DNA from: Anaspis maculata
Taxonomy: Eukaryota > Arthropoda > Insecta > Coleoptera > Scraptiidae
Direction: 5' to 3'
Assembly (NCBI GenBank): GCA_949128115.1
Contig: OX421962.1
Span: 8,030,262 to 8,094,261 of the forward strand
DNA: 64,000 nucleotides
A program made the translations under genes and the position numbers. Under the pieces are notes generated by a model. It had not been told where the DNA came from. It made no database searches and worked only from the letters and a program-made list of their open reading frames with translations. This document shows positions 1-64,000 of the stretch, piece by piece; positions within the stretch are counted from its first letter, which is position 1, and each line of letters opens with the position of its first letter.

Positions 1-154
1 GTTGTTATTGATTTTTTTTTTCATAGCCTAGGTATATTATTGACGGGTTCAACACAAAATATTCTCTTTCCCCCTTGAGAAATGTGTAGTGTGTAGGTAA
101 ATGAAACGAAGAAAAAAGCATATTCTATTCTCTTCTAAAGTAGGTGATACGACG

Positions 155-272
155 CGTATGATCAAAAACGTTTCTACTTGCGGTAGGCTGTGGCCTGGCC
201 AAAATCAGCCTCGTTTGCCTGCCAATGACCAGGCCACAGCCTGCCGCAAGTGGAAAAGTTTTTGATCATACG
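155..272. repeat. Short foldback MITE, family A copy 1
   Basis: The first and last 10 bases (CGTATGATCA / TGATCATACG) are perfect inverted repeats. The complementarity continues through GGCTGTGGCCTGGCC and its partner, leaving a short loop. A diverged copy of the same family lies at 26011-26132, so this is a dispersed repeat and not a one-off hairpin. No coding capacity. Confidence 0.8.
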
Positions 273-493
273 GTACCTGTGGTTCAAAATTGGCCTTTTT
301 GTTTTTTATCGCGTTCAATTCCGTTAGATGATTCAATGGCTTACCTACCTGAATAATGCATAATTTTACACAGGTGATGATCCAGTTTAAATCTTCGATT
401 TACCCTCGGACTTACCTCAACCATTCGATATACTTTCCTTGTTGTTCCGATTCATAAAAAATACTTAACACGTATCTACATATAGTAGGTAGG

Positions 494-1248
494 TACAGGG
501 TGTTCACGATAAAATTCACCCCCCTCCAGTTGATTCCCCTTCAAGATATTTCGAAGAACTAAAAACTTTTTCTTCACGATTTTTCCCAGGGACCTTAAAT
601 CGATCCTCTAAAAGTTTCTAATTGGTACCGTATACAGGGTGTGATATGTAACTTTTTTATTTTAAATGCAACACCCGATATTTTATTCCGTTATTTGATT
701 AAGCCTTTTTTTCTGATTACAAATATATATGACACTCATGATTTATTTTGACAAGTAAGTTTTCGAAAAAATAATAAAATAGGTAGTCACATAATTTTGT
801 TTCGCGGCAAGATATGGCTTTGGTTTCTACAGTTCACTTAAAAAAAAGTTAATCTCGCAGCATTTTATCTGCGGAGTTCAACTTTGCATGGAAAAATGGT
901 CCAATTCGTTCCTTATACAGGGTGTCGCGTAATTTTTAATTTTAGATTTATTTGACTACCTATTTTATAATTTTTTTGACGGCCTCTTGTCAAAGTAAAT
1001 CATTAATGTTATATATTTTTGTAATCAGAAAGAAAGGCTTCATCAAATGACGTATTAAAATATAGGGTGTTGTATTTGAAATAAGAAAGTTACATGTGAC
1101 ACCCTGTATACGGTACCAACTGAAAACTTTTAGACGATCGATTCAAGATCCATAGGAAAAATTGTTGAGAAAAAGTTCTTAGTTTTTCAAAATATCTCAA
1201 AGGGGAATCTCCTAGAGGGGGGGTGAATTTTATCGTGAACACCTTGTA
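494..1248. repeat. Foldback MITE with TACAGGGTGT termini
   Basis: TACAGGGTGTTCACGAT at the left end matches ATCGTGAACACCTTGTA at the right. The two halves stay complementary over most of the 755 bp, including nested copies of the ACAGGGTGT motif near 634, 917 and 1100. A TA dinucleotide forms the outermost base pair, which suits a mariner-type insertion at TA. No ORF of note. Confidence 0.85.
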
Positions 1249-1814
1249 CCTACATAAGTAAGTGCGTTATAAAAATCTCTGACAATATTTGCCTTTCGCA
1301 CTTGCAGCGTCCCAAGAAAGGTATAAGTACCTACCTACATACATGTTGGTTAAGTACGTGAAGCAAGCTTCAGCGGCCTCTGGCGGAGAATGCGGTCCCC
1401 AACGTGAGGTCATCCATGTTGTGTTTGCATGCATCAGCTATCGTACCGCATTCTATAATGACAGATGACTTTATAACCGAGTTTATAACGAACAATTCAC
1501 GAAAAAAATCAAGTTACGACGACTTTCCGTTCTCTGTCTTTGTGCGTTCCAGCGAAATTCCAGGTATACTGTCTCCCAGGTGAATCCCATCTGTGAAAGG
1601 CTTGTGAATTTTAGTACATATGTTGTTCAGGGCATATCTCTGAAAATATATGCCAAAAATCGTCCAGTAATTATCAATTTCTAGGTCAAAACCTATTTTC
1701 CCTGTACTATAGATCGCGGGAACAAAAATGGCTAAAGATGGGTATATGGTATAATGTTATTTTCACTAGTACTTGTAAATACTATTTTCTCTAGTTGTAA
1801 TAAATTATATAGAT
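1249..1814. other. No gene seen
   Basis: AT-rich sequence without a convincing ORF, splice structure, RNA gene or clear repeat. A short GTAGGTACCTACC-type simple sequence occurs near 1325. Confidence 0.5.
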
Positions 1815-1949
1815 AGCCCAGGCTTTTTAGTCGAAAAAAACGGCAAAACATGAAACAAATTAAAACACGGTGAATCTCTTCAGTTTCGGGTTCACTAGAC
1901 TTGCTGTATAACATACAAAAAGTCCTCAACTTTCCCCCGTGTGCGTCAT

Positions 1950-3037
1950 TGTTTTTTTGACAGGCAAAGATGAAGACACCTCAAAGTGCACTTTCCGCTT
2001 AAAAATGCTCCTAGTTCTCAACCACTCAATCGATTCCTTTTATTTTGGTCTTGAATGTAAGATAATGAATCAAAGTGAATAATATGGAATAGCTTTCGTC
2101 CAAAATTTAACACTAACAAACTTAATTTCTTGATAATGTCACTTTTTTCGTGTTTTTTTTCTTATGCTTCAGTTAACATTTTACTTCTGCATCGACCACT
2201 TAACATCACTTGGTATTATTATATTCAGCAGATTCCTTATAGTTTTAGCTTCAAAATGACGTATATTTCAACTCCATTGTAAATTGCCCAGCAATTCCAA
2301 TAAGGATTCTATGAAGTTACGTCAAACGCATTATATCAGGAAAATCACTTCAAAATTATTAACCTAGACTTTGATCTGTTATAATTGATTCTACGTTCAA
2401 TATGCACAGTATCTACTCAGTAAATCTGGTTTGGTGATACTCGTATGAGTGGGTACTAGCATCTAGTATATGGTACTAGGTACAGTTTCTCAATTTTCCT
2501 CTTTGTGCATCATGTTTTTAGCGCTACTACTTATATCTTGTAGCGCTTATAGTTTGTTCTTGTTATTGCCATCTGCAGTCTCCGGCAATATCTTGTGTTT
2601 TTGCTAGATAATAGCTTAGGTACTCTAGATGTACAAAAAACAAAGATATTTTATTTCATTATTCGTCCGTCCGTCCGTCTGTGTGTCTGTCATTCCACGC
2701 AACACGCAATATCACGGCTCCTTGACCTTGGATTAACCTCGGGTTTTCGCTAGATAAAGCTATATAAGGTACTCCAGGTGTGAAAAAAACAACACGGTGG
2801 GCTACGCGGGAGCACCCACGTGTAGTTGGTCCCCGTCAAGACGCATCTCTTCCTCCAGCTCCGAAGACTATTTTGTAGATAGTGTCTTGCAACTGCAAGA
2901 AGAACTGCGGTTTAAAATGTAGATGCAGGCGATCTTCCTTGTCTTGTTCTAGGATGTATAAGTGCTGCAGGGGTAACAACATGTGAGAATCTACCCCACC
3001 TTGTTGAGTATGATTCTGAGGATGATCTGTTATTTTT
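1950..3037. other. Non-coding, diverged short duplication and simple repeat
   Basis: Two related segments of about 70 bp lie at about 2580-2648 and 2727-2796. Both contain GCTAGATAA followed by GGTACTC and an A-rich stretch. A GTCC/GTCT simple repeat at about 2665-2690 lies between them. No gene is supported. Confidence 0.5.
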
Positions 3038-4477
3038 TAGTCCAGGAATTTTAGCTGTTAAAATCGCAAATAGCGTACAAAAATGAAAGCGAGCCGGATT
3101 TTTGTATATAAGCTCAGTAAAGCATGTAGTTTAACATAGTAAAAGTCCTCAAGAATCCGGTGTGAGCTTCGGCCGTTGTGGCCTCGAGAAGAACTTGAGG
3201 ATCAGTTTTTCGCATATATCTCGTGAACAATGGCACTTGGGAAGAAAGTGTTCGGTAAGAAATTGTTGAAAATTTTATTGTCTATAAGAAAGGTCCTTAC
3301 ACATTTCATCGTCAGTCCACTCCTTCTTCGTCAAAACACAAGAAAATTAAAATAATCCAGATGCTCGATGCTGAAGATTGTATGGACCTTGAGTTTTATG
3401 ATGGCGGAGTGCCGCCTCGTAGAGGTGTTGGTTGTTCCACTATTTCTTGATTGAAACTTGAAGCCATCAATACGAACTATGCCGGCGGCATATACAGGGT
3501 GAAATAAAAATAAAAAGTTGAACATTTGTACCTCAAGAACCAAAATAGGTGAAGACATGTAAATCGTCATAAATAATTCCGATTTCATGGTCATGAAGTC
3601 ATCGTAAACTTGAATTAGACATCTTGAGCCGTTCTTGAAATATCTTCAAAACACTGAAGTTGTTACCGGAAAAAATAATTTTTTCGTCTACTCATCAGAA
3701 AAAAAGTTGACTGTGTTTTTTTTTAAGTAGTTGGCCTAGAGAGTGTTTTTCACTATTATTTAATTTTGAATGTTATTCATCATTGTTTCGATTCAAAACA
3801 CCAAGCCTCGATTCAATATCTGAAGAATTACTGATATACGGAAAACTGGTTTTTTCTCGTAACGACTTCAGTCTTCTGAAGATATGTCAGAAACGGCTCA
3901 ACATATTTGATCCAAATTTACGACGACTTCATGACCATGAAATGAGAAATATTTCTGGCGATTTACATGTCTTCACCTATTTTGGTTCTTGAGGTACAAA
4001 TGTTCAACTTTTCATTTTTATTTCACCCTGTATATGCCGTCGGCATAGTTCGTATTGATGGCTTCAAGTTTCAATCAAGAAATAGTGGAACAACCAACAC
4101 CTCTACGAGGCGGCACTCCGCCATCATAAAACTCAAGGTCCATACAATCTTCAGCATCGAGCCTCTGGATTATTTTAATTTTCTTGTGTTTTGACGAAGA
4201 AGGAGTGAACTGACGATGAAATGTGTAAGGACCTTTCTTATAGACAATAAAATTTTCAACAATTTCTTCCCGAACACTTTCTTCCTAAGTGCCATTGTTC
4301 ACGAGATATATGCGAAAAACTGATCCTCAAGTTCTTCTCGAGGCCACAACGGCCGAAGCTCACACCGGATTCTTGAGGACTTTTACTATGTTGAACTACA
4401 TGCTTAACTGAGCTTATATACAAAAATCCGGCTCGCTTCCATTTTTGTTCGCTATTTTTTCTAAAATTCCTGGACTA
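3038..4477. repeat. 1.4-kb foldback element
   Basis: TAGTCCAGGAATTTTAG at the left end is matched by CTAAAATTCCTGGACTA at the right. The arms are complementary for about 550 bases each, passing through ACACCGGATTCTTGAGGAC near 4360 and its partner near 3150. Small ORFs on the two arms (for example near 3331-3594 and 3967-4194) are mirror images of non-coding arm sequence. I do not call them genes. Confidence 0.85.
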
Positions 4478-5734
4478 TTTATAAAGTTATGTATTCAGGT
4501 GCTAAGTAATTTTGCTATTAGGTATTTTAGATGGGTATAAGTACTATCGGTAGGTATTCGAGGTAACCATCGATTTATTGTTTGGATATCAATAGACAAC
4601 TTTTTAACAAAGCTCATATTGGACAAAATAAGTACGGATGGTGAGCTAGATGTGATTTTCTTGACTACCTACTAGTGAACTTGAAATTATAATAATTATT
4701 TGATATTTTCTGCAGAGCATGACTATAAAAATTTTCCTGTGCTGTGCTAGACTTCGAATACATTATTTGAATGTAAATACAATGTTGAAGCTCTGATTTG
4801 AAAAGATTGTGAGGATTTTTCAATGAAAAAAATTATATTTTGCTCTTAAAAATTGTGGATTTTCAATTTACGATATTTTCACGTTGAATGCATCAATGTT
4901 CGAAATTTCGAATAGGATCGATAACTGCAACTATTTCACGCATTTACATCAGGCATTCGACATAATTATCATTTCTTGAATACTATAAAATCGAGTTGGC
5001 TTGACTTTCGGTGTAAGCCAGCTTGAAAATGAAAAATGTGGCTATACCCGCGGGAAAGTTGCTGTTGTTATGTTATTATTATTTTAATGTAGAGTGTCTT
5101 TTCTTCGGAAGCTAGAGAATTGTTTTGGCTATAAGAAGAAACCTTGAAAGATAAAATCAAAGCGATATTACAGCTACAATATGATTTTTTCCAAGAGCGC
5201 GGAGATATTTTTGAGTGACATTTAGGACTTCGACATTTTTTTCAATAAATTATTTTTCTCACCTTGTAACCACTTACGTCGCGTTTATGATATGATGGTT
5301 TTATGCAGAAACGTCCATATATTCCATCCAATCTCAAATCCAAATGATTAAGGCATTAAACGCAAAAATAACCCAAATTGAAAAACCGGCTTTATTTTGG
5401 TCCCAAAATCACGTTTTTCTGCCGAAAATTGCGCAAAACATTGTTTTATCAAAATTTAAAGATCATAATCGGATTTGCAAGGTCATATTTAATGGGAAAC
5501 GATACCCAACATGTCAGTATTGCCTCAATATTGCTGAAAATCAGATTTCTTGCATAGATCACCAATTGCCCCCCCTCCCGAGCTCCCCTCACGGGGACCA
5601 TAGACATCTAGTTTGTCATTAAGTTTCACTTATACCCCGATGTATCCAAATATGATAAATTTGAAGCCACTGCCTAGATTACTTTTGTCCTAGAATTTTT
5701 TAATGACAATTTTGCCCCCCTCCCCTCAAAAATT
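4478..5734. other. No gene seen
   Basis: AT-rich sequence with scattered short ORFs. The longest, at 5344-5622, shows no recognisable domain, codon signal or repeat structure. I could identify nothing here. Confidence 0.45.
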
Positions 5735-5956
5735 ATGACGCACACGGAGGAAAGTTGGGGACTTTTAGTATGTTGTTTACTAAGGTTGAGTGGGTACGAT
5801 ACCGTGAAGATTGCACGTGGATTAATTTGTTCCATGTTAAATGCTAAAAAGCCTGGGCTAAGATGATTTATTGAACAAATGCCACTTTATCAAAATAATC
5901 AATGTGCTGAACTCAAGATTTATCTGAGTAATGTTAAAAACGAACGAATCTCCACA

Positions 5957-6088
5957 CCGGTACCTTGGCACCCTGTCTGCACTTGCGCGAGCGTTTTATG
6001 TCAATTCAACGTTGAAGAGCATGCGCATTGTGCAGTTGCCACGTCAGGCATACTTGCAACGTTGTCATAGCGGGTGCCAAGGTGACGG
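5957..6088. repeat. Short inverted repeat
   Basis: CCTTGGCACCC (5963-5973) pairs with GGGTGCCAAGG (6072-6082) around a loop of about 100 bases. It is probably a small MITE. No second copy was seen in the window. Confidence 0.45.
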
Positions 6089-7071
6089 TTATGTTCCCGC
6101 GACCTATTAGTGAAGTTACAAGAACACAAAACAATTAAGAATGTGTTTCCCGAGGTGTTCCTCATCAAAATTACTGAGATTAACATATTATATAAAAACA
6201 ACCAGTGCACATGCCAAAACGTCATTCTCACAGAAACAGCAGAATGGCATATTCAACATAACAGAAGTTCTCAAAAGTCTACAGGGTGTCCCGTTTTTCA
6301 ACGCTCACTATGGGTATCTCGGAAACGGTGAGAGATACTCGGTTAAATTACAAAAAAGTTGCGCAATTTTATGGCTATTCCAAAAATGTCAAAATATCAG
6401 AGATATCTTTGTTAATTTTTGAAATATCCCCAAAAAACTGAAAAACGCCGAATTCCAAAAATTCAAATAACTTTTTTGTTATGACAGTTATTAATTTGAA
6501 AATTGGTATCCTGACATTTTCAAAGGTCCTTGGTCGACTGACGTCAATAATTTTTTCCTGCACCCACTAGTTTTTGAGATATGACAGTTAACTTAATTTT
6601 TTCTTATAAACACCGTATCATTTATCCACCCCATAAAACTCATCTTTTCTTTCCCTTTACAAAGATATGAAACACTCGTAGCATTTTTGTGAAAATAACC
6701 TGTGAATATTGAAAAAAACATTTCTGGGGCGAATAAATCTAGTTACCGGTTCAGTTGCCATGCTCTCGTGGCATAATAACAATGGCATTCGGTTGCCATG
6801 GTCGGTAGATTTTGGAAAAAGTTGAGTTACATTCCGTTTTTATGTATTTGATAATGATAATAGATAATGATGAAACAAATACAAAACCAAGTATAACACT
6901 AAATAACATCGCAATAGCAATAAACATTTATAATTTACAATTACTCGAAATGGGGTCCATTTTGCGGGGAACGCTCAAAGATCGAATTTGTGATTCATGA
7001 CAGAACATCTCTAAGCAACCAAGAGCTGGAAGCAAGGAGCTGATAATGCGTTTCAGTCAATTAATAACCCG

Positions 7072-7077
7072 CACGAT
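7072..7077. repeat. Target-site duplication, left copy (CACGAT)
   Basis: CACGAT directly precedes the AGTAGATAATGGGGG terminus. The same six bases directly follow the opposite terminus at 18344-18349. A 6-bp duplication is the size known for Polinton/Maverick integration. Confidence 0.85.
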
Positions 7078-7149
7078 AGTAGATAATGGGGGACCTTGGC
7101 GCACCCCCACTCCTCCTCCTTTAGGCCCCGCCCCCTTATTCTGAAGCCC

Positions 7150-8420
7150 CGCCCACCTGTCAGATTTTGACAGGTGACAGTTGACAGCTGTCATATGTCA
7201 GATTTTGACAGGTGACATTTGACAGCTGTCACATTTGACAGGTGACTTTTGACAGCTGTCACATTTGACAGGTGACGTTTGACAGCTGTCACATTTGACA
7301 GGTGACGTTTGACGGCTGTCAGATTTGACAGGTGACATTTGACAGCTGTCTAACTTGACAGGTGATGGCCGCCATGACAGTGGATGGAGAGCGGGAAATT
7401 TGAATTAGACAGCTGTCTCAATTGACAATTGACAGCCGTCAGATGATGGCCGCCATGACGGTTGAGGGAAGAGTGGGAAATTTGAATTTGAAATCTGACG
7501 TATGTGATAGGTGACAGCTGTCAGATTGACATTTGATACCTGTCAGATGATGGACGCCATGACAGTTGAGAAAAGAGCGGGAAATTTGGATTTGACAGGT
7601 GACGTACGTGACAGCTGACGTATGTGACAGGTGACAGCTGTCAGATTGACATTTGACACCTGTCAGATGATGGCAGCCATGACAGTTGAGAAAAGAGCGG
7701 GAAATTTGAAATAGACAGGTTACAGGTTTTTGACAAATGGTTGATGATGGACGCCATGACAGTTTTCGGAACTGTGCTATCTTCAAGCCTCCGCTAGATA
7801 GAGCTGCCTACTACAGGTTTCTAACTGTGATTTCCTCAAGCTTCCGCTAGATGGAGCCACTGGTATTAGAGGTTTCTAACTGTGATATCCGCAAGCCTCC
7901 GATGGATGGAACCACCCGGAAGTTTGTTGTAAAAGAGCGGGAAATTTGAATTTCAAACAAATTGGTGATTCTGATAGGTACCTACAGCTAACTTGTTCGC
8001 CAACGCGGGTTTCTAACTGTGGTATCCTCAAGTCTCAGCTAGATGGAACCACTTCATATATCAGTCCGTTTGTTGTGAATGAGCGGGAAATTCAAATTCG
8101 GTAGGCCATAGATATAGGTGACATTTGACATATGCCTTATTCAAATATGACGGGTGACAGATGATAGCCGCCATGACATTCAGAAAAAGAGCGGGTATTT
8201 TGAAATAGACAAATGACGTAGGTGACAAATGCTTGATGATGATCGCCATGACAGTTTCGGAACTGTGCTATCCTCAAGTCTCCACTAGATAGAGTTGCCT
8301 ACTACAAGTTCCTGACTGTCAGATGATGGCCGGCATGACAGTTTAGAGAAGAGCGGGAAATTTGAATTTCAAAACAGAGAGCGAGAAGTTTGAATTTGAC
8401 TCTCGCTTGATGGGGCAACC
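7150..8420. promoter_or_regulatory. Left-arm cluster of iterated motif modules
   Basis: At least six exact copies of the palindrome TGACAGCTGTCA occur here, several within a tandem 30-bp unit (about 7190-7370). About six copies of AGCGGGAAA (reverse TTTCCCGCT) recur, with one more near 9487. Most are followed by TTTGAAT and preceded by a GATGGCNGCCATGACAG-type block. A third recurring block is GCTAGATGG plus a CCAC tail. From general knowledge, TGACAG palindromes resemble TALE-homeodomain (TGIF/Meis) sites, TTTCCCGC resembles E2F sites and the third block resembles part of the CTCF motif. Binding is inferred only. The array could instead be replication or integrase binding sites, or plain satellite. 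Confidence 0.45.
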
Positions 8421-8785
8421 GGTATTACAGATTCCTAACTGTGATACTTACTCTCAAGCCTCCACTAGATTGAACCGTCTAATACGTCTGGCAGTTTGAT
8501 TCAAATATCTTGGCGCTAAATTCAAAGATCTAAACTGCTAAAAATAGCTAGGATGTGTGGACAAGAATTTTGAATGTGTCAGAATTCAATGATATCGATA
8601 ATATATTTGAGAAGATTTTGCCTTTATCTAAATACATACCTACTAAGGTTTGCGTTATGACAGATTTAAGTTCTATACATCTGAAAACAAAAAAAAAACA
8701 CGTTTATATCACACCCAGAAATTAGAATATATTTCTCACAAACTAAATAAACACTTATAATACATTTTTCATCATAATTGTCAAG

Positions 8786-9091
8786 TCAAATTTTGGCGAT
8801 ATCGAATATTGCGCACAGAGATCCGCGAATGGTGATAATTTTCTTCACTTCCAGATACATTTTGCCTCCGTGATTTGAATTGAAGTCCTCAATTGCAGCG
8901 TTATGAAATATTTCGCGATACCGTTTTGGTAGGTTGACTAAGAAGTCACCCAAATCTGCTACAACGGTGTCTCCATACCGTGTTGGGTGTCTTGATATTT
9001 TGTAGATCTTGTAATGGGTGCCTATTTCCAAAGTTGATAGTTTGATGAACTCCTTCAAGGCACCAGCGCGGCCTAGTTCCTCAAAATTCAT
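8786..9091 (-). CDS. Small protein, possible OB-fold, left-arm copy
   Basis: The ORF encodes 101 residues from an ATG at 9091, starting MNFEELGRAG. An in-frame GTG lies six codons upstream, but I use the ATG. The middle section has alternating hydrophobic strands with YKIYKI, RYGDTVVADL and VNLPKRY. This layout recalls small OB-fold single-strand DNA-binding proteins of DNA viruses and virus-like elements; the assignment is tentative. The right-arm copy at 16329-16634 encodes exactly the same protein. An AT-rich upstream spacer separates it from the next ORF. No frame damage is seen, in contrast to the capsid-like gene. Confidence 0.6.
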   Translation of the reverse strand: MNFEELGRAGALKEFIKLSTLEIGTHYKIYKISRHPTRYGDTVVADLGDFLVNLPKRYREIFHNAAIEDFNSNHGGKMYLEVKKIITIRGSLCAIFDIAKI

Positions 9092-9741
9092 AGTAAATCG
9101 AAACTTCACGATTTTGAAAAAACAAAATTGATATTAACGACGGATCTTCACAATGGCTACTGTAGTAGATCTTCTTTCAACCGAACTATTAATACCAGCA
9201 CTATCTCTGCCTCATTACACACAGGACAAAATCGTAATTCTCAATAAACCTGACTAGCTATTTTGTGTCTCTTTTTGTTTGGTGAAAAAGAATTCAAACC
9301 TCATCAAAATTTGAAGTAATGTTTTTCTGTTTCTGCATGTTTTTGTAGGTAGGTAGGTAGGTTATATCTACTGGTTATTTAATTCAAATAAAAACGACTG
9401 AAATGTTTCGTCAATGCGAGTTTCTGTGATATCCTCAAGCCGCCACTAGATGGAACCACCTCATATATCTGTCTGTTTGTTGTAAATGAGCGGGAAACTT
9501 GAATTCGATAGATAAAGGTGACATTAAATTCGTGATTCTGCAAGTAGGTACCTACAACTAACCTGTCCACCAATGCGATATTGCAAGGATGTTTTTTGTT
9601 GCATTATAATAAAAAACGAATAAACTTTTCACATTTTTACTAAAAATTTTCATCTATTCAGTTAGGTATTGTAGTTACAAAATAATTATTTATCCTAATA
9701 TACAGAGTTTACGCTGTGAAAATATGTGCAAAAGACCAACT

Positions 9742-10199
9742 TTAATTGATAGATTTGGAAAATTTCTCCAAAATATCTAGTAATTTCAGGAGCTCATCAT
9801 ATTTCTCAGAAATTAAATTCCATTCACTTTTGACCAGAGAAATTTCTGGATGTAGCCCGACAGAGAAATAAATGTCGTGAAGTTCTTGTTCTTTCCGAAA
9901 TTCCACTACTTTTCGACGTCCACTTCCATCAAAGTCAATATTTATGAATGGTAGGTTTTCAGTTGCTGGTATTGGAATGGAATGTTGCTGGTGTTGAGAA
10001 AACCGTCGATTTTCGTTTTGCAGCCTGATGTTTCGATATTTTTGAATACTTCCGGTGATATGAGAAGTCTTCCTCTGTTTCTTTCTTCAATGACTACACA
10101 TGGAACCATTTCAACCAAACAAGGTACTAATCGCTTCGAACCACTTTTGTTCAGTGGATATTCTGTTGACAAAGCATACAAATATTGAAGGAACTCCAT
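9742..10199 (-). pseudogene. Unknown small ORF, frame-broken, left-arm copy
   Basis: From an ATG at 10199 (MEFLQYLYAL) a reading frame of 85 codons runs to a stop at 9942. In a different frame the coding-like sequence continues (FINIDFDG, then a leucine-rich tail with ELLKLLDILEKF) to a stop at 9742. The tail looks like a short amphipathic helix. The same arrangement occurs in the right arm, so either the frame break predates the arm duplication or these are two overlapping small genes. The family is not recognised. Its position next to the capsid-like gene hints at a virion or maturation role, which is inference only. Confidence 0.45.
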
Positions 10200-10314
10200 G
10201 ATGCTCACTATGCTATGGGTCTTGACAGAATGATGTTTTTGAAGGTTCTTTTCCAATTTATAGGAGATTTTCGCGTTCCAAAGTGTAGGTTTGCGCCTTC
10301 TCTAGCCGAAACGT

Positions 10315-10830
10315 TTATAGGGAGACACTCTTTCGAACGATGCTGGTTAGTGGATTATATTCAATTATTCGATCGTGTATTATCAGATAGTAAGCAGTTG
10401 TATCATTGGGAAAAGCAGCGGATGCTTCAAATTCAAGCTTAACATCAACTGGACTTGTTTTTACAACTTCTGACTGCTTTGAACAATTACTTACAATTAA
10501 AGGGGCAATATCTTCAAAGTTTTGAAATGATAGAAGTGGATAGGTTACTTCATCGTTATAAAATGATTCTCTGAATTTGTAATATAAATTGTATGGCAAA
10601 GCATAGTAATTTTTGGCGAAGTCAATATACGCAGTTGTCTCGTTGGGAAAATTAGCGGAATCTTCAAATTTTCTTCAAACTTTTACATCAACCGGACTTG
10701 TTTTAACAACTTCTGACTGTTTTGAGCAGTCAATTACAAGGTAGGGGAGCGATTTCTTAGAAATATAGAAGTGGAAAAATTGGATAGGTTATTTCCACAA
10801 TCTGATTCTAGAAATTTGCAATACGAATCT
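10315..10830 (-). pseudogene. Double-jelly-roll capsid-like gene, truncated left copy
   Basis: Bases 10315-10628 encode about the last 100 residues of the capsid-like protein found at 14259-15105, ending with IIEYNPLTSIVRK and a stop. Upstream, 10629-10830 holds a second, more diverged copy of part of the same gene. Matching phrases to SKQSEVVKTSPVDV and the FPN-TT block are broken by stops and shifts. The two are fused head to tail at the arm boundary. The N-terminal half is missing and no start codon remains. This copy cannot make a capsid-like protein. Confidence 0.7.
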
Positions 10831-10835
10831 GCGTT

Positions 10836-11519
10836 TCATAAAATAATCCCCGATTCTCTCAAGCTTCTCTCAATACGTAAAATTTCTTGCGAGTGGTCAG
10901 ATGTTTTATCATAGAATAAGGTTTCTAGCTGTTCAACCAGTTTATTTGCATTTATATCTTTCACACCTCCACCAGTTTTACTTTTAGCTTTGTTTTGAGA
11001 TTTAGACAATAAAGGTTCAATAACCGTTTTGTACTTTGGATTTCTCTTCACTTTTTCACAAATATTTTCGGTCGAAATGTAACGTTTTCGAAGTGCATTG
11101 GTCGTTTTTAAAATCGTACAATATGATTTTTTATCTGCTTCTTGAATCACTCCCAAATTAGGATCTTTCTTGAAGATCAGTTCAGCCAGGCCTGGAGTAA
11201 TGTCATAAGTTCGATCATCCACTTCTAGCTGATTATCTTTGAAATTTATAACAGAATCCCCAAGAATATAACGTCTCCCTGAATATCTAACGCCCGACGT
11301 TAAATCCATTGTACTGCAATCACTGCCACTTTTGAGTTTGGAGAGGTAATAGGAAACATCTAGATGTTGTTTGCGCGTGTTTGCTGTTGATGATGACGGT
11401 TGCTCTATGCGTATTTCCTGACTGTATGATTGCGACTCATTTTCATCCCCAGCACCTCTCATCTCATCATCATCACCATCATCATCGTCACCATCATCAT
11501 CATCATCATTTTCATTATT

Positions 11520-11550
<31 letters not shown>

Positions 11551-12293
11551 GTATCATCATCATTATCATCATCCTTATCATCATCATAATCATCATAGTC
11601 CACAGATGCTTCTGCTTGCGATAATAATTGTATTGGATTTGACTGTGAGGTAGAAGCATGAGTCAGTGGATTTTGTGGGTTCACTTCTGAATTATTTACT
11701 TCCAAGTGTATTGGTGATGCAGGTGGGGTATAGTATTTCGAAGGTGTAGCTGCCTCATCAACGCTGAATAAATTCTTCTCTGATTTGCAGTCATGTTCAA
11801 CGTTGGAGCTCTTTGAATTTCCATAGAGATATTCCACAGTTGATTTGTTGGAAGTATCAGCTCGAACCATATTATTCTCTTCCGATCTGAGTATGATATC
11901 CGGATGACGTTTTATGAAGCCCCTACACCAAACTAAGGATGCCGTCTTATTGCTCTCCCAAGAGTTAGGATATGGCTTGTTCAGTATCCTCCCATGTTGG
12001 AATACCATTTCAGAAAATTGGATGCGGGTCAAACCATTCAACATCTTTGACAACCCTTTAACGTAATCACTAAATATCATTTCCTCGTCCTTTGAGAAGA
12101 CTGCCCTTTTCACAGTATTTGGAGCATTAACATACACATCTCCTACTCCATCTTTTTCTCTGGCTCTTTCCACCATACGTTGTAGTGTAGATTTTGCAAG
12201 GCCATACGTCCGAGCGATTGATCTAACCGACTGCCCGCGAAGGACATCGCCTATAGCATTCGCCATTCTTTCATGAGTGTCTGGAACTTTCAT
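10836..12293 (-). CDS. HTH and acidic-region protein of the virus-like element
   Basis: The intact frame encodes 485 residues from an ATG at 12293 (MKVPDTHERM). A TTG nine codons upstream is in frame, but the ATG is the natural start. Residues about 9-47 form a pipsqueak/CENP-B-type helix-turn-helix (DVLRGQSVRSIARTYGLAKS). Residues about 60-140 resemble the second DNA-binding part of pogo/Tigger-like proteins (SLVWCRGFIKRHPDI). Residues about 232-277 are almost pure aspartate, encoded by an ATC/TCA microsatellite. Residues about 325-485 form a separate domain (YSGRRYILGDS, TPGLAELIF, TTNALRKRY) that I recall as an uncharacterised family, DUF8207, seen near jelly-roll genes in insect genomes; this is unverified. 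No DDE catalytic core is visible, so it is more likely a DNA-binding or regulatory protein than a transposase. It lies in the single-copy loop. Confidence 0.75.
11463..11592. repeat. ATC/TCA trinucleotide microsatellite in coding sequence
   Basis: A run of TCA/ATC triplets encodes the poly-aspartate segment of the HTH protein on the minus strand. The histidine-, isoleucine- and methionine-rich ORFs in other frames are by-products of this repeat. Confidence 0.85.
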
Positions 12294-12445
12294 GTTTTCC
12301 GGAACACCTTCGTCCTTCAACAGTCATACACCGTTTACGACTGATTATTAATGAATAATATTGGATTTATATACTCTCTTACCGGCCTATTCTGAAAACA
12401 CTTTCAGTTGTCTCAATCTGATCATACTTTGTGCTGTCCCAATGT

Positions 12446-14242
12446 ATTTAGCAGTGTCTCACTGTTTTGTGTCCCACTGTTCCATTTTGTGTCTTAATTT
12501 TTAAGCAGTGTCCCACTGTCCCATTATGTGTCCCAATTTACAAGGAGTGTCCCAGTGTCCCATGATTGGTCCTAATTTATAAGCAGTGTCCCACTGTCCC
12601 ATCATGTGCCCTGATTCACAAGCAGTGTCCCACTGCCTCATCATGTGCCCCAATTTATAAGCAGTGTCCCACTGTCCCATCATGTGTTTCAATTCATAAG
12701 CAGTGTCCCACTGTCCCATTATGTGTACCAATTCACAAGCAGTGTCCCACTGTCCCATAATGTGTCCCAATTAACAAGCGGTGTCCCACTGTCCCATTTT
12801 GTGTTCCAATGTATAAGCAGTGTCCCACTGTCCCATTATGTGTCCCAGTTTATAAGCAGTGTCCCACTGTCCCATTATGTGTCCCAATTTACAAGCAGTG
12901 TCTCACTGTCCCATTATGTGTCCCAATTTACAAGCAGTGTCCCACTGTCCCATCATGTGCCCTAATTCACAAGCAGTGTCTCACTGCCTCATCATGTGTC
13001 CCAATTTATAAGCAGTGTCCCACTGTCCCATCATGTGTTTCAATTCATAAGCAGTGTCCCACTGTCCCATTATGTGTCCCAATTCACAAGCAGTATCCCA
13101 CTGTCTCATTATGTGTCCCAATTCATAAGCAATGTCCCACTGTCCCATTATGTGTCCCAATTTACAAGCAGTGTCCCACTGTCTCATTATGTGTCCCAAT
13201 TCACAAGCAGTGTCCCACTGTCTTATCATGTGTCCCAATTTATAAGCAGTGTCCCACTGTCCCATTATGTGTCCCAATTTATAAGCAGTGTCCCACTGTC
13301 CCATCATGTGTCCCAATGTATAAGCAGTGTCCCATTGTCCCATTATGTGTCCCAATTCACAAGCAGTGTCCCACTGTCCCATGATGTGTCCCAATTCATA
13401 AGCAATGTCCCACTGTCCCATTATGTGTCTCAAATTACAAGCAGTGTCCCACTGTCTCATTATGTGTCCCAATTCACAAGCAGTGTCCCACTGTCCCATC
13501 ATGTGTCCCAATTTATAAGCAGTGTCCCACTGTCCCATCATGTGTCCCAATTTACAAGCAGTGTCCCACTGTCCCATTATGTGTCCCAATGTATAAGCCG
13601 TGTCCCACTGTCCCATTATGTGTCCCAATTCACAAGCAGTGTCCCACTGTCCCATTATGTGTCCCAATTCATAAGCAATGTCCCACCGTCCCATTATGTG
13701 TCCCAATTTACAAGCAGTGTCCCACTGTCCCATTATGTGTCCCAATTCACGAGCAGTGTCGCACTGTCTTATCATGTGTCCCAATTTATAAGCAGTGTCC
13801 CACTGTCCCATTATGTGTCCCAATTTATAAGCAGTGTCCCACTGTCCCATTATGTGTCCTAATTTATAAGCAGTGTCCCACTGTCCCATCATGTGTCCCA
13901 ATTCACAAGCAGTGTCCCACTGTCCCATTATGTGTCCCAATTTATAAGTAATGTCCCACTGTCCCATTGTGTGTCCCAATTTATAAGCAGTGTCCCACTG
14001 TCCCATTATGTGTCCCAATTTATAAGCAGTGTCCCACTGTCCCATCATGTGTCCTAATTTATAAGCAGTGTCCCACTATCCCATTATGTGTCCCAATTTA
14101 CAAGCAGTGTCCCACCGTCCCATTATGTGTCCCAATTTACAAGCAGTGTCCCACTGTCCCATTATGTGTCCCAATTCACGAGCAGTGTCGCACTGTCTTA
14201 TCATGTGTCCCAATTTATAAGCAGTGTCCCACTGTCTCATGG
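12446..14242. repeat. 39-bp satellite array in the element loop
   Basis: About 45 copies of a 39-bp unit run on, typically containing GTGTCCCACTGTCCCATTAT and ending CAATTTATAAGCA. Variants recur at larger spacings: TTCATAAGCAATG at 13122, 13395 and 13668 (273 bp, 7 units); a GCCTCATCATG variant at about 12631 and 12982 (351 bp, 9 units); CGAGCAGTGTCGC at 13750 and 14179 (429 bp, 11 units). This shows higher-order structure from segmental amplification. Because 39 is a multiple of three, long open frames persist in several frames on both strands (up to 355 codons). I treat them as artefacts. Confidence 0.92.
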
Positions 14243-14258
14243 ATGGTGCAGACCACAA

Positions 14259-15105
14259 AGTAGTTCGCTTGACATCGTGAAAAATGGCTTCTTCAGTGTT
14301 TGCTTACCGCTGTCCAATCTGATTGGCTTTGCAGAGGATTATCGGAAAGTTATAATAAACGTTAAACAAGAATTAATACTTTTGAGATCTAGAAATCAGG
14401 ATAATTGTTATGTATCACCTGTATTGGTACAAAATGAAGAGCCCCCCCAAAGCAACAATCGAGATAACAAAATTGTCTTGGAACGTTCCGTATGTTGGAG
14501 TTGATGATCATCAGAGACTTTATTTGATGCAATATTTGAAGACCGAAAAAATTATTTCAGTCGGTTTTCGAAGTTGGGAGCTTTTTGAATATCCAGTACT
14601 ACCATCATCTCGAAAACAAGTATGGAGTATCAAGACTTCAACTCAAATGGAGAAACCTCGCTATGTGATTCTGGCTTTCCAAACAGGAAGAAATAATACA
14701 GTGAAAAAAGACACTAGCATATTCGATCATTGCAACATCAGCAATGTTAAATTATTTCTCAATTCTAAATCATACCCGTATGATGATTTAAATATTGACT
14801 TCACCAAAAATTACTATGCTTTGCCATACAATTTATATTACAAATTCCGAGAATCATTTTATAACGATGAAGTAACCTATCCACTTCTATCATTCGAAAA
14901 TTTTAAAGATATTGCCCCTTTAATTGTAATTGATTGTTCAAAGCAGTCAGAAGTTGTAAAAACAAGTCCAGTTGATGTTAAGCTTGAATTTGAAGGATCC
15001 GCTGCTTTTCCCAACGATACAACTGCTTACTGTCTGATAATACACGATCGAATAATTGAATATAATCCACTAACCAGCATCGTTCGAAAAAGAGTCTCCC
15101 TATAA
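14259..15105 (+). pseudogene. Double-jelly-roll capsid-like gene, right copy, frameshifted
   Basis: Two frames together cover a capsid-like protein. The first runs from about 14259 to 14450 (NGFFSVCLPLSNLIGF, AEDYRKVII). The second runs from 14410 to the stop at 15105 (PYVGVDDHQRL, SWELFEYPVLP, FDHCNISNVKLFLNS, IIEYNPLTSIVRK). The switch falls near a run of seven C at about 14443, which suggests a single-base indel. I recognise the family as the double-jelly-roll capsid-like proteins common in insect virus-like elements, from memory. The true N-terminus is absent because the satellite abuts the gene at 14242. Only the part after 14792 is shared with the left arm. The product would be non-functional as it stands. 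Confidence 0.75.
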
Positions 15106-15220
15106 ACGTTTCGGCTAGAGAAGGCGCAAACCTACACTTTGGAACGCGAAAATCTCCTATAAATTGGAAAAGAACCTTCAAAGACATCATTCTGTCAAGA
15201 CCCATAGCATAGTGAGCATC

Positions 15221-15678
15221 ATGGAGTTCCTTCAATATTTGTATGCTTTGTCAACAGAATATCCACTGAACAAAAGTGGTTCGAAGCGATTAGTACCTTG
15301 TTTGGTTGAAATGGTTCCATGTGTAGTCATTGAAGAAAGAAACAGAGGAAGACTTCTCATATCACCGGAAGTATTCAAAAATATCGAAACATCAGGCTGC
15401 AAAACGAAAATCGACGGTTTTCTCAACACCAGCAACATTCCATTCCAATACCAGCAACTGAAAACCTACCATTCATAAATATTGACTTTGATGGAAGTGG
15501 ACGTCGAAAAGTAGTGGAATTTCGGAAAGAACAAGAACTTCACGACATTTATTTCTCTGTCGGGCTACATCCAGAAATTTCTCTGGTCAAAAGTGAATGG
15601 AATTTAATTTCTGAGAAATATGATGAGCTCCTGAAATTACTAGATATTTTGGAGAAATTTTCCAAATCTATCAATTAA
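15221..15678 (+). pseudogene. Unknown small ORF, frame-broken, right-arm copy
   Basis: This is the mirror of 9742-10199. The ATG at 15221 opens 85 codons to a stop at 15478. A second frame, ending at 15678, continues with FINIDFDG and the helical ELLKLLDILEKF tail. The same frame discontinuity exists in both arms. It lies about 115 bases downstream of the capsid-like gene on the same strand, so the two could share a transcript. No family recognised. Confidence 0.45.
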
Positions 15679-16328
15679 AGTTGGTCTTTTGCACATATTT
15701 TCACAGCGTAAACTCTGTATATTAGGATAAATAATTATTTTGTAACTACAATACCTAACTGAATAGATGAAAATTTTTAGTAAAAATGTGAAAAGTTTAT
15801 TCGTTTTTTATTATAATGCAACAAAAAACATCCTTGCAATATCGCATTGGTGGACAGGTTAGTTGTAGGTACCTACTTGCAGAATCACGAATTTAATGTC
15901 ACCTTTATCTATCGAATTCAAGTTTCCCGCTCATTTACAACAAACAGACAGATATATGAGGTGGTTCCATCTAGTGGCGGCTTGAGGATATCACAGAAAC
16001 TCGCATTGACGAAACATTTCAGTCGTTTTTATTTGAATTAAATAACCAGTAGATATAACCTACCTACCTACCTACAAAAACATGCAGAAACAGAAAAACA
16101 TTACTTCAAATTTTGATGAGGTTTGAATTCTTTTTCACCAAACAAAAAGAGACACAAAATAGCTAGTCAGGTTTATTGAGAATTACGATTTTGTCCTGTG
16201 TGTAATGAGGCAGAGATAGTGCTGGTATTAATAGTTCGGTTGAAAGAAGATCTACTACAGTAGCCATTGTGAAGTTCCGTCGTTAATATCAATTTTGTTT
16301 TTTCAAAATCGTGAAGTTTCGATTTACT

Positions 16329-16634
16329 ATGAATTTTGAGGAACTAGGCCGCGCTGGTGCCTTGAAGGAGTTCATCAAACTATCAACTTTGGAAATAGGC
16401 ACCCATTACAAGATCTACAAAATATCAAGACACCCAACACGGTATGGAGACACCGTTGTAGCAGATTTGGGTGACTTCTTAGTCAACCTACCAAAACGGT
16501 ATCGCGAAATATTTCATAACGCTGCAATTGAGGACTTCAATTCAAATCACGGAGGCAAAATGTATCTGGAAGTGAAGAAAATTATCACCATTCGCGGATC
16601 TCTGTGCGCAATATTCGATATCGCCAAAATTTGA
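16329..16634 (+). CDS. Small protein, possible OB-fold, right-arm copy
   Basis: The ORF encodes 101 residues from the ATG at 16329 and is identical in protein sequence to the left-arm copy at 8786-9091. The RYGDTV and NLPKRY blocks are typical of the strand-turn layout of OB-fold ssDNA-binding proteins, but the assignment rests on pattern only. About 150 bases of AT-rich sequence upstream could hold a promoter. No frame damage, which suggests either recent arm homogenisation or selection. Confidence 0.6.
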   Translation: MNFEELGRAGALKEFIKLSTLEIGTHYKIYKISRHPTRYGDTVVADLGDFLVNLPKRYREIFHNAAIEDFNSNHGGKMYLEVKKIITIRGSLCAIFDIAKI

Positions 16635-17009
16635 CTTGACAATTATGATGAAAAATGTATTATAAGTGTTTATTTAGTTTGTGAGAAATATATTCTAATT
16701 TCTGGGTGTGATATAAACGTGTTTTTTTTTTTGTTTTCAGATGTATAGAACTTAAATCTGTCATAACGCAAACCTTAGTAGGTATGTATTTAGATAAAGG
16801 CAAAATCTTCTCAAATATATTATCGATATCATTGAATTCTGACACATTCAAAATTCTTGTCCACACATCCTAGCTATTTTTAGCAGTTTAGATCTTTGAA
16901 TTTAGCGCCAAGATATTTGAATCAAACTGCCAGACGTATTAGACGGTTCAATCTAGTGGAGGCTTGAGAGTAAGTATCACAGTTAGGAATCTGTAATACC
17001 GGTTGCCCC

Positions 17010-18270
17010 ATCAAGCGAGAGTCAAATTCAAACTTCTCGCTCTCTGTTTTGAAATTCAAATTTCCCGCTCTTCTCTAAACTGTCATGCCGGCCATCATCT
17101 GACAGTCAGGAACTTGTAGTAGGCAACTCTATCTAGTGGAGACTTGAGGATAGCGCAGTTCCGAAACTGTCATGGCGATCATCATCAAGCATTTGTCACC
17201 TACGTCATTTGTCTATTTCAAAATACCCGCTCTTTTTCTGAATGTCATGGCGGCTATCATCTGTCACCCGTCATATTTGAATAAGGCATATGTCAAATGT
17301 CACCTATATCTATGGCCTACCGAATTTGAATTTCCCGCTCATTCACAACAAACGGACTGATATATGAAGTGGTTCCATCTAGCTGAGACTTGAGGATACC
17401 ACAGTTAGAAACCCGCGTTGGCGAACAAGTTAGCTGTAGGTACCTATCAGAATCACCAATTTGTTTGAAATTCAAATTTCCCGCTCTTTTACAACAAACT
17501 TCCGGGTGGTTCCATCCATCGGAGGCTTGCGGATATCACAGTTAGAAACCTCTAATACCAGTGGCTCCATCTAGCGGAAGCTTGAGGAAATCACAGTTAG
17601 AAACCTGTAGTAGGCAGCTCTATCTAGCGGAGGCTTGAAGATAGCACAGTTCCGAAAACTGTCATGGCGTCCATCATCAACCATTTGTCAAAAACCTGTA
17701 ACCTGTCTATTTCAAATTTCCCGCTCTTTTCTCAACTGTCATGGCTGCCATCATCTGACAGGTGTCAAATGTCAATCTGACAGCTGTCACCTGTCACATA
17801 CGTCAGCTGTCACGTACGTCACCTGTCAAATCCAAATTTCCCGCTCTTTTCTCAACTGTCATGGCGTCCATCATCTGACAGGTATCAAATGTCAATCTGA
17901 CAGCTGTCACCTATCACATACGTCAGATTTCAAATTCAAATTTCCCGCTCTTCCCTCAACCGTCATGGCGGCCATCATCTGACGGCTGTCAATTGTCAAT
18001 TGAGACAGCTGTCTAATTCAAATTTCCCGCTCTCCATCCACTGTCATGGCGGCCATCACCTGTCAAGTTAGACAGCTGTCAAATGTCACCTGTCAAATCT
18101 GACAGCCGTCAAACGTCACCTGTCAAATGTGACAGCTGTCAAACGTCACCTGTCAAATGTGACAGCTGTCAAAAGTCACCTGTCAAATGTGACAGCTGTC
18201 AAATGTCACCTGTCAAAATCTGACATATGACAGCTGTCAACTGTCACCTGTCAAAATATGACAGGTGGGC
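17010..18270. promoter_or_regulatory. Right-arm cluster of iterated motif modules
   Basis: This mirrors the left cluster. It has repeated TTTCCCGCTC, TGACAGCTGTCA and CTGTCATGGCNGCCATCATC blocks, with the 30-bp tandem units at about 18062-18250 ahead of the GC-rich terminus. The two clusters flank the gene-bearing interior symmetrically, as expected for cis sites used at both ends of an element. Confidence 0.45.
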
Positions 18271-18343
18271 GGGGCTTCAGAATAAGGGGGCGGGGCCTAA
18301 AGGAGGAGGAGTGGGGGTGCGCCAAGGTCCCCCATTATCTACT

Positions 18344-18349
18344 CACGAT
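18344..18349. repeat. Target-site duplication, right copy (CACGAT)
   Basis: The same six bases as at 7072-7077, directly abutting the right terminus ATTATCTACT. Confidence 0.85.
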
Positions 18350-18491
18350 ATCAGCGCAGCCGTTGAAAACATGGCTAAAAGGCACACAACTCTCCATAGA
18401 GCAAAATGGACTCCAATTGAGGTCTCCAATTTTCCGTTGTCTCTCTTTACTGTGACGTCATGCGTATAAGAGATGGTTAATCGAGGTCATT

Positions 18492-18686
18492 GGGCGCTTC
18501 CCAATAAGGCGTATAAGGACAATTCGACACATATGGACACAATTTGACACAGCTAGCGTTCCAATAGCAGTAATAGCACCACATGTCGACACAATCGAAA
18601 CATTGGCGAGGCTGAGTTTAGAATTGAGCTGGCAAGTGCACTTTGACATTGTGTATCCGTCTTGTCGCAGTTATTGGAAAGCGCCC
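18492..18686. repeat. 195-bp MITE
   Basis: The left end GGGCGCTTCCCAATAA pairs with TTATTGGAAAGCGCCC at the right. The interior is non-coding. It lies in the right half of the outer foldback, outside the Polinton-like element. Its length and G-rich terminus recall the GGGTGCTTTCC family elsewhere in the window, but the sequences are not clearly the same family. Confidence 0.75.
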
Positions 18687-19783
18687 TATGTTTCTTGAGA
18701 TATGACATTTCGTTTCTGACAATGGGAAATTTTTCGAATCTGACAAGCGCTCTGTCGTGTATTTATTTGATTTCAGCATGGATTTCATTATTTCACTTGT
18801 TCTTACCCTTGTTCTTACCAATAAGTGTGTTATATGTAGTGGAAAACTGAGAAGATACTTACAGAAATGGTTCAAGGGTGTTGTGTCGCTCTATGCGAGT
18901 CGAGAATAAGACGAATACACCCAGCATAACCATGCACCGGTTCACGAAAGACCCAAACTTGATGGAAGTGTGGCTGCACCAGCACCAGCAGGGATCACGC
19001 TGCACCAGACACGTGCATCTTACTACGAAAAAACTCTATTACTTCGTCCATTAAAAACTCCCTTATGGGCTCTAGTGACTTTCCCCACATGATAATGGGA
19101 ACAGTATAGCTATCCGATTCAAAATTCCCGCAAAAGTCAGAAACGAAACGTCCAAACGTCATAAACGTCAAAACGTCAAAGGTGACCTCGAAAAACCATG
19201 TATTTTCTATCTCCTAAAATTGGAAAGGTCAATTCGGACAATTGTAAATTATGAATGTTTATTGCTATTGCTATGTCATTTTATGTTATACTTAGTTCTG
19301 TATTTGTTTTATTGTTATTTATTATCATTATCAAATACACAAAAACGGGATTTAGCTCAACTTTTTCCAAAATCAACAGCTAGACCATAGCAACCAAATG
19401 CCATTGTTCATATGCCACAAAAGCATCGCAACCGAAGCGGTAACTCGATTTTTTTGCCTCAGAAACAGTTTTTCCAATTTTTACAGGTTATTTTGACAAA
19501 AAAGCTACAAGTGTTTTATATCTTTGTAAAGAGAAAGAAAAGATGAGTTTTATGGGGTGTATAAATGATATGGTGTCCGTAAGAAAAAATGAAGTTAACT
19601 GTCATATCTCAAAAACTAGTAAGCGCAGGAAAAAATTAATAACGTCAGTTGATCAAGGACCTTGAAAAATGTCAAGATATCAATTCTCAAATTGATATTT
19701 GTCATAATAAAGAAATGATTTGAAATCTTCAAATTCGGCATTTTTCAGTTTTTTTGGGATATTTCAGAAATGACAGAAGATAT

Positions 19784-19902
19784 CAATCAATCAATCAATC
19801 AATCTTTATTCGTGCTATTATGTACAAAATAACATTTACACCCGTCAAAACATAACTAAAAAAAATGAGATAAGGTAATAAAATAGGTAAGCGAGGTAGG
19901 CG
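19784..19902 (-). mobile_element. Truncated non-LTR retroelement tail
   Basis: A 119-bp insertion in the right arm of the outer foldback is absent from the left arm. It begins with five AATC repeats on the plus strand (a GATT-type 3' tail on the minus strand). It is flanked by AGATAT at 19778-19783 and 19903-19908. A simple-repeat tail plus a target duplication is typical of a 5'-truncated CR1-like LINE or a SINE. Confidence 0.6.
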
Positions 19903-20015
19903 AGATATTTGAGATAGTCATAAAATTGTGCAACTTTTTTGTAATTTAACCGACTTTGTATCTCTTCCCGTTCCCGAGATACCAATAGTGAGCGTTGAAA
20001 AACCGGACACCTGTA

Positions 20016-21179
20016 TATGGGGCGTTCACAAGTTGCATCGAAAAACTTTGTGACATCAATATTTGTTGATATAGTATTCGTTCATGAATAAAATATTCGG
20101 TGAGCAATATGCTATGTTTTCACCTTGAAAGTAGCCATCCGGTTTGCTAGGTTTCGAAAAACTTATCGCAACTTGGAACAGCCTTGAAGGTGATGATGAT
20201 GCGCCCCTGAACACCTAATTAAATAAAGTCTTGAAGTCTCTGAAACTGCCGACAGCAAAAGATTCGTATTCGTGTGCTCAACTCAGTTTAGTTGTACTTC
20301 AACGGTTGTATCTAACGATTTTTAGCACGGAACACTGTCTTTTATATCAAATTACCGAAACCTATGAAAATATGTATGTAGGTACTAAAGTACTGCAAGC
20401 GAATGCAAAAAAACGGCTTTGCCTCTGCAGCAAATGCAGAAATGTCATTTTGACACCTAACCTAAACTCAACACTGTCATGTCATGCCGCCATCAGAGAA
20501 AGGTTAGGTATTATAGCAGCACGGCCAATATAATTTGTGAAAAACGAAAGATCCTTGTTGTAACTACCAGTTCGGCCTTCTACTGTAGTCGTGGCACTGT
20601 ACGGTATTTGGTATTATTGGTCCAGTTTGTTCCTGTGCACAGTACATAGGTACTCTCTACAGTTAGGGTCCATGTCGGCCTTCTACTGTAGTAGTGGCGC
20701 TGTACGGTATTATTGGTTCAGTTTATTCCTGTACACAATACATACACTCTACATATCTCTGACTCTACAGTTAGAGTCTGATATTGAAATAAATAAATTC
20801 TCTTTTTTAACGAGGACACATTCAGCTCATCAGCTATATGCTTTGCTGTTCGACCATGTAACCTCGGCAAAATAATCGCCAGAATCGCGTTGCTCATGCT
20901 CGATTCAGTCGAAAACGATGTGCCACTTGTCATTTTTGAAAAATCTCAAATTGACATTTCGAAGATCTTCTTTTACAAAATTCCGACACAGTGATATTTG
21001 AGATATCGAAAAATTTGAGCTGGGTATCTTTTCTTACTAAATCGAGCACGAGAAATTCGATTACGATCTCGAAATTCTTGTCGTGGACTTGTAAACCTCT
21101 TCTGTCCAATTTATTAATGAACTGATCCAACAATGAAAGTGTTACAAAGCAAAAATTCAACCAATTTTGAACCGCTGTG
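20016..21179. other. Non-coding with a 103-bp tandem duplication
   Basis: TCGGCCTTCTACTGTAG occurs at 20572 and again at 20675. Each occurrence is followed by related sequence (GGCACTGTACGGT / GGCGCTGTACGGT), making a diverged tandem pair over about 20572-20788. The small ORFs here show no recognisable domain. Confidence 0.55.
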
Positions 21180-21965
21180 ATGGACAGGGAGCTGGTGTCT
21201 CAAAACTTACGTCATAAAGTACATGATTTTAACCTTGTGGGTCTGATGTGTGTTGATGGAGTTGTTGAAAATTGCTTTGTCATACATGTCAGACCGGGGG
21301 CTTAAGGTTGGTATGAGCTTGTCAATTTTCGAAAAAACTGGCAATATTTTATGTCATAATATGGACAATAGTTTGGAATTTTCAAAAAAGGACCAGAATT
21401 TATCAATTTTTTCACAGGCGTTTTGTTGACTAACCCACGAAGTGTGATATATATTTGTAATCAGGGTGAAAAAAGGAATCGATTTCCATGTTAAAATACA
21501 GGGTGTGAGGTTTGAGAAAAAAATTTCGATGTTGCACCCTGTAAGCGATGTACCTTTAAAAAAATTTGTGGGCGGATTCAAAACCTACGTGAAAAATCAT
21601 GTAAGAATCGTTTTTCATTCCTAAAATTATATCAAAGGGGATGTCTCCAGGAGGAGGTAAATTTTGGCCCTTTTTGAAAATTTCGAACTTGTCTTATGAA
21701 CCGGGAGCCCCTAAAAAATTTGTCTTATGACCCGATTTTTGATTAAGGGGATGTTCCCACACAAAAGCCCGTTGATTTCATTCATATAAGTACCTTATGA
21801 CGTAAATTTTGGCCATTTTTAGAAAATTAACAAGTCTATACCAGCCTAAAGCCTGACATGTAAGATAAAGAAATTTTCAACAACCTTATCAACGCACGTT
21901 AGACCTACAGGGTTAAAATCATGTACCTTATGACGTAAGTTTCAAGGCACCAGCTCCCTGTCCAT
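21180..21965. repeat. 786-bp foldback element
   Basis: ATGGACAGGGAGCTGG at the left end pairs with CCAGCTCCCTGTCCAT at the right. The complementarity continues through the ACTTACGTCATAAGG and TTAAAATCATGTACC blocks. A nested ACAGGGTGTGAGG / GCACCCTGTAAG pair sits near 21500-21545. No gene. Confidence 0.85.
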
Positions 21966-22557
21966 AACTAAATAAAATTGAAGAAAAGAGATGGACTGGA
22001 ATATTTGAACGATTTGATGTATGCCGTTCAGAAAGAGTGGGAAGCTACTCCTAAGGAGTTTATTCGCAGTTTGGTGGACACCATGTCGAGACGAGTCTTG
22101 GTCAAAAGTTATCACTGAAGATTACAGACAGACGAGGAATGTAACATCACAAAGGCTAAATCAGTTGTTTCTTCTCCTCGGCAATTCATTTTTCTCGGTG
22201 CTTCCTACTTTAACTACAAGATTTTCCATATTCTGAATCTTTTTACTATGGTTTCAGAGATCACGGAAGATCACAAATTTGGATTCTTCATCAAGATTCC
22301 CTAATGTTCTTGCAGAAAAAACCTCTGGGACCTTTTGCAAGCATATGTCTCTTTTTCACCACCCGCTACTGGCCTAAAGACCCGGTACATCGAATAACTT
22401 GACTTGCGATTTTTAGAATTTCTTCTGTGATCACGTTGCGTCATCTGTTTTCCCCGGGTCACTTATTGATACAAAAAAACACACGTAAGTACTATATTTA
22501 CAAGAAAATATATTTAATGAGCTACTGATCAAGACAAGCGACTTGAAAGCACCTTAA
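21966..22557. other. No gene seen
   Basis: A 71-codon ORF at 22021-22236 has no recognisable features. Otherwise AT-rich and unannotated. The last three bases (TAA) are the left target duplication of the next element. Confidence 0.4.
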
Positions 22558-23359
22558 GGCAGCAGTCACACTGGAGCCATCACCACCCACTACCACCCAC
22601 CATCACCCACTACCACCAAGCAAAATAATCCGGCATGGTCTCACTGAGCCACCGTCCAGCGTCCACCGATAACCACCGTTTCCCAGTCCCCGGGAGTTTT
22701 ATATAATCCGTACTACAGTTCTGTAGCGAAAGTTGCCTAAAAACCACGATTTTAGGCAACATTCGCTACATCAGTGTACTGCGGAATGTATTTTACTCCC
22801 AAGGACTTTTCTCACACGATTCAAGAATAGCGGCCCAGCTCATGACAAGATTGACAAGTTCTGTGATTGCAATGACTTCGTCCGATGACTCAGATACCGA
22901 CGAAGTTGTAGCTTTATACTACATCTCGAAAAAAATCCGCAAAAAACGCCGGAACATGCGGGTGCGTCAAATGTTTCTCGATAGAGAACAACTAGGAGAA
23001 TTTCATCAATTAGTGCTGCAGCTTGTTGATGATGAAGAACAATTTTACACTTATTACCGTATGAACAAGAAATGTTACAACTTGTTAGTGACAAAAGTGA
23101 AACCTTTGTTCTATTCGGGACATAGACATTGTATGTTGTATGTATACACAAAATGTTTGTTCTGCATGCGCATCAAGATGCGTATTGTTGACCACCGACC
23201 ACTGACCACCACTTTGGAAATTTCAAACACATGGCCACCGGTGGCCACTGGGCGGTGGTAAGAGGTGGCTGCAGTGTGACCAGCATCATTACATTGCGTG
23301 CGTTTGATTTTTGGTTGATGGTAGTGGGTGGTGGTGGGTGGCTCAGTGTGACTGCTGCC
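22558..23359. mobile_element. PIF/Harbinger deletion derivative
   Basis: Terminal inverted repeats GGCAGCAGTCACACTG and CAGTGTGACTGCTGCC are flanked on both sides by TAA (22555-22557 and 23360-23362). A TAA target duplication is diagnostic of PIF/Harbinger. Subterminal CCACCACCCAC-rich repeats are also inverted. Inside is only the N-terminal part of a transposase. At 802 bp the unit has lost its catalytic core and would depend on a full-length relative. Confidence 0.88.
22842..23261 (+). pseudogene. Harbinger transposase N-terminal fragment
   Basis: The ORF starts at ATG 22842. Residues about 27-85 (REQLGEFHQLVLQL, DEEQFYTYYRMN) match the N-terminal region of HARBI1-like nucleases, where a basic stretch is followed by an F-x-x-YYRM block. 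The helix-turn-helix and DDE domains that should follow are missing. The frame instead runs into the subterminal repeat of the element. It is a deletion relic, although the remaining frame is open. Confidence 0.75.
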
Positions 23360-23437
23360 TAAGAATACTCATCCCTTATTATTCAATATTTCATACATGG
23401 CATCCACTAAGCTCTCTTGAAGCGCAAACCTTGCGGT

Positions 23438-25645
23438 TTAGTCCTTTTCTACCTCCATTTTGACGGGCGCTTCCTCTGCCACTACACTTGCACGCTCGAC
23501 GGCTTGCTTCTCGCAGCTTGGAGCATCCGTCTCCGTGGCGTCGTGACTCCTCAAGTGCTTGTTCAAATTTCCTCTATGCTTCGAGCGAAACGAGCACTTG
23601 GCGCAGTCGAACCAAGTTACCTCTTCGTCGGCGGCGTGCTTGACCATGTGCAGCCTCAGGTGCGCCTTCTTTTTCGCCCGGTAATCGCACTCGGTGCAAC
23701 TGAACCAGGCGATTTCGTCCGGCGTCGCGTGCGTCAGCATGTGCCTGTTCAGGTACAGCTTCAGCTTGGCGCGGTAAGGGCATTCGGTGCAGTACACCCA
23801 GTCGATCTCTTCCGGCTTGGCGTGCGTCACCATGTGCCGCTTCAGCTGGACGTTCTGGTAGCATCGATACGGGCATTCCGTGCAAGCGAACGTTTTGACT
23901 TCTTCCGGCTTTCGACCGGCCTGACTTGAACTCGACGACTTCATTTCTTCTACATGCGTCAGCATGTGCCTTTTCAATTCCTTCCTCAACTTAGCTCGGT
24001 AAGAGCATTTTTCGCAATTGAACCAGTCGATTTCTTCCGGCGCGGCGTGCGTCAGCATGTGCCGCTTCAATTCTTTCCTCAGCTTGGCTCGGTAAGAGCA
24101 TTTCTCGCAATTGAACCAGCTGATTTCTTCCGGCGCGGCGTGCGTCAGCATGTGCCGCTTTAAGTATCTTTCCATTTTTGCTCGGTACGGGCATTCCTTG
24201 CAGTAGAACCAGTTGACTTCTTCTGGAACGGCGTGCGTCAGCATGTGCCGTTTCAGGTACAATTCCACTTTGGCTTTGTACGGGCATTCGGTGCAATGGA
24301 ACCAGGCGATTTCGTCGTCGCTGGCGTGCGTCAGCAGGTGCCTCTTCACGCTGTCCTTCTGTTTGGCTCGGTAAGAGCATTCGGTGCATTCGTGCCATTT
24401 GATGCCGTCGGAAGCGGCGTGCGTCAGCATGTGTCTCGACAAGTTGCCGCGCTGCGTCGTTCGGTACGAGCATTCGTTGCAGCTGAACCATTCGACTTCG
24501 TCGTCTGCGGCGTGCTTCCGCATGTGCAGCTTCAGGAGTCGTTTTTCCTTGGAGCGGTACGAACAGCTGGTGCAGTCGAAATAGTTGTTTTCTTCTGGAG
24601 CATCAGGAGTAGCCGTGGCGACATGCGTCAGCTTGTGCTGGTTCAATTGGCTTTTTTGCTTGGTGCGATAAGAACACGCGGTACAGTTGAACCAAGTTAC
24701 GTCTTCGCTCATGGCGTGAGTCAGCAAGTGCCTTTTGAGATACGTCTTATGTTTGGCTCGATACGAGCATTTGGTGCAATTCAGCGACTCGATTTCGTCA
24801 TCTGCGGTATGAGTTGCCATGTGTCGTTTAAAATGTCGGCTGTCTTTAGCTTGATAAGAACACTTTTGGCAATTGAACCAGATTCCTTGAGCTGCGGCAT
24901 GTTTCAACTTGTGCTTTGCCATGCTTGCTTTTTCTACACCTAGATACGAACATTCCGTACATTTTAACCAATCAATTTTCCGCTTTGCAGCATGAGCCAG
25001 CTTGTGCCTTGACAAGTTTCCTTTTCGTCTAGTTCGATAAGAACATTTCGTACAAGTGAACTCTTTGCTCTTCATGTTGTTATGTTCTAATCTCTGATAT
25101 TCCAGCGTTTCAGGTTTGTTCCTTCGAGCACAATGGAATTCATTATTAGAATCAATAACTATCACATTTGGTTTTTTAACGTAATTCCCGCAATATTCCA
25201 GCAAAGTGTCTTGTATGGCAGTATCAGTTTCTAGATTTTCAACTATCATATAACATGAATCAAGATGTTCAATAAAAGATAAACATGAATGTCCTTTAAA
25301 TCCGCAACTATCGCATCGGTACCTTGGAGCTTCTTTATAAAATGCACTGTTTTCAACAGCTTCATTTTCGACAGTTTTACTATCAACAGTTTTAGTTCCA
25401 TGTTTGCTTACATAATGTTCATATAAATCAAGCTTATTGTATGTTTTGGAACTGCAGCAAGGACAAGGATACAGTTCCGGTACTTCTATGGGGCAAAACT
25501 GTCTGGCTACATTATTTCTGATTCTGTGGTTCCTTTGGACGTGATGATCATGTTGGAATGGCCAAACTGCTAGATACGAACACTGTGCGCAGCAGAGTGC
25601 AGGGAGGGCTTCGGGTGGCTCTAACCTATAATTTTCATTGTTCAT
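23438..25645 (-). CDS. C2H2 zinc-finger protein, 16 tandem fingers
   Basis: The single uninterrupted frame encodes 735 residues from an ATG at 25645 (MNNENYRLEPP). An in-frame GTG at 25672 gives a longer ORF but is not a eukaryotic start. Sixteen canonical CxxC-x12-HxxxH fingers run from about residue 198 to 701, mostly of the form C-x-x-C-S/P-Y-R-A-K. The N-terminal region has three degenerate finger-like motifs. Linkers are about 10 residues (AAPEEIDWFN type) and lack the TGEKP motif. The fingers resemble REST/ZNF-type CxxCxY repeats, so the protein is probably a nuclear DNA-binding protein; targets are unknown. Fingers 11 and 12 are identical in sequence over the 21-residue finger, at a 93-bp DNA spacing near 24001 and 24094. 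That and the higher GC of the 3' half point to recent tandem expansion. The C-terminal tail is acidic. An upstream non-coding exon cannot be excluded. Confidence 0.88.
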   Translation of the reverse strand: MNNENYRLEPPEALPALCCAQCSYLAVWPFQHDHHVQRNHRIRNNVARQFCPIEVPELYPCPCCSSKTYNKLDLYEHYVSKHGTKTVDSKTVENEAVENSAFYKEAPRYRCDSCGFKGHSCLSFIEHLDSCYMIVENLETDTAIQDTLLEYCGNYVKKPNVIVIDSNNEFHCARRNKPETLEYQRLEHNNMKSKEFTCTKCSYRTRRKGNLSRHKLAHAAKRKIDWLKCTECSYLGVEKASMAKHKLKHAAAQGIWFNCQKCSYQAKDSRHFKRHMATHTADDEIESLNCTKCSYRAKHKTYLKRHLLTHAMSEDVTWFNCTACSYRTKQKSQLNQHKLTHVATATPDAPEENNYFDCTSCSYRSKEKRLLKLHMRKHAADDEVEWFSCNECSYRTTQRGNLSRHMLTHAASDGIKWHECTECSYRAKQKDSVKRHLLTHASDDEIAWFHCTECPYKAKVELYLKRHMLTHAVPEEVNWFYCKECPYRAKMERYLKRHMLTHAAPEEISWFNCEKCSYRAKLRKELKRHMLTHAAPEEIDWFNCEKCSYRAKLRKELKRHMLTHVEEMKSSSSSQAGRKPEEVKTFACTECPYRCYQNVQLKRHMVTHAKPEEIDWVYCTECPYRAKLKLYLNRHMLTHATPDEIAWFSCTECDYRAKKKAHLRLHMVKHAADEEVTWFDCAKCSFRSKHRGNLNKHLRSHDATETDAPSCEKQAVERASVVAEEAPVKMEVEKD

Positions 25646-26010
25646 TAAGGAGAAAATTATGAATAAATTCACACCCCACTCACATTTTATGGCCTAAGCA
25701 ATCCTTCACGTAATCACTGTTGTATTTTCTTCAGTATTTTGGTACTTTTCTCCAGGTGAATACAACTTCCTGCATTGACGGAAGAGGTGGTAAATGTTTT
25801 CACGTTTCAGAGCTCAGCCATTACAAAAGCACGACGCCCTCGCCCTGTGTATTTGAATGTGTATATTTGGTTGCATACCTTGAACTCCTTAAAGCAACTA
25901 GTTACATTATCTAAAAACCATTTATTCTGCTGCGAAAAGATAAAGAAAAGAACATTTTGAAGAAATAATGTTCATTATGCACTATACCTACTTACCCTAG
26001 GTACCTACCT
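25646..26010. other. Upstream flank of the zinc-finger gene
   Basis: Presumed promoter side of the minus-strand zinc-finger gene. No clear TATA box or CpG cluster is evident. A short GGTACCTACC simple sequence is near 25998. Confidence 0.35.
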
Positions 26011-26132
26011 ATCGTGTGATCAAATGAATTCTTATTTTAGGTAGGCTGTGACCTAGCCGAACGCAGCTTCGCACCCCTGAACTAGACCAGGCCACAGTCT
26101 ACCTAAAATAGGAATTAATTCGATCACACGAT
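26011..26132. repeat. Short foldback MITE, family A copy 2
   Basis: ATCGTGTGAT pairs with ATCACACGAT. The inner block TAGGCTGTGACCTAGCC and its partner correspond to the inner block of the copy at 155-272. This establishes a dispersed palindromic family of about 120 bp. Confidence 0.8.
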
Positions 26133-26205
26133 TTACTTCCGTGGCACGTTTCAGAGGGATAAACCGAGGGGATAAAGTAGGGTTCTCGGTAGGGTCCAAA
26201 GTTGA

Positions 26206-26675
26206 GAGGGACAAAAGTTGGTCTTTCGATCGCTTTTATTTCCGTTGTTTCAAAAGATTATAGTAAACTGTTAATGGAAAAAAATGAGTACAAAAAATCA
26301 ACCTCTCTGAATCTGCAAAGAATTTCTGTTTTGCATACAGGGTGCGTCGCCGTCGGTGCGTCATGAATCCTGAAAATTATTTTTTTCTAAAAGTACCTGC
26401 AAACAGCCATATTAGTCCCATAACCTATGTTAGAGCACAATAAAACTATACCTAAAACAATTCATTTTGATAGAATTCTGTTGCTTCTGGTTTTTTAGGA
26501 AAACTAAATTTTTGTAGTTTATGATTCACCCTGAACTTATAGATAACAGAAATTCAATACAGATTCAGAGGTTGATTTTTTGTACCTACTCATTATTTTT
26601 CCAACAACAGTTTACTAAAATCTTTTGAAACAATGAAAATAGAAGAAAATCGAAAGACCAACTTTTATTCCTCCA
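26206..26675. repeat. Foldback element, about 470 bp
   Basis: AAGTTGGTCTTTCGAT near 26216 pairs with ATCGAAAGACCAACTT near 26649. The complementarity continues through the ATCAACCTCTCTGAATCTG block and a CAGGGTG/CACCCTG pair at about 26338 and 26526. Non-coding. Confidence 0.8.
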
Positions 26676-27046
26676 TAACTTCAGAACCAAAAGACATAGA
26701 ATTTTTTCAACAACTTTCCAGCACTCTACTACACCTACTTACCTACATAATAATACACACCGTTGAGATGGTCCGACACTTTTGAATAACCCTGAATATT
26801 TGAAGCTGAAGGGCGTCTGATTTATAATTTGCAAAAATCTGAATCGACTCACTCCGGCTCGAAGCAGCCCGCTCACTGGAACACTGGATGCAGAGTTACT
26901 ATCACTAACTGAACAACAGTGTTGCCAACCATATGCATTGTGAATTCCCTCAAAGACAAGTAAAAAATCCCTTTTTAGCTTCAAAATTCCCTCCAACTTA
27001 AACACCTGAATACTAATACCAAATTTTGTATACCTACAGGTAGGTA
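26676..27046. other. No gene seen
   Basis: AT-rich. A segment near 26930-27000 with AAAATCCCTTTTTAGCTTC resembles a segment near 28066-28120, so both may be pieces of another repeat. Nothing else is identifiable. Confidence 0.4.
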
Positions 27047-27811
27047 CTATTGTAGACAAAAAAAGCTGAACGAAAGATGAATGACTTTTCAAATTTTGTG
27101 AAAGGCCCTTTAGGATTATCATTTTTGACAAACCCAAGACAAAATGCCAGTGATTTTTTCAGTCACAAGACAACGTCAGTTGTGTCTTTGATTTCTTTGT
27201 AGCTATGGACCAGGAGTAGAAGAAGGTGAAGATAAAAAAGGATTATTTCCACCGAGATTTCTACTCACTGTATCAACACAAACCCGCCACACGGTGACTT
27301 CGTGTTGGTTGATTTCATGTAATATGCTACGAGTACATGGCAATGGCGGTCCGTTGCCTTTTGCTTGTAGGGAAATTTAAGGGGCTCGCAGCATGTCGAA
27401 CATTGGCGAACGAATCGTCCTCTAGCATCTGGACATACCGTGATCTGGACATAGACCATTTGGATCAATGCTTGATCTTCGGCTTCGGTGGTAGCTTTGC
27501 GTCTGCCAGAACCTGGTTGCCGTGTCAGCGTTGAATTTTTCCGCCACCTGCACATAACGTTGTAGACCGTCCCTTTCCTGTTACTGAGAAGGTCTGCTAC
27601 CGTCTTGGCGTCTTGCACGTGATACTACTCTCCACAAGAGGCATAATTTGCACCTTAACAGATTCATGAACCTTCTGTCACGTTTGACACAGAAAGTGAC
27701 AAAGCATTATTGGTCATGGTTGGCATATTCTTGATGACAGTAAAGCTGATTCACAGGTCAAAAATTTGAAAAGTCATTCATCTGTCGTTCAGCTTTTTTT
27801 GTCTACAATAG
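27047..27811. mobile_element. Tc1/mariner-type element, decayed
   Basis: The inverted termini share CTATTGTAGACAAAAAAAGC (right end GTCTACAATAG). The arms of about 60 bp continue through the GTCATTCATC-type block. Both ends abut TA dinucleotides (27045-27046 and 27812-27813), the target of this superfamily. At 765 bp it is shorter than the usual 1.2-1.5 kb, and only part of a transposase remains. Confidence 0.75.
27265..27618 (-). pseudogene. Tc1-like transposase N-terminal relic
   Basis: On the minus strand, KTVADLLSNRKGTVYNVMCR followed by a GSGRR block reproduces the helix-turn-helix and GRPR-like linker of Tc1-family transposases. After the AEDQAL segment the frame loses similarity, consistent with a frameshift or internal deletion. 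No DDE/D catalytic region is present and no ATG opens this frame. Confidence 0.65.
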
Positions 27812-28222
27812 TATATGAACTTTGAAAAAAAAACTGTAGAAAAGAGGTAAATTGTATTGTAGGCAAACGGAGCAGACAATATCGATAATTTTTGACGTCG
27901 ACATCAGTTGAGCTGAAACTGTTGACAATTAATGTCAGAATATGACATTTGTTTTGCCTTTTGATTTGAGAATATCACCAACATGAAGAAATAAGAAATT
28001 CCCAGTTTCCACTAATTCATTTGAACTGGATTGTTTCAGTTGCTTCTTTTCAAAATTGTGAAAAATCCCTTTTTGGCTGCAAAACTCCCTTTTTCCCTTT
28101 GGAACCCCAAAATTCCCTAAAAAGGGAAAATTCCTTCGAGTTGCGGGAACACTGCTGAACAATCCTATCTATATTTGGTGACTTGTGACTGAGAAAATAA
28201 GTACCTACCAAAGAGGTTCATT
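27812..28222. other. No gene seen
   Basis: Contains AAATCCCTTTTTGGCTGC-type sequence (28070-28140), which resembles 26930-27000 and may be part of an older repeat. No coding signal. Confidence 0.4.
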
Positions 28223-28526
28223 GGGTGCTTTCCACCTAGCTCCAAGTTTGGTACACCTTCCATTTGCGCACGTGCGGGTTCCAAACGGTGCTTTCCATCT
28301 ACGTGCTCTTACCTGGTTTTGTGCCGTCCCGTGGATCACCTAAAATTTTGTGCCATCGAAAGGCACACCGAAAACGGATGCGAAAAATGACGTACCGTCA
28401 GCTGTAATCCAGCACTCCGTTGTCATATGTCTCTCTCTTTATCGTTTTATCCATGCATCCATGTTTTATTTTATTTCTCTGCAGGGATAACATACGATCG
28501 ATTAAGATTTACGCTGCCATTTCTTT

Positions 28527-28758
28527 TATAAGAAATCAAACTCGTTGGAACAATTATACGTGTATTAATTGTTAACCAATAATTGTAATTCCCACAACAA
28601 GAGTAAACTTATAATATAATGTGAGTAATGCTGCACGTTGCTTGCATCACCGCTCGTTCTACGCTCTGACTGCCGAGTGAGTCCCTCGTTCCTCCTCGCC
28701 TACCGCCGCGCATCGGGTCGGTCTGTTCGGAAGCCACGTTTACACTGCCGCGCTTACA
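28527..28758 (-). repeat. LTR, 3' copy of the retrotransposon
   Basis: This 232-bp repeat looks identical to 34038-34269. In element orientation it begins TGTAAGCGCGG and ends TTTCTTATA, so it has TG at the 5' end but TA where CA is usual. The sequence next to it inside the element (28759-28797) is partly purine-rich on the minus strand and may hold the polypurine tract. Confidence 0.93.
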
Positions 28759-29105
28759 GTCGGCCAAGCTACCAATCTCCGCGTCCCCGTGGAGCCATCA
28801 ACCTGCAAAACACAACAATAATTAGATTATTTCTAGTCTAACTTGGTCTTACAATGTGGCTCTTTTAGCCACGCAATGTGTCATCTAACATCCACATCGC
28901 AAGCAATGAAGACACGTCGCCACGTTGGCATCACCCTCATTCGAGTGACTGTCTTGTCAATAATAAAGTGAGGGCTTGCTTGGGCAAACTACCTCATTTG
29001 ACCCCTTTGGTCCGTACATGATCATGTATTGTCTCGAGCGTCTTGTAGGTCACGTCGACCAAGAAGTAGGAGTCTTTGACTCGTACTACTTTTCGTTTTA
29101 CTGTG

Positions 29106-32100
29106 TTACACTGAGTCAGTGGGCTGACCACCAGCGTCGATATCATCCTCCTTATCACTCATGACCGGAACGAATGGTTTGAGGTGATCTACAGCAGTAA
29201 CACCTTTGTATTTCTTCTGACTCCTCTGGGAGCCAGGCAGGTCTTCTATCACATATCGATCGTGATCAAGAACTTTGGTCACAATGTAGGGACCGCTAAA
29301 TTTAGGCATCAGCTTTCTACTCTTACCATCGTTGGTTGTAGCGGTTTTTCGGACTAAGACTTGTTGTCCGACCGAATACTGCATTGGTTTAGCTCGTTTA
29401 GCGTCGAACAAACGTTTCTGTTTGGCTTGTTCGTTGAGCACACGTTTGCTCACGCGCTCTCGTGTTCCCTGGACATTGTCGTCGAAGGAATTGTCGCACA
29501 CTTCGTGTTGCAAGAACGCGTCGCTCATACCACGAGGTTGATAACCCATCAGGAGCTCATACGGTGTCTTACCCGTTGTTTTATTAATTGTCGAGTTTAT
29601 ACCCCATTTGATCTGTGGAATGGCTTCGTCCCACTTGGTTTCATCTCCTGTACTACAGGCCAGTGATGAAAGAATGGTCCGATTATACCTTTCATTTTGC
29701 CCATTCGCCCGTGGCGTGGCGGTGGCATTTAGAACAACTTTTGTTCCAATATTAGAACAAAATTCGGTAAACGTTTTACTGGTATAACAACTTCCTCGGT
29801 CGCATACAATTCGTCTGGGTACCCCAAACATCTCGATGACGTTTGTTAAGAACGTGATAGCAGGCCCAACTTTCGTGGTTGGTACAGCTTTTATAAATAT
29901 GAACTTCGTAAAGCCATCGACAGCCGTAATCAAGTAAGAGTTCCTTTTGCTACTTTTAACAAAAGGTCCTAGATGATCGAGATGGATGGTGTCCATTGGT
30001 GTCGGCACCTTTTCGATTGAGTGCAGAAATCCAGGTCGTTTGCCCGATTTTTCTTTGTAATACGCACATGCCAAACAGCAGGCGATGTAGCGATTTACAT
30101 AGCGTCTCATTTTCGGAAACCAGTAGTGTTTTTGTAACGAGCTGAGAGTCTTTTCTGTCCCAAAATGACCTGCCCCCTCATGGTGGTACGTTACCACTTC
30201 ACGCCTCGCTACTTGTGGAACCAACCATCTTGGTCCATCCTTTGTCAAGCGATAGAGTCGGTTATTTTTAAGAACATACTCCTTGTGGATCTGTTTTTCC
30301 TCGTTATCAGTGGACTTACGCGAAGACAAAACATCATGCAAGTAGTTACAACGGGGGTCTTTCAATTGGACTGCTAAAACCCAATCGTCCTCACTGATAC
30401 TCACTGTTAGGACGTCCAAGACGTCAGATTCGTCAGGTGGGTCGACTGCGTTGCGACTTAAGGCATCTACGTGAGCCATCTTCACACCCGGCCGATATTC
30501 GACCGTGAAATCGAATTCCTGGATCGTTAGCCACCACCGACCGATTCGTGGTATCAGATCCCGTTTTGTCATTGCTGTCCGCAAGGCATTGCAATCAGTG
30601 ATCACCCTGAAGGGCCTGCCCAAAAGGTAAATTCGAAATCTTCGAAGTGTATCAACGACTGCGAGAGCCTCCAATTCGTAGGAGTGATACCTCTGTTCTT
30701 CTTTACTTGTTTGACGACTACAGTAAAGAACAGGTTTCAATATTTTGTCGTTTTGTTTCTGAAACAAAATTCCACCCAGACCCCACTTCGAGGCATCGGT
30801 GTGGATTTCTGTTTCCAACTTTGGGTCATAAATTGCTAGCACAGGACGATTTGTGAGTTTATCTTTCAAGGCGTCGAATGCTCCTTGTTGTTCCGCTTTC
30901 CATTGAAATTCTACATTGGTTTTTGTTAACATCGTAAGCGGTCTGGCAATGATGGCGAAGTTCTGAACATATTTTCTGAAGTAACTGGCCAGTCCGATGA
31001 ACTGCCTGACTTCGTGTACGTTGCTAGGTACCGGGAATTTTGACACCGCGTCGGTTTTCGCGAGACCTGGTCGAATTTTACCTTGGCTAATTTCTTGTCC
31101 CAAATACTCAATCGTGGTGCGGAAAAAACCACATTTAGACAAACGTAAAGTCAATCCCGATGATCGAAGCGTTTGCAGGACCTCCTCCAAAGCCAACAAA
31201 CCGGCTTCAACGTCAGATGACGGAATTAGGACGTCATCCATGTACGCTAACGCAGTTTTGAAACGCAACGGACCTAATACCTGATTGACTTTCCTTTGAA
31301 AGACTGCTGGAGCATTGACAAGTCCAAAGGGCATCCTTAGATACTCATAGTGCCCGTCGGGCGTAACAAAGGCTGTCTTACTTATTGAATCTGGTGCCAT
31401 TGGTATTTGATAATAACCACTGGCTAAGTCTAAACTGGTGAAAAAGTTACAGGAATTCAGCCTTTCCAGGTAATCGTCACAACGGGGTAATGGATATCGA
31501 TCTTTTACGGTTTTTGAATTCAATTTTCGGTAATCCACACACATACGGACTTCCCCAGTTTTCTTTCGTACCAAGAGAATCGGACTTGAGTATGATGATT
31601 CGGATTCACGAATTATCCCGTTGCTCATGAGATCTTGAACCACATCGCGAACCTTTTCGCGCTCTGAAATCGAAAGTCGATACGGTCGATACGTGACCGG
31701 CACGTCATCTGTCAACTGGATGGACATCTTCACCCCATTCGCCTTACCTAGTTCGCTTGTATTTTGCGAAAAACAGTCGCGATATTTATTTAGCAAGTGA
31801 AGCAGCTTTTTTCTAATACTAGTCTCTAGACTAGAGTCAACTTGAGAGTCCACATCAGACATGGTAAAAAGACGATATGTTTGTACATTAACTGGTAAGA
31901 GACTCACCTCTGTTGTCTTGTCGTCATCTGGGCAGCAGGGACTTCCCCTCGCAACTACTTGCGATTTCTTGAACATGATCGGGTTGTCCGAGTAGTTGAT
32001 AACTGGAACTCTGCCGTCCTCCGACGCAACCACACACCGAGGGATGTAGTGTCCACACTGTGGTTTGGGCCGTTCTTGATGTTCTAAGTAGATGTCGCCA

Positions 32101-33812
32101 TGGTACGATTCCATGTAGTAAGACAGGTAGCCGACGTGGTATGGAGGTAATACCACATCCTTCGTGCTGCGAAGCGTCACTTTCGTTGGTAGCTCGGTGA
32201 GCTCAGGTAGCTCAGCCATGCTCGACTCGAAAAGTCGCACTTTATTTTCTTTCTTTACAAGCGTGACGTTTGCTTGGTTGAGAAAAGTTTGTCCTATAAT
32301 GACGGGAATTTCTTGTATATGGTCAGGAACTACGTAGGCTTTAACGTCAGCGTTAATAAGGTCGACTTCGAGATTGATTGGCACTTCGCCAATCGGCCGT
32401 GCAGAACCGCCTGCGTATCCGGTCATCACAACGTTGTGACATTTATTCCACTCAATTCCCAAATTGAGAGCGTTACTTCGGCGTATTGTCACGATGCTAC
32501 ACCCAGTGTCGATGAATCCCTTGACCGGCTGCTTGCGGTTGATTGTGCAATCGACGAAATAACATTGGGAGTTTGCATCCGAAACGCTGCAAATTAGCAC
32601 GTCTTTTTTCTTGTCTTTGGGACATGAGCGGCTGTCGTGCCCTGAACGTTTGCACTTCGCACACTCTATTCGTGGTTTGGGACAGTCAGTCGCCAAATGG
32701 CCTTCACTACGACAATTGTAGCATCGAAATTTACGTGAGGTTTTCCTCTTCGGATCTTCCTTTTTTTCCGATTGACAGCGTCTGTCATCAAATTTGCGTT
32801 TTTTCTCATGACGATCGTCGCCATTATTTGTCAACGTGGATATGTACTGGGCGTACAAATCCTCTGGAACCAAGTACCGACCTGCTCTCGCACCTGCTTG
32901 GATCGTTGGATCTTTAAATCCGTCGATTATGCAAGATACTGCATTTTTTCCGTTGATCGAGCAAGCCTGTAGAAGAGAAATTTTGGCAAAATAATACTGC
33001 GTCCAAGTCTCGTCGCGTCTTTTCGTTCGCTGCACAAGTTCTTTTAAAATGGTTGCATAGTCATGGTGGTCGGGAAAAGCTTGCGTTAGCTTTTCTTTCC
33101 AAGCACGCCATGATAAATCATAATTAGGCAAATTGTTATACCACGTCTTGGCCAATCCCTTCAAGCGGCATTGCATGTGGTAGATGGTCGTGTGTTCATC
33201 CCATCCATTGATCACGGCCAACTGATCAATCTTCTCGATCCATTTTACTGCGGTAAGGTTTGGATTCTCAGGCGAAAATTCTGGAATACAATCTGGTCTT
33301 ACCGAGAATTTTGGTGCCCAATGCTCAGGCGTAGCGGCAGCACGGGTTACTAAGCTTGTTACCAGTTGCTCGAGTCTGTCCAGTCGGTGCGATGATACGT
33401 CACTGCGCAAAACATCTGAAGAAATGGAATTTTCCACGACTCCGCTAACATTTTCGGAACGAGTGCTCGTTGTACGAGAAGCACGTTGCTTTTCCGGTGT
33501 GAGCCTCCGTTGAGGCTCGTCACGTTGTTCCAATAAATTGCGTAATAATCGCTCACGAATGGTAAGTTCCTCTACTTCACGCTTAGCTGTTTGTGGGCAC
33601 TGGTCACGAGGTTCACGGTGTTCGTGAGAACGTGTGCTTGAACGCGGACGTCTCTCAGCTGGTCGAAGGCGCCTGTTGCGATCTTCCCCGTGAATTTGGG
33701 TGCGGCTCCGCGAGTCAGACCTCGAGCATCTGTGGCGGCCCGATCGCCCGTCGTTCCCACCTCGATCGTGCGAGCGAGAACGATGTTGTTGAGGGGAATT
33801 ATTTTGCTCCAT
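29106..33812 (-). CDS. Gag-pol polyprotein of the LTR retrotransposon
   Basis: The frame encodes 1,568 residues from an ATG at 33812 (MEQNNSPQQHRS). The frame is open upstream to a GTG at 34001, but the ATG fits the basic N-terminal region of Gag. Gag has a basic start and two CCHC knuckles at about 364-397 (CYNCRSEGHLATDC and CAKCKRSGHDSRSC). Protease follows with FIDTGCS (about 433-439). Reverse transcriptase has YMDD at about 857-860. RNase H has HTDAS near 1004 and TDCN near 1072. Integrase has an HHCC zinc site at about 1210-1248 and catalytic D, D, E near 1279, 1338 and 1374 (HLDHLG, CDRGS, NGQNER). Gag and Pol are fused in one frame with no stop or shift. The product would assemble particles, copy RNA and integrate cDNA. 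Confidence 0.92.
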   Translation of the reverse strand: MEQNNSPQQHRSRSHDRGGNDGRSGRHRCSRSDSRSRTQIHGEDRNRRLRPAERRPRSSTRSHEHREPRDQCPQTAKREVEELTIRERLLRNLLEQRDEPQRRLTPEKQRASRTTSTRSENVSGVVENSISSDVLRSDVSSHRLDRLEQLVTSLVTRAAATPEHWAPKFSVRPDCIPEFSPENPNLTAVKWIEKIDQLAVINGWDEHTTIYHMQCRLKGLAKTWYNNLPNYDLSWRAWKEKLTQAFPDHHDYATILKELVQRTKRRDETWTQYYFAKISLLQACSINGKNAVSCIIDGFKDPTIQAGARAGRYLVPEDLYAQYISTLTNNGDDRHEKKRKFDDRRCQSEKKEDPKRKTSRKFRCYNCRSEGHLATDCPKPRIECAKCKRSGHDSRSCPKDKKKDVLICSVSDANSQCYFVDCTINRKQPVKGFIDTGCSIVTIRRSNALNLGIEWNKCHNVVMTGYAGGSARPIGEVPINLEVDLINADVKAYVVPDHIQEIPVIIGQTFLNQANVTLVKKENKVRLFESSMAELPELTELPTKVTLRSTKDVVLPPYHVGYLSYYMESYHGDIYLEHQERPKPQCGHYIPRCVVASEDGRVPVINYSDNPIMFKKSQVVARGSPCCPDDDKTTEVSLLPVNVQTYRLFTMSDVDSQVDSSLETSIRKKLLHLLNKYRDCFSQNTSELGKANGVKMSIQLTDDVPVTYRPYRLSISEREKVRDVVQDLMSNGIIRESESSYSSPILLVRKKTGEVRMCVDYRKLNSKTVKDRYPLPRCDDYLERLNSCNFFTSLDLASGYYQIPMAPDSISKTAFVTPDGHYEYLRMPFGLVNAPAVFQRKVNQVLGPLRFKTALAYMDDVLIPSSDVEAGLLALEEVLQTLRSSGLTLRLSKCGFFRTTIEYLGQEISQGKIRPGLAKTDAVSKFPVPSNVHEVRQFIGLASYFRKYVQNFAIIARPLTMLTKTNVEFQWKAEQQGAFDALKDKLTNRPVLAIYDPKLETEIHTDASKWGLGGILFQKQNDKILKPVLYCSRQTSKEEQRYHSYELEALAVVDTLRRFRIYLLGRPFRVITDCNALRTAMTKRDLIPRIGRWWLTIQEFDFTVEYRPGVKMAHVDALSRNAVDPPDESDVLDVLTVSISEDDWVLAVQLKDPRCNYLHDVLSSRKSTDNEEKQIHKEYVLKNNRLYRLTKDGPRWLVPQVARREVVTYHHEGAGHFGTEKTLSSLQKHYWFPKMRRYVNRYIACCLACAYYKEKSGKRPGFLHSIEKVPTPMDTIHLDHLGPFVKSSKRNSYLITAVDGFTKFIFIKAVPTTKVGPAITFLTNVIEMFGVPRRIVCDRGSCYTSKTFTEFCSNIGTKVVLNATATPRANGQNERYNRTILSSLACSTGDETKWDEAIPQIKWGINSTINKTTGKTPYELLMGYQPRGMSDAFLQHEVCDNSFDDNVQGTRERVSKRVLNEQAKQKRLFDAKRAKPMQYSVGQQVLVRKTATTNDGKSRKLMPKFSGPYIVTKVLDHDRYVIEDLPGSQRSQKKYKGVTAVDHLKPFVPVMSDKEDDIDAGGQPTDSV

Positions 33813-34037
33813 CAGCAAAGCAATACAAGAACGCCGTGTGACCAAAAGAACTTCCAAACACACGTAAGGACTAAAAACCACGCACCACGCACAAAAACAA
33901 TATACTGTGTCGCCGCCACAGCAGGCTCGCACACTGCAATCCGCCGACGTAGCACTCACGATTGTACTAGCTTCGCATTTTCGGCCAAAAACACCAGTCA
34001 CTTGCGAATCTACACGTGGTAGATCCCGCCGCTGCTC

Positions 34038-34269
34038 TATAAGAAATCAAACTCGTTGGAACAATTATACGTGTATTAATTGTTAACCAATAATTGTAAT
34101 TCCCACAACAAGAGTAAACTTATAATATAATGTGAGTAATGCTGCACGTTGCTTGCATCACCGCTCGTTCTACGCTCTGACTGCCGAGTGAGTCCCTCGT
34201 TCCTCCTCGCCTACCGCCGCGCATCGGGTCGGTCTGTTCGGAAGCCACGTTTACACTGCCGCGCTTACA
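34038..34269 (-). repeat. LTR, 5' copy of the retrotransposon
   Basis: 232 bp, identical by eye to 28527-28758. It abuts the CTTT duplication at 34270-34273. As the upstream LTR of a minus-strand element it should hold the promoter, although I see no unambiguous TATA box. Confidence 0.93.
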
Positions 34270-34417
34270 CTTTATTTCTGAATGCCATAGTCATCTTTCG
34301 CCTCCAGATCAGAGATGCCGCGTCGGTCAACGATGCCGGTGCTTTCCATCTAGGTGTACCCAATCGTGGAACATGTTCCGTCTGGTGGTATTTGCACCGT
34401 CTAGGTGGAAAGCACCC

Positions 34418-34895
34418 ACTGCCTCCCGGATCAATGACTATATATACGTGGAAATTCTGTATACATACTTAGCGACTATCGCTTAGAAGCGAGCTCAGAA
34501 GCGACCAGAAACAATCTATAATAAACCACTCCTCGACTAACGAAGTGATTTTTGAAGTGAAACTTCTATTCTCGCGTCTAGATCACAACACACAACTAAC
34601 GCAGAACCACACATGGGGGTGAATTCGCGGTACATGTAACGAGGGTGTGTAACGCGGAGGTGTAACGTTGTGTCAGGCCCTTGGGGTGACCAGTGTCTCG
34701 TCCGAGAAAATGGGAGTAAGCTGTTGCCGCGTTCGATTCTATTCTTTACAGTTAGTGTTCTTTTACCGCTTGCATTGTGTTTTAAGAACAACAGCTTCCA
34801 TCATTAACTAAAATTCAATTTTATCGATGAATTCTAACTCAACGGAAGTGTCAATTACAACCGAAAATGATTAATTTATTTTCGTAATGCGTATC
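34418..34895. other. Unassigned, possible old LTR fragment
   Basis: TATATATACGTGG near 34439 followed by an AATAAACC signal near 34522 could be the remains of a promoter-plus-polyA LTR, but no partner copy is visible. No gene. Confidence 0.3.
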
Positions 34896-35084
34896 GGGTG
34901 CTTTCCACCTAGACGGTACAAATACCACCAGACGGCACATGTTCCGTAGTTTGGCACACAATTTTAGGTCATCCAATGAGCGGCACAGAACCAAGTAGGA
35001 ACACGTAGATGGAAAGCACCGTTTGGCACCCGCACATGCGTAAATGGAAGCTGTACCAAACTTGGGACTAGGTGGAAAGCACGC
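34896..35084. repeat. GGGTGCTTTCC MITE, 189-bp copy
   Basis: Starts GGGTGCTTTCCACCTAG and ends CTAGGTGGAAAGCACGC, flanked on both sides by ATC (34893-34895 and 35085-35087). This is a short form of the family, lacking the central part of the 448-bp copies. The 3-bp duplication supports a PIF/Harbinger-like mechanism. Confidence 0.88.
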
Positions 35085-35632
35085 ATCGCCAACCTGTCGC
35101 CGACACTGGACTCCTCTACGTGTTGCGCAGGGGTATTGTGCTGGTGACCCGACAGGAATGGTTCTCGACTTGGCTAAAAGTTATCATTGTGACTATTGCG
35201 TGGCGCTCTCATTCGCTGTCATTTTTCTTTTCCGTCATTTGTCTGCTTCATGACAATTCATGTTCACATGTGCAGACGATTACCGTTACATTTTCGAATC
35301 GAATCGAAGCAAAGTTCCGAGCTGTTCTCTTGTTTATTTTTGCGCTTTGTTGATTTGTTTATGTTATTTTTGTTTTGTTTTTGTTATTTCAATTAAAATT
35401 AATACCAGATCGAGTTTTCCAAACGACATTCGTCTTACACTTTGTGGAGATTATTAGATTTTCATGCTGTGCCTGCCAGAACACAGTTTTCACCGTGCTG
35501 TAATATAACGGGGAAAATCGTACAGTAAGAAAATCCGTCACGATGTCACATTCGCATAATTATTTGTGGAGAATATTATTGATGAAAATAGATATTTATT
35601 GTATTAGAGATATGAGTGAGACTTCTAGTGAA
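35085..35632. other. No gene seen
   Basis: Several short overlapping ORFs near 35044-35457 have low-complexity hydrophobic content and no domain. A T-rich stretch is near 35330-35400. Nothing supported. Confidence 0.4.
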
Positions 35633-37885
35633 AGCGGTACACACCTAAAAACACATCGATACTGCATTTTGGAGTGCAGTAACGAGATTTTGCATGGGCA
35701 TACTTTATACCGAGACAAGCGATTTGACCCGCAGCACTCGATATTTTGCCCCTTAGGGGGCCAATGGGGGCCCTCCAAATTTTCAAGATGCAAGAACTTT
35801 CGCATGGCGATCATTGAGGATATCGTCATGTATGTCATAAGTGGAGCTAACGGGTCTATTGAAAATGTTTTCATCAATTGTCGTCGTGTCCGATTCATTC
35901 TTCACACTTGAAAAAAAAATTATTTGGCAGAGGTCAAAAAAACTCTTTTGTTTTTTTCTTCTATGCAAGAAGACGATACATTCATATGTTCTGTTGCGTT
36001 CCCAACTAAATCGCATTCCCTAAACCTAATTAGGAAGAAATTTTTCTTGTAATAGTATTTTTCAAAGAAGTGGTGACCTCTTATATTCAGTAGTTACCTC
36101 TTTTCCAAGAGCATTTCTTTCTATGTCCCCAGTGGATATCACTCGTAATTTTTGCAGGAATGGAGACCTCGAACTCTTTTCTTGGTAGTTGCGAAGCAAC
36201 ATGACTATAAAACGCCCAAGGGAGCCCAAAAAGAATTTTTTCTGCTGGGCCGTCCAACTTACGATATTTTGATTTAATAGTAGGAGAGACGCGAACCAAT
36301 ATTCAATCCAGGCTGCAGGCGCCAGGCGACTTGGTTTCAACAGAAAATATTCTTCCATGCCGTGTTTTATTGTATTACAACAAAACGCAGAGTCGTTAGG
36401 TATAAGTAGGTATATTTTCCGGTAGAACTTATTCGCCTGGACTAGATCTCATTTATTTGCGCGTCTCCCCTACTACAAAATCAACATGCCAAAAATTTGA
36501 CGGCCCAGCAGAAAAAAAAAGTTTCAGGGCTCTCTTGTGCGTTTTGAATCCATGTAGCATGGAAATTACTAAGAAAAGAGTTCAAGCTTCTCATATCTGC
36601 GAAAATTGACAGTCTTATCCAGTAGGAACAATGGAAAAAATGCAGTTGAAAAAGGTGTACTGAAGAGGTCACCTCTTCTTTAGAAAATTATACTGCGAAA
36701 AAATTGTCTTCATATTTGGGCTTACGGAACGCGATTTAGGGAACGCAACAAAACATATGAATTTATCGTTTCCTTGCACAGCAGAAAAAATTAAAACAGT
36801 TTTTTTGATCTCTGCGAAAGAATTTTTTTTTCAAATGTGAAGAATGAATAGGCAAAATTCAGTGCCATTTCTGCGCTGGCGCAACCATGCTAGGGGATTT
36901 GAGAATAGTGCCGTATGCTAACACATGTAAAAAGCGTAACTTCAACATTGTCTATTTTTGAAACGGCTGGAAATGAAACTTTCAAATAAGCTATGGAAAA
37001 AAGAGTGTTTCTTGATCTTTCATTGTGTTCAAGACCAGCAATGATGGATCAGTTCTAGATACACAATGAGCGAAAATATGGTAACGTGTTTATCAGTTGG
37101 TGTGTTTTTGAAAATACCGCCCTACTTCTGGTATTCTTCTCTGCCTTACGGTTGCCGTCCTGTCTGTCAGTGGCATGAAACTGCATGTAAACAAATGGTA
37201 ACTAAAATTTTATCGGGTTATATGTATAATATATCAGAGGTTTTGTGTTTTCTGGCTTTTTTTTTCAAAAATGACGGGCAGTTTGTTGGGTGCCTGGCTG
37301 CAAAAACCGTACGAAAAGAACATTACAGTTCCATTTCATGTGTGTTCCCAAAAAACATCACCTTCTAGGCAACCAGTTATACACTGAAAACGGCTTTTTC
37401 GTTCTTTTCGGAACACTACGCGCGGAATTCATTTTTTCGACAGCAATGCACATGGACAACATCATTCCACATAATCTAGCATGAAAGTCAGGAGTTTCTT
37501 GTCATCTATTTTCCTTTGTTAAATCGATGGCTGAAAATCTGCAGGTTTAGACTTTTCCTAGCTCGCGCAGACGCATGAGTTCCATCCCCTAGCTTTGCGA
37601 ACCTACAGCGCAACTCGTGCCGCTGAATATCGCATATTGGACACGACGACATTTGATGAAAACATTCTCAATAGACCCGTAAGCTTCACTTATGACATAC
37701 ATGACGATACTCAATGATCATTTTGTGAAAGTTCTTGCATCTTGAAAATTTATAGGGCCCCCATTGGCCCCCTAAGGGACAAAATATCGAGTGCTGCGGG
37801 TCAAATCGCTTGTTTCGGTATAAAGTACGCCCATGCAAAATCTCGTTACTGCACTCCAAAATGCGGTATGCTTTTGCGTACCGCT
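35633..37885. mobile_element. Palindromic element with internal insertions
   Basis: AGCGGTAC at 35633 pairs with GTACCGCT ending at 37885. Arm segments 35640-35890 and 37650-37880 are complementary, including the ATATTTTGCCCCTTAGGGGG block. Inner segments 35890-36030 and 36725-36850, and 36062-36310 and 36455-36690, continue the fold. Bases 36850-37650 have no partner and look like a later insertion or a lost arm. They contain the THAP relic. Confidence 0.75.
37273..37400 (+). pseudogene. THAP zinc-finger fragment
   Basis: One frame reads AVCWVPGCKNRTKRTLQFHF followed by a VPKK block. The CxxxxC pair, the PGC motif and a histidine before a hydrophobic-PK block are the N-terminal part of a THAP (C2CH) DNA-binding domain. 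The frame has a stop just upstream and no start codon. The rest of the domain is absent or shifted. It may come from a P-element-like transposase or a THAP-bearing host gene. Confidence 0.55.
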
Positions 37886-38204
37886 CCCACTATTCATGTG
37901 ACGGAGAATGAGAGTTCAGGCGCCGAGCGCAGCGAGAAAAGAAACAAAAGAAGTCTAATCGTGAAAAAAATCATGTCGAAAGTATTCTGCCCTTTGAGTG
38001 ACTCATAATAATAAGATAAATAATAATAATAATAAGATTGATAATAAGAAAAACAAGATGATACAAACCGTTAGGGAGCGGGTATACGAAAAGAACACCT
38101 CTTCGAACGTTGTTTGCTGATTGATTCATATCTATAGAAGTTTCATTTCTTCCGAGGGTGACTATGGTCACGCACTCACGTTTTTTTGTCTATGGAAGCG
38201 ACTT
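37886..38204. other. No gene seen; AAT-rich low complexity
   Basis: An AATAATAAG-type low-complexity run lies at about 38008-38055. No gene, RNA or inverted repeat is supported. Confidence 0.5.
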
Positions 38205-38207
38205 ATT

Positions 38208-38655
38208 GGGTGCTTTCCACCTAGACGGTGCAAATACCACCAGACGGAACATGTTCCACGATTGGGTACACCTAGATGGAAAACACCGGCATCGTTGACC
38301 GACGCGGCATCTCTGATCTGGAGGCGAAAGATGACTATGGCATTCAGAAATAAAGAAATGGCAGCGTAAATCTTAATCGATCGTATGTTATCCCTGCAGA
38401 GAAATAAAATAAAACATGGATGCATGGATAAAACGATAAAGAGAGAGACATATGACAACGGAGTGCTGGATTACAGCTGACGGTACGTCATTTTTCGCAT
38501 CCGTTTCCGGTGTGCCTTTCGATGGCACAAAATTTTAGGTGATCCACGGGACGGCACAAAACCAGGTAAGAGCACGTAGATGGAAAGCACCGTTTGGAAC
38601 CCGCACGTGCGCAAATGGAAGGTGTACCAAACTTGGAGCTAGGTGGAAAGCACCC
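38208..38655. repeat. GGGTGCTTTCC MITE, complete 448-bp copy
   Basis: GGGTGCTTTCCACCTAG to CTAGGTGGAAAGCACCC, flanked by ATT on both sides (38205-38207 and 38656-38658). This is the uninterrupted reference for the copy split by the retrotransposon at 28223-34417, in the opposite orientation. Non-coding. Confidence 0.9.
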
Positions 38656-38760
38656 ATTGTATCGATAGCGATAACCAACTTTTTGGGGGATCTTTACTTG
38701 GTGCATTTTTGTCTTGACAGTTTGACATTAAGTTTGGTAGTGCCGGTTCGACGTATTGAA

Positions 38761-39954
38761 ATGGGTAAGTTTTTATTTACGTAAAATTTAAAAAATAAAC
38801 CGCGAAAACGTGAACCATAACTTAAATGCAGTACATTCTCGACATTTCTTTTACATTTGATCTTAATTTTAGAAATAAAGATGATTGATATGGCGGCGTC
38901 GCGCAAAGTTACTTTGAAGAGGCGAAGCGATGGAACCCTCATTTTGTGTAATATGGAGTCGAAACAGCAATCCCTTCGACAACCACTACAGGAAATACCA
39001 CAACCACAGCCAATTATTTGGAATGGGCAAAGCGATGGGCCCACCCTTTCGTGTGACGAGCAACCAAAACAGCAATCCCTGCAAAGCTCTCTTGTGCACG
39101 ATGGCACGAAAGTGATGTGGACAAAGGCAATGTGCAAAGCATTGATGGCTGCATATGAGGCGCGCGACATAGAATCAGACGTGACAAAGAAATATAGAAA
39201 ATTTTGGCAAGACATCGCTGATGATTTGAACTCCGTTCCTGCCATTGCCAAAGTAAGTTGAAAAAGTTCTGTGGTGAAAACATCAATTGATATTTTGCTT
39301 GTCGTTTTGTAGGTTACTTCAGACCAAGTGAGATGGAAGTTCAATTCTTTAAAAAAAACCTACAACAAAAAGAAAGATCACAATAGGGTGAGTGGCAACG
39401 ATGCCAAAGACTTCGATGACGTCGATGAAAGAATGGCAGCGCTCCTCGGAGACAAAAATCCTGGAGAAGACGAGATTGATACTTTCAATTCGCCAGTGAT
39501 GAGTGATTTTGTTGTACAGAATACTGCTGGCCCGAGCAATGCTAATCCATTACAGGGCGCCAATGCTGATATCATCACTCAAGAGAATACATCAACCGAG
39601 ATGCCTAGATCTGCCATTGCGAGAGGAGCAATCTCTAAAAAAATTAAAAACCTAAGAGGTAGTGCTTCAAAGGTAGCGAAAACCAAGCTCGAGTTGGAGA
39701 GGCAGTGGATTCAACACCTGCAGCATCTTCAGGAAATTTCTAACAAACGCAAACATCACGATGAAATTCAAGAGACGAGGAAGGCAGAAGAGCTAGAATT
39801 AAAGAAAATGAAAGTGGAATTTGAAAGGAAAAAGCTTCTTTTTGAGGAAATAAAGTTGCAGAAGAAGATGGAGAGGCACAGGGAGAAGATGGCAGTGGAA
39901 AAAGAGAAGTGCGAATTGCTGAAGAACATCATGAATCAGAATATTTTTTTCTAG
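38761..39954 (+). CDS. Harbinger Myb/SANT-like accessory protein (three exons)
   Basis: I propose three exons: 38761-38764 (ATGG, donor GTAAGT), 38873-39252 and 39313-39954. Both introns have GT-AG ends and the joins keep frame, giving 341 residues. The ATG at 38881 gives a slightly shorter form without exon 1. Residues about 98-190 resemble a trihelix Myb/SANT-like domain (VMWTKAMCKALMAAYEARD, FWQDIADDLN, VRWKFNSLKKTYNKK, then a MAALLG block). The C-terminal third is a charged coiled coil (KMKVEFERKKLLFEEIKLQK). In Harbinger elements this protein binds DNA and helps bring the transposase to the nucleus and the ends. The frame is intact although the partner transposase is destroyed. Confidence 0.75.
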
Positions 39955-39959
39955 TAGAA

Positions 39960-40975
39960 TTGGGTATTATGATTAATAAATTATTTGATTTTTTATTTAT
40001 TGTTTATTTTCAAATAGGTCTAGGTATGTATTGTGATTAATTTCGTGATCATTTAATTCTGTATTAATTATACAGGGTGTCCCAAAAATATACCGACAAC
40101 GTTATAGGGCAGCTTCTTCTCATCAAAATAAGAAAAAAAGTTCCTATGAACATGTGTTCAGAAATGCTTCCTAAGGGAGCTACGTGCCCCTAAAGGTGGG
40201 ACCCTGAAAATGGTTTTTATTCAATATCTCCGAAACTGTTTGAGGGAAATCAATCCAACTGGACACATCCACTAACCTTTTTATGTCCAACAAAATGAGG
40301 CAAGATTAGTTTCAAAATAATTTACCAGGGGTGGGTCAGGCTAAGATGTGAGGGTAAAAATAACCCTAACTTTTTTGATGTGAATTGTTTTCAAATTTAA
40401 CAAAAAATTATGGAATATTGTAGTTTTCTACCAAAAAAGGTTCTTTTGTTCAACCTCGAGAGATGCACCGTTTACAAAATATTTGAGTTTGAATGTATAA
40501 AAACGTGGTCAGAAATGCTGATTTTTCAATTACGATATTCAAGGCGAAAGAAAAGCTATTTCAAAGCAACTTCATTCTTGTTAGGCATTCAAATTTTGTT
40601 AGGCATAAGGAGGTTATTGAATGTGTCAAGTTTGATTGATTTCCCTGTAACGGTTTCAGAAATATCAAATAAACGCACCATCTTCAGGGTCCCACCTTTA
40701 GGGTCCTGTAGCTCCCTTAGGAGGCGTTTCCGTACCCATATTTATAGCAACTTTTTTTCTTGTTTTGATCAGAGGAAGCTGTCCTAGAACGTTGTCGGTG
40801 TATTTTCGGGACACCCTGTATATTCTCAAATTTTATGTATTGTTGTGATCAATTTCATAAATCATTAAACTCTTTATTAATAATTATATATTTTCAAATA
40901 AGTTTATGTATTATTGTAATTCATTTAATAAATCATTTATTTCTTTATAGAAATACATCTCAATTGAAGCAATGG
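39960..40975. repeat. AT-rich tandem repeats split by a foldback
   Basis: Units with TATGTATTGTGATTAATTTC and a following AATCATTTA-type stretch recur at about 40025-40070, 40834-40886 and 40900-40960. They were separated by the insertion of the foldback at 40071-40820. They lie downstream of the Myb-like gene and may be part of its 3' region. Confidence 0.5.
40071..40820. repeat. TACAGGGTGT foldback, 750 bp
   Basis: TACAGGGTGTCCCAAAAATA pairs with the right end GGGACACCCTGTA. The arms also share ACCGACAACG/CGTTGTCGGT. It lies between the two Harbinger genes and interrupts the tandem repeats there. An ORF within it (40410-40787) has no domain. Confidence 0.88.
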
Positions 40976-42077
40976 GCCATAAAAAAGTTCATTAAGACCG
41001 CATCACAGCTGGCAATTTATTAAAAGATCTGTGAATTCTATTTCAACGAGGTACTGCAACCCGCGCGCCATCTGGAGGATACATGTCTGTGAATAATCGG
41101 GCTCTGCGGTCTTCAAATTGTCTCTGACGTTGGTCATCCCTGTTGTTGTCAACATCCTCATCCTCTGACGAGGAATCCCATTCTCTTGCAGCAGCGTCAT
41201 TGTAGAGGTCATCACCATCATCTCCATTATCCAAACATATATTGTGCAGTACACAGCATGCAGTTATGATAAGAACCATGAAATTAATATCTCTAAGCTC
41301 CATCTTTTGTATTCGACGAAAACGACCTTTCAATATAGGTACCAAAAGCTCTTTCCACAATCACACGAGTTACTGAAACTCTGGTATTAAAATCATCTTG
41401 ATCAGCGGTAACTCTACCATTATCTCTGAATGGGCAGACAATCCACTTCTTTCCAACTCAATTGTAACCTTTGTCACCCAACAAAAAGGTCTTATTAGGA
41501 AACATACGTTGTCGGTTTCGTTCAGCTGACTGAAAAAGTTCAGATCTTCTCAACAAACGTATGTCATGGAATGACCTTGGGTCACCACACTATACACTGG
41601 TAAATTTCATGTCGCAATCAGCAACAGCTTGCAACAGGATGGAATAACTTTGCTTTCTATTGAAGTATTGTCTACCTCCAACTTCTGGCTGGTTTATATA
41701 AATATGGGAGCCATCGATCTATTGCTCCAATGCAACGTGGAATTCCGGCAGCATCCTCAAACTTGCGTGATATTCTTATAATGTCATTTCCTTCGGGCCA
41801 CTTGATGAATTCAAGTACTAAAGTTACCAACCAATTGATTACTCGCCGAATGATGCGGAAAACAGATGACCAGGGAAATGCCGAAGAGGTTCGATAGGGT
41901 GCGGTGGGGTTCCTTGTTTGCAAGAAACCATAACGTCAAAAGCAGGCACAACTCTGCAGGCTTCTTCTCTTTACCAAATCCGTGTGTTGGGATCAGGCCA
42001 CTGGCTTCCAGAGATTCTGAAATAAATTCAGAGCAAAGTGAAAACAAAATTGGATAGTGAATGAGAAGAGGCATACT

Positions 42078-42268
42078 GCGTACTTTCCACCTAGCCCCAA
42101 GTTCGGTACACCTGCTATTTACGCATGTGCGGGTGCCAAACGGTGCTTTCCATCTACGTGTTCCTACTATCGGTTCTGTGCCGTTCATTGGATCACCTAA
42201 AATTTTGTGTCACACAATGGAACATGTGCCGTCTGGTGGTATTTGTACCATCTAGGTGGAAAGCACCC
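42078..42268. repeat. GGGTGCTTTCC MITE, 191-bp copy in the transposase
   Basis: The left end GCGTACTTTCCACCTAG is slightly mutated. The right end CTAGGTGGAAAGCACCC is intact. It has the same short-form layout as 34896-35084. The flanks (ACT and AAT) do not match clearly. Confidence 0.82.
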
Positions 42269-42294
42269 AATAAATACAAACACCTACCGTAGAG

Positions 42295-43193
42295 TGGGGC
42301 TACTTTGAAACGAGGGGTAACTTTGAACAAAAAAATAACTTTGCTATAATAATTATTAGCAAAAATTATATCAGGTTTAGATACATGCAGTTTTTTTCAT
42401 TAGGTTTATTATACTTTTGGGAATTATATGGCAGCACTAGTTGAAGATCACTATTTTAGGTTGGTAATAATGACGTGTTGTTGACAGCTGTCAAAAAAGT
42501 GAGGTTTATGAGGTGCGCAAACTTTACCGCTTGGAAAAGTTAGTATTTGCATTACAGTCTCCAAAATTCGTTTATGTTACCTTTGAAATGTTGCGACAAA
42601 GATGTAATGACCTGAAGCGTTCCATCAGAACTTTACAGTGAATAACTGTTGACTTAATGTATTGTTCAGAGATATTGATCTTTCTATTTTATATTGTTAC
42701 GTTCACTTTATCACATTTTTGCTATAGATTTTTTGGAAAATTATGTGTTATTTTCAACAATGTCATTCATGGGCTTGATTCAAGGTTTTATTCTTATGAT
42801 ATAGTCTTTTTTATTGTACTTGCATGTAAAACTAATAAAATACCTGGAAATAACTTATAGTCTCTTTAAAATTTGGAGATTTTTTTTTTCAAATCAAACT
42901 ATTTTTTTTTAGTTTTGTAGCGTTCAAAGAAACCATATTAAAAAGGTTTCATTGAAATTGTATGTTTCGATTACCTTTGTTCAAAGTAACCTCAACCGAG
43001 GGGCTACTTTGAACACCCAAATTTTAATTTAAAAAAAGGCCTTGTTGGTCATATTGCAATTGGAATTTTTGATTAACTGTAGCTCAAAGCGATGCCCGTG
43101 ATATACTTTTTTTTCAAAATTTTCACACAAACACTTTCGAAGATATCAGCATTTAAACTGGAAAACTGTTCAAAGTAACCTCGTTCTACGGTA
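42295..43193. repeat. Foldback MITE with TACCGTAGA termini
   Basis: TACCGTAGAGTGGGGCTACT pairs with a right end containing AAAGTAACCTCGTTCTACGG. The subterminal sequence repeats CTACTTTGAA/TTCAAAGTAAC several times. It is inserted in the transposase pseudogene. The short ORF at 42657-42860 is not supported. Confidence 0.75.
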
Positions 43194-43203
43194 CCTAATA
43201 GTA

Positions 43204-44246
43204 TACAGGGTGTTTCGCAATTACGGTTACAAACTTCTAGGGGAGATTCTCCATCAAAAATGGACCAGGAAAAAATATAACTTCGATGTCCTAAAATGCT
43301 CCGTTACAAAGATACAGGGTGTTCAAGTTGACTTTTTAAAATCGATTTTTTGACATAACTTTTAAACCGTTCAACTGATTTTGTTCAAATTTGGTACAAA
43401 GTTAACCAGAATAGGTCTCTATCAAATAATAGAAACGCATTTAGAAAACAAAAATCAGGGCGTAGATAATGGGGGGTGTCTTCATATTTCCCCCCCTATT
43501 TTGTACCCCATAGCTATTTTCCCAAATTGTTCTAATTTTTAAATTTAACGTCCAATTTAGAGAAAAAAGTTACTCTTGCAAAATTTTGATTCAAGGCTTC
43601 GTTTTCGAGATATCTGGGATTGAAACTTTGGAAAACATCTCGAAATTGCCACTTTCAAAGGCCTAAAAATTAGAATCCAAAAAAACTCGTGATTTCTCAG
43701 CAGAAATAGGTTCTCTAGAATTTCTAAGTTGATAAACCACCATTTTTCCTGAGAAACGGAAAGTTTTCAGGGAAAAAAAAATTGGGCTCATTGAAAGTGG
43801 CGATTTCGAGATGTTTTCCAAAGTTCCAAACCCAAATATCTCAGAAATGGAGCCTCTAAACAAAATTTTGCAAGAGTAACTTTTTTTTTCTAAATCGGAC
43901 GTAGAATCCAAAAAATGAAACTATTTAGGAAAATAGTTGAGGGGTGAAAAATAGGGGGGGAAATATGAAGACACCCCTCATTATCTACGTCCCTGTATTT
44001 TCTTTTTAAACACGTTGCTATTATTCGATAGAGACTTATTCTGTTTAACTTTGTTCCAAATTTGAACAAAATCAGTTCAACGGTTCAAAAGTTACGTGGA
44101 AAAATCGATTTTAAAAAGTCAACTTGAACACCCTGTATCTTTTTAACGGAGCATTTTAGGACATCGAAGTTATATTTTTTCTTGGTCCATTTTTGATGGG
44201 GAATCTCCCCTAGAAGTTTGTAACCGTAATTGCGAAACACCCTGTA
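43204..44246. repeat. TACAGGGTGT foldback, 1.04 kb
   Basis: TACAGGGTGTTTCGCAATTA pairs with the right end GCGAAACACCCTGTA. The arms remain complementary almost to the centre, including nested ACAGGGTGTTCAAG and AACTTGAACACCCTG pairs. It separates the N-terminal transposase piece from the rest. A TA dinucleotide lies at both junctions. Confidence 0.9.
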
Positions 44247-44504
44247 TATGTAACACGCCGTTCGAATCTGAAATCTTCCCTATATTCCTCATTACTCTTG
44301 GCACGAGCAACTTCTAAGAAATTCTGCACACGAGTACGTGGCCGACCTTCCATCAAGATGTGAAGTAGAGGGGAAAGTACATCTTCCTCGTAAATTGGTT
44401 CTTCTTGAAGTGGGTTATCGGCAGTGATGTAAAATACCCGGGTTTTTATATTTAAGGGTAAATACCCGGTATTTACCCAAAATTGGGTCTCTAATAGGCC
44501 CTGA

Positions 44505-47500
44505 CAGCACGAAATGTTTTGAAAATATTTGGTAGTAGTTGATGAATATTTACAACATTCTATAAATGTTCACAAAATATTCCTCACAAATATTACAGAA
44601 ATATTAAGGTGAAATATTTTACCAACATTCAGCAAATATTTTGAACATTTATTGAATATTTAGCAATAAATATTATCAAAATATATAGTGAACTTAATTT
44701 CTCTAATATTTACAGTATTCTAGGCAATGTGACTTCCGGTTTTTGTTTTGGTCATTTGCACGGAACTTTGAAATATATAGTTGTGTTGTGTTGAAGAGAT
44801 GACGTTTCACATCCCTTTGACTTCAAGTGTAGTTTCCCTTAAATTAGCAAAACTCGGTTTGCGGTCCTGAAAGTGCCTTTTTAACGGCCGACAATAAGTT
44901 TTTTCTATGTTACGGTTAAAATGATTCATAATGTCGTGAAATACATCCGTCCCAAGCAACAAATTAGGGCCAAATTAGGTTAAAGTCTACCTCACTATTG
45001 GTCAGCGACCAATTTTCAATAGGTCGGATTTACGTTCAATCGACGTCGAATTCAGGTAAGTGGGGAAAAATAAGTGGGTAATTTAAACGTCGAAAATTGG
45101 GCACATAGGTCGATTTGACTTATAGGTCAGATACCCTGTTAGTCGGCTAACCCTATAATAAGTTACATTTTTGGTAACAATAAGTAATTAAGACCTATTT
45201 TTACTAATTTGTGACCTGTGTCTTACAAGACTTGAATAGGTATTATTATCCACTGTGGTATTATTTTGGGTTTTCCCGACTTATAGTTGGTCATACGACT
45301 TTAAAAGACATTAGTGCACAATAGTGTTGTTGATGTTACCATACTGATTGAGTTTGATGGCGGACCTCCGTCCTTCATAGCAAAATATAGGTACCTACCT
45401 ACCTATAGCACGAAACATTTTGTGGACTTAGTGACTCCTCCCTGGTCATAATATTCACACGAAGGAAATATTTTTGACAAATGTGCCTCTTGCACCTCCA
45501 AATATTGCAATGCGCCTTGGAAAAATCGATTTATTGCAGAACTTGCGGAAATAACAACTTACATTTTTTTTTGTCAATCACAGTTTAAAGCACTAAAATG
45601 TTAATATTAAGCTCTTAAATTGAACAGTGTTTCTTAGTTACACTTTTTTGCCTGGTGCCTGGCAAAAAACAAGTAATTAAGGGAATACAAAAATTACAGA
45701 ACAGCTTTTATCGTAATGGCGGACGTGGAACCTGCTGGAGTAAGATGGCGTGTCTGGTGATATTCCGAAATTTTACTTTCAGGGCAAATTTACTATTGTT
45801 TTTTACTTATAGAAACAATGCTTATAGGGAGAATTTCCCTTCGAACAGGGCAAAATTACTTGAAATTCGAACTTTGAAGTCAAAATTGACCTAATTAGGT
45901 AAATTTTACCTCATAGTCTACTCATGGTTTTTTTGTTGTTATCGACTTCACAGTCAACTTTCCCTAAATTACCGATTTGGACCAAATTTCAACTATGAAG
46001 ACTACAATTTTAAATTACGCGCTCAATAAATCGGAGTCCACAAGAATTATATCTACATCCTTTTGTGTTGTCGTTGACGCGATGCTGGTAGGTATGTCGA
46101 TGTCCGCCATTTCTGACGAAAGCGGAGTTGGATCTTGAGCCGCGCCGGTGACACTTTTTTTTTAATAGGCGATAGTAACCTGCGGTGTGCCTATACGGCT
46201 TAAACTTCTTGGAGGACATTTTCTGCTTTGCACTATTCCACAGCACAGCAGGTACTGGTAACACTGACAAGAGATGATCTGCATGAAAAACCCCAAACAA
46301 CAAAGAGCCAGCTCATATTCTGACCTCAAAAGCCACATAAGACGGATTTCCTTTAAAGTTCACTATAATGGTACTTTCGCCCTCCCTTTGACCAATGTTC
46401 CTTAATAAGTCAATTTTTATAGTAATTCTGACTTCAAAGTCGAATGTTCAAATGGAATAGGTCCGCTTTTTTACTAAAATAACCCTTGTTATTTACCATG
46501 ACCTGTGAGACATTGTGTAAAGTTGAAAATTACCAAATTTGGACTAGTATAAAGAGGTTATTCATAACCAGACTTTGAAGTTGAAATTAGGGTAATTACG
46601 AAGTAATCGCGACTACCGTTGATAGCTTAAATTAACCTCAGAGGTAAAATGGACTTTAACGGCGAAAGTCAAGCGAAAATGAACTAATTTTTGCCCTACA
46701 TAATGCCTTATAAACTTTAAAAAATTTGAAGGCATTTCTTAGGTGCAATCTAGGTAATTTTCAACTTCCAAAATCTTTTTGAAGTCGGTGGTAAATTTAG
46801 GGTTTTCGCAAGGTTAAATCTTGGTAATTTTTGATTTAAATAATGACTTTGTAGAACATTTGTCATACAAGGAAAATTTTATGTCAAATTCATGCATATT
46901 TCGCCTTCTTTAAGTCAATTTGACTTTAGCTTGGTAATATGGCCCTAAATTGCTGCTTGGGGTTGCTTTATTTGTTCCGTACAAATATGTCACTTTAATT
47001 TATTTCGATACCAATTGGTAATATATGTAGCAAGTACGCGGATAAACCCGCGTGTTTAGGGACGAGGCGGTAGTCGAATATCCCTAAAAGTGGATGAGCC
47101 GCTGAATCTTTCAGATATATAGTTAGCAAAATTCATATAGCGGACATCTGCGTGTTCACATAGTAGTTTACCCAGAACCACTGAATCTTCCCAACGACCC
47201 CGTAGCACAGGTGGTCAGTACCTATCTGCCTGTGGTGCTGTAGCCTGAGCGTTGTTGTCGTCTTTGAAAGGCAATTATTCAGCTAAATCAATTGTATATG
47301 AAATAAAGGTGAGCTCCAATGGCCAAAAAAGGCTAATAAGAAGAAAAACAAACTTTTTTTAAAATTTCTAAAAATACCCGGTTCTAAATGTTTTTAAAAT
47401 ATTTTTGGCAAATATTGTACCTCGTATTGTACAAATATTGAAAAGCGGGACATCAAAACATTCAATAAATATTTATACAATATTCACTGAATGAATTCCA

Positions 47501-47570
47501 ATATTTTATAAATATTATAATATTTGGCTTTTAATATTTCACAAACATTTTGAAAATGTTTATGTGCTGT
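44505..47570. repeat. Nested inverted-repeat unit rich in AATATT
   Basis: CAGCAC plus GAAATGTTTTGAAAATATTT at the left pairs with the AACATTTTGAAAATGTTT plus GTGCTG region at 47545-47570. Several hundred bases at each end are rich in AATATTT and ATAAATATT. Non-coding. Confidence 0.65.
44951..46961. repeat. 2-kb element with CCCAAGCA termini
   Basis: CCCAAGCAACAAATTAGGGC pairs with GCCCTAAATTGCTGCTTGGG. The interior has many short AGGTAAATTTGAC-type sequences and several small ORFs (for example 46010-46303) without domains. It resembles a large non-autonomous DNA element. Confidence 0.75.
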
Positions 47571-47889
47571 ATGGGGGGTTTCTATTTTCATTAATTGTTA
47601 TCTCGATTGTTATTAACAATTGGAGAAACAACAACAAACAAATAATTATTTTTGCTCACAGCAGCAAAATAATAATAAGTGCTTTGGAGGCTACGTTTAT
47701 AAAGCCTTGGAACTTGGAAAAAGAAATCATCTAACCTTTAACTGTCAACACTGTCAACCGAGCTGTCAACAGTGTCAACTTTTCTGTCAAACTGGGTAGG
47801 GTGGGTAAATATCACTCGGGAAAATACCGGGTAAATACCCGATTTATATTTACCTACCTACCCGGTAAATACCCGACTCACATCACTGC

Positions 47890-48205
47890 TTGTCCCTATA
47901 CATTTGTTGTGATGTCCAAAACGGGATCAATAAATATTATTTATTTATTATTTCATTTATTTATTATTTACAGCCACTTTCACGGCTCACCTGTATTCTT
48001 CGAATTTTTGAAAACTATCTACTGACAGTTCGAACTAGGTAGAGTAGGGTAGAATGTCCAGCCTTCTGTTCAAATGTTCTTTAATTTCTAAATGTTTGTG
48101 GTTTGCTGTTCTAGCTGTTCTACATTTCATAAGGATTTTTGTGTGGGTTTTTTCGTGGGTTTTTGATAAGAATCCAAGGTGGGCTTTGGTGTCAAAAACC
48201 CGGTT
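47890..48205. other. Probable terminal region of the Harbinger unit; no gene
   Basis: Contains an ATTTATTATTTC-rich stretch (47937-47970) and then T-rich sequence up to the MITE-like terminus at 48206. No coding signal. Confidence 0.4.
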
Positions 48206-48354
48206 GGGGCTAGGTGGAAAGCACGCATTCCGTGCCCCTGACTGCTAGGGACAGGACTATAAAATATCGATTGCTGATCTGATTACCTGTTTCTCTCAAA
48301 CCTGATAGGGTTTTCTACTTTTTTGTTTAGTTTGGATGCATGCTGTCAACAACA

Positions 48355-48463
48355 GTCAAACTTGTCAAACTGTCAGCTAGCTGTCACATCTGTCATTCGA
48401 ACTACCGAACTGTCAATAACAAAAGTCGTATGTAGCTCCAAAAATTGCCTTAACAGCTAGAAA
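48355..48463 (+). promoter_or_regulatory. Upstream region of the ribosomal protein gene
   Basis: Between about 48355 and 48420 there are several TGTCA/CTGTCA motifs, including the palindromic GTCAGCTAGCTGTCAC context. They lie 45-110 bases before the start codon. Similar TGACAG motifs are iterated in the virus-like element. A core-promoter role is inferred from position only. No TATA box seen. Confidence 0.35.
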
Positions 48464-49441
48464 ATGAACAAATTAACGCGTTTATCGTTAATGTTCAACA
48501 AACACCATGCCTGCACCACCACCCGGCTGCTATCCACGGCTTCTCAGACAGCCCCCGAAGTTCACAGCACCCAAGCAACCGATCAAGGTATGCGTTTTTG
48601 AGGTTATGTAACAGATTCTGAAAGTGCATGATTTACCCAAAAAAAACTCGGTTGTTCTCACCACTCTCACCAGTTCTCACTAGTAAAGCTTTCCCATTGG
48701 CCATACAGTTGAGTTCAATTGAGAATAACAGATATTTTGTGAGTAGAGAGCGGCTGTTTTTAACCCAATTTTTTTCTCTTCACAGAAGACCCGTTCGTGA
48801 AAGCTCTGAAACACCCCGACTACTTCAGCGTGCACAACTTGTTCACCGTCAAGGATCTGTACGACGCCCGCGTGCACTTCGGCCACATGGAGGGCTCGTT
48901 CAACCAGCGCATGTCTCCGTACATCTACGGCAGCCGCCTCGGCCACATCATCTTCGACCTGGACAAGACGGCGGACTACTTGCGCCGGGCGCTGAACTTT
49001 ACCGCGCACGTCGCCTACCGAGACGGCATAATCTGCTTCTTCTCGAGGGCGCCGCAGCACTGGCACCTGGTGGAAAAGACGGCCGAGGAGTGCCAGGAGT
49101 TTGCCTACACCAAGTTCTGGCGGGGCGGCATCTTCACCAACGCCAACAAACAGTTCGGCGCCGTGACGCGGCTGCCGGACCTGTGCATTTTCATGAACAC
49201 TCTGAACAACATCCTGACGCAGCACACGGCCATCCGGGATTCCGCCAAGATGTCCATTCCCACTGTGGGCATAGTCGATTCGAATTGCGATCCGAACCTG
49301 GTGACGTATCCGGTGCCGGGGAACGACGACTCGCCGGCGTCCATGGAGCTGTACTGCAAGCTGTTCAAGGAGGCGATTCTGAGGGGGAAGCAGAGGAGGA
49401 AAGAGGATTTGCAAAAGCTCGACGAGCCCGCCAGTAGTTGA
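48464..49441 (+). CDS. mRpS2: Mitochondrial small ribosomal subunit protein S2 (uS2m)
   Basis: Two exons (48464-48587 and 48786-49441) are joined by a 198-bp GT-AG intron, giving 259 residues. The N-terminus (MNKLTRLSLMFNKHHACTTT) is basic, serine/threonine-rich and lacks acidic residues, as expected of a mitochondrial targeting peptide. From about residue 42 the uS2 domain follows (VHFGHMEGSFNQRM, SRLGHIIFDLDKT, PTVGIVDSNCDPN, and a YPVPGNDDS loop) with a basic C-terminal helix. The length fits insect orthologues. It is a structural protein of the mitochondrial ribosome. The second exon is GC-rich compared with its surroundings. AATAAA at 49505 is a likely polyadenylation signal. The gene lies just outside the right end of the Harbinger unit. 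Confidence 0.95.
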
Positions 49442-49937
49442 ATAGAATAGCTCGGGAAGCTTTGCAGGAGTGAAACGTAATTTTTTTAATTATTATTAAT
49501 ATTTAATAAATTGAAACCAATGTTCGTGTGGATTTTTTTATTGAGTCACTTTACATAATTTTATTATAATTAAAGCTTTTACAGAGTGAATAATAGAATT
49601 TCACAAATTCAGTCTTTCAACTTGTTGATGTTGAGCAAATTAGTCACAGGGTGTTCTTGAATGATTGAAGATAGCAGCTGGACGCAAAAAAAAGAATAAA
49701 TATTGTTTCAGATCCATAAGGCTGTAGCTGGGTGAACAGCTGGAGTCTTCTGGACCAGATCATGTAATCGTCTTCAACTTCAATAATTCAGAATCAGACT
49801 TGTTGGATCTTTATCCTCGAGGAGGTATCAGGGAACAAGCGCCTCGGTGCTTCATACCCACTCCTGTAAATAAATAGAAAAAAAGATTATTAGAGCTTAC
49901 AGAAATCCCTTCAACCCTCATCCCAAAAAATGTTTCT
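49442..49937. other. 3' flank of mRpS2, no other gene
   Basis: Holds the polyadenylation signal at 49505 and otherwise AT-rich sequence up to the next foldback. Nothing else supported. Confidence 0.5.
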
Positions 49938-51128
49938 ACAGGATGCTTCAGCGATGATAGCAAAAACATTGACTGTGGGTAGATCTTGTCAAAATATGAC
50001 GGAAACCTATACAGGTGTCCCGAAATTAAGACAACAAAATTTACAGGGAGGTAGAAAATTGAAAAATAAGGGGACTTCTTTAATGAAAATACCCTCGCAA
50101 ACGTAATAACGGAGATACAGGCCTTCAAAGTTGTTTTTTTTAAACAGTTTTTTTGCGTCTATTTTGAACCGTTAAACCGATTTCATTCAAATTTGGACCA
50201 AAGTGTCCTGAAATAGGTCTCTATTGAACAATTGTAACGCATTGCCTCAAATATTTTCAGGGGCAAAGATAATAGAGGGTACCCTCCCCCTTTCCCAGCT
50301 ATTTTTCACCCCCCTGAATATTTTTGTAAATTGTTTCAATTTTTAAACTCTACGTTCAATTTGAAGGAAAAAGTTACTCTAACAAAATTTTGATTCAAGG
50401 GTTCATTTTCGAGATATTTGGGTTTGAAACTTCGGAAAACGTATAGAAAACACCACTTTCAAAGACCTTAAAAATTAAAATCCAAGAAAACTCAAGATTC
50501 CTCAAGTGAAATGAGAATTCAAGGTGTTGTAGGTTGATAAACCACCATTTTTGCTGAGAATCATGAAGTTTTTTAGAAAATAAAGGCCCTGGAAAGTGAC
50601 GATATGGAGATGTTTTTCAGTAATGTTTCAATCTCAAATATCTTTGAAACGAAGCCTCTAATCAATATTTTGCAAGAGTAACTTTTTTCTCTAAATTGAA
50701 CTTAGGATTCAAAAATTAAAACCATTTCCAAAAATATTCAGGGGGGTGAAAAATAGGGAAAAAAGGGGGAAGGTACCCCCTATTATCTTCGCCCCTAAAA
50801 ATGTTTGATAATATGCGTTACCATTGTTCAATAGAGACCTATTTTAGTAAACTTTGGTTCGAATTTCAATAATATCGGTTCACCGGTCCAAAAGTTATTA
50901 AGAAAAAACTGTTCTCAAAAACCAACTTTGAAGGCTTGTATCTCCGTTATTACGTTTGCAAGAAAATTTTTATTAGGGAAGTCGCCTTAGTTTTCAATTT
51001 TCTATCCCCCTGTGAATTTTGGTGCATTGATTTCGGGACACCTGTATGTATTGTATAGGTTTCCGTCATATTTTGCCGAGATCTACCCACAGTTAATTTT
51101 TTTGCTATCATCGCTGGAACACCCTGTA
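49938..51128. repeat. 1.19-kb foldback element
   Basis: ACAGGATGCTTCAGCGATGA pairs with the region of TCATCGCTGGAACACCCTGT. The arms contain a second terminus-like pair, TACAGGTGTCCCGAAATTA and the GGACACCTGTA region near 51040. This suggests one foldback nested in another. The small ORFs on both arms mirror each other and are not genes. Confidence 0.85.
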
Positions 51129-51339
51129 TACCGAGCTGTATACCTATGCTTTTGGCTGCGATCCCGCAAACTTTTTGTGATCTTTAAACATGCTATGAAA
51201 CCTCCGTAAAAACCCTGGTTCATCTCATGAAACTATTGATACGCTTGGAAAACCCATAAAATCACATTTGAATGTAAAATAATAATAATTATATAATAGG
51301 ATTTTATTACGGCGGAGTCTAGCCGGGGGCTATTTCACT

Positions 51340-54120
51340 CAACCTAAATCCTCGAAACCCTCCTGAAATTCCTTTACGAGCTTCTAGAGTAGAGTGCTTC
51401 ATCCTGTCAAGTGTTCACGCTATCTTGACCTGTAGGTAAACCTTTATATCATACCATGTGATCGACAAAATTTGGAATTGGGATTAGATTCAAGTCGAAA
51501 AATTGGATTTGAAGTCGAACAATTGGACCATTCACCCATTTCAGTTGTAATCCAATTGATGAAAATTTTGTTCCCAAAGCCAACGGCAATTCCGAATTTT
51601 GAGGAACGCATGATACAAGCTCTGCAGCCTTCATAAAACTCCTGAATAATTTTACACATATATCATAAGTTCTACCAAAAAATCATTAAACCAATTATAA
51701 AGTCCTTGAATCCCACTTGAATGAATCTCTGGTAAAAATTTCGTTGCGAGCTTCTGGAATTTCATCCTTTTGAGTATGTTGGTGCCATATTTTATTGGCC
51801 TGTGAACCTCTTTACAAGCTCTGCAGCATCCATAAAACTCCTGAATAATTTCAGACAACTTATAAATTCTCCAACAAAATCATAAAACCAATTATAATGG
51901 TCTTGAATCCCTATCAAATGAACCTCTAGTGAGAATTCCTTTATGAGCTTCTGAAATGTAATTGTTTTGTGTGTTCATGTCATCTTATTGGCCTGTGAAC
52001 CTTTTGCATGAGCTCTGCAGCCTTCATTAAATTTCTGAATAATTTTACACAATTAAGAAATTCTGCAAAAAAAAATCATAAAACCACCAATTATGAAGTT
52101 CTTGAATCCCTAATAAATTGATCTCTAGTACAAATTTCTTGACAGGCTGAATAAATCAACAAAATTTATAAGTTTTGCAAAAGAAATCATGAAACCAATC
52201 AAAAAGTCTTTGAATCTCTGGTTTTATAAATTCTCCTATAAAACCATAAAACCATAAATTCTTGAAATTTCCCTAAAATTTCTTTGCGAGACTCTAGAGC
52301 TTCATCCTGCTGAGTGCCCGTGCAACCTTAGCCTCAACACAAGCTCTGTAGCCTCTATAAAACCTGCCCTGATATTTTTACACAATTCATAAATTATTCT
52401 TAATTATAACAAAATCCTTGAACCCATCCAAAAATTTCTTGACAAGTTTCTAAAGCATCACCTTTAAAGTGGCTGCGAAGTTTTTAGCTTTGAACTTTCA
52501 TACGAGCTCTGCAGCCTCCACAAAAGCACTGAATAATTTTGCGCAGTTTATACATTCTTCAATAAAACCATAAAACCATAATAAAATCCTTGAAACCCCA
52601 CTGCTATTTGTTGACAAGCTTCTAGAGCCGTAATCCTATTAAATTATCTTGCAATTTTCAGTTTCAAATCTTTTTGTACGCTTTTTGAAACCGTGAAACC
52701 ATAGTAAAACCGAACTCTTGAAACCCTCCTTTTGCAAGGATCTTTTAAAACTCAATCTTGCTCAAATGTTCACGCAATCTGTGTTCTGAATTAGGATACA
52801 AGCTCTGCAACCTTTATAAAAGCCCTAAATTTTGCACGGTTCAGAGATTCTTCAATAAAACTGTGAAGACCGTGAAAAGCCTTGAAGCCCCCGAGGAAGC
52901 CCCTAAAAAGTTGATGAGTTTCTAGAGATTCATTGTGTTTGTCTGTGCAACCTTTGCCGCTATACAAGCTCTGCAGCCTTCATGAAAATCCTAAATAATG
53001 TTGAACAACTTTGAAATTCTACAATAAAACCATGAAACCATAATGAAATCCTTGAAACTCCCCAACAATCTCTTACGATCTTCTAGAGATTTATCCTGCT
53101 AAACCACCTAGCAAGTTTAGCTTGTGAATCAGTATACAAGCTCTGCAACCTTCATAAAAGCCCTGAATCATTCTGCACAATTCATAGATTCCCCCATAAA
53201 ACCATGAAACCATCAATAAAATCCTTGGAACTTGAAATTGTTCATGAGCTTCTAGAGATCTTGAAGCTCTTCAATAAAACCATTGAACCATAATAAAACT
53301 CCTGAAACCCTCCAAATGGCGTTACAAGCTTCTAAACAGCTTTGTCCTGCTAAAATTGCATGCAACCTAGGCATATGTGAGGCTTGTGCAGAGGCTATCA
53401 GTATAAAAGCCGCTGCAACCTTTATTGAAGCCCTGAATTATTTTGCATATTTTACAAATTTTCCAATAAAACCATTGATAAAACCCATGAAACCTTTCCT
53501 AAAACATCGTTACAAGCTTGTAGAGCTTGCAGAGCTGTTCAGCTCTATTCTGCTGAATGTCAATTGAACCTTCATCAAAGGCCTGAATCATTTAGCACAG
53601 TTTATAGATTCTCCAATAAAACCCAGAAACAATCAATGAAATCCTCGAAACCCTCTAAAGTTAATTATGGGCTCCTAGCGCTTCATCCTGCCAAATACAC
53701 ATGCAGGCTTGGACTGTGAATCAGTATACAAGCTCTGCAGCCTTCATACAACCCCTGAATAATTTGCCACAATTTTAAAACTCTTCAATAAAACCACGAA
53801 ACCATGATAAAATCCTTGGAACTTTCCAACAAATCCTTGAGTAGTAGAGAAATCCTAACTAGGGTTCCATTCTTATTATGAGTGTTCATGCAACCGTGGC
53901 CTGTAAACCTTCACACAAGCTCTGCAGCTTTCGTGAAAGCCCTGAATAGTCTTCCACTCGGTATTCCACAATTTATAAAGTCTCCAATAAAACCATGAAA
54001 ACTTGAATGAAACCCTTGAAACTCTTCTGAAATTTTTTTACGAGCCTCTAGAGCTTGAACTCTTGTTATGTGTCCTCCGAGGTGTCCTCGCATCTTGGTC
54101 TATAACCGTTCATACAACAG
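51340..54120. repeat. Diverged tandem array, units of about 160-200 bp
   Basis: The block ACAAGCTCTGCAGCCTTCAT, followed by AAA-CCCTGAAT and by AATAAAACCATGAAACCA, recurs throughout. It is seen near 51619, 51816, 52011, 52342, 52502, 52799, 52966, 53140, 53735 and 53920, with spacings of about 160-200 bp or twice that. Copies differ at many positions, so the array is old. ORFs inside it are not convincing. I see no obvious transposon ends. Confidence 0.8.
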
Positions 54121-56888
54121 GTTCCAAAACTCTCTTAAAATTCCTTTAAACTTGAAGGTTCTATAACTTGTTATTATAACAATTTCTTATGTAACCTAAT
54201 CTAAAATAGGTACCCGAAAAGATTTGAAAACCTTTGATTCTATTTCCCAATAGGAGGTTTATTTCGATTTCTCCAATAGATACAAGGTGATGATTTGAGG
54301 GTTTTTATTCCCATACAAACTCTGTGGATGGCGTTCTGTAAGCCATGAAACTTTGATAAAATTCCAGTTATCCTCTTGTAATTCCTGAAAACTTCAATTA
54401 AATGTTGAAACACTTATCCTAAAACTTGCAAAGTCCGAAAATTCCCTGCTTTTGAAATTCTGGAGCACTGCTGAATACTCTTGAATATTCCTGAATCTTT
54501 CAGTCGTGATTGGACCGTGATAGGTGATTTTGAAAATAAATTTCAGGGATCTCGAAAATTTCAAAAAGCGACAATGTTCTTAAAATGGTGGGATTTTTTC
54601 AGGTGGTTCTAAATCGTGGCACAATTCTCTGGGACGTGTTCTCATGAAAGACATTATTGATCCAGGATGCCTACATTAGGGTCCGCTTCAATGTGAGTAC
54701 CGAGGTGAGTACCTACCTACTTACTCTTAATTTATTTTCACTGCGAAGGGACCTAAGTACTTGAACAGTTTAGGTACATACCTAGGTTTATTCAATAGGT
54801 TTATTCAATAATTTTGGATTGTTCTGTATTCAACTATTTCACCAATCTACTTTCTTTCACGAACGATTTCAAGATTTTCTTTTGAATTAAGTTAAGAATT
54901 GATATTATAGAAAAGTACCTAGATGCACTCCTATTAGCGACGTTTCTTACAAGACATGTAGAGTAATGTTGATAGTGGCGCTACCACGGCGCTACAGATC
55001 CGAATGTTGATTTTTCTTCAAATTTTCTGAGGGATCTCAAAAAAATCGGTTGTGTCACCCCAAAACTTCACCGACTAGTATCCAGGAACCTCTGGACATT
55101 TTTGTTCAAAACGTCCCTTCGGGTGGGAAGTTGGAATTGGAGAGAAAGATTCACAATACTTTGCAGGAAATTGGAAATTTTGTCAGGGAAATTTGAATTC
55201 TCCGGGAAAATCACAAATCTTATTCCAAAATCATCTTGTTGTAAAAATTGTCAAAATAAGCCTTCACTTTGAGCTCATGATCCAAGTCTGGTCTCGAAAA
55301 CCCAGGCCGGTTTTACATTTTCAACAGGAAAATTCCCGGATTGTTGGAAAAAAATTGTTGAAAAATGTTCAAAAATCAGTTAGCTCTTGTTTAAAAAAAA
55401 AATGATGAAAATGTGTTCACAAGATAAAAAGTTGGAAAATTTGCAGTTTTTCCAGAAAGGAAATCTCGAAAACGGTGGGTCCGATTTCGGAAATTTTACC
55501 GCCAAAAATAATTGATTCCTTTCTCCAACTTTCATTCCCAGCATGTCTGCATCTAAAATGAGTATTTCGTGGGGCTCACCGCATGTCGAAGGTAGCACTG
55601 CAGTTTTTTCAAATTCACGGAATGTGCAAATTTCATTTTGGAAAAATTACCTTTGGAAAATAGGAACCGTGTCGATTTTGAAAATAGGTCTAGACGACGC
55701 CCAACCCGATCTACTTTCGATATCAGTCGGATTTTTTTGAAAGAAGTCGATCCCCGAGCAGTAATGAATTTTTGAGTGGAGTCCTGCATCAAAAGCGAGT
55801 CGTCCTGGTCAAATCACGGGCCAGAGGCCCTCTTGGGTGGCAACGGCCAGGAGAAACTTTGAAAATTCATAACGCCCTACTGGAAAATGGTGGAGAACTG
55901 CAACTGCAGATTCAATTTGACTCTTTTTGTTGTGTTGCTTCTTGCCAAATTTGGTTCCAATCCATCGAGTAGATTTTGAATAATTTAATGGTGAAGTTTT
56001 GGACTTTGACAGTTTTTATTATTTGACAGATGACAGATAGGGCAATACTTCCAACTGATCTGTATACATACAGTTTTCCAAGGGCTTTCAAATGACATAC
56101 TGCAAGTCAAGTTCCGTGAGGTATAGCTTCTGACGTTTGTTGGTAGTGACACGTTTGCTTGACAGATGACAGCCAAAAACTAATGGGCTCATTCCAGGCT
56201 GGGACCATGTCTGTGTAACAAATTTCAAGTCGATCGGATTATTGGTGCGGCAGTTATCGTGAGAGATTACAGACACTTACCCCCCCCCCCCGTCACCTCA
56301 CTGACCACTTTATTTCAATGACATGTGACATACGTCAAGTACAAGAACAAATGCATTATATCATAAAGAATCTAGGTAGGCACTTTAGAAGTGATAGCCA
56401 CAGAAAATGATAATGCTTAGTTGCAGAGAAAAGTCGAGAGAAAAATAAACAATTTGCAAATAAGACGCATATTAGGTGCCTGATTGAATAATTGACTGTT
56501 TTGTTTGCAGAAAATTCCCCAGATCAATATTGTTTATTCACATGCTGCATCCTCCGAGCTCAAAAGAAATACCTAGATATAATAGGTATGTCAGCTTACA
56601 TACCATTAGTTTTATTTTCATCTATTCATTGAATAATTTCAGCAATGACTTGGAAAAACACACAAAGTGTTCAAAGCATGCAAGTAATAAATAAAAATAC
56701 TATAGTTGGAGTAGGTAATAAGTGTAGGAATACTAATTAGATAGCCAGTAAATTTTCACCGCAGATATTTGAAAAACTAAAAAAGTTGATGATCTATACT
56801 GGTCGAAATTTGAAGTGGGTCACTCAAAAAATGGTTCGGTTTTTACTCTCTGCCAATGTCTTGAAAATCATCGGATTTTGAAATAACT
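54121..56888. other. No gene seen; one C homopolymer
   Basis: Long AT-rich stretch. Short ORFs at 55193-55405, 55543-55740 and 55772-55972 lack domains or splice context. A C run lies at about 56279-56292. I could not identify inverted or tandem repeats comparable to the flanking regions. Confidence 0.45.
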
Positions 56889-57469
56889 CACACCAACTTC
56901 AAGATAAATCCTTCTACTTTCATCATCTGCAAGTGATTGTTGGTTCGTGCTAGCGATATGTTTAATACAGGGTGATAAAGAATGCTTTGTAATTTTGTAC
57001 TTTTTTGCAATGGTACAGAAACTTTCGTGGCCACCCTGTAATTTTGGATTTTGCTGTATTTGGTAACCAATAGTATGGGGAACTCATAGGTTTTTTGCTT
57101 GATGCTCCAGGTTGCATAGTTACAGAAATACGATTTTTTTTCATGAAGTGATTTTTCGCGCTACGCTGCTTCTAATTTTCACAGGTGACTTCAAATATTC
57201 AATCAAGTAGGTAACTAGGTATTCAAAATAAGTTGATTAATTTGACAGTTATTAATGTTGCTATAAACAGTTTTTCTCTGAGTTTAGCAAAAATGACTTT
57301 GAAAATTGTAACAATAACAATACCTAATAATAAATGTAACATGGAAATATTAGGAATGAATCTTTCGTGAATAATTAAATCAACTCAATGATATGGCTAA
57401 ACTTATCGTCCGATGTCAATCCAATTGAGCACATATGAGATGCTCTCCGAAGAAGACTGTCAGCATTAC

Positions 57470-57622
57470 CAGTATAACTCACTACAAGACAAGAACTTAC
57501 TGGATGCTCTAACCGCGAAGTGGAGAGAAATCCCTGTGGCAACTATCAATAACCTGTTCAAAGGTATGTTTAGATCCTACCAAAAAGTAGTGCGGTCCAG
57601 ACCAGGTCCAACTTTGTATTGA
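57470..57622 (+). pseudogene. Tc1/mariner transposase C-terminal relic
   Basis: The frame ending at 57622 has LLDALTAKWREIPVATINNL followed by a GMFRSYQKVVRSRPG-like tail and a final tyrosine. It resembles the end of Tc1-family transposases, with its W-x-x-IP, I-x-x-L and basic VI-x-x-x-G blocks. The first part of the frame (from 57413) does not match. It lies in the segment of the left arm that has no counterpart in the right arm, so it came in after the palindrome formed. Confidence 0.55.
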
Positions 57623-58602
57623 AATATTTTGCCCCGTTCATTTTCATTGCTCATAATTTAAATATAATTAAAAAAAATTTCGTATAAATCAACGTGATAA
57701 AGTAACTAAATATGAAAAAAATAGTTATTTATGTACCATGGGCATAAAGTGCCACTTTTTTTCCCCGCTGTGCGAGATTGCGACCGAGGCCGTAGGCCGA
57801 GGGAAGCAAGCACAAGGGGAAACAAGCGAATATGCCTCATGGGCATGAGGCTCAGTAGCGCACTTCCTTTTTGGAGGATTAGTGAACGCAAGATGTTAAG
57901 TGATTAGGGTTCTACCGTCTTGGGCAAAAAATTGCAATATGGCGGCCAAAATATCGACAGAATCATGAAATTCGGCTTGAAAATCAAAATGATCGTACTA
58001 GACAAGGGTAAGTTCCAAGTTTCATGAAAATCGTTCCACTAACAAGAGATTTCAATATGGCAGCCAAGATGGCGGCAGAATTATGAAACTCAGCTTGAAA
58101 ATAGGAATGATTGTACGAGACAAGCGTAACTCTCAAGTTTCATGAAAATCCTTCCACTTATAAGAGATTTTAATATGGCGGCCAAGATGGTGGGGCAATC
58201 ATGAAATTTGGCTTGAAAATAAGAATGATCGTACTAGACAAGGGTAAGTTTCAAGTTTCATGACAATCGTTCCACTAATAAGAAATTTCAATATGGCAGC
58301 CAAGATGGCGGCCGAATTATGAAAGCCAACCTGCCTATTTGGTCCTTGAGGACCTAAGCTATCCACCGGATAAAGTTCAATCTTCAAGGGCTGTAGCTTT
58401 ATTTCCAGAGGAGAAGTTCAACTTCATCGAAGTGCACAGGAGATCTCTGTTTTTTGAGAATAATGATAACGATGTATGGATAACAAAAATAGTGCCCATT
58501 GGCCACCCTTGGGGACATCAGCTATTAATCGGAAAAAAGTTCCAAGACTCTTGTTTCAATTCTCGAGAAGGAGTACAGCGTCTTAATTTCTGCACGGACT
58601 CG

Positions 58603-58609
58603 GACAGGC

Positions 58610-58647
<38 letters not shown>
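58603..58647. repeat. CAGA microsatellite, left arm
   Basis: A run of CAGA tetranucleotides. The inverted partner is the CTGT run at 61441-61512. The runs differ in length between arms. Confidence 0.9.
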
Positions 58648-58649
<2 letters not shown>

Positions 58650-59703
58650 CGGCCACATAAGCGTCATTCTGTTACTTATATAAAAAAATGTTCTCCAACT
58701 GATTTCGACCTCCTGAACACTAATATCGGGTTCACTTTTGAATTGGAACATTTCTTTTTTATCGAAAAACCGACAAAATGGTAGCCTTGTCACATGATTT
58801 TTCGTGATACCTACCTACTTTTTTTTTGTTATTGAGCGAACATCTTTCGTAATTTGAGTGCCATAATCCTTCAGGTACCTAGTATTGACTATTTCAAAAT
58901 GTTCAATTACTATTTCGGCACGTCTGATTTTAAATTTGTAGGGTCGTGTAATATGCGCCGAGCCGTGGCTTTGCGGTCGTTTTCAAAAATTGATAACAAT
59001 TGACCCAACGGTCGGATCGAAGTGGGGTTTTTGTCAAAAGAAAGTTCAAATTGTTCTCTAAATATAATGCCGTACATGCAGTGATGTATTTCATTAAGAA
59101 ATTGTAGTTGCCTGCATATCGCAACTTTCTACATCTTACCGCGAATGCCAGCACTTGATCGGCGAAGCCGCCCTACACCAAAATGTTATTTTTGTAATTG
59201 TTCATGATTATTTCGGCAAAATTTTTCTTGATTCGCGTACCAAGGCCATGAGCTACCCATTCGAGTTGAAATATTTTCTGTATTGAATTTCGTTTTGTTC
59301 GGAGGAAAGGATATCAAGCACCAGCAAGCAACGAATAAATCATTTGCGGCCTCGCCGTAGTTTCGGAGTCATTTTCAAAAATTAATAACTACTAATCGGC
59401 ACCTCGCACCGATGTGAAATTTTCATTAAAATAAAGTTCAAATCATTCTCTAAATATAACTCCGCATATGTATTATGGTAAAATGATAAGATCGGGTACT
59501 TCCTCGCATGTGATAACTTTCGAGATCAGGCCGGCTTCTGAAATGCAGCATTCAACGGCGATGCCGCGTCACACTAAATTGTTATTATTGTCATTGTTTA
59601 TTATTATTTCGTCAAGATTTTTCTTGGTTCGGGATACAAGGTCATGAGCTACCCAATGGAGTAAAAATTTTTCGCAAAAACCTTTTCGTCTAGGACTAGA
59701 TGC

Positions 59704-59772
59704 GGGGACGGACGGACGGACGGACGGACGGACGGACGGATGGACGGACGGACGGACGGACGGACGGACGGA
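59704..59772. repeat. GGAC tetranucleotide repeat
   Basis: About 17 GGAC units with one GGAT variant, near the centre of the palindrome. The opposite arm keeps only a few GTCC units near 60370-60385. Confidence 0.9.
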
Positions 59773-61440
59773 CAAAGCGAGGACAAAAGCGCCTTCCCGT
59801 TTGGAGAAGTGCGCTAAAAACGCACTTTAGCCCAAGGTGCATACAATGTTTTTTGCACTGGCTAGTGCAAGACTGGAAATTTCGAGTCATTGAGTCGTTG
59901 AAAAATTGTCATGACAGCGCTGATTACTTGGTTGTACGGTACGTCGCACGATCTACCATGCGATCAACAAAATTCGGAATTGAGGTAGGCTGTGCTTCGA
60001 AAGCAGCTTGACATCCTGTCACCTATCTTGAACACGTAACTGCCGGGGCCCCATCGCTTACTAGTATAAAACAGGTATTTATTAGTTTTGGTAAACGTAC
60101 TAATTTTGTTGTTCTTGTAGTCTTTCGTGTTCCCGACCAATTGAAGTCCATTTTGCATCGCATCAAGTAGTTACGACAAAATAGAAGGTGACGTCTCCTC
60201 TGACGGATCAAGAGCGCTCGTTGCCATGACGACTTTTTTGCCCAAGGGCTTAAAAGAGTCACTTTAGGCCCTGTTTTGAGGTCGTAAAATAACGCATTAA
60301 TTATAGGTAGTGCAAAAACATATTTTTAGCGCACTTCTCCAAACGGGAAGGCGGTTTTGTTTTCGCTTTGTCCGTCCGTCCGTCACAGCATCTAGTCCTA
60401 GACGAAAAGGTTTTTGCGAAAAATTTTCACTGCAATGGGTAGCTCATGACCTTGTATCCCGAACCAAGAAAAATCTCGACGAAATAATGATAAACAATTA
60501 CAATAATAACAAATTAGTGTGACGCGGCATCGCCGTTGAATGCTGCATTACAGAAGCCGGCCTGATCTCGAAAGTTATCACATGCGATCAAGTACCCGTT
60601 CTTATCATTTTACAATAATACATGTGGGGAGTTATATTTAGAGGAGAGTTTGAACTTAATTTTAATGAAAATTCCACATCAGTGCGAGGAACCAGTCAAT
60701 AGTTATGAATTTTTGAAAATGACTCCGAAGCTACGGCTCGGCCGCAAAAGATTATTCGTTGCTTGCTGGTGCTTGATATTCTTTTCTCCGAACAAAACGG
60801 AATCCAATACAGAAAATATTTCAACTTGAATGGGTAGCTCATGGCCTTGGTACGCGAACCAAGAAAAATCTTTCCGAAATAATCATAAACAATTACAATG
60901 ATAACATTTTGGTGTAAGGCGGCTTCGCCGATTAAGTGCTGGAATTCGCATTTAGATGTTGAAAGTTACGATATGCGGGTAGCTACATGTTTTTATGAAA
61001 GTACATCCCTACATGTACGGGAAAATATTTAGAGAACAATTTTAACTTTCTTTTGACAAAAACTCCACCTCGATACGACCTTCGGGTCAATTGTTATGAA
61101 TTTTTGAAAACGGCCGCAAAACTACGGCTCGGCGCATATACGCGTCTTTACAAATTTAAAATCAGACGTGCCATTAACACTATTTAACATTTTGAAATAG
61201 GCATTACTAGGTACCTGAAGGATAATGGCACTCAAACTATGAAACATGTTTGCTCAATAACAAAAAAAATTAGGTAGGTATCAGTAAAAATCATGTGAGA
61301 GACTACCATTTTCTCGGTTTTTCGATAAAAAAAGAATTGTTCCGATTCAAAAATAAACCCGATATTCGTGTTCAGGAGGTCGAAATCAGTAGGAAAACAT
61401 TCTTTTATAAGTAAGAGAATGACGCTTATGTGGCCGGTTC

Positions 61441-61512
<72 letters not shown>
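61441..61512. repeat. CTGT microsatellite, right arm
   Basis: A run of CTGT units with one TTGT, the counterpart of the CAGA run at 58603-58647. Confidence 0.9.
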
Positions 61513-61515
<3 letters not shown>

Positions 61516-62540
61516 CGTGTAGAAACTAGGATGATGTACTCCTTCTCGAGAATTGAAGCAAGAGCCTTGGAACTTTTTCCGATGGATAGCTGGTGTCCCC
61601 CAAGGGTGGCCAACGGGCACTATTTTTGTTATCCATACATCGTTATCATTATTATCAAAAAACAGAGATCTCCTGTGCACTTCGAAGAAGTTGAACTTCT
61701 TTTCGGGAAATAAAGCTACAGCCCTTAAAAATTGAACTTTATCCGATGGATAGCTTAGGTCCTCAAGGACCAAATAGGCAGATTGGCTTTCATAATTCCG
61801 CCACCATCTTGGCTGCCATATTGGAATCTCTTATTAGTGGAACGATTGTCATGAAACTTGAAACTTATCCTTGTCTAGTACGATCATTCGTATTTTCAAG
61901 CTGCATTTTATGATTCTGCCGCCACCTTGGCTGCCATATTGAAATTTCTTATTAGTGTAACAATTTCCATGAAACTTGGAACTGACCTTTGTCTCGTAAG
62001 ATCATTTTTATTCTCAAGCCAAATTTCATGATTTCGCCACCATCTTCGCCGCCATATTGAAATCTCGTATAAGTGGAAAGATTTTCATGAAACTTGGAAC
62101 TTACCCTTGTCTAGTACGATCATTCTGATTTTCAAGCCGAATTTCATTATTCTGCCGAAATTTTGGCCGCCATATTGAAATTGTTTGCCCAAATAACGGT
62201 AGAGTAGAACCCTATAGTTACTTAACATCTTGCGTTCACTAATCCTTCAAAAAGGAAGTGCGCTACTGAGCCTCATGCCCATAAGGCATGTTCGCTTGTT
62301 GTTACTAAGCAACGGAGACGTAGAGCATCAAACTAAGAAAATATGAATTTCTTATACTATTGACTACCCCATACAAAGAATCTCAAAATTATAGGGTGGC
62401 TGGGTGGCCAGCGGCCACAAAAGTTCTTGCACCATTTCAAAAAAGTACAAAATTGCAAGGTATCCTTCACCAACCTGTATTAAGCCCATCGCTGTCACAA
62501 GCTAACAAGCATTCACAGATGGTGATAGTAGGAAGATTTG

Positions 62541-62690
62541 GGTTCCTGGGAAGAAGTGGGTTGGGGGGGGGGGGGGGGCAGGCGAAATTTCTTTGAATGA
62601 TAATACTGATGATATTACGTATTTTCACCAACTGAAGCAAGAAGAACGACCAAAACAAACACAAATTGAGCTTCTTGCTTAACTCCAAAC
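62541..62690. other. Short spacer with G homopolymer
   Basis: Contains a G-rich run at about 62561-62578. No gene. Confidence 0.5.
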
Positions 62691-63096
62691 AAAAGCTTTT
62701 CTAAATTGGAGTAAAGCTAAAAGTCTTTCCACAATAATTTTTTATATTTCATTTTTCTTGAATGTTGCCGACCGGTTTCGCCAATCTGATTGGCATCAAC
62801 TGGGTGGTACAAAAAAAAGTGTAGAAATTGTAAAAATCTGAATGTCAGAATTGAAAATTTTGTAATGTAATGTAAATTTCATCAATTTTGACATTCAGAT
62901 TTTTACAATTTTTACACCCTCTTTGTACAGCCCAGTTGATGCCAACCAGATTGGCGAGACCGGTCGGCAATATTCAAGGAAAATCAAATATAAAAAAACA
63001 TTGTGAAAAGCCTTTTAGCTCTACTCCAATTTATACAACAACTATTCCACTTCAAGTTTATGGAAACTTTCTACATTAAAAAAAAGCTTTTCTAGC
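62691..63096. repeat. Foldback element, about 400 bp
   Basis: AAAGCTTTTCTAAATTGGAG pairs with sequence around 63030 and the final AAAGCTTTTCT. The inner parts are strongly complementary (GCCGACCGGTTTCGCCAATC with its partner near 62960, and AATCTGAATGTCA / TGACATTCAGATT). The short ORF at 62888-63079 is arm sequence. Confidence 0.8.
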
Positions 63097-64000
63097 TTTT
63101 GCGGATGCGACGTCCTATTACTAAAGCAGTAGCTTTTCAGTGAATTTCTTCTTCTGCCAGTGTGAAATCGCTTTTCTTCAAGTTTCTGAAATATTTGGGA
63201 ATGAATTCTGCTAGCTCTTTCAGGCAGGCATTAAACAAATCGGGTTTTGGTTTTTGGGTTTTTCAACTTTTTTTATTTTTTTTTTGTGTTAGTGGATCTT
63301 GATGAAGAGAGAAATACTCGCACTCACGGGCCCCCCACGGGGCTCCGGGCTCCGATGATATATCACCTCCTGAACCACCCTCTCGGTGGCACTGAGTATA
63401 TGTGAGAGTCCTCTGTACGCTCAGCCTTTCAGCCTCTAAATCGAAGCCGGTGATGATTTTCTTCTAACTGGCATTTGAAGACATTACTGCATATCTTCAT
63501 TTGAACAGGCGGCGAAAGAAAAAAATTTCTTTTAGGATGTAGGTACTCTTTACAAGGAAAATATTTCTGATGCAAATAGAGGCCCTAGGATGGCGCGCGT
63601 GAAATTTGACGATATTCTTCTGTGATTAGTGCCTGTTTCTCAAAATTTTTCGTTACCAATTCATGTGATGATATCGAATCAATTTCATTGAATGCCACTT
63701 GGAAGAAATTCACTTGCTCCGTTTATTGGCCCTAAAGCGGAGCCGCTCTGGTCGTACAGAGTGCTCTTAAGTAGGTTTTGGCATGTAGGTACTTGAATAT
63801 AAACAATTTTTTTTCTTCTAATATCTTATTTGTGATTGATGATGGAAACTAATACATAGTAACTTTCAATTTAATTACCTATTGACACGCAAGGATGTTA
63901 TTGACCACGTGATCTCGTGCGGTTAATATCCATCTAGTAATTCCCACAGTGATTGATGCAAGCAGGTACACAACATACATGCCTAGCTTGAATGAATCGT
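63097..64000. other. No gene seen
   Basis: Contains a locally GC-rich segment near 63325-63400 (CCCCCCACGGGGCTCC context) in otherwise AT-rich sequence. No ORF, RNA gene or inverted repeat could be supported before the window ends. Confidence 0.45.

What the first reader, a model, noticed from the sequence alone, without database searches (positions are those of the whole stretch)
7072..18349. Palindromic Polinton-like element with 3.55-kb gene-bearing arms and a 6-bp target duplication
Seen: perfect AGTAGATAATGGGGG termini, CACGAT on both sides, arms of 3,551 and 3,552 bp, a loop of about 4.2 kb, and a capsid-like gene. Known: Polintons/Mavericks and adintoviruses have AG termini, 6-bp duplications and jelly-roll capsid genes, but inverted repeats usually limited to the ends and free of genes. 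Inferred: template switching or hairpin replication extended the inverted repeats over the 3' half of the gene set, creating a non-autonomous, virus-derived giant foldback. I know of no described class with this layout.
Basis: partly seen in the sequence, partly recalled or inferred. Interest (0 to 1): 0.88.

Follow-up and report, generated by a model that had tools for sequence, protein, structure and literature searches.

The report
Palindromic virus-like transposon with gene-bearing arms
An 11.3-kb insertion in what is likely an insect genome has two 3.55-kb mirror-image arms that carry the end of a predicted virus-type capsid gene and other open reading frames; it is likely a crippled relative of the virus-like Polinton/Maverick transposons in which one end was copied onto the other, which would make it a natural example of how such elements turn into palindromes.

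Summary
Identical AGTAGATAATGGGGG tips lie at 7078 and 18343, with CACGAT outside both; the arms are 3,551 and 3,552 bp, the loop 4,163 bp. The right half holds most of a double-jelly-roll capsid gene (PF21738, E=8e-77) without its first ~122 residues and with a frameshift. The left arm holds only its 3' end, beside an older, 75% identical remnant. Tips, 6-bp duplication and capsid domain fit Polinton/Maverick; no polymerase, integrase or ATPase was found in the frames scanned. The arms differ at 6 positions in their outer 3,165 bp but at 13 in the inner 386 bp, so the inner ends are older than the last evening-out of the arms, or come from a second source. The element sits inside a resident palindromic repeat of another family.

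Best reading: a defective, non-autonomous Polinton relative; one end was copied onto the other and joined inside the capsid gene, and the outer arms were later homogenised. Algal Polinton-like viruses with kilobase repeats and Galileo transposons with stretched repeats make it a new variant, not a new class. One copy was seen: the genome search did not complete, so mobility as a palindrome and the host species are not shown.

The parts
7072..7077 (.). target-site duplication, left copy (CACGAT)
18344..18349 (.). target-site duplication, right copy (CACGAT)
7078..10628 (+). left inverted arm, 3,551 bp, tip AGTAGATAATGGGGG
14792..18343 (-). right inverted arm, 3,552 bp, same tip
7158..7720 (+). 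subterminal tandem repeats of the left arm (30-, 82-, 104-, 120-bp units rich in TGACAG/CTGTCA)
17701..18263 (-). subterminal tandem repeats of the right arm
8786..9109 (-). 107-aa open frame, left arm, pointing to the left tip; protein identical to the right-arm copy
16311..16634 (+). 107-aa open frame, right arm; no family match, no homologue found
9942..10256 (-). 104-aa open frame of unknown function, left arm; one residue differs from the right-arm copy
15164..15478 (+). 104-aa open frame, right arm; a second open frame 15334-15675 overlaps its end (possibly one broken gene)
10315..10628 (-). capsid-gene copy A: last ~104 codons, 13 differences in 314 bases from the right copy, 8 of them amino-acid changing
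10628..10823 (-). capsid-gene copy B: older remnant, 75% identical to 14836-15029
10836..12320 (-). 494-codon open frame (from a TTG; first ATG at codon 10): Psq-type helix-turn-helix (PF05225, E=4e-6), acidic stretch, C-terminal part without family
12469..14240 (.). 39-bp minisatellite, about 45 copies, abutting the cut 5' end of the right capsid gene
14241..15105 (+). capsid gene (PF21738), residues 123 onward of a 404-aa homologue, in two frames

Best explanation
This is an 11,266-bp palindromic insertion with AGT...ACT tips, a 6-bp flanking duplication and 3.55-kb inverted arms that carry the end of a predicted capsid gene, and it is likely a defective Polinton/Maverick relative in which one end of the element was copied onto the other by break repair or template switching. 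Shown: tips, duplication, arms, capsid domain, broken capsid gene, no polymerase/integrase/ATPase domain in the frames scanned, step in arm divergence. Inferred: (1) an ancestor had the order [Psq gene]-[capsid]-[unknown gene]-[107-aa gene]-[tip] at one end; (2) synthesis started in the short terminal repeat of the other end, ran inwards through these genes into the capsid gene and was joined, with about 1 bp of overlap, to a capsid remnant (copy B); (3) the outer ~3.2 kb of the arms was later evened out by arm-to-arm gene conversion, leaving the inner ~0.3 kb about 4% diverged; (4) the palindrome likely existed before this insertion and was integrated as a unit by a Polinton integrase supplied in trans.
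For: Tips and 6-bp duplication match what is reported for vertebrate Mavericks: (AG)3 or (AGT)2 end motifs and 6-bp duplications (PMC8097293, passages). Double-jelly-roll domain. The gene frames named in 'parts' read leftwards in the left half and rightwards in the right half, i.e. two half genomes head to head. The junction of copy A to copy B is not at the homologous position but 237 bp off, with about 1 bp overlap: end joining inside a homologous gene. Divergence step 6/3165 vs 13/386. Against 16 homologues chosen from the 120 listed, the left copy carries at four sites a residue seen in 0 of 16 where the right has the commonest one (K 9, I 15, D 15, C 16 of 16); the reverse holds at one site (G in 0 of 16, left A in 6): the left fragment seems to have drifted more. 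The 494-codon Psq frame is still open although neutral decay by 2.15% (about half the 4.1% between the capsid fragments) would leave it open with probability 0.02-0.26 in a simulation, favouring an insertion younger than that divergence.
Against: Only one copy seen; movement as a palindrome rests on indirect arguments. The polarity contrast is 4 against 1 (two-sided binomial p = 0.375, worked by hand), three further sites are undecided, so it is weak. 8 of 13 differences being amino-acid changing is close to the 75% expected without any constraint, so selection on either copy is not shown. The Psq frame could be under selection for other reasons. The 4% could come from two parent strains instead of age. 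No polymerase, integrase or ATPase links the element to Polintons; PF21738 was not tied to a solved capsid (0 hits at E <= 10) and structure prediction never ran.
Confidence: 0.5

Rival explanations
1. In-place formation: an ordinary Polinton-like element inserted first, and its short terminal repeat was later extended inwards on the chromosome by repair from the opposite end, as argued for Galileo; the palindrome never moved.
For: The 6-bp duplication would be the same under this model. Galileo copies with the longest repeats (up to 1,260 bp) are non-autonomous and recruited internal sequence, with repair from another repeat proposed (PMC3573991, passages). Palindrome arms in chromosomes are evened out over kilobases (PMC3723533, passages).
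Against: The Psq frame should have decayed while the inner arms drifted 4% (probability open 0.02-0.26), unless selected or unless the arms come from two sources.
Confidence: 0.25
2. Snap-back dimer: a replicating linear viral genome produced a head-to-head inverted duplication of one end (like copy-back defective genomes or adenovirus symmetric recombinants, both recalled), which then integrated.
For: Divergent half-genome layout with the same terminal tract at both ends; the genes not found would have lain outside the duplicated part (inferred).
Against: The two halves differ inside: the left has the Psq gene and copy B, the right the minisatellite and a longer capsid gene. The arm edge lies inside the capsid gene next to a diverged capsid remnant, which a plain snap-back does not predict.
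Confidence: 0.14
3. A non-Polinton DNA transposon with long internally repetitive terminal repeats captured pieces of a virus capsid gene.
For: No Polinton enzyme was found; subterminal tandem repeats rich in TGACAG resemble foldback-type repeats; the window holds several other palindromic elements.
Against: AGT tips plus a 6-bp duplication plus a capsid gene is the Polinton combination; the local palindromic elements looked at have other tips.
Confidence: 0.08
4. Assembly or library artefact (chimeric inverted reads).
For: No reads could be inspected; the flanks also hold an inverted repeat.
Against: Same 6-mer next to both tips and 19 arm differences clustered at the inner end; the flanking inverted repeat is only 85-86% alike, lies at unequal distances and has ends of its own.
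Confidence: 0.03

Closest known systems
Polinton/Maverick elements (Eupolintoviridae, formerly Adintoviridae; PMC12451622, passages)
   Same: AGT tips, 6-bp duplication, double-jelly-roll capsid gene
   Different: No polymerase, integrase, ATPase or protease found; intact vertebrate Mavericks are 12.7-24.6 kb with repeats of 46-1,447 bp, mean 402 (PMC8097293, passages), against an 11.3-kb element with 3,551-bp repeats that carry genes here
Polinton-like viruses of cryptophytes and chrysophytes
   Same: Terminal repeats of hundreds to thousands of bases and 4-6-bp duplications are reported; repeats of 0.1-8 kb were admitted by the filter (PMC12220804, passages). Long terminal repeats were also noted in the first Polinton-like viruses (PMC4642659, passages)
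   Different: Protist hosts, elements counted as complete; gene-bearing arms were not mentioned in the passages seen
Galileo / Foldback transposons of Drosophila
   Same: Long internally repetitive inverted repeats, stretched most in non-autonomous copies by recruiting internal sequence (PMC3573991, passages)
   Different: P superfamily; longest Galileo repeat there 1,260 bp; a transposase, not virus genes, in full copies
Adenovirus type 12 symmetric recombinants (SYREC)
   Same: Recalled: a palindromic defective genome with one viral end at both termini, in a virus replicated from its ends
   Different: Recalled only; none of the 15 papers listed (of 574) holds the word SYREC; not integrated transposons
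Human Y-chromosome palindromes
   Same: Gene-bearing inverted arms kept alike by gene conversion, inferred minimum tracts up to 9,023 bp (PMC3723533, passages)
   Different: Far larger, not mobile

Membership tests
Polinton/Maverick | 6-bp target-site duplication | tested here: met
   CACGAT both sides
Polinton/Maverick | inverted repeats beginning AG or AGT | tested here: met
   AGTAGATAATGGGGG; published vertebrate motifs (AG)3, (AGT)2 (PMC8097293); here AGTAGA, so the second triplet differs
Polinton/Maverick | double-jelly-roll major capsid gene | tested here: met
   PF21738 E=8e-77, but gene broken; the fold itself was not modelled and no solved capsid matched
Polinton/Maverick | protein-primed PolB, retroviral-type integrase, packaging ATPase, protease | tested here: not met
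   no such domain in the 12 frames or pieces scanned; not scanned: left-arm mirror frames, minisatellite frames, antisense frames and short ones
Polinton/Maverick | autonomous relative with same tips | tested here: inconclusive
   tip 22-mer absent from viral contigs and genome contigs; own genome not searchable
Foldback/Galileo-type element | long, internally repetitive inverted repeats | tested here: met
Foldback/Galileo-type element | transposase of the family | tested here: not met
   no catalytic transposase domain among the 12 scanned frames or pieces; only helix-turn-helix matches in the Psq frame, some of transposase type and below Pfam's cut-off
Eupolintoviridae (adintovirus) | PolB with OTU-like domain and chromodomain integrase | tested here: not met
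   definition from PMC11071296 (passages); no such domain in the frames scanned

The most novel reading that the evidence does not exclude
A lineage of palindromic Polinton satellites: elements with two mirror-image, gene-bearing ends that move and replicate on the enzymes of full Polintons, keep their arms alike each time they are copied, and arose while one capsid copy was still working, so that a virus-type genome lived for a time in palindromic form.
Probability: 0.15. Interest if true: 0.8.

Novelty: new variant of a known kind. Interest (0 to 1): 0.5.

Why it matters
Polintons sit between transposons and viruses. An element caught with one end copied over the other, with a readable junction and a sharp step in arm divergence, would show a route from virus-like element to giant foldback and gives a testable record of how long terminal repeats grow and are kept alike. 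If several copies with different 6-bp duplications exist, it would be a satellite that parasitises Polintons.

Tried and rejected
Rejected: that the inverted flanks 6280-6942 / 19240-20015 (85-86%) are an outer part of the element; their ends are TACAGGGTGTCC / TACAGGTGTCC, like the palindromes at 43202-44248 and 49937-51128, so they are taken as a resident repeat into which the element inserted. Rejected: that GTAGATAATGGGGG-like sites near 43461, 43975 and 50777 mark further copies; they lie inside longer palindromes of that kind, and a BLASTN of left arm and loop found nothing at E <= 1e-6 elsewhere in the window. Led nowhere: capsid relatives in viral contigs and genome contigs; 107-aa frame and Psq C-terminal part in viral contigs; protein search with the Psq frame, where only the 7,991 candidates sharing most words were scored and 2 weak hits covered 2-3% of the query, probably its acidic stretch; 107-aa frame, 2 candidates and no hit; PDB profile of the capsid family 0 hits, PDB with the Psq N-terminal part and the 107-aa frame nothing below E = 0.08; NCBIfam and PHROGs nothing credible; Rfam and tRNA none; a PubMed Central search for the Pfam accession and name 0 papers. 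The first capsid tree contained a wrongly framed row for the left fragment; it was repeated without that row. I recalled, but could not test, that the 107-aa frame and the Psq C-terminal part look like proteins common in insect virus-like elements.
Full report
OBSERVATION. The element spans 7078-18343 (11,266 bp). Its two tips are the same 15 bases, AGTAGATAATGGGGG, inverted, and CACGAT lies directly outside each. The arms, 7078-10628 and 14792-18343, align over 3,552 columns at 99.47%, with 19 differences in all, one of them an indel. Six lie in 7078-10242 (3,165 bp) and thirteen in 10243-10628 (386 bp), Fisher p = 3.6e-9, an eighteenfold difference in rate. The alignment was run 32 bases past the arm ends; its 22 further differences there are outside the arms and were left out of the count.

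CONTENT. The outer ~1.45 kb of each arm is repetitive: 37 of the 39 TGACAG/CTGTCA words of the left arm lie in 7078-8530, against 43 in the 52.7 kb outside the element, in tandem units of 30, 82, 104 and 120 bp. Inside follow a 107-aa frame, the same in both arms, and a 104-aa frame, one residue different, with an overlapping second frame; neither has a family match. Then comes the 3' end of a capsid gene. In the right half the capsid gene goes on past the arm edge to 14241, where it meets a 39-bp minisatellite of about 45 copies (12469-14240). Pfam PF21738, double jelly roll-like domain, matches at 8e-77 (positions 114-316 of 316) and, in another frame, at 5e-15 (positions 64-110). Against homologue P0001 (404 aa) the two pieces align with residues 123-199 and 178-402. 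So the gene lacks its first ~122 codons and carries one net frameshift. In the left half there are two capsid remnants in tandem: copy A, 10315-10628, and copy B, 10628-10823, 75% identical to 14836-15029. Beyond them is a 494-codon open frame (from a TTG; first ATG at codon 10) with a Psq-type helix-turn-helix, an acidic run and an unassigned C-terminal part. No polymerase, integrase, ATPase or protease domain was found in the 12 frames or pieces scanned. Not scanned were left-arm mirror frames, minisatellite frames, antisense frames and short ones.

RELATIVES. Of 559 candidates, 462 proteins match the capsid piece at E <= 0.001; 120 were listed, and those listed with a species name are insects (Halyomorpha, Rhodnius, Daktulosphaira, Cotesia, Aphidius, Nasonia, Hermetia and others). 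All 17 rows of the alignment made from 16 of them and the window match PF21738 and no other Pfam family at E <= 0.01. In a quick tree of 121 rows the window copy falls in a supported set of seven (SH-aLRT 99) with P0001-P0006, P0002 being Halyomorpha halys. This suggests an insect host, perhaps a bug, but the host was not identified. No relative was found in viral contigs or genome contigs.

SURROUNDINGS. The element is nested. Left 6280-6942 and right 19240-20015 are inverted copies of each other (85-86%) with TACAGGGTGTCC / TACAGGTGTCC ends. Palindromes at 43202-44248 and 49937-51128 have like ends. Palindromic repeats are common in this window, so the habit may belong to the host; but those looked at have other tips, and no arm or loop sequence of the element recurs elsewhere in the window at E <= 1e-6. 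One oddity is left: near-copies of the 15-base tip lie inside two of these palindromes.

HOW IT CAME ABOUT. Shown: the inner edge of the left arm (10628) joins the capsid gene at the place matching 14792 to copy B at the place matching 15029, i.e. 237 bp out of register, with about 1 bp of overlap. This is what end joining or a failed annealing leaves, not a crossover at equal positions. Shown: the inner capsid fragment is 4.1% diverged (13 of 314 bases), the rest of the arms 0.19%. Of the 13 differences 8 change an amino acid, where 75% would be expected without constraint. Against 16 homologues the left copy carries an unseen residue at four sites where the right has the commonest; the reverse holds at one, and three are undecided; this is suggestive only. 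Inferred: synthesis from one end ran inwards through the downstream genes of the other end into the capsid gene and was joined to copy B; later, gene conversion evened out the outer arms but not the inner edge. Conversion over kilobases in palindromes is documented (PMC3723533, passages). Inferred with less weight: the palindrome is older than this insertion, since in a simulation the Psq frame would stay open with probability only 0.26 (substitutions alone) to 0.02 (with indels) after 2.15% neutral decay. If the 4% stems from two parent strains, or if the frame is under selection, this argument fails.

KNOWN KINDS. Intact vertebrate Mavericks have repeats of 46-1,447 bp (mean 402) and 6-bp duplications (PMC8097293, passages). 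The repeats here are about 2.5 times the longest of those and carry genes. Algal Polinton-like viruses with repeats of hundreds to thousands of bases are reported (PMC12220804, passages). Stretched repeats in non-autonomous Galileo copies are a close parallel in process (PMC3573991, passages). Adenovirus symmetric recombinants are recalled only (one search listed 15 of 574 papers, none with the word SYREC). In ten answered searches, of which I saw the listings and, for the papers cited, passages, I saw no paper describing a palindromic Polinton. Four of the listings were cut short, and the library lacks most subscription journals.

VERDICT. The description is confirmed and the family reading is likely, but membership is not complete because the defining enzymes were not found. 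It works like a non-autonomous foldback derived from a Polinton relative. New variant of a known kind, interest 0.5. The novel reading (a moving palindromic satellite lineage) is open and hinges on a genome-wide search that could not be run.

Noticed in passing
6280-6942 and 19240-20015: Inverted flanks (85-86%) of a resident palindromic repeat with TACAGGGTGTCC-like ends, into whose spacer the element inserted; the right copy has about 117 extra bases near 19785-19901.
   Followed up: yes
43202-44248 and 49937-51128: Two full palindromes of about 1.05 and 1.2 kb with TACAGGGTGT-like ends; both contain near-copies of the element's tip (CGTAGATAATGGGGG at 43461) at inner positions. Five matches with up to 3 mismatches in the window, two of them the element's own tips, against 1.25 expected (3 of 100 shuffles reach 5); unexplained.
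   Followed up: partly
57821-62300: Another large foldback: arms of about 1.9 kb (88%) with 118-bp tandem arrays and tetranucleotide runs, ends AACAAGCGAA.
   Followed up: partly
28527-34269: Gypsy-type LTR retrotransposon with identical 232-bp LTRs and a 1,631-aa frame; its flanks 28219-28526 and 34270-34418 match a contiguous inverted copy at 38207-38659 (both about 99.3%) overlapping by 4 bases, which looks like an empty-site copy with a 4-bp duplication.
   Followed up: partly
3038-3690 and 3835-4477; 486-794 and 948-1256; 35890-36852: Further inverted-repeat elements; palindromic repeats are common in this window.
   Followed up: no
10836-12320: Open 494-codon frame joining a Psq helix-turn-helix to an acidic run and an unassigned C-terminal part; it may be the element's own DNA-binding protein or a captured gene.
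   Followed up: partly
48797-49441; 23438-25672: Host-type coding sequence: ribosomal protein S2 domain (PF00318; mitochondrial version recalled) and a C2H2 zinc-finger array.
   Followed up: no
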